A stretch of 42,265 bases of DNA, from assembly GCA_009602725.1 (NCBI GenBank), contig WELB01000117.1, positions 304,990 to 347,254 of the forward strand, read 5' to 3'. Both the position numbers and the translations under genes were made by a program. Position 1 is the stretch's first letter. Each line of letters starts with the position of its first letter. The notes below the pieces were generated by a model. It saw only the letters and a list, made by a program, of their open reading frames with translations. It had not been told where the DNA came from and made no database searches. This stretch comes from Spirogloea muscicola. Taxonomy: Eukaryota; Streptophyta; Zygnematophyceae; Spirogloeales; Spirogloeaceae. This document shows, in pieces, positions 1 to 42,265 of this stretch.

Positions 1-377
1 CTCCACCTCCCCCCTCCTCCCCCTTGCCTCCCTCTCCTTCACCACCCCCATCACCCTCTCCTCCCTCTCCGGCTCCTTCTCCTTTCTCTGCATCCAACCC
101 GCCTCCACAGCCGCCACCTCCGCCGCCGCCTCTGCCGGGCGCCCCGCTCGGCGGGGCCGCCGGCAGCCCTCTACCGCCGCCGCCATTGCTGCAACGTGGC
201 GGCCACCATGCCGCCGGCGTTGGGCACCACGCGGCCAGCGTCGGGCATCACCCCCCTGGCACGGGCAAGCACCCGGCGGGCGAGGGCAAGCACCCGCCGG
301 GCGTCGGCCACCACAACTACCAGCCGCCGCCGCCGGCCACCGCGGCCGGACCACGCAACCGCCGCCGCCTCTACTAG
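1..377 (+). CDS. C-terminal part of a Pro-rich / His-rich repeat protein (5' partial)
   Basis: An open frame enters from the left edge (first full codon at base 3) and stops at TAG 375-377, so only the last ~124 codons are visible. The first half is proline/serine-rich with runs of up to seven prolines, as in cell-wall or linker segments of algal proteins. The second half is a short tandem repeat of about five residues built on G-H-H or G-K-H with A/P and G-V/T/E-G spacers (roughly 205-320), followed by Gln-Pro and a basic tail ending RRRLY. No signal peptide or catalytic domain can be judged because the N-terminus is missing. Composition alone supports the call: high-GC sequence also gives long open frames on the other strand, so this may be low-complexity DNA rather than protein. 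It would be convergent with the helicase gene ending at 1092. Confidence 0.35.
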   Translation, partial: PPPPSSPLPPSPSPPPSPSPPSPAPSPFSASNPPPQPPPPPPPLPGAPLGGAAGSPLPPPPLLQRGGHHAAGVGHHAASVGHHPPGTGKHPAGEGKHPPGVGHHNYQPPPPATAAGPRNRRRLY

Positions 378-1091
378 CAGCGCCGCAACGGACAGAGCCA
401 GTGAATACACAGCGAGATCGACGAGGGCGGCAGCTGTCTGACACACTGCACATGCTTTCCTCTGGCCTCGTCAGGCCCTCAAGCCACGGCGTGGCCTCTG
501 ATTATACAATTACTGTGATTCAACCAGCTGATTGCATTCCAATAATGTGGCGCCCCGGTGCCAGCCGCGCAGAGCATGTACGATAAGCTTGCGCCGGTGC
601 CACTCAGTCCCCAGCCTTGCCGCCTGCTCCGCGCGGAAGGGCATGGCCGGGCTCAAAGTGCTGGAATCAGTTAGCAACATAAGCTGGAGATAAGCACTAC
701 ATTGCTGTACTGAGGCAGCACTGCCGCAGCCTGCATCGCCGCAGCCTGCACGACCTTGAGCTGCAAGCAATGCTGTATGTACGAAGTTTTGAGCCTGCGA
801 CTGCACTCGAAGGCTTGCTCAAGCGGCCATTTGGAAGTCTGATTCTTAGCTATTTCTCAAACATTCACTTTCATTCCTTTGGGCTGGCCCTTCTCAGCCA
901 CTGCTTCTTGTAGAAGAGTACCCTCTCTTGTTCAAAGTAAGTCCGCTGGAGCTGGCAAATAAGACATTCACTTCTGCTTCCGCCCAATCCGTGGGCATTT
1001 CAGTTAACTCTGCCGGGTTTGGGGCTTTCTGTGCGGCCTCTGCAGAGCGGGACTCGTGAAACTAAATGTCACGAATTTGTGATGGCAATGC
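378..1091. other. Convergent intergenic stretch, no gene seen
   Basis: This lies between the stop of the Pro/His-rich frame and the stop codon of the minus-strand helicase. It should hold the 3' UTRs of both. I see no conserved coding frame, RNA gene or repeat in it. Confidence 0.5.
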
Positions 1092-11983
<10,892 letters not shown>

Positions 11984-12377
11984 NNNNNNNNNNNNNNNNN
12001 NNNNNNNNNNNNNNNNNNNNNNNNNNNNNNNNNNNNNNNNNNNNNNNNNNNNNNNNNNNNNNNNNNNNNNNNNNNNNNNNNNNNNNNNNNNNNNNNNNNN
12101 NNNNNNNNNNNNNNNNNNNNNNNNNNNNNNNNNNNNNNNNNNNNNNNNNNNNNNNNNNNNNNNNNNNNNNNNNNNNNNNNNNNNNNNNNNNNNNNNNNNN
12201 NNNNNNNNNNNNNNNNNNNNNNNNNNNNNNNNNNNNNNNNNNNNNNNNNNNNNNNNNNNNNNNNNNNNNNNNNNNNNNNNNNNNNNNNNNNNNNNNNNNN
12301 NNNNNNNNNNNNNNNNNNNNNNNNNNNNNNNNNNNNNNNNNNNNNNNNNNNNNNNNNNNNNNNNNNNNNNNNNNNNN
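11984..12377. other. Assembly gap (394 Ns)
   Basis: A run of N between GCC/CGG-repeat-rich edges, a common cause of assembly failure. It hides the 5' exon and start codon of the DExH7-like gene (-), the 5' part of the DPH4-like gene (+) and the promoter region between them. The true length is unknown. Confidence 1.
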
Positions 12378-12878
12378 CCGGCGGCGGCGGCGGCGGCCGC
12401 GGCAGGACCTCGGCGACGGCGGCGCGGCCGAGTACGAGCACCCTTGCCGCTGCGGCGACGCCTACCGCCTCACCGGTGAGCTCTCGCACAGCCGCCATGG
12501 CGGCCGGCGCTCTGCCTGACGACTTCCGGACCTTGCCCACAGTTGGCAACACTTGTTCATGGCGCGCAACGGCGGGCCGTCGTTGTTTAAGCTCCTGCTG
12601 CAGCATCTGCCTCAGCGGGGAGCTCGTGTGACGGTCTCCGGGTCACGAAGCCATCAAGTCCAGACGTCTTTCCATAGTCAAACCGAACTCCATGGACCCC
12701 TGCAGGCTTGGACGTCGCCGCCGCAGTAGCTGGGCACGAGGAGGACGACCAGCAGCGGCGGCAGGGACAACGTCAGGCGCAGGGCGGTGCTGGCCCCGAG
12801 GAGGCGGTGCAGGCGGAGATCCTCGTCCCCTGCGGATCCTGCTCCCTCCAGATCTGTGTAGCCGTTGGCTCGCGCTGA
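12378..12878 (+). CDS. DPH4: DPH4 (DNAJC24)-like diphthamide-pathway zinc protein, C-terminal half
   Basis: Two exons are visible: 12378-12475 (entering from the gap) and 12706-12878 (stop TGA 12876-12878), joined in phase 1. Together they encode a CSL-type zinc finger. The first exon carries HPCRCGDAY and the second carries VPCGSCSLQICV, giving the CxC...CxxC pattern. DPH3 and DPH4 share this fold; the CRCG form rather than CPCG favours DPH4, a J-domain co-chaperone needed for the first step of diphthamide synthesis on eEF2. The J domain expected at the N-terminus would lie in the gap, so it is not confirmed. The linker between the half-fingers (about 45 residues) is long and Gln/Arg-rich. 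A second possible acceptor at 12726 would shorten it by seven residues. The gene is head to head with the DExH7-like gene. Confidence 0.75.
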
Positions 12879-14002
12879 CTGCCTGCTGCAGACGCCCAGC
12901 AGAGCCCACGATTCAGTGTGCACTTTGCCGGTGTCAGCCCGCAGCTATTTGGCTGGCATGCCTGAGGACTGCCTTGCGTGCACGCGTCCTCCAATGCCGC
13001 CAGCCAAATTACAGCAAATGGCCCATTGCCAACAGCGGGCGTCCCCGGCCAGGATGGAGATGACAGGGAGCTCCAACCGGTTGTACAAAAGACCGAGAGC
13101 AATTGACGGCCATGCAGGTGCATAAGTCCTATTCTTATGGCCCCCCCAGACTGCTAAAACAGGATATTGTTGGAAGGATGAAGCAGGCCCCACTTGTTTC
13201 GCCAAATTTGGCAGGTTCGGTAGGTCTCTCCTTATTTCGCGCTTGGTGAGTCGCAGATTCGCGCAGACCCACTCAATCAAGCCGCACAAGGGCGACCTTT
13301 TTGGCGGCTGGGTTGCCAGGAAATAAGAGATGTCGAGCTCAGACTGCCAGGAGGCTATTCTCCCTGCAGAATGGGCTCGTTGATTAAGTCAAGAGCCCTT
13401 GTAAGGGGGCTCCATGTCGGGCAACGTGGCAACATTTCCAAGAGGCTCTGCTGCAGCGGCTAAGCATTAGATATCTTTGACCAATATGTCAAAGTGCACG
13501 CGCCCCAGAAAGCTTTGTTACTGACTCTGTTACAAACAGCAAGCAGCAGGTGGGACAGAAGAGGATCTATACTGTGCTGCCATGTTTTAGTACATCGCAG
13601 CAAGCGACACCATGACATTTTTCCAAGAACCTGTCTGAGCACACAGCATGCTGCCAATGTGCTTGTTGCCAATGTGCTATGACTCAAGGGTATCCTGTGC
13701 TGCCTAATCGCTGGCTCGCACATATTCTTTGATTATAATGATCGGGGCCCAGGCCTTGGGACTCGTGCTCCATGCTCTGACCACGAAGGCAGGCCGGCCG
13801 AGTACACCTCTGCGTCAGTCCTTTGTAACACCATATGAACATCTCATGATGCCATGGAGTTGGTCCTGGCACTTCCTTGGCCCTACTTGCCCCTTGCAGG
13901 CCATGCTGCAGATTGCTGGCCAAAGAATATATATATTGGAAAAGCAATTGTCTTTGCCAAAGAATGTGATGCATTTGCATCCTACGGCGAGTATGCCGCT
14001 GA
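12879..14002. other. Convergent intergenic stretch, no gene seen
   Basis: This separates the stop of the DPH4-like gene (+) from the stop of the DUF599 gene (-). Open frames on both strands are short and show no family signature. Both 3' UTRs should lie here. I see no repeat related to the retroelements further right. Confidence 0.5.
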
Positions 14003-15196
14003 TCAGAGCCCGTGCTTGAGGTGGTGGTTGTTCTCAACTACATGAACGCTATTAAGAGTATCAGCGCCGTTGCCGTTGTTGCGGTGTTCAGAGGCAGGCC
14101 CAACAAACGCTGCACTGCCTCCGCTGCTGCCGGTTGGTGCGTGGTAGCCGCCGGGCGTATCGAGCTTGTACAGTAGACCAACCATGAGGAGGGAGACGAC
14201 CAGCATGGGTATGGGGCCGAAGAGCCAGCAGATGAGCGGGAAGGCGACGTAGTACCCGCGCGTGCCGACGGTGTAGAAGTCGGAGCCCTTCTCCAGGACC
14301 TTGGCGACGTAGTCTGGCGTCAAGCCCGGCAGCTCGGGCCCCACGGGGATGTTCACCAGGAAGCTGACGTGGTTGACGTAGCGGATGCTCTGCGGCGTCA
14401 CCCAACAGGGAACGGCACGCACTGGGGCGCGCCCGCCCGGCCAAGGCGCCAACAGGCCAAAGGCTCGCCAGTTTTCACCAATTGGACGCTAGATTCTCAA
14501 GCGCACAACTTGTACAAGCCCCAGTCTTAGACGCGGAAGAGGCTATGCCGAGCTCTATCTTGAACATATTAAGCTATGGGATGGTGTGGGCAGCGAGATC
14601 CAGGGGGCGGCGCACCTGGATGTAGCAGAGGAAGGCCCAGAGGAAGCAGAGGAGGAGGCAGAAGAACTTGACGGCGATGACGGCGTCGGAGTCGGCGCCC
14701 ACGATGAAGCTCTGCAGCGCCTGCCGCACGACGGGGTCCAGCGCGGAGCGCAGCAGCGCGGCCATGGCGGTGGACAGGCCGATGGCGGTGGACGCCAGCA
14801 GCGACGAGGCCATCACCCAGTTGCGCAACGTCTGCACCGCCAGGATGCTGCGCTTCTCGTTGTCCTGCAACGACGGCGGCGGCGACGGCGGCGCCGCATG
14901 AGGGAGCTGGAGCTGGAGCTGGCTCTGCCGCCGGCGAGGTCCCATGCAAAGCAGACGACGTCGTGATGGAGGAGCACTTTGGGAAGTTAGCACTGATGGG
15001 GAGTTTGATGGGCGGGCCGCACACTGACCCGCATGATGTGGTGCACCCAGGCGCGGCGGACCATGTGGTTGACGCCGACGACCGTGGCGAGCGGCCGGCG
15101 TCGCACCGTCGCGGCCAGCCAGACGTGGTACGCCAGCAGCGCCGCCACGCCCGGCGGCACCAGCACGGCGTCCAGCAGCGCCTCGCTCCACGCCAT
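14003..15196 (-). CDS. DUF599 family integral membrane protein
   Basis: Three exons with exact frame: 15196-15029 (56 codons from ATG), 14864-14616 (83 codons) and 14389-14003 (128 codons plus stop), giving 267 residues, in line with plant DUF599 proteins. Family hallmarks are visible in order: an N-terminal hydrophobic segment followed by YHVWLAATVRRRPLATVVG, WVHHIMR, then NEKRSILAVQTLRN, two membrane segments, SIRYVNHVSFLVN and a last pair of hydrophobic segments around FGPIPMLVVSLLMVGLLY. Four or more transmembrane helices are expected, with a soluble Ser/Gly/His-rich C-terminal tail of about 40 residues. The molecular function of DUF599 is not established, so none is assigned. All introns are GT-AG. 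A MITE-like element sits about 100 bp upstream of the start codon. Confidence 0.9.
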
Positions 15197-15247
15197 GGCC
15201 CCCGCCGCCGCGCCTGGCCGGGCCGCAGGCCAGGGTTGCTGCAGCTC

Positions 15248-15459
15248 AGGGCGCGGCTAGGTCGTCGGATCCCGGGCCAGGGTTGCCAACGAAGGGCCGA
15301 CTCACACTTGGTCGGTTGGTCGCAGATTGGCCTTGCTTTTGGCCTCAGGTGGTACGATTTTGACCCCAAGTGTCCACTCAAAGCGCGACACGTAATCCCC
15401 AGCCCAAATCGACCGACCAGGTGTGAAGCGGCCCTTTAGGGCGCGGCTAGGTCGTCGGA
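15248..15459. repeat. 22-bp direct repeat bracketing the MITE-like element
   Basis: An identical 22-base word beginning AGGGCGCGGC occurs at 15248-15269 and again at 15438-15459. The two copies flank about 170 bp upstream of the DUF599 gene. They are too long for an ordinary DNA-transposon target duplication and do not abut the inverted repeats exactly on the left, so the mechanism is open. Confidence 0.7.
15294..15434. mobile_element. MITE-like element with imperfect terminal inverted repeats
   Basis: The left end reads GGGCCGACTCACACTTGGTC. The reverse complement of the right end reads GGGCCGCTTCACACCTGGTC. This gives about 24 bp of imperfect terminal inverted repeat around a 141-bp core with no coding capacity. 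A 22-bp direct repeat lies outside it. No superfamily is assigned because no clean short target duplication is visible. Confidence 0.5.
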
Positions 15460-15579
15460 CCCCGCCGTCTCCCGGGAACGTGGCCCATGTAGGTCGGCCC
15501 GCTGCTGATGCATGCTCGATCCCGCGGGCGCCACGTGGCAGCCTGCTGACTTGGCAGGCGCCACGGTCAGCCCGCGGGT

Positions 15580-15610
<31 letters not shown>

Positions 15611-15960
15611 TGCGCCGCGAATATCGGCGGCTTTCGCGCGGCCGGACGGACGGCCGGACGACCCCAAGCTGAGAGCCCTCTCCTCTCCTGGACGCAGCCG
15701 CCCTTCTCGCTGCGGAGGCTGCGGCATGAACTGCGAGGAGGCGAGGGAGGCCGCAGCCGCCGAGGAGGCTGCGGCAGCCAGGAAGCGCGGCGCAGGCGGG
15801 TGCCGAGCGGCCGCCGCCGCCGCCGCAACTGCGGATGCACGACCTGGCCCGTGTTGGGTGCCCGTCCATCACCTCACGACATTGGGGTACGCATTCCGGC
15901 GGCCCATGCTGCGTGCCGTCGACCTGCGCAAGCCATCTTCTCACAGTTGCGCTCCTTACG
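15460..15960. other. GC-rich stretch with CCG repeats, no supported gene
   Basis: Contains a (CCG)n run around 15580-15608 and more GCC-type repeats near 15805-15830. Alanine/arginine-rich open frames result on both strands. One plus-strand frame opens with ATG at 15726 (MNCEEAREA...) but it runs into retroelement tail sequence by about 16000 and has no recognisable domain. Confidence 0.4.
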
Positions 15961-15969
15961 GCGCTTATT

Positions 15970-16650
15970 TACCAGGGTCAAAGGCTTCAGAGTCTAAAGC
16001 TTTACGCCGAACTCTGAAAAAGGTGCTCTCTCTAATGGGGCGCGGGCTGTGAACAGCCAGCCACAAGGATTTACAAGGGCCGAAGAAGGCGCTGAAAGAC
16101 CAGACTAAGCAAGGATTGTGTAGCATAATCATCAAATAATCACTAAGTAGTAGCCGCAAGTCAGAAAGACTAGCCGCCTGAAAGCAGTCCCCTTGACGAA
16201 AGCCAGAGGCTGCAGCTAGAGCACGGCCAGCACAGATGCAAGGCGGAGGAATATGGACAGGCGCATACGAAAGACCTGCGCAAGCTAGCTAGCGGCGTTG
16301 AAGTCGGCCCTGCCCGCTCCCGCCTGTGGTACACACCGCGTCCCGCAAGCCGGGCCAACCGGCATAGCCACTGAGACCCGAAAGCCCCGTGCACACTGAC
16401 GGCCAGTGGAACGAATTCGTCCCTTTCCGGGTCGTCCGCGTACTTGGCCTCTTTGCCACAAGTGGCATTCGCTGCTGTGGATGCCCAGCCTTCGAAGCAG
16501 AGAACCCCGGATATGAGCAGTCAAGCACATCTGTGGTGACCACGTCGGCCAGGACTTGCGGGCCACCGACCGGCGTGGTGGCCACCAAGTCTGAGGTCGA
16601 GGATCTGGATCGCTGTCTAGGTGTGACGGACACGTCACTTGGCGAGCTAG
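15970..16650 (-). mobile_element. 5'-truncated R2-like retroelement copy: RLE fragment plus 3' tail
   Basis: On the minus strand, 16600-16480 encodes DLVATTPVGGPQVLADVVTT. This matches the endonuclease core of the long ORF at 31992-35498 (LDIVGVQPGGGPRALVDVVV). Toward 16290-16150 comes a decayed C-terminus (RMRLSIFLRLASVL) with a stop and frame changes. Past the stop follows the family tail with a stem-loop at 16041-16065. No reverse transcriptase part is present. It is a dead 5'-truncated insertion. Its upstream end abuts the plus-strand block starting at 16651. Confidence 0.7.
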
Positions 16651-17010
16651 TGTAGCTGACTGGGTCAACCGATAATCAGTAATAAGCAGTGAGCGGACGA
16701 TGTCACGATCGATGACCATAAATACCAGGAACCGAACGGTGTGACATCTTTCGGGGTGCTGTTGCAAATACATCACTTAAGCGTCGATAGTTAGCCTAAT
16801 GGTCTCCTAGCTACAAGTATTCGTGAAGACGATGCGCTAGCTTAGACGACACTTTAAGTGCCACTTCAAAGAGGCACGTGCGCGACGGGCGGCACGGCCC
16901 AGCGGTGGGCCTGCCCGGCGGCATGCCATGCTCGGGCGTGCCAGCGAGCATCGGGCCTGGCGGGTATCGTGCTATATCCTGTCGACGACCTATTCATGTC
17001 GATCTGACTG
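16651..17010 (+). mobile_element. Short non-autonomous derivative: 5' block joined to 3' UTR block, no ORF
   Basis: The block opens TGTAGCTGACTGGG and carries GCGGACGATGTCAC and GATGACCATAAATA, matching by eye the 5' end of the element at 19522 (+) and the reverse complement of 35971-35880. About 140 bases further comes GTCTCCTAGCTACAAGTA and a GGCGGCATGCCATGCTCGGG segment, which in the long element lies downstream of the ORF. The coding region is thus absent. The same arrangement occurs at 19522-19870. Confidence 0.6.
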
Positions 17011-17850
17011 AGACAGCTGAGCTGGCTTGACACGTGTGGTCTGTGGCTGAGTCACGCGTTTCAGATGAGAATTGAGCGAGGATGGGAGTCCTCTTCCAGC
17101 CGAAGTCGAGTCAACCGGTTATCAAACCGCTATCACAACAATGCGACACCAAGGCGACAGAGCGACAACGACGACGCGACACCAACGCGACGGAGCGACG
17201 ACGACAACGCGACGGCAAGGGCCCAAGCCCTCGCGAGACGACAACCATCCGGTTGTGGAACGGACGGCTGGAGCTCACCACCCGGGGGAGTGATTGACCC
17301 CTGGGTCCGGTGGTCGGCCCACGAAGGGCCGGCCAAACAGCTTATTAGCCAACCAGCGTAGCCACGGTCGCACCTGGCCAATCAGGCAGCGTTAGGCTCT
17401 CTACAGTGCCCGGCCCCAGCCGGCGGCCGCCGCAGCGCTCGGCCCAAGCCCAAGCCCGCCCGGCAAGCTTCACCCTCTTGCCCACGCCTGCGCCACCCGC
17501 GCCTGCGTCCGCGCCTGCGCCCAGAGAGCGTAGCGCATAGAGCATGCAGCAGATGGCCCCGCGCCTGCGTCCGCGCCCGCGCCCAGAGAGCGTAGTGCGC
17601 AGAGCATACGGCAGACGGCAGCTAGTGGACCTTAGCCTGGACGCGCGTACGACTGCGAGGAGTCTTGAAAGACTCGCGGTGAGCAGCCTTGCATACAGCG
17701 CTGCCATCGTCTGTCTGTCTGCCTAGACCGGAGGGTAGATGTCATTGAGTCTGCAGTGTCGCGCGCAGAACTGACATTGGGGTCAAGTATACTGCATCTG
17801 TTGCTAGAGTCTTTGCTCTTGCATCTTGCATATCCTTGCATCTTTTGCAT
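17011..17850. repeat. Non-coding stretch with two small tandem duplications
   Basis: Around 17140-17220 a unit of about 33 bp rich in GCGACxx triplets is repeated twice. At 17497-17620 a 62-bp unit starting CCGCGCCTGCGTCC is repeated twice in tandem with a few differences. Open frames here (Arg/Asp-rich) are by-products of the repeats. No gene or family signature was found. Confidence 0.6.
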
Positions 17851-18738
17851 TGGGATACGAAAAGCCGAGTTCCTGTCGAATAAAGAGTTCCAGTTGCAGA
17901 CAGATTGGAGTAAACTCGGCATGGGAGCTGTTCTTAAACAGCAGGATGAGAACCACCATGGTTACGTCATTGCATTTGCTAGTCGTTCTAACAATGCTGC
18001 TCAACAAAACTACTCTGCATATGATGCGAATGCCTTTGCAGCTGTTTGGGCTATTACGCAATTTAGGCCTTTTCGAATTGGGCGTCGATTTACGCTGTTT
18101 ACTGATCATCAACCTTTGAAATGGTTGATGACCTCTACCAATCTGACTGGTAAATTGGCTCGCTGGGCGTTACGCTTGCAGGAATACGACTTTGACATCA
18201 TTCATAAGCCAGGGCTTCAAAATGTGGATGCGGATGGCCTCAGTCGCCACCCTATTCCAGCAACTTTGGATGATCAGATTGCTTTGATGTCTACTGCCAC
18301 TGTTCCTGTGCTTCCCAGCAATCCTGCTTCTTACCTGGTTTGCGTTGCTAAGCATTCTCAATTTGCTTGTGCAATTGAAGCTCCTGATGATAGTTTCTTC
18401 TCAGAAGATGTATGGTTGGATGTTCCACTTTTACATCATCTTCAGACTGGGACCTACCTACCCAGCATTTCAACCCTCCAGAAAGATCGCATCAACACAG
18501 AGCCAGAAAATATGTTTGGCAGAACAATCAGTTGAAGCGACCGCATGAGAATTGTGGACATCAGGTTGTCCATTCTCCTGCTTCAAGCTTGCAACTCGTA
18601 CAAGATGTCCATACAGACTATGGCCACTTCGGTGTTAAGCGTACAATCAGTCTTCTTATGCCTAGATTTTGGTGGTATGGTTTGACTGACACTGTCAAAC
18701 AGGTTTTGTCGAAATACGAGGAATGTGATCGTATTTAG
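17850..18738 (+). pseudogene. Ty3/gypsy retrotransposon remnant: RNase H and integrase zinc-finger start
   Basis: One frame (about 17860-18535) gives the Ty3/gypsy RNase H domain: QLQTDWSKLGMGAVL, YVIAFASRS, LFTDHQPLKWLM, FDIIHKPGLQNVDADGLSR. It ends at a stop near 18535. A second frame carries on (about 18480-18738) with the spacer and the start of the integrase HHCC finger (HTDYGHFGVKRT, PRFWWYGL, YEECDRI). A frameshift therefore separates the two, the second cysteine of the finger is missing, and the frame stops at 18738. Gag, protease, reverse transcriptase and the integrase core are absent. The piece has clearly lower GC than its surroundings. No flanking LTR pair was identified. Confidence 0.85.
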
Positions 18739-19339
18739 GGCCGGACTGATGTAGCAGCCTAAGCGTGGCCAGTAACGCCTAGTCCCGCTTCAGTACCCTA
18801 TCCGCCATGGACATCTTGTTCGTCAGAATGGTGGAGACCCGGGGTACGAGTCGCTGGATCGATTGCCGGGCGTGCAACATTGGGAATTGCCGGAGGGCAG
18901 GGTGGGGTCCGGCCAGACGCGCCGGCTGTGGCTCCTGAGGGGCGCTGACCTCGCGGCGGAGTCAGAGCGAGGGTCAGCGTCAGAGTCAAAGCCAAAGCGG
19001 TAGGAGAGCGGCCTGCCCAGATGGCCCAGGCGGGCAAAGGCAAGTGCGGAGGCGGGGCTGGAACGCAGCCTGGCTTGGCGCGTGCCCCCCCCCCAAGAGT
19101 GAGAAGGTGCGCGGGGCGCATGCATTGAAAGGGAGGCCAATCCAAGCCAATACATTGTTCAGGCAGAGTCGAGTGCAGACTAAACAAGGCTACATAATAC
19201 GGAGACCAAAACTAAGGTGCCTAAGGTGACATTAGTAGCCACGGGTGAGCACAAACAATTCTGACAAGCTAACTTGCCCCAAGATCAGAAAGTGGCTCCC
19301 AACTCTTCGCACTCTTTTCGAGCGAGCTCTTTCTTCTTT
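18739..19339. other. Intergenic, with one copy of a dispersed GCGCGG...GCGCAT motif
   Basis: No gene is supported. A poly-C run lies at about 19086-19095. At 19105-19165 stands one copy of a short motif (AAGGTGCGCG..GCGCAT..ATTGAAAGGGAGGCCAAT) that recurs beside retroelement tails at about 19472, 38800 and 41577. Confidence 0.45.
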
Positions 19340-19520
19340 TCTAACGAGGGCAAGGGCTGTGAGAAGCCAGCCCGAAAAGATCAGACAAGATCTCGCCCCT
19401 CGACGACCTGAGGTTGCACCCCTCTACGCCGCGACGGACGCGAAAGACCACCTCCAGCCAAGGGGAAAGAAAAGGCACGCGGTGCGCATGAAATCGAAAG
19501 GGGTGCCAAGGGGAATGTAG
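19340..19520 (-). mobile_element. Retroelement tail fragment, minus orientation
   Basis: A stem-loop of the family type (GGGCAAGGGCTGTGAGAAGC then CAGCCCG) lies at 19346-19377, read on the minus strand. It is followed by sequence at 19390-19466 that matches, by eye, the inverted sequence at about 36050-35985 (shared word GCGACGGACGCGAA). A copy of the GCGCGGTGCGCAT motif lies at about 19472-19505. Confidence 0.5.
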
Positions 19521-19521
19521 T

Positions 19522-20300
19522 GTAGCGGACTGGGCTAGCCGGAAATTCGGTAGCCAGTGTTAGCGGACGATGTCACAGTCGATGACCATAACGTACCGGG
19601 AACTGGACGGGTGTCACTCTTCGTCCGCCCTGAACCTCTTGCCCGTCACAACGGTAAGCCTGATCGTCTCCTAGCTGTAAGTAACCGTAGAGACGAAGCT
19701 AGCGCACGGGTGTCACGTCAGAGAGCACTCCCCGACTGTCACGTCAAAAGACGCACTTGCGCCACGGGCGGCACGGCGGCCCGGCGGCGGGCCTGCCCGG
19801 CGGCATGCCATGCTCAGGTGTGCTGGCCAGCATGGGGCCTGGCGGGGCAGCCTGAATCTCCGGGCCCCGGGCTCGTCCCTCCAAGGACCCTGTCTTGGAC
19901 CTTGTTCATTGCTTCATCCTCCCCTGTTCTGACATAGATCTTCCGGCCTATTTGTAGCTGCTAATCGCTTGTCGGCCCCCCCCGAACCTTTGTCAATTCT
20001 TTTCGGGCTGGCTTTTCGCAGCCCTAGCCCCCATGGGGAGTGCCACTTCTTCTGGGCTGGCCATTTACAGCCCCCCGCCCCTTCAGCAGAGCACACTTCT
20101 TTCATTCTTCTTTCTGGGCTGGCCACATGCAGCTATTGCCCCTTCTGGAAGCAACTTTCGACTTCCTGGGCTGGCTTTTCACAGCCATCGCCCCTATTGG
20201 GAAATGCTTCTTCACTGTCACTTTCACAGCGTCCTCCCCTTGGGAAGAGGTCACATCTTCTTCCAAGGCCTCGGCCTTGAGGCCGAGCCAGTCACACTCT
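19522..20300 (+). mobile_element. Internally deleted non-autonomous copy of the R2-like element
   Basis: Starts GTAGCGGACTGGGC with GCGGACGATGTCAC and GATGACCATAACGT, the 5' block also found inverted at 35971-35880. It passes directly to 3' UTR sequence (GTCTCCTAGCTGTAAGTA at about 19668 and the GGCGGCATGCCATGCTC segment at about 19800). It ends with four stem-loop modules whose GGGCTGG starts lie at 20005, 20054, 20116 and 20168. The whole ORF of about 3.5 kb is missing. It abuts the promoter side of the plus-strand SMUBP-2-like gene. Confidence 0.65.
20005..20190 (+). repeat. Array of four stem-loop modules (GGGCTGGC...CAGCC(C)) in the element 3' tail
   Basis: Four modules spaced 49, 62 and 52 bases start GGGCTGGC at 20005, 20054, 20116 and 20168. 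Each can pair with CAGCC(C), or a shorter CAGC in the third, some 12-20 bases on, and is mostly followed by a C-rich stretch (CGCCCC). The minus-strand counterpart is 31530-31281. Confidence 0.75.
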
Positions 20301-23300
20301 TCGACGAGCTAGGAGAGTGTACACTGCTGGACTGACGCAGCAGCTCAGGGCGGCCATCAGCTCTCAGTCCCGCTTCGTAGGGATGCAATGGCTGCTCGTA
20401 CCACCCTCAGTGCCGGCCTCATCGACCTGCGTACCTCCTCGCAGGCGGCCGACGAGCCTGATGACGATGACGATGAGTTCACCTCCGAAGAAGCTGATGA
20501 CGATGGGATCACATCCGAAGAAGTGCCCACGACTGCATGCAGCGTCGCCTTTCCGCCGTCGCTGACGGCTCGGCAGCGGGCCGCCCTCCATGGTGATGCC
20601 CATCCTCCTTCTAAGTCAGCCTGCTGCAACGCCCACAATGTTAAGTGCTCCTCCAGCTATGTCACGCACAGGCTCACGTCATTGGAAGATTACCGAATTT
20701 CCATCATTCTATGGATTTAGGACCAAGCCTCCATGTTGGACCAAAGTTTCGTATTCACTAGCTTACTGGCTGGGTTGCCTTGCTGGGCTATGATTGGTCA
20801 CGAGACAGCAGCTCCACGTTCCTTCTCATGCCGATGCCAGCTGGATGCTGCAGAGGCGGCCAAGGAGCACGGCCTGCAGCATGGGAGCAAGACTGACAGC
20901 CAGGGACGACGTATGCTCACTATTACACGACCATTTGCAGAGGGGCGCCATGTCGTTGTACCTATGGAAGAGGCTGGGCTCACTGATGCTTGCTTGGGCG
21001 AGCTCACTGAGTCCCTCCTGGGGCTCAAGTTGGACGGGAAGCTGCAGCTTTGCAGCGGCACAGCAGCCATGGGGTTGAGGAGGGAGCAGGGTTCTGGGAG
21101 CTCTGGCAGAGGGGAGTCTGCGGACGTTCTAACTGTTGAAAGCTTCGTCCATAGCATGGACAAGCTACTTGACCTCGAGAAGGTATTGCTTAACCTGCGC
21201 AAGTGCCCCAGCTCCTCTGATCCCGGGCGGCTGTCATTACATTCCACGTTTAACATGAGAATGTTCTGTGTCACTTCTTTAGCTGTCAAGCTTGACTTCA
21301 CAACCTGAAAGCCGTTTGGCATTGCCAGATTCCGGCAACTTGTGCCAATGCATTCACTAATTGCTATTGTATTTGCGCTGCCATTAGGGGGTTATTCATC
21401 GCAATTCCACAGTGTAGTGGACGTGCCAAGCAAGCTTTAAGGCATTTGGAAACCCAATTGCAGCTGTGCTTTTTGGGCGGCATCTTCTTACTCGTTTTCG
21501 TCGCCTTCTGCTCATAATCATCTCCCACGGTCGTGGGAAGTGGCTTCCAGGACGCGGAGCTGGCAAGATCGACCGAGCTTGCGACGCTGATGAAGCCCGA
21601 GACAGCCCAGCGGCGAGGGCTCGCGCTGCTTAATCTCAAGTGTGTCGACGAGACGCCTGGCCTGTTTGGCAGGACGCTGCTGGTTCTTAAGGCGAACTAG
21701 GGTGACAGCCTTCCCACTCACAAGGTGCCGACCTGGCGCCTCGCTGCAGAGACCAGGCTTTAGGCTCACAGGGTATGTAGAGCTGGGCTTTTCTGCTTGT
21801 AAAGCTCAGGGTTAGTATAGTTGCCGGCTTGGAGGCTTGAGATGCGAATGTGCTTAATGCAGCTGTTGAGTTTCACACGCACAGTAGCTTGGCTGCTCTG
21901 TCCTGCTATGCAGTTCTGGCGGCCTCACGATATTGTGGCATTGAAGCGGAGCGACGCAGAGCCATCCAGCCCGGTGCTGGAGCAGGGCATGGTGTACGAC
22001 CTCAACGCCAAGGAGGACAGCATCACTGTTGTTGTGGATTCATTCCTAAGAATGACCTGGACCAACCTATCCGCCTTGAGAGGCTGGTCAATGAAGTGAG
22101 ACGCAGTACCACATTTCTTGGTTTGCCTCGTGGCGTCTGAATGTCGTTGTATGCAACATGCTATTGAGATTCTGCTGTGCAATTGTTGTCGTGGTTTCCT
22201 GTTACTGCTTCGTGACATGAATGTGCGTGATCCTTTGGGCTGTACCTTGTCAGCCGACTTGCTTCTATCTGCCAAAGCTAGAGTGCCTTTTGGCTAGAGT
22301 GCCTCAGGAGTGGCAGCCTTTCCTGCAGGCTACATACAAGATGATGAAGGACACGCTGATGAGATTGACTCAAGGGGTCCTGCAAGGCCCTGCAGCGTAC
22401 CTTGTGCCGACGCTGTTTGGTACCAGGCCTCCAAGCTTTGCTGGGGTGCCTCCAGTAGTAAATTTCTACAACCGGCAGCTCGACCACTCACAGCAGGCAG
22501 CTGTGGCCAAGGCACTGTCAGCTTATGACGTCTTTCTGCTGCATGGCCCGCCTGGCACTGGAAAGACCACGGTTGTTGTTGAGATCATCCTGCAGGTACC
22601 AAGGTCTCTCACAGAGTCCTGCTCATGAAAGTGCAGCCCTTGCATTAACCAGCTTCTGAACGAAAAAGAAGGGAGACGTTAGTGAGAAGGTGGTCTTTCC
22701 AGTTTAAGAATGTCTTTAATTGTTGGCTTGGGCAGGAGGTGAGCAGGGGCCGCAAAGTGCTTGCGTGCGCAGCGTCAAACATTGCAGTGGACAACCTCGT
22801 CGAGCGGCTCGCCACAACGAAAGTGAAGCTTATCCGGCTGGGCCACCCAGCCAGGCTGCTTCCCCAGGTGCTCGATTGCTCGCTGGATGCGCAAGTCTTA
22901 CCGATTGACAACAGTATCCTCGCCAAGTATGCCCGCAAGCAGATGAAGGTGCAAGTCAGCACTTGGCTGATTGCCTTGACCAACTTGCACTTCTCAGATT
23001 GCCGTGGTTGCTAAGGTAATGGTCATTCATGCATGGCTGCAGGAGCTTCTAGGACATGGCAACTTGATGACTTTGTCTAATGAATAGTATTGATTGCGAG
23101 CGATTGCTCTTTCTCTGTCCAGCAACTTGAAGACAAGCTTCTGAAAATCCAAGGACCGCAGAGACAGGGCGAACCTGCGACGGGACTTGCGATGCCTGGC
23201 CATGGAGGAACGCAAACGCCAGCAGCCTCTTGTTGCTGCCATCATCCAGAACAGTAGAGTCATACTTACAACTCCTACTGGCGCTTCGAATCGCTACCTG

Positions 23301-25470
23301 GACGTAAGTGGGGCCTACGTATACGTCCCACATGCCATCGGCACAATCACTCACAGGACATAGCCTTCAGTAATGCGCATGCTAAGCCAGCCACATTTGT
23401 CAAAGTCAGTACGAATTGTTAAGCAGTCTGAGGCAGTCAACCAAAGGCTCATTGATATCTGTTGAGAATCTATCCCACATTACTCGAGTGTGTACTTGAT
23501 ACAGACAGATCACTTACAATGTGCAGTTTATGTTGTTCCAGGAAGTGAGATTTGATGTAGTCGTCATAGACGAGGCCGCTCAAGCGCTTGAGGCGGTCAG
23601 CTGGATTGCTTTGCTCAAGGGCAGGCGATGCGTGCTTGCAGGCGACCATCTGCGGCTGCCCCCCACGGTGTTGAGCAAGGAGGCAGAGCGACACGGCCTA
23701 GGAGTGACGCTCTTTGTGAGATTGTCCGACTTTTAAGGGTCTACGCCATCACATCGCTCCTGGACGTACAATATCGCATGCACGAGGATATCATGCGGTG
23801 GTCCTCGGAGGCTCTCTACAGCGGCCAGGTGTTTTCTGGAGTCTGGGGCTGAAATTGGGGCTAGAAGCTTATCTTGACAGAATGAGAGCTCAGTACTCCC
23901 AAGTGCCTGTATTTGACTTGTTCACATGGAAGCCGCAGATGTTTGTTATACTGTCAGCCTAGTAGTACTTTGGCACATATACATTCAATGAGTTTCATAC
24001 AAGGACCCCTTTGATGCAATTGTGTGCAATTACTCTTGTGTGCAATCACTCCAGCACTTACTCGGCAACTCCTCTGGTACAATTGCCCACATAGGTGAAT
24101 GCTCACAGCCTTGTTGCTGGGCACAAGCTATTGGGCTTGGATGGTGTGTCACGGACAGCAACCTCTGAAGCAACACTTGTTCTTGTTGACACAACTGGGT
24201 ATTGCAGATGAACTGAAGATAGCACGGCCTGTACTCCTCCTTCTGTAATGTTTGTGCGCAAGTTAAATACATGGAACTGCTTACGTTTGCGGAGGCAGCT
24301 TTGTTGATCATGTCAGAGTGATCACATGTGGCGCATGAGCATACACTCTGTGACAGACCGTGATGCTGGACAGATGCGAAATGGAGGAGGCAAGGGAGGA
24401 GGAAGGGGACAGCTGGCAGAATGACGGCGAGGCTCACGTCGTTATCGCTTACGCTGAGAGGCTACTTGATGCAGGGGTTGCGGCAACCGACATTGGCATC
24501 ATAACGCCCTACAGTGCACAGGTCTGCTCAACGCCAATCTTCAATTTGATGACCCCTTCCGTCTCAGGATCTGGCATTTCTGGAGTGATTCAAAAGTCTG
24601 CTGTGGAGGCAGAGCTCTCCATATAGGCGGTAGCCTTGTGTAAGCCTGACCAAGAGAAGGCTGGACAGTGCTGGTCAAGAACTGATGGCAATCTCTGGCA
24701 GAAGTGAAGTCAGTAAAGCATGCAGTTTTCGCTGGTTATGCAGTATCTTGCTGGCTGTACGTTTACATGCTGGGTATAGGGCATACACTTACTGTAAGAC
24801 AGGAGTCTAGCTGCTGACTTCCAGCTTCAGATGCTCTTGCATTGACAGGTTGCATGTCTTAAGGAGCTGAGGGGCAGTAAGCAGGTGCTGGCTCCCGTGG
24901 AGGTATTGACAGTTGACGGCTTTCAGGGCCGCGAAAAGGAGGCTATTATCATCAGCATGGTCCGATCAAATGACAGAGGAGAGGTGAAGATGTGAAAGAC
25001 TACCATTGCTACGTCACTCATGTTAGCACAGAGAGCAACATTTCTGCCAGGGCATTTGCTGCTACAAGTATCTGATGAATGCTGGAATGTATGGTCCTCA
25101 TGGAATGTCTGAGTAGTGCATCCGGTTTCGTGCTGCAGGCGGGTTTTCTGGCCGAAAGGCGCCGGATGAATGTGGCAGCGACACGAGCTAGGCGCCAGTG
25201 CTGCGTCATCTGTAATCGCGACACAGTGACACATGACGAGTTCTTGAAGGACATGATTGACTACTTTGAGATTCACGGAGAGCTCCTCAGTGCCATAGAA
25301 TTATACCCCCAGCAATGTGCTGAGGGGCAGGCAAGTGGAGAACACCAGCAGCAGCTCGGCAGCAGCAACTTGGACAGATGAACAGGGCAGTCTTAGCTCT
25401 TGCCAGACCAGTCAGGCAGGCACGTCCGCCTGCCTTTGCATGAGATCTCAGGTGGCAAGTAAGCTCCTCG
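20250..25470. repeat. Left arm of a large inverted duplication
   Basis: This arm matches the reverse complement of 25880-31250. It includes the end of a retroelement tail, the gene 5' flank, all twelve exons of an SMUBP-2-like gene and about 90 bases beyond its stop. In a stretch compared by eye (20849-21080 against 30667-30430) there are roughly 14 differences in about 235 bases. The left arm lacks about 200 bases present at roughly 26050-26260 in the right arm. Confidence 0.85.
20388..25381 (+). pseudogene. SMUBP2: SMUBP-2/IGHMBP2-like superfamily 1 helicase with N-terminal R3H, left copy, broken
   Basis: Exons: 20388-20592, 20854-21182, 21551-21724, 21914-~22096, 22329-22595, 22736-22948, 23123-23303, 23542-23828, 24090-~24206, ~24370-24521, 24849-24983, 25139-25381. 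SMUBP-2 proteins are 5'-to-3' DNA/RNA helicases linked to ribosomes. In order: acidic N-terminus; R3H domain (AALHEAAKEHGLQHGSK) across exons 1-2; VESFVHSMDKLLDLEKDAEL; Walker A GPPGTGKTT (22547-22570); ASNIAVDNLVERLA; Walker [62 protein letters not shown]. Lesions: TAG at 21698-21700 where the other arm has CAG; one-base deletion near 22030; one-base insertion near 23140; TAA plus a two-base length change near 23733. The right arm has none of these, so this copy cannot make a full helicase. Confidence 0.9.
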
Positions 25471-25479
25471 TAAGGTTTA

Positions 25480-25880
25480 GGGGTTATGGGAGAGCACTTT
25501 CTTTCAAAGGGGTCAAGGGCTGTGAACAGCCACAGCCCGTCTTGCCACAGCTCTTGCAAATTAAAGGTGGTGCCCAATAAAAGAAAGTATGCTCATACAA
25601 ATGGGCCGAGGGCTGTGGAAAGCCAACCCCCAAAGAATGCTAACATGTCCGAAGGGGCCGGAATAGGGCCAGTAACATCGTAAAAGAAGGTAAGGAGGAC
25701 CAATGCAGCCAAAAATGTCGACTGCGGCTGGTAGGAGGTAGGGAGGGTCACTCGAAGAATCTGCAGACTTGCTTAATAAGGGGGCTGCAAAGGAGAGAAG
25801 GGCCAGCAGAATATAGCAGCCCAAAAGTCTGTGCACCTCTTTGCTCACCTCGCCTCCTTCAATGTGCCACAGTTATCCGT
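25480..25880 (-). mobile_element. Spacer of the inverted duplication: R2-like endonuclease fragment fused to tail modules
   Basis: On the minus strand 25780-25690 encodes YLLPAAVDIFGCIGP, matching LLPAAIDTFGCLGP in the long retroelement ORF. It runs directly into tail sequence with stem-loops at about 25632-25600 and 25540-25507. It is a short dead fragment lying exactly between the two gene arms. Confidence 0.65.
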
Positions 25881-28800
25881 AGTATCTTCCAGCAGGGGCT
25901 TCCTTGCCACCTGAGACCTCATGCAAAGGCAGCCGGACGTGCCTGCCATGACTGGTCTGGCAAGAGCTGAGACTGCCCTGCTCATCTGTCCAAGTTGCTG
26001 CTGCCAAGCTGCTGGTGTTTCCCACTTGCCTGCCCCCAAGCACATTGACGGCAACAGTGTCAAGAAATGTGTATCAAGGTAAGTGCAGAACCACAAGGCA
26101 GCAACGTGAAATGCATGTGCTGACTTGATGCAGCAGAAGCCGAGCACCTCCAGGCGACTGGTCGCTTCACCTGGCTCTCGGCTTTTGCATGTCGCCATCA
26201 AGTCCCCTTCATAAGTGCTTTGCGTGCCTGCTTTGCGTGCCTTGTCGGGCGAGTAACTTCAATGCTGGGGGTAAATCTCCCCGGCCCTGAGGAGCTCTCC
26301 GTGAGCCTCAAAGTAGTCAATAATGTCTTTCAAGAACTCGTCGTGTGTCACTGTGTCGCGATCACAGACGACGCGGCACTGGCGCCTCGCTCGTGTCACC
26401 GCCACATTCATCCGGCGCCTTTCAGCCAGAAAACCCACCTGCAGCACAACATTGGATGCACACAGATGTTCCATTTGAACATTACATTTCAGTGTTGATC
26501 AGATACTTGTAGCAGCAAATGTCTCGGCAGAGTCCTTGCTCTATGTGCTGACATGAGCTGAGGTAGCAATGATAGTCTTTCACGTCTTCACCTCTCCTCT
26601 GCCATTTGATCAGACCATGCTGATGATGACAGCCTCTTTTTTGCGGCCCTGAAAGCCGTCAACTGTCGACATCTCCACAGGAGCCAGCACCTGCTTATCG
26701 TCCCTCAGCTGCTTAAGGCAATTAACCTGTCAATGCAAGAGCAGCTGACGTTGGAAGTCAGCCGCTAGACTGCTGTCTTGCAGTAAGTGCATGCCCTATA
26801 CCTCAGCATGTAAACGTACAGCCAGCAAGATAGTGCATAAAAAGCGAAAGCGCATGTTTTAGTGACTTCAAATATCCCACGGCATGCCATCAGATCTTGA
26901 CCAGCACTGTCCAGCCTTCTCTTGGTCAGGCTTACACAAGGCCACCGCCCATATGGCGAGCTCTGCCTCCACAGCTGTCCTTTGACACTCAAGAGAAGCC
27001 AGATCTTGAGACTGAAGGGGTCATCGAAATCAAAACTTGCGTTGGGCAGACCTGTGCACTGTATGGCGTTATGATGCCAATGTCGGCTGCTGCAACGCCT
27101 GCATGAATTAACCTTTCAGCGTAAGCAATAGCAACGTGAGCCTCGCCGTCATTCAGTATGCTGTCCCCTTCCTCCTCCCTTGCCTCCTCCATCTCACATC
27201 TGTCCAGCATCACATTTTGTCAAAAAATGTATGCTCGTGCGCCACATATGATCACTCTGACATGATCAAGAAAGCTGCCATAGTCGTAAGGATATCCATG
27301 TATACTACTTGCGTACTCAAATCACAGATGAATGAGTACGAGCCGTGCAGTCTTGGGTCCATCACAATACCCAGTCGTATCAACAAGCACAAGTGTTGCT
27401 TCAGAGGTTGCCGTCCGTGACACGCCATCCAAGCCCAATAGCTTGTGCCCGGCAACGAGGCTGTGAGCTTTTACCTGTGTGGGTGTATGTACCAGAGGAG
27501 TTGCCAGATAAGTGCTGGAGTTAGCAGTTGCACACAATTGCAACTCAAAGGGGTCCTTTGTACCTGATTGCACGTATATATTCCAATATACTACTAGGCT
27601 GACATACGGACATTGGCGGCTCAGGAATTTTTACATGTGAACAAGTCAATGTTAGGCACTTGGAGGATAAAGCTCTCATTCTGTCAAGATACCCTTCAAG
27701 CTCCAATGATCAAGACTTCAGTACACACCTTGCCGTTGTAGAGGGCCTCTGAGGACCACCGCATGATATCCTCGTGCATGCGCTACTGTACGTTCAGGAG
27801 CGACGTAATGGCGTCCCCGTAAAAATTGGACAACCTTTCAAAGAGTGTCACGGCTAGGCCCAGTCGCTCGGCCTCCTTGCTGATAACTGTTGGCGGCAGC
27901 TGCAGATGGTCGCCTGCAAGCACACATCGTCTGCCCTTGAGCAATGCGATCTAGCTGGCCGCCTCAAGCGCTTGAGCGGCCTCGTCTATGACAATGACAT
28001 CAAACGTCACTTCCTGGAACAAGATAAACTGTACCTTGTAAACTATCTATCTGTATCAAGTACATACTCGAGTGACAATGGGGTAGAGATCAGTGAGCCT
28101 CTGATGACTGCCTCAAGACTGCTTGACAAGTCGTACTGATCTTTGACACATGTGGCTCGCTTAGCATGCAAGTTTGTGGAGGCTATATGCTGGTGAGTGG
28201 CTGTGATCGGCATGTGGGGACGTATACATGGGCACCACTTACGTGCAGGTGGCGGGACAAAGCGCCAGTGAGGGTCGCGAGTATGACTTTGCTGTTTTTG
28301 ATGATGGCAGCAACAAGCGGCTGCTGACGACGGCGCTCCTCCTTGGCCAGCCATCGCAAATCCTGTCGCAGATTCGCCCTCTCTCTGCGATTGTTGGTTT
28401 CCAGTAGCTTGTCCTCAAGGTGCTGCACACAACAAGAGCAATTGCCACCAATCAATCTTTATCAGATAAAGTCATCAAGGTGCCATGTCTTCATCTCCGG
28501 CAGCTCCGGCAGCCATGCAAAGATGACCATGACCTCAGCAACCACAGCAATCTGAGAAGCGGAATCTGGTCATGGCTATCAGCTAAGTGCTGACTTGCAC
28601 CTTCATCTCCTCGCGGGCATCGTTGGCGAGAGCACTATTGTCACTCCGTAGGACTTGCGCATCCAGCGAGGCATCGAGCACCTGCGGTAGCAGCCTGGCT
28701 GGGTGGCCCAGCCGGACGAGCTTCACATTCTTCGTGGCGAGCCGCTCGACGAGGTTGTCCACCGCAATGTTCGACGCTGAGCACGCAAGCACTTTGCGGC

Positions 28801-31250
28801 CCCTGCTCACCTCCTGCCCAAGCCAACAATTACACATTCTTAAACTGGAAAGACCACCTTCTCACCTATCTCCTGTTTCTCCTTAAGAAGCTGAACCATG
28901 CAAGAGCTGCACTTTCATGAGCAGGACGCTGTGAGAGACTTTGGCACCTGCAGGATGATCTCAACGACAGCAGTGGTCTTTCCAGTGCCAGGCGGGCCAT
29001 GCAGCAGAAAAACGTCGTTAGCTGACAGTGCCTTGGTCACAGCGGCCTGCTGTGAGCGGTCGAGCTGCCCATTGAAGAAGTTTACCACCGGCGGCACCCC
29101 AGCAGAGGTTGGAGGCCTGGTACCAAACAGCGTTGGCACTAGGTCCGCAACGGGGCCTTGCAGGACGCCTTGAGTCAGATTCATCAACGTGTCCTTCAGC
29201 ATTTGGTATGCAGCCTGCAGGAAAGGCTGCCACTTCTGAAACACTGTAGCTTTGGCAGAGAGAAGCAATCTGGCTCACAGCCCAAACAATCATGCAACAA
29301 TCATGTCACAAACCGGTAGCAGGACACGAAGACGACAACTGCACAGGAGAAGCTCAATAGCATGTTGTGTACAACGACACCTAGATGCCACGAAGCAACC
29401 AAGAATGGTGGTACTGCGGATGTCTCACATCATTGACCAGCTTCTCCAGGTGGATAGGGTGGTCCAGGTCCTTCTCAGGAACGTCATCCACAACGACAGT
29501 AATGCTGTCCTCCCTGAGGTCGTATACAATGCCCTGCTCCAGCACCGGGCTGGTTGGCTCTGCTTCGCTCCGCTTCATCGCCACGATATCGCGAGGCCTC
29601 CACAACTGCGTAGCAGGACAGCAGCCAAGCTGCTGTGAGTCTGAAACTCAACAGCTGCATCAAGCACGACTGGAAATCAAGCCTCCAAGCCGACAATAAT
29701 ACAAATTCTGAATTTTACGAGCAGAGAAGCCCAGCTCTGTATACCCTGTGACCCTAAGCCTGGTCTCTGCAGCGAGGTGCCAGGTGGGTACCCTGTGAGG
29801 GGGAAAAAGGATGTCACCCTGGTTGGGCTTAAGTATTAGCAACGTCCTGCCAAACAGGCCAGGCGCCTCTTTGACACACATAAAGTCAAGCAGAGCGAGG
29901 CCTCGCCGCTGGGCTGTCTCGAGCTTCATAAGCGTCGCAAGCTCGTTCGATCTCGTCACCTCCGCGTCCTGGTAGCCACCTCGCACGACAGTTGGAGTGT
30001 TTGTGAGCAGGGAGGCGAAGAAACGAGTAAGAAGAGGATGCTAGAAAGCACAGCTGCAATCTAGGTTTTCCAATGCCTTAAAGCTTGCTTGGAATTCCAC
30101 TACACTGCAGAATTAGAGATGAATAATTGCCTATGGCTAGCGCAATAACAACAACAATTGGTGAATGAATTGGCACAAGTTGCAGAGATTGGCAGTACCA
30201 ACAGCTTTCAGGTTGTGAAGTCAAGCTTGTCAAGTAAACAAGTGACACAGAACATTCTCATGTCAAACGTGGAATGGAATGGCAGCCGCCCAGGATCAGA
30301 GGAGCTGGGGCACTTGCGCGGGTTAAGCAATACCTTCTCGAGGTCAAGTAGCTTGTCCATGCTACGGACGAAGCTTTCAACAGTTAGAACGTCCGCAGAC
30401 TCCCCTCTGCCAGAGCTCCCAGAACCCTGCTCCCTCCACAACCCCATGGCTGCTGTGCCGCTGCAAAGCTGCAGCTTCCCGTCCACCTTGAGCCCCAGGA
30501 GGGACTCAGTGAGCTCGCCCAAGCAAGCATCACTGAGCCCGCCCTCTTCCATAGGCACAACGACATGGCGCCCCTTTGCAGACGGTCGCGTGATAGTCAG
30601 CATGCGTCGTCCCTGGCTGTTGGTCTTGCTCCCATGCTGCAGGCCGTGCTCCTTGGCCGCCTCTGCAGCATCCAGCTTGCATAACGGCATGAGAAGGAAC
30701 GTGGGAGCTGCTGTCTATTGACCAATCATATCCCAGCAAGGCATACCAGCCAGTAAGCTAGTTAGGCAAAAAATTGGTCCAACATGAGGGCTTTATTCTA
30801 AATCAGGGCAGTGATAGATATTCAGTGAGCTCCATTCATGTGTTTTCCGTAACATCGCTGGAGGAGCACGTTGTGTGCCGTTACAGCAGGCTGACTAGAA
30901 GGCCAGTACTGAAGGAGGATGGGCATCACCGTGGAGGGCAGCCCGCTGCTGAGCCGTAACCGATGGCGGAAAGGCGATACTGCGGACAGTCGTGGGCTCG
31001 TCTTCCGATGTGATCCCATCGCCATCGGCCTGCAGCTGGTCTGGCTTGTCGGCCGCCTGCGACGAGGAACGCAGGTCGATGAGGCCAACACGGAGGGTGG
31101 TACGTGCAGTCATGGCTTCCCTATGAAGCGGGACTGGGCGCTGATGGCTGCCCTGAGCTGTTGTCAGCGATGTACACTGTCCTAGCTCGTCTGACAGTGT
31201 GTGTGGCTCGGCCTCAACGCCCAGGCCATTGAAGAAGTGACCTCTTCCAA
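25880..31250. repeat. Right arm of the large inverted duplication
   Basis: Reverse-complement counterpart of 20250-25470, with the same exon order, intron positions and flanking retroelement tail. It carries about 200 extra bases at roughly 26050-26260. The retroelement beyond its outer end (31.2-36.0 kb) is full length, whereas the one beyond the left arm lacks its ORF. Confidence 0.85.
26259..31113 (-). pseudogene. SMUBP2: SMUBP-2/IGHMBP2-like superfamily 1 helicase with N-terminal R3H, right copy, broken
   Basis: Same twelve-exon structure as the left copy, reading 31113-30930, 30662-30334, 29968-29792, 29605-29429, 29214-28948, 28813-28601, 28422-28243, 28013-27729, 27474-~27360, ~27200-27052, 26726-26592, 26438-26259. 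Frame is kept through the R3H domain, the beta-barrel region (GLFGRTLLILKPNQGD), Walker A GPPGTGKTTAVVE, ASNIAVDNLVERLA, AGDHLQLPPTV, VDTTGY, ITPYSAQ and AERRRMNVAVTRARR. Three in-frame stops break it: TAG at 27953-27951 where the left copy has TGG (after EAAS), TAG at 27785-27783 replacing the Tyr of QYRMH, and TGA at 26612-26610 where the left copy has CGA (ISMV-R-SN). None of the left copy's lesions is shared. Point-stop errors in the assembly cannot be excluded from sequence alone. Confidence 0.9.
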
Positions 31251-31280
31251 AAGGGGCGGGGGCTTTGACAGTGACAGGCT

Positions 31281-31530
31281 CTTCCAATAGAGGGCGATGG
31301 CTGTTGAAAGCCAGCCCCGAGAGAAAAAAGACGCTTTCAGTAGAGGGCGACGGCTTGTAAGGGGCCAGCCCAGAAAGAATGATGCAAGAAGTGAGCTCTA
31401 GGGGGCGAGGGCTGTGAATGGCCAGCCCAGAAGCACTGAATGAGGTCCAAGAAGGTCCCTGGAGGGGCGAGCCCGGGGCAAAAGATGAAGGACGCTTCCA
31501 GAAGTGGGCGGTGGCTGTGAGAGGCCAGCC
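31281..31530 (-). repeat. Array of four stem-loop modules in the 3' tail of the long element
   Basis: On the minus strand, modules starting GGGCTGGC lie near 31529, 31430, 31373 and 31318. Each is followed within 12-20 bases by a pairing CAGCC/AAGCC and then CGCCC. Order and spacing resemble the array at 20005-20190. Confidence 0.75.
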
Positions 31531-31991
31531 CAGGAAAAAGAATTGACACATTTCAAAGGGGCCAAGGAAAGCGTCAAAGCACACAGAAATCAAGTAGCTA
31601 CGAAACACTCAGCAAACTCTGTTGAGCAACCGCAGTGAGAAACCGCAGGGCGGAGATCCCGAGGCTGCCCCGCCAAGCCCTGCCATGCTGGCTAACACGC
31701 CCGAGCATGGCATGCCGCCGGGCAGGCCCGCCGCCGGACCGTGCTGTCCGTGTTGTAGTGCCGCTTTGACGTGACACTCGTGCGCTGGCTTCGTCTACAC
31801 GGTTACTTACAGCTAGGAGACGATTCGGCTACTATTGTGACGAGCAAGGCAAATGCGTGTGTGTTAAGAGATGAGGAGGCCATGTGTGGCCAAGTACAAA
31901 GGCAAGCACATTGGACATATATACGTCACCTGCTGCTAAGCTGACCCGCTCAGTAACCACGAGTCAGCACATAGAGGTCGCTAGCTGACGC

Positions 31992-34900
31992 TCAAATACC
32001 GGACGGCAATTGACTAGCTCTTGTGCCAGCAGCTAAGGCTCGACCAGCTTTCTGATGCAGAGCATACGCCTGAGCTCGTTGCAGACAGGTTGACACTCGA
32101 CGTCGCAGAAATGACGGATAGGCTGCCGGCATACCCATCTGGGCTGGGAGCATATCCTCGCGTCGTGCATATCCCAGACTCGCTATATTCTCGAGTAGGG
32201 TATGGAAGCGAGGACCCAAGCAGCCGAAAGTGTCGATTGCGGCCGGGAGGAGGTGGTCACTGCGGGGGTAGTCTGAGTAGTGTCGGAGCTTTTTCTGCTC
32301 AGCACCTCCCACTGCGTGGCCAGCAATGTGTGTGGAAGCGGAACTCTTGTATGCCTCAGTCACCACCACATCAACCAAAGCTCGTGGGCCTCCGCCAGGT
32401 TGTACACCCACAATGTCCAGGGTGCGACGGTGATGGCGTCCCTGGGAACCGGTGGTGATGGGCATTACATTGCTCACTTCAACGATGGCGCGGTAGCCGG
32501 CGTCGCGCATCAAGCCCGCCAGGGCGTCCCGTAGGAGATTGTGGACGCCCACCACCTCAGGGCCTGTGGGACACCGCAGCATGTGGGTGGCTAGGTCTCC
32601 GCCCTCCGTACGGAAGCCACACTCACACTGAGTTACTCCAATCAGGCAGGTCGGGGGCAGGCCCAGGAACAGCTGGAGAAGCGTCCGGAATGCTTCAGGG
32701 CTGATTTTGAAAGCGTTGTGGATTGCGTGTGTGGTGAGCCAATCCGTTGCCCCAGGCGTTGCGAGCGATGTGAGACGTGCCAGACTCCTTGGATTGGTCT
32801 TGATATCCGGCATCGTCCTCAACGCCTTGCGACGCTCGTCCTCAACTGCCGCAACGAGTCTGGCCTGTGCCGCTTTGTCTGGTGCTTGAGCAAGCGCTGA
32901 GAAGGGGGTGAGGAGGGGTTGTAGGGACGGGAAGGAGCCGAGTGCTGACTCCCGGATGCTCCTCAGTTGTACTTGGAATGCCAAGGAGCCTTCCTCCACC
33001 TCGGCTGCAGGGCCGGCCAGGCAAGGGAAGCGCAAGGGAAGAAGGGAGGCAACCTGGTGCCAGCAACCGAGAAAGGCTGCCTGCGCCGTCTGTTCAAGTG
33101 ACCGGCAGCCCAGGCCGCCCATTCGTGTGGGAAGGGATGCCTGCAGGGAGGATGAAGGTGAGGGGAAGGATGGGTGTTGAATCAGGGAAGCCAGGGTTTG
33201 CCGGAGGGAGGTGTCGAACTCCTTGTACAGCTCGCCCACCATGTCCGTTGGGGCGACTGTCCGCTGCAGGTAGCCAGCTCGTTGACCGATGCAGCGAGTA
33301 AGGATGGCCAGCGCCAGCTGCGGATCTCCGAGGAGGGGAAGGGAGGGAAGGGGGGCAAGGTGTTGCTGCAGGCGTTCACGCAAGTCCTCCGCAATGTGGG
33401 ATGGTGTGCCAAGGGGAACTTTGAGAACAGCCAGCCCATTGGCAGGGGTCTGGCAGCCTGGTGGGAGCTGGAGGTTGGTGGGGAGGGGGCGTGGTGACCA
33501 TGCCACGTTCTTGGTGGGGCAGACCCGCAGGCCCATTGTGCTCAGTTCGTGTACGAGCAAGGGATAAGCCGCCATGACTTCTGACGGTGGGCCGACGATA
33601 TGTGTGTCGTCTGCATAGGAGGGGAAGAGGAGGTTCGGGTGCAGGCTTTGGGTGCGCCGTAGTGCTCGGGAATGTGCCAAGGCGAAAAGTATGGGGCTGA
33701 GGGGATCTCCCTGGCGTGTGCCAGTTGTGGACCATAAGGTCGTCCAAGACTCCTCCGAACGCCACAGCAGCCGCCCTGGCCGGCCATAGGCCATGAGGAA
33801 ATAGGGGATTAAGGAGGGGAAGTGATCACGCAGCTCCTCCATGATGGCGTTGCGCTCCACAGTGTTGAATGCATTGGCTATGTCCAATCCAAGGACCATG
33901 TGTGATGGGTTGACATCCAGCGCTGCGCGGATCCCGTGGACGAGGGCCTCTGCCCCGCAGGACATGCCAGCACCAAATTGGTGGGGTGCAAAATGGGTGG
34001 ACAGCTGGGACTTTAGCTCGCCGCACAAAGCCTTGGTCACCAGCCGCATTATTACTTCTGTCATGGCGATGGGCCTGACACCACCTGACGGCTTGGCCAG
34101 GGCCAGCAGGTGGCTGGAGTTGAGAGCGTCGGCGATGCGGGGGGGGATGGTGGCTCTGGTGATGTGCCGGCAGGTGGAGAGGAGCAGAGAGAAGCTTCTT
34201 TCGTCTCCATTTTGGAAGATGTCCCGTAGGTGCTCGAAGAGCCATCCAGAAGGGCCTCCAGACACCATTCGGGGGGCTTTGGTGAGGGCCGTGCGGAGCG
34301 CATCTGCTGAAAGTTCAAGAGGAGTGGGGAGCTCGCCAACCCAGGGCTCAAGAGGGTGCTGAGGAGGAGGATGCAGCTGGCGCAAGGTGGCTTCAGTGGC
34401 CTCATTGTTTGCTGCCAAGGGGTCGGGGCAGAGGGCCTGAGCGGCTCGAGAGAGCTCTCCTGCTCTGCCAAAGCGTCTTGCACGCGCTAGGTTGCCAATC
34501 ATGGACTGTTGAGAGGGCTGGTTGCGGGTGCCTCCACGTGCACGTCGTTCTGAGAGCGCGACCCGAGCGGCTGCTGCACGCTGCTGAGCCAGCTCCTCCC
34601 ACTTGCCGCTGGCGAAGCGAGCCAATCTGTCCTGAAGGCATTTGCGGCCACCAACGCCAAAGGAGGGAAGAGGGCCAAGCACGAGCTTGGGGAAGAGCAG
34701 GTACAGCGCCCAGGCCGCCTCGTCCAGAGGGTCAGCTTCCACGCGTGAGAGGATGGGCGTCAGCACCTTGCAGCACCCACGTCGTGCCCACTTGGGAATG
34801 TGGCGGAGGTTGTGGAGCCCGTCGGGGATGAGGAGGGGAAGGAGGTCCACTGTTGCTGCCCAGTGCCAGCTCTCGGGAGAGGGAGGTGGTGGAGGACGGG

Positions 34901-35498
34901 CTGAGCCCGGCAGGTGCGACGTTGCTGCCTGCTCTTCGCGGTTTCGTTGGTTCTGGCATGAACGAGCATGGACTGGCAATCCTCTTGGGCGGTAACGGCG
35001 CTGGCAGCCCGGACAGGGGACCCGCGTGGCTGGGGCTTCTCCGAGGCCAGTGCGGGCTGGGCGCTGTTGAGAAGAGCGGCCCTGCCGACGGCGACCGGGT
35101 CCAGGGCGGCTTCCGGCTTGATGACAGCTTTCCACAACCCGCGCAGGCGGCGGCGGAGGTAGAGGTAACAGAGGAGGTAGAGGGAGCAACGGTGGCGGCT
35201 CCGGAGCGGGCACTGGGGGATGAACTGGAGAGTGCAAGGGTGGAGCTGGGGGGGGAGAGGGACGGAGCAGAGCCAACAAACTCAAAGGCCGCCAGGTGGG
35301 GGAATCACTTGATCGTGGTGGGCTGACGACAATGCCAACTCGCGGGTCCATGTTCGGAGTCTCGGAGTCTGCATCCGAGGTGGCTGAGCTTGGATGTGCA
35401 AGCAGCTGGGCTTGCTCGACAGGCGCAGACACTCCGACGCCAAGGAACTCGGGCTCCGGTGTCGACGTTGATGTCGTGGTCGCCACAGGCATGAGCAC
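31992..35498 (-). CDS. Non-LTR retroelement polyprotein: zinc finger, reverse transcriptase, CCHC finger, restriction-like endonuclease
   Basis: Single uninterrupted frame of up to 1168 residues; the first ATG is at 35492, and the frame stays open upstream without an ATG. In order: Pro/Ser-rich N-terminus; CCHC zinc finger CPGCQRRYRPRGLPVHARSC at residues 162-181; reverse transcriptase with LALAKPSGGVRPIAM, LDIANAFNTVERNA (near 536) and the catalytic PSYADDTHIVG (near 628); a second cysteine/histidine finger CECG...HMLRC (near 958); and a PD-(D/E)XK-like endonuclease LDIVGVQPGGGPRALVDVVV (near 1022) followed by EQKKLRHYSDY. This order and the KKxxxY after the catalytic block are those of R2-superclade elements, which cut DNA with the restriction-like domain and prime reverse transcription at the nick. 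No APE-type endonuclease is present. The intact frame suggests recent activity. The last residues (RAGRALA-type) recur in truncated copies nearby. Confidence 0.93.
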   Translation of the reverse strand: MLMPVATTTSTSTPEPEFLGVGVSAPVEQAQLLAHPSSATSDADSETPNMDPRVGIVVSPPRSSDSPTWRPLSLLALLRPSPPPAPPLHSPVHPPVPAPEPPPLLPLPPLLPLPPPPPARVVESCHQAGSRPGPGRRRQGRSSQQRPARTGLGEAPATRVPCPGCQRRYRPRGLPVHARSCQNQRNREEQAATSHLPGSARPPPPPSPESWHWAATVDLLPLLIPDGLHNLRHIPKWARRGCCKVLTPILSRVEADPLDEAAWALYLLFPKLVLGPLPSFGVGGRKCLQDRLARFASGKWEELAQQRAAAARVALSERRARGGTRNQPSQQSMIGNLARARRFGRAGELSRAAQALCPDPLAANNEATEATLRQLHPPPQHPLEPWVGELPTPLELSADALRTALTKAPRMVSGGPSGWLFEHLRDIFQNGDERSFSLLLSTCRHITRATIPPRIADALNSSHLLALAKPSGGVRPIAMTEVIMRLVTKALCGELKSQLSTHFAPHQFGAGMSCGAEALVHGIRAALDVNPSHMVLGLDIANAFNTVERNAIMEELRDHFPSLIPYFLMAYGRPGRLLWRSEESWTTLWSTTGTRQGDPLSPILFALAHSRALRRTQSLHPNLLFPSYADDTHIVGPPSEVMAAYPLLVHELSTMGLRVCPTKNVAWSPRPLPTNLQLPPGCQTPANGLAVLKVPLGTPSHIAEDLRERLQQHLAPLPSLPLLGDPQLALAILTRCIGQRAGYLQRTVAPTDMVGELYKEFDTSLRQTLASLIQHPSFPSPSSSLQASLPTRMGGLGCRSLEQTAQAAFLGCWHQVASLLPLRFPCLAGPAAEVEEGSLAFQVQLRSIRESALGSFPSLQPLLTPFSALAQAPDKAAQARLVAAVEDERRKALRTMPDIKTNPRSLARLTSLATPGATDWLTTHAIHNAFKISPEAFRTLLQLFLGLPPTCLIGVTQCECGFRTEGGDLATHMLRCPTGPEVVGVHNLLRDALAGLMRDAGYRAIVEVSNVMPITTGSQGRHHRRTLDIVGVQPGGGPRALVDVVVTEAYKSSASTHIAGHAVGGAEQKKLRHYSDYPRSDHLLPAAIDTFGCLGPRFHTLLENIASLGYARREDMLPAQMGMPAAYPSFLRRRVSTCLQRAQAYALHQKAGRALAAGTRASQLPSGI

Positions 35499-35984
35499 AA
35501 TCTGAGGGCTGCGACCCTCGCTCGCGTCGGCCTCCGCACTCGCTGGAGCAGGGGGAGGGAGAGAGCTGGAGGGGCCGCTGGGAGGATGGGCAGGGTGGCC
35601 CCTGACGCAGTGGCGGCCCTCGACACAGCAGTCGTGCTGCGGGTGCTGTAAGAGCGAGCGGCGCGCCGAAGCGAAGAGCTGCGCGAGCCGCCTCGGCTCT
35701 TAGCAGCCCCCAGCACGGCGTCGGGGCCGGCGGGGGCGCTGGTGCACGCGAGTCAGCGGGCAGCGGACCGGCGCCGGCGGCGGCGGCGGCCGCGGACGGC
35801 GGCGGGGAGGGTGGGGAGCCGTTGGGCGGGAAGTTGGTCCGGTTGGCCGCCAGAGGTCCAGGGCGGACAGGGAAGGGAGTGACACCCGGCCGGTTCCCAA
35901 TTTATGGTCATCGACGGTGACGTCGTCCGCTAACCGCTAACTACTGATGATCGATTAGCCCAGTCCGCTACGCTACTCCCCGCT

Positions 35985-36400
35985 TGGCTGGGATTGGTCC
36001 TTCGCGTCCGTCGCGCATCGAGGGGCGCATGCTCACCCGTCGCTTCCATGGTGAACCGGTAGACTTTCCTGCAGCCGGGTCGCTGGCGCAAGTGTATCGC
36101 ATGCGCTTGGCCGTCTCGCTGCAGAGGTCCATGGCCCGTGCGCTGCACCTTCGTGCCGGACGAGCCCTCGCTGCTGCCTCTGGCTCTGTCCAGGGGACCC
36201 ACTTCCAGGACCCTAGCCTCTCTGATTTGCGGCTGCTTAGCAGGGGTTACTGAGTGATTTGTAGCTGCTTTCTTTCTTTGTGTGCTTTGGTTTCTTAGCG
36301 CTTCCTCTGGCTTCCTCTGGCCCCCTTCTCATTCTTTGTTTATTCTTTTTTGGGCTGGCTTGTCCAGCCCCTATCCTCAATGGGCGAGCCCTTTCTTCAT
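35985..36400 (+). mobile_element. 5'-truncated R2-like copy: ORF C-terminus and tail
   Basis: The plus frame 36050-36252 reads FPAAGSLAQVYRMRLAVSLQ, RAGRALAAASG, then SLSDLRLLSRGY and stop TGA. It resembles the C-terminus of the long ORF (LHQKAGRALAAGTRASQ). After the stop comes the tail and one clear stem-loop (GGGCTGGCTTGTCCAGCCCC) at 36352-36372. It points away from the long element, whose 5' end abuts it. Confidence 0.75.
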
Positions 36401-36845
36401 GCTCAGGCTCCAAAGTCGTCTTCAGCGAGATGTCGAGGGGGGGCACCCACCCACCGACTGCTTTGAGAAAAGCGCGGCCGAATTTACTGGTGGCAGGGAG
36501 AAGCCAGCCCAAAAGGAATGGACAAATTTTATTCCACTACCTCCGACGACCTTTCCGATGACCTCTTCCTGAGTGCCTCTTGACCTTGTCCATTCCTTTT
36601 GGGCTGGCTTCTCCCAGCCACCAGTCAATTCGGCAGCGCTTTTCTTTTCGCCTGGGAGTGCCACCACTTCTTCTCCCTCAGGCCCCTCCGTCATTGTGGC
36701 CCCCTTCGACCCTTTGTGAATTTGTTTCGGGCTGGCTTTTCACAGCCCTTAAACCCCATGGGGGGCATCTTGTACTTGGCCACACAGGCCCTTTATCTCT
36801 TGATATACACGCTTTTCCATGGGGAGAGCCACTTCTTCCCCCCAC
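36401..36845. mobile_element. Stacked retroelement tail modules
   Basis: Stem-loop modules at about 36484-36513 (minus type), 36599-36622 and 36729-36750 (plus type) show that several tail ends are nested here. No coding frame is supported. Confidence 0.55.
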
Positions 36846-37330
36846 TTTGTTTAGCTGGCATCCGACAGTGTGAATGTGGCCATGGATGGGAGGACGAATT
36901 GGCGGCTCACATGCTTCGACGTGTTGAGGGAGTTGAATGTAATGCCTCCCACAACCTTCTAGGAGATGCTTTGTATGGCTTTGTGAGCGAGGCAGGTTAC
37001 CATCCGCCATGGAGGTGCCGGGCATTACGCCGGTACTCCAGAAGCGCGGCCAACCTTACTTCAGGCTCTGGATGTGGTTGCCACCCCTCAGAGCGATGGG
37101 CTTCGTCTACTCCTCGACGTCGTTCTTATCGATGCATTCCAACCAGGGGTACCCACGCCGATTGTGCCAGGTTGGGCGACGCATCACACGGAGAAGAGAA
37201 GGAGCGACATTATAAGGACCCGAGCGATCACTTCTTCCCATGCGCCATAAGAATTGTGGTCATTACGGAACGAAGTGGTCATTTCTCCTCCATGGCCTGG
37301 CAGAACTTGTCGATGCCCGTGACGTAGTCG
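36846..37330 (+). pseudogene. Decayed RLE-domain fragment of an R2-like element
   Basis: The plus strand encodes LAGIRQCECGHGWEDELAAH then MLRR, matching LIGVTQCECGFRTEGGDLAT in the long ORF. Further pieces of the endonuclease domain follow, including HYKDPSDHFFPCAI corresponding to HYSDYPRSDHLLPAAI. The catalytic core is scrambled by frame changes and no reverse transcriptase precedes it. Confidence 0.65.
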
Positions 37331-37605
37331 GGCGGGTAGCTTAGGGCATTCAAGCTTCCCACAAGCAATCGTTGCTTGCTATAGAAGGCGGCTATTATTG
37401 AGTCTGCAGCGCTCCCAGGGACTCGCGATACACTCGCTCAGCATTGGGCCATATTTATGGCTTCCGTGGTGGTGGTCTGGCTCCTCAGCTTAGCTTGTCA
37501 GATATGTATGTGCTCACTAGAGGATATAGTGCCCCTCTTAGCCAACTCATTACCCTGTTACAAGGACATCTGTAAGGCTAGCCTTAGAGAAAAGGGCGCG
37601 CCCGT
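37331..37605. other. Intergenic, nothing recognised
   Basis: Short open frames only; no repeat module or family signature seen. Confidence 0.4.
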
Positions 37606-38475
37606 GGAGGATAGGGGCTGGAAAATCCAGCCCAGAAAAGAATGAACAAAGTACGAGAAGGGGGCCAGGGGAAGCGCTAAGAAAAACAAGCACACGAAGA
37701 AACAAAGCAGCTACGTATCACTCAGTATTCCCTGCTAAGCAGCAGAGACACTAGGCTCCTGGAAGTGGGTCTCCTGGCCAGAGCCAGAGGCATCAGCGAG
37801 GGCTCTGCCGGCACGCAGGCGCAGTGCGCACGCCATAGACCTCTGCAGCGAAACGGCCAAGCGCATCCAGTACACCTGCACTGACGACCCGGCTGCAGGA
37901 AATGCCACCAGGAGCGGCGGACGATAGAGTGGCGGGCGAGTTGGTTGAGCAACTCGAACCATCGAGCGCCCAACGCCCCATGCGTGTCGATCGCCACCGG
38001 GAAGAATTCGTCTTCCCGCGGATGATCGGCATGTTTGAGCTCTGAAGCCCGAGCGGCGCAGGCGACCGCGAACCGAGCCTTGATGACACATTGGGCTGGG
38101 TGTAAGCGGTCGTAGGCGTCTGTGGTCACCACGTCCAGAAAAAGACGTGGCCCGCCGGCTTGTGGGGTGGCCACCAGGTCTACGCGCGTGCGTGGAGACC
38201 GGCGGCCCTTTGCTGGAGCGGCATGACGGCGGAGATCTTTGCTGCCACCGAGAAGCCAGCCTCCACCAGGATGCAATGCATCGCATCCCGGAGGGCGGTC
38301 GTGGGCTGCAGTCCGCTCGCCGCCGTGGGAAATAGCGCAAAACACGAGCGGCCAGCTCCCCAGGCTCGGCCCCCCGCTCGCCACATTCGCACTGACGCAC
38401 GCCCTGGAAACATGGCGGCGGCAGGCCCACGAGCCGGTGGACGGCACTGCGAGATGCCTCGTCCGGGAGAGTGAG
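37606..38475 (-). pseudogene. 5'-truncated, frameshifted R2-like copy with its 3' tail
   Basis: Reading the minus strand: CFQGVRQCECGERGAEPGEL in one frame, then RVDLVATPQAGGPRLFLDVV, HPREDEFFPVAIDTHGALG and ELLNQLARHS in a second frame, then FPAAGSSVQVYWMRLAVSLQ to the stop at 37735 back in the first frame. At least two frameshifts are therefore present. The tail with a stem-loop (37612-37636) follows. The endonuclease residues DLVA...LDVVTTD are kept, but reverse transcriptase is absent. Confidence 0.8.
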
Positions 38476-38479
38476 AAAG

Positions 38480-38795
38480 AAGGTGCTCGCCCATTGAGAA
38501 GAGGGGCTGGCAAAGCCAACCCAAAAAGAATGGACAATGTTCAAAGCCAAAGAAAGAGGTGCTGAAAAAGGACTACACTACAAAGTGCAAGATGGTGCAG
38601 AGGGAGATGCAGATGGCTGCTCAGAATCCACGTGTGAGCAACAGCAGATCAGAGTAACTCGGAGCAGGAGAAGCGGCACTTTGCCGAGACCCGGAAGCAG
38701 CAGCCATAGCACGGCCAGCCCGCGCGCGAGTGAGGGCCTGGAGCCACGCCGCGGCCCCCGGGGAAGAGGCCGAGTGGAGTCGCGCGCGCCCGACG
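38480..38795 (-). mobile_element. Tail plus extreme C-terminus of another R2-like copy
   Basis: A minus-type stem-loop at 38503-38525 is preceded (higher coordinates, about 38630-38660) by sequence resembling the SDLRLLSRGY-stop end of other copies. The remainder is too decayed to place. Confidence 0.5.
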
Positions 38796-39110
38796 CCTCC
38801 CTTTCAAATTTATGCGCACCGCGCGCACCTTCTCTCTTTGAAAGAAGAAAGAAGAAAGGGCTCGCCCATTGAGGATAGGGGCTGGACAAGCCAGCCCAAA
38901 AAAGAATGAACAAAGAACGAGAAGGGGGCCAGAGGAAGCCAGAGGAAGCGCTAAGAAACCAAAGCACACAAAGAAAGAAAGCAGCTACAAATCACTCAGT
39001 AACCCCTGCTAAGCAGCCGCAAATCAGAGAGGCTAGGGTCCTGGAAGTGGGTCCCCTGGACAGAGCCAGAGGCAGCAGCGAGGGCTCTCCCGGCTCTTTG
39101 AAAGAGCCCT
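38796..39110 (-). mobile_element. C-terminus and 3' tail of a further R2-like copy
   Basis: The minus strand from 39105 reads the RALAAASGSVQGTHFQDPSL end and SDLRLLSRGY-stop at about 39000-38995, nearly identical to 36180-36252. The 3' UTR and a stem-loop at 38902-38875 follow, then a copy of the GCGCGGTGCGCAT motif at about 38835-38800. Confidence 0.75.
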
Positions 39111-39225
39111 TTTCTCTCCTTCGTTCATTTTATATTGGGCTGGCTTTTTCCAGCCCCTATCCTCAATGGGCGAGCTCTTCTCAAGAAGAAAGAAAGGGCT
39201 CGCCCATTGAAGAGCTCTTCTCTCT
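39111..39225 (+). mobile_element. Retroelement tail reaching the F-box gene promoter
   Basis: A plus-type tail with stem-loop GGGCTGGCTTTTTCCAGCCC at 39137-39156 continues with CTATCCTCAATGGGCGAGC. A short inverted piece of the same (GGGCTCGCCCATTG) follows at about 39196-39210. The sequence ends less than 100 bp from the start codon at 39268. Confidence 0.7.
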
Positions 39226-39267
39226 TTCTTTCTCCTCAGCCGCATTCTTCTCGCCGCTCCGCCCGCC

Positions 39268-41229
39268 ATGGAGGGCCTGCCGGACGAGTGCCTGGCGGCG
39301 ATCCTTGCCCGCGCCGCCGCGCCGCCCGCCCACGCCCCGCTCGGCGCCTCTGGCTGGCTCTCGCCCGCGCGCGTCTGCCGCCGCTGGCGCCGCCTGGTGA
39401 AGGCCTCCGTCACCGAGCTCGCGCTGCGCGAGCGCAGGCAGCTCAGTAGACGGCAGGCGCCGTCGGTGCTCAAGAAGCGGCAGCTCGGCCCGGCGCTGGC
39501 CACAGCCTTCCCGAACCTCGCACGGCTACGCCTCACCGTCCACTTCTCCGCGAGTCTCTCCGATTTCTGCTCGCTGACGGCCGCCACTGCACTGTCAGAT
39601 CTGCGGGTGACCCTGCGGTCCCACTGCATCCACTATAAACACATTCACGTACCGCCAGAGGGTCTGAATGATCTCGTTGCCCATGCACGGATACTGCGGG
39701 GGCTGACTCTCCAGTGCCACCCGGCCGTTCTGGTTCCCATCATTGCCCAGCTCACGGCCCTCGAGAGCCTCTCCATGTTTATGTGCAACTTCTCTGGTAA
39801 GTGCTACTCCGTAATGTAGTACGTGCTCTGACCTAGATGCCTGATATAGGTACAATACCCTGTCACTGCAGTGCAATTTGGCCTTCCCTCCTTGTAAGAA
39901 GATGGGCTATTGACGGGCCGGTGTGATTGATAATGGCCTCTGACAGACGCGGACATCCAAACTATCGTTGTCTCGTGCAAGCGTCTCACGGAGCTGGAGC
40001 TTGGCAGCTGCAAGCGGCCCTCTGGTCCTCTCACAGACGCAGGACTTCTATACATTGCCAAGAGTTTGCCGCAGCTACGATCGCTCTACTTGACTGGCTG
40101 TGGGAATATCACGGACGCCGGGATTATTGCGCTAGCCTCCGCTTGCCAGCTGCTGCAGCAGGTCGGCTTTCAAGCCTGTTCAAGGCTGTCGGTAGTCTCC
40201 TTTGAGGAGCTGATGTCATCATGCTGCTCGCTGACGCGGTTGCTCATCGACAGGCCCTGGATTAGCCACAGGCTGCCGCCAGAGACAGCTACAGCCATTT
40301 TCTCGAAATTGCAGGTAGTAGAGATACGCATCTCAGCAGATGATGACAACACTGATGCTATCAAGGACCTAGCTGCCTCTTGCTGGCAGTTGCAAGAACT
40401 TCACATTCTTGGCTCAGGTGGTGCCCTCGATCCGTGGCTGGTCGGTTTCAACGAGCTTTCATCCCTTTCGGTGCTGAAGTTGACTCGGTGGACGGTGACA
40501 GCTTTGGCTTTGGGTGCTTTCTTGGCCAAGGCCCCCCACTTGGTGGCCCTTGGTCTTCATGGCCTTCATTGCCTTACGACGGACTTGACCTTCCCTACCA
40601 GTCTTTCATCGCTCCGTTCCCTCGACTTTGATGTGTGTTGGGACACAGACGAAAGTGTGAATGGCTTCTGGAAGCTCGGCGGCTGGTGCTCTGGCCTTTC
40701 ATCACTTCGAATTGCTGACATCTCTCACCTGCAAGCAAACAAGGACTGGGCAACAGTTCTTGCCGATTGCGGTGGACTTCTTAGCCTGGAGCTTGGTGTG
40801 CCAGATTGCAAGGATTACGAGAGATTGTTCATTGCGCATAGATTACTGGCACTTCCATGCCCTACAGAGGTGACAATGAACTCAAATATATATGAATGTG
40901 AGGGGACGTATCAGAGTATCTCGCGCTTGGTGAGCCCATGCACAAGCCTGCAAGTTGTGCGCTTATGCTGTCGCTGGTGTTGCCCCGAGAACATCTTCAT
41001 CCAGATGATTGCCGACCTCCTTGCCACTTGCAGCCGACTAGCATATCTGCATGTGGCCGGCCTCTCTTATACCAAGGTCAAACGGCTGCCGCAAGATGTT
41101 GCAAAACTCTTTTTGCACAGTGCAAGAGTAGCTCGGCTGGAGAGGGTGGAAGAGCGATGGGAGGCCGACTATGGTCTAGCTCATGATTACTTTTTCAAGT
41201 TTCGCATTCTTCATGAGACTGCCATTTAA
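39268..41229 (+). CDS. F-box / leucine-rich-repeat protein
   Basis: Two exons, 39268-39796 and 39947-41229, joined in phase 1 (GTAAGT donor, CAG acceptor), give 603 residues. The N-terminus MEGLPDECLAAILA followed by VCRRWRRLVKASV is an F-box, which would bind SKP1 in an SCF ubiquitin ligase. From about residue 90 onward there are leucine-rich repeats, clearest in exon 2: SCKRLTELELGSC, LPQLRSLYLTGCGNITDAGI (the AMN1-type signature), CWQLQELHILGSG, LRSLDFDVC, LLSLELGVPDC, LQVVRLCCRWC. The repeats would be the substrate-binding surface; the substrate is unknown. The frame is intact and exon GC drops from very high in exon 1 to moderate in exon 2. The ATG context is GCCATGG. Retroelement tail sequence lies immediately upstream, so promoter and 5' UTR may be element-derived. 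Confidence 0.9.
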
Positions 41230-41509
41230 TGGATACTATTCAATTCTTTGTTGAAAGCTACTGGCAGGAAGCAAATGGCACATGTCTCTACGGAGTCCAC
41301 AATGTTAACAGCCACTCGCTCCTTTGCTTTGCTAGTCAACTATATCTGGTCAGAATGAGACAAGCATATCTCAAAGCCATTGATGTGGACTTAGCCCTGC
41401 TCTAGGAGTGCTGCTCCCGAAATCAGTCTGTCAGAGGTATCACGCAGGCAGAGGCCCTTAAGCTTCCATCTGCAATAGTCTCGTGTCTAGCTGTGTGATT
41501 TTAGGCGCC
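41230..41509. other. 3' flank of the F-box gene
   Basis: Probable 3' UTR and intergenic DNA, AT-richer than the exons. Nothing else recognised. Confidence 0.4.
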
Positions 41510-41650
41510 TTAGGACCTTGTCCATTCGTTTTTTGGGCTGGCCTTCCCCAGCCCCTACTTTCGTCACGAGGGAAGGCGCGCGGTGCGCATGAAATTGATA
41601 GGGAGGCCAATTCTAGCCTTACAAATGTCCTGTTAACTGGGTAATGAGCT
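41510..41650 (+). mobile_element. Retroelement tail with stem-loop and GCGCGG motif
   Basis: A stem-loop at 41534-41558 (GGGCTGGCCTTCCCCAGCCC) is followed by AAGGCGCGCGGTGCGCATGA and AGGGAGGCCAAT, the same succession as at 38902-38800 on the minus strand. Confidence 0.6.
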
Positions 41651-41689
41651 GGCTAGGGGGGACACTAATATCCCCGTCAAGAGAGCACT

Positions 41690-42265
41690 TTCTTCACTTT
41701 CTTCACTCAGTAACCCCTGTTGAGCAGCCGCAGGTCAGAGAAAATGTGGCAAGAAAGAAAGCGCGGCCAGATTGACTGGTGGCTGAGAAGGAAGAATGTG
41801 CTCGCCCATACAGAAGAGTGGCTGGCAAAGCCAGCCCAAAAAGTTTGGACAATATCCCAAGCCAAAGAAAGAGGAGCCGAAAAAGAACTACACTATAGTC
41901 CATGCCTTTGGACTAGGACGAAGACATCAGCCAGAGGACGCTCAGTAACCTCGAGTCAGGAGATGCAAGTCGGAGTAGCTAGCCGGGGGAAAGACGTCGC
42001 CCTGACGGAAGGCGGAGGCCGCCGTCAAAGCTCGGCCGGCGCGCAAGTGGACCGCGAACGCAAGGAAGAAGAAGTGGCACTCCCAATGGGGGCAAGGGCT
42101 GCGAAAAGCCAGCCCAAAAAGAATTCACAAAGGTTCAGAGGGGCCTAAGAGCGGTGAGCAGCTACAAAGGGGCCTGAGGATGCAATGGTAAAACAGGGGG
42201 AGGATGGATCACTCAATAAGTACGAGTGAGGAGCCTCAGATCCGACAGACTAGCTGCCGGGAAGC
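41690..42265 (-). mobile_element. Tandem C-terminus/tail fragments of R2-like copies running off the window
   Basis: On the minus strand the SDLRLLNRGY-stop end appears at about 41740-41706. Stem-loop tails lie at 41840-41816 and 42118-42088, each with a C-terminus-like remnant upstream (about 41960 and 42230). They are too short to rank as separate elements. Confidence 0.5.

Follow-up and report, generated by a model that had tools for sequence, protein, structure and literature searches.

The inverted pair and its surroundings

The window, the whole stretch of 42,265 nucleotides that was analysed (C117:304990-347254 of Spirogloea muscicola), carries two convergent copies of a helicase gene. 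Self-comparison by BLAST pairs 20049-25317 with 31433-26260 (82.6% identity over 5,329 columns, E = 0) and, in a second segment, 25313-25468 with 26047-25894 (90.4% over 157), yielding one large inverted pair whose arms, A1 and B1, are ~83% identical overall, differing by about 15-17%. A repeat search returned 47 inverted pairs in the window. Pieces of A1/B1 make up 19 of the 25 that were listed, the longest single piece among these being 483 nt at 94% identity (20834-21316 / 30200-30682). The main features are:

19638-19862, no strand: outer upstream segment that recurs at 31651-31848 (74%)
20049-25468, plus strand: left arm A1, an R3H-SMUBP-2 helicase gene copy with 12 exons that has become a pseudogene
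25469-25893, no strand: central spacer of 425 bp, collinear with C270 (84%) and inverted in C124 (78%)
25894-31433, minus strand: right arm B1, the other copy of the gene, likewise a pseudogene, with three nonsense codons
31851-35822, minus strand: LINE-like retroelement adjoining the upstream flank of B1, outside the duplication

The LINE-like element has a reverse transcriptase frame of 1235 aa. Many copies of it were listed, at 91-99% identity, with a common end at 31851 and varying stop points, as 5′-truncated copies have. A retrotransposon RNase H fragment (PF17917, 4.3e-34) lies at 17669-18532 on the plus strand. Between the pair and the more distant paralogue C described below are F-box-like and LRR frames (39211-41226, plus strand), in a stretch with 90.6% identity to C270:129.7-132.1 kb. 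Short diverged repeats, some of which also flank the arms, are abundant at 36-39 kb and 42 kb. A run of N occupies 11984-12377, and others are at matching places on two further contigs (C124:409425-409767 and C270:149907-150352).

Gene structure and identity

The arrangement recurs on C124 and C270, and copies of the two arms and of paralogue C are numbered 1, 2 and 3 for C117, C124 and C270 respectively. When arms and relatives are aligned, twelve exons with GT-AG borders fall at the same places in A1, A2, B1, B2 and B3, and GT and AG are retained at all 11 introns of A1 and B1. Borders were placed by conserved splice sites; a gene-model program that penalised introns only mildly had produced spurious small exons. 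The exons of A1, with those of B1 that are pertinent below, are:

20388-20592, plus strand: A1 exon 1, corresponding to the first half of R3H in C1; start codon inferred
20854-21182, plus strand: A1 exon 2, corresponding to the second half of R3H in C1
21551-21724, plus strand: A1 exon 3, with stop TAG at 21698
21914-22095, plus strand: A1 exon 4, with a net 5-nt length change relative to A2 and B1
22329-22595, plus strand: A1 exon 5, with the P-loop motif
22736-22948, plus strand: A1 exon 6
23123-23303, plus strand: A1 exon 7, with a 1-nt insertion
23542-23828, plus strand: A1 exon 8, with a 2-nt insertion
24095-24198, plus strand: A1 exon 9
24374-24521, plus strand: A1 exon 10
24849-24983, plus strand: A1 exon 11
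25139-25330, plus strand: A1 exon 12, with approximate coding end
30930-31110, minus strand: B1 exon 1, the start codon being outside this range
27729-28013, minus strand: B1 exon 8, with stops TAG at 27953-27951 and 27785-27783
26592-26726, minus strand: B1 exon 11, with stop TGA at 26612-26610

Identification of the gene comes from its intact paralogue C1 (C117:353.3-358.2 kb, ~17 kb from B1), which is open for 797 aa. C1 has a UPF1-like core, with matches to AAA_11 (1.2e-63), AAA_12 (1.1e-58) and the SMUBP-2/HCS1 1B domain (3e-18). R3H is detected, marginally, at the N end of C1 (PF01424, 1.3e-6, 28.8 bits against a cut-off of 26.8). Among solved structures the best match to the C1 protein is SMUBP-2 (PDB 4b3f/4b3g, E 1.1e-170 and 1.6e-170, residues 113-745 of 746), and a separate R3H chain named SMUBP-2 (1msz) is also matched. 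In A1, AAA_11 and AAA_12 are matched by the frames of single exons. The exon-2 frame taken alone matched no family, R3H being split by intron 1.

The initial annotation, made from the letters of the window, had described an inverted duplication of an R3H-SMUBP-2 helicase gene, with two converging copies of twelve matching exons and matching 5′ flanks across a spacer of ~400 bp. Self-comparison and exon alignment bear out each of these points, and the domains and structure matches of C1 bear out the gene's identity. That an intact copy might exist elsewhere, for which it had advised a search, is also the case.

Three homologous regions

The genome searched amounts to 153 Mb in 471 contigs. Among the best-scoring candidates of the DNA searches, and thus with at least this many copies, a plus/minus pair is found again on C124 (391-402 kb) and C270 (136-145.5 kb). 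The A arm on C270 is truncated, lacking its 5′ half and ending inside exon 6. Paralogue C, likewise among the best-scoring candidates, is at C117:353-358 kb, C124:297-302 kb and C270:124-129 kb. The left flank of the pair is collinear with both C124 and C270 in local BLAST, in pieces of 77-91% identity, and a unique flank piece, 12400-15200, is found in the three regions only, one match being in two pieces. (In a DNA query with 1-16600 a repeat dominated the output, which had no C124 or C270 match; it was the shorter unique piece and local BLAST that matched both.) The three collinear regions are equally diverged, with a dS between C copies of 0.197-0.203.

C124 shows rearrangement on the side of the C gene. 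A half copy of arm B there, 290391-294695, matches 390500-394815 in inverted orientation and is 96.5% like the left arm of the C124 pair, a likely sign of an inversion spanning about 95 kb whose breakpoint was duplicated.

Threefold copy number is not uniform over the genome, as there are four loci for PCNA, two for porphobilinogen deaminase and four for Piwi genes (Piwi-domain matches on C5, C41 and C54 are in one pattern and that on C188 in another). The triplication is probably genome-wide. A report on Spirogloea muscicola describes a genome triplication, three AGO 1/5/10 genes and an AGO 2/3/7 clade (PMC7994812), in agreement with both the threefold homology seen here and the Argonaute counts. 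Among solved structures the PCNA exon comes closest, behind 3k4x (matched in three stretches of one chain), to 2zvv, 6o09 and 2zvw, which are Arabidopsis proteins. No paper was found in which the name of this helicase gene occurs together with Spirogloea.

Age and order of events

By site patterns, tree and topology tests, the A and B arm types are older than the split of the three regions. At informative sites in C117/C124, 135 keep the arm type, 49 unite the arms within a region and 17 are control. The corresponding counts are 59, 12 and 17 for C117/C270 (3′ half only) and 46, 24 and 16 for C124/C270. In a tree of the arms and relatives without B2h, support is 100/99 for the B clade and 100/100 for A1+A2, though weak (79/81) for A1+A2+A3. 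The AU test rejects both A1+B1 (p 1.3e-5) and A2+B2 (p 2.5e-4). The duplication had initially been taken as fairly recent, on a similarity that seemed high in introns and exons alike where they were compared. Neither holds: the arm types predate the three-way split, and A1-B1 identity is 83.8% in introns versus 88.1% in exons.

The interval between duplication and split was apparently not long. dS is 0.204 for A1-A2 and ranges from 0.176 to 0.324 from arm to arm, A2-B2 (0.176) being the lowest arm pair. The mean for the nine A-B pairs (A1-A3 by B1-B3), 0.248, is barely above the 0.227 of the six like-arm pairs, so the duplication would have preceded the split by little. That it is nonetheless old also follows from the presence of the same tail-to-tail arrangement in two related regions. 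A point against the history favoured below is that introns are less alike between C copies (81.4-81.9%) than in most A-B comparisons (79.9-83.8%).

Exchange between the arms

Arm type is not kept evenly along the pair. In C117/C124, A1 coordinates 20849-21248 have 13 within-region versus 2 arm-type sites, and elsewhere the counts are 36 versus 133 (Fisher 6e-7). In C124/C270, coordinates 24873-25272 have 15 versus 2, and elsewhere 9 versus 44 (Fisher 2e-7). The bins to which both Fisher values apply were chosen after the counts were seen. The two patches look like arm-to-arm gene conversion. For C117/C270 (3′ half) there is no excess of within-region sites, and conversion is not seen in that comparison since they are fewer than control (12 versus 17). 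The first patch lies within the longest of the listed pieces of the pair:

20834-21316, plus strand: patch alike in both arms (94%), partner of 30200-30682, read as conversion after the three-way split
30200-30682, minus strand: partner patch in arm B1, pairing with 20834-21316

The centre has also changed. The spacer of C117 has the orientation relative to that of C270 that is expected from the flanks, and the opposite one relative to C124. By this comparison the centre was turned round in one lineage, the outcome expected of exchange between inverted arms, and either state may be the ancestral one.

Decay of the copies

A1 has one stop (exon 3) and three frameshifting changes (exons 4, 7 and 8); single-base indels, in A1 as in the other copies, could be assembly errors. 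B1 has three stops, two in exon 8 and one in exon 11, by direct reading; this number is used here, a count of private changes having given four stop-type changes. The other copies fare variously. A2 is open for 802 aa, though its exon 1 is missing 9 nt inside R3H and its tail is altered; in B2 two exons are each short by one base; B3 has many lesions and 439 extra nt in exon 11. C3 has lost a donor site and has one exon one base short, and C2 is open from exon 2 onward, its first exon being ambiguous. (A changed genetic code, raised by in-frame TAG in Piwi matches, was rejected: the standard code was kept because in the stretch of C54 that was read the stops appear to fall outside the exon, and C2 ends in TAG and C1 and C3 in TGA.)

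No lesion common to more than one region was seen among the A, B and C copies compared. Decay followed the three-way split, separately in each region. Private nonsynonymous to synonymous changes number 174:135 in five A/B copies versus 55:128 in three C copies (p 1.7e-8; B2h and A3 were left out of these counts). The open frame of A2 and the private rate ratio of B1, only 0.26, count against this reading.

Interpretation and alternatives

The favoured explanation, at a probability of roughly 0.85, is an inverted duplication inherited through a segmental, probably genome-wide, triplication, with recombination between arms and independent pseudogenisation. A tail-to-tail duplication of an SMUBP-2 (IGHMBP2-like) helicase gene arose before the segment was triplicated, and three homologous regions then inherited the A/B pair with both copies coding at that time. 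Local recombination of the inverted arms left conversion patches and, in one region, an exchange that flipped the spacer. The copies decayed independently, both arms in the window ending as pseudogenes, and the probable cause is redundancy of A/B with the neighbouring paralogue C.

That the arms are still working genes, or that A1 and B1 yield shorter useful proteins, is unlikely, even though the excess of exon over intron identity, an A1-B1 dN/dS of 0.32 and the retention of every splice dinucleotide in both would fit it. The first stop in the joined frame is at codon 228 in A1 and codon 530 in B1, in each case ahead of the second helicase domain, whose position is taken from C1.

Somewhat less probable is the initial proposal that read-through of the spacer gives a long hairpin RNA, from which small RNAs repress SMUBP-2 genes, a reading that is compatible with the duplication history. 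The arms converge across a short spacer and match perfectly for up to 72 bp, 394 of 5,400 A1 21-mers also occur in B1, and there are Piwi-domain genes at the four loci mentioned. However, identity of the arms of only about 83% is far from a near-perfect duplex, of the 394 common 21-mers just 20, 28 and 10 occur in C1, C2 and C3, and C270 lacks half of one arm. Moreover, A1-B1 dS (0.270) exceeds that of A1-B2 (0.226) and A1-B3 (0.219), and so pairing has not been maintained within C117. The 72-bp run starts near 21079, inside the converted patch. A narrower version, in which the palindrome retained in the three regions would still act as a regulatory inverted repeat, with conversion keeping only the near-perfectly matched exon-2 patch paired and hairpin small RNAs from it tuning the neighbouring SMUBP-2 genes, is a slightly longer shot again.

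Independent inverted duplications, one per region, are very improbable. The closeness of dS between arms to dS between regions, and the low A2-B2 value, would suit them, but the preponderance of arm-type sites in C117/C124, the AU rejections and the homologous spacers in all three regions do not. Least credible is misassembly of two separate copies, for which the run of N can be cited, as the arms differ by about 15-17% and two further contigs have this same centre together with its spacer.

Comparison with known systems

The inherited, locally recombining pair is an old inverted gene duplication of a known kind. Its gene resembles SMUBP-2/IGHMBP2 in the 1B, AAA_11 and AAA_12 domains of C1. 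It differs in that R3H precedes the helicase in C1, whereas in human SMUBP-2 R3H is C-terminal, and in that the window copies are broken, A1 by a stop and frameshifts and B1 by stops, with neither having an intact reading frame.

Several inverted repeats cause silencing in plants, among them PAI1-PAI4, the soybean CHS I locus and rice Lgc1. The present pair is like them in having inverted paralogues and a short spacer, and unlike them in its diverged arms and in being known from DNA alone.

Gene-converting palindromes, as described in the portions available of reports on the mammalian X (PMC8981503) and the willow W (PMC7023750), are similar in having inverted gene-bearing arms, a spacer and conversion patches, and here too the arms are more alike within a locus in patches (13:2 and 15:2). 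In the mammalian X palindromes, by the same portion of PMC8981503, the arms are >99% identical, and the present pair, at about 83%, is also much smaller. What it offers is a single gene palindrome in three natural replicates, in which conversion patches, spacer inversion and decay can be viewed side by side, and a case in which duplicated arms that look recent can be old and partly homogenised.
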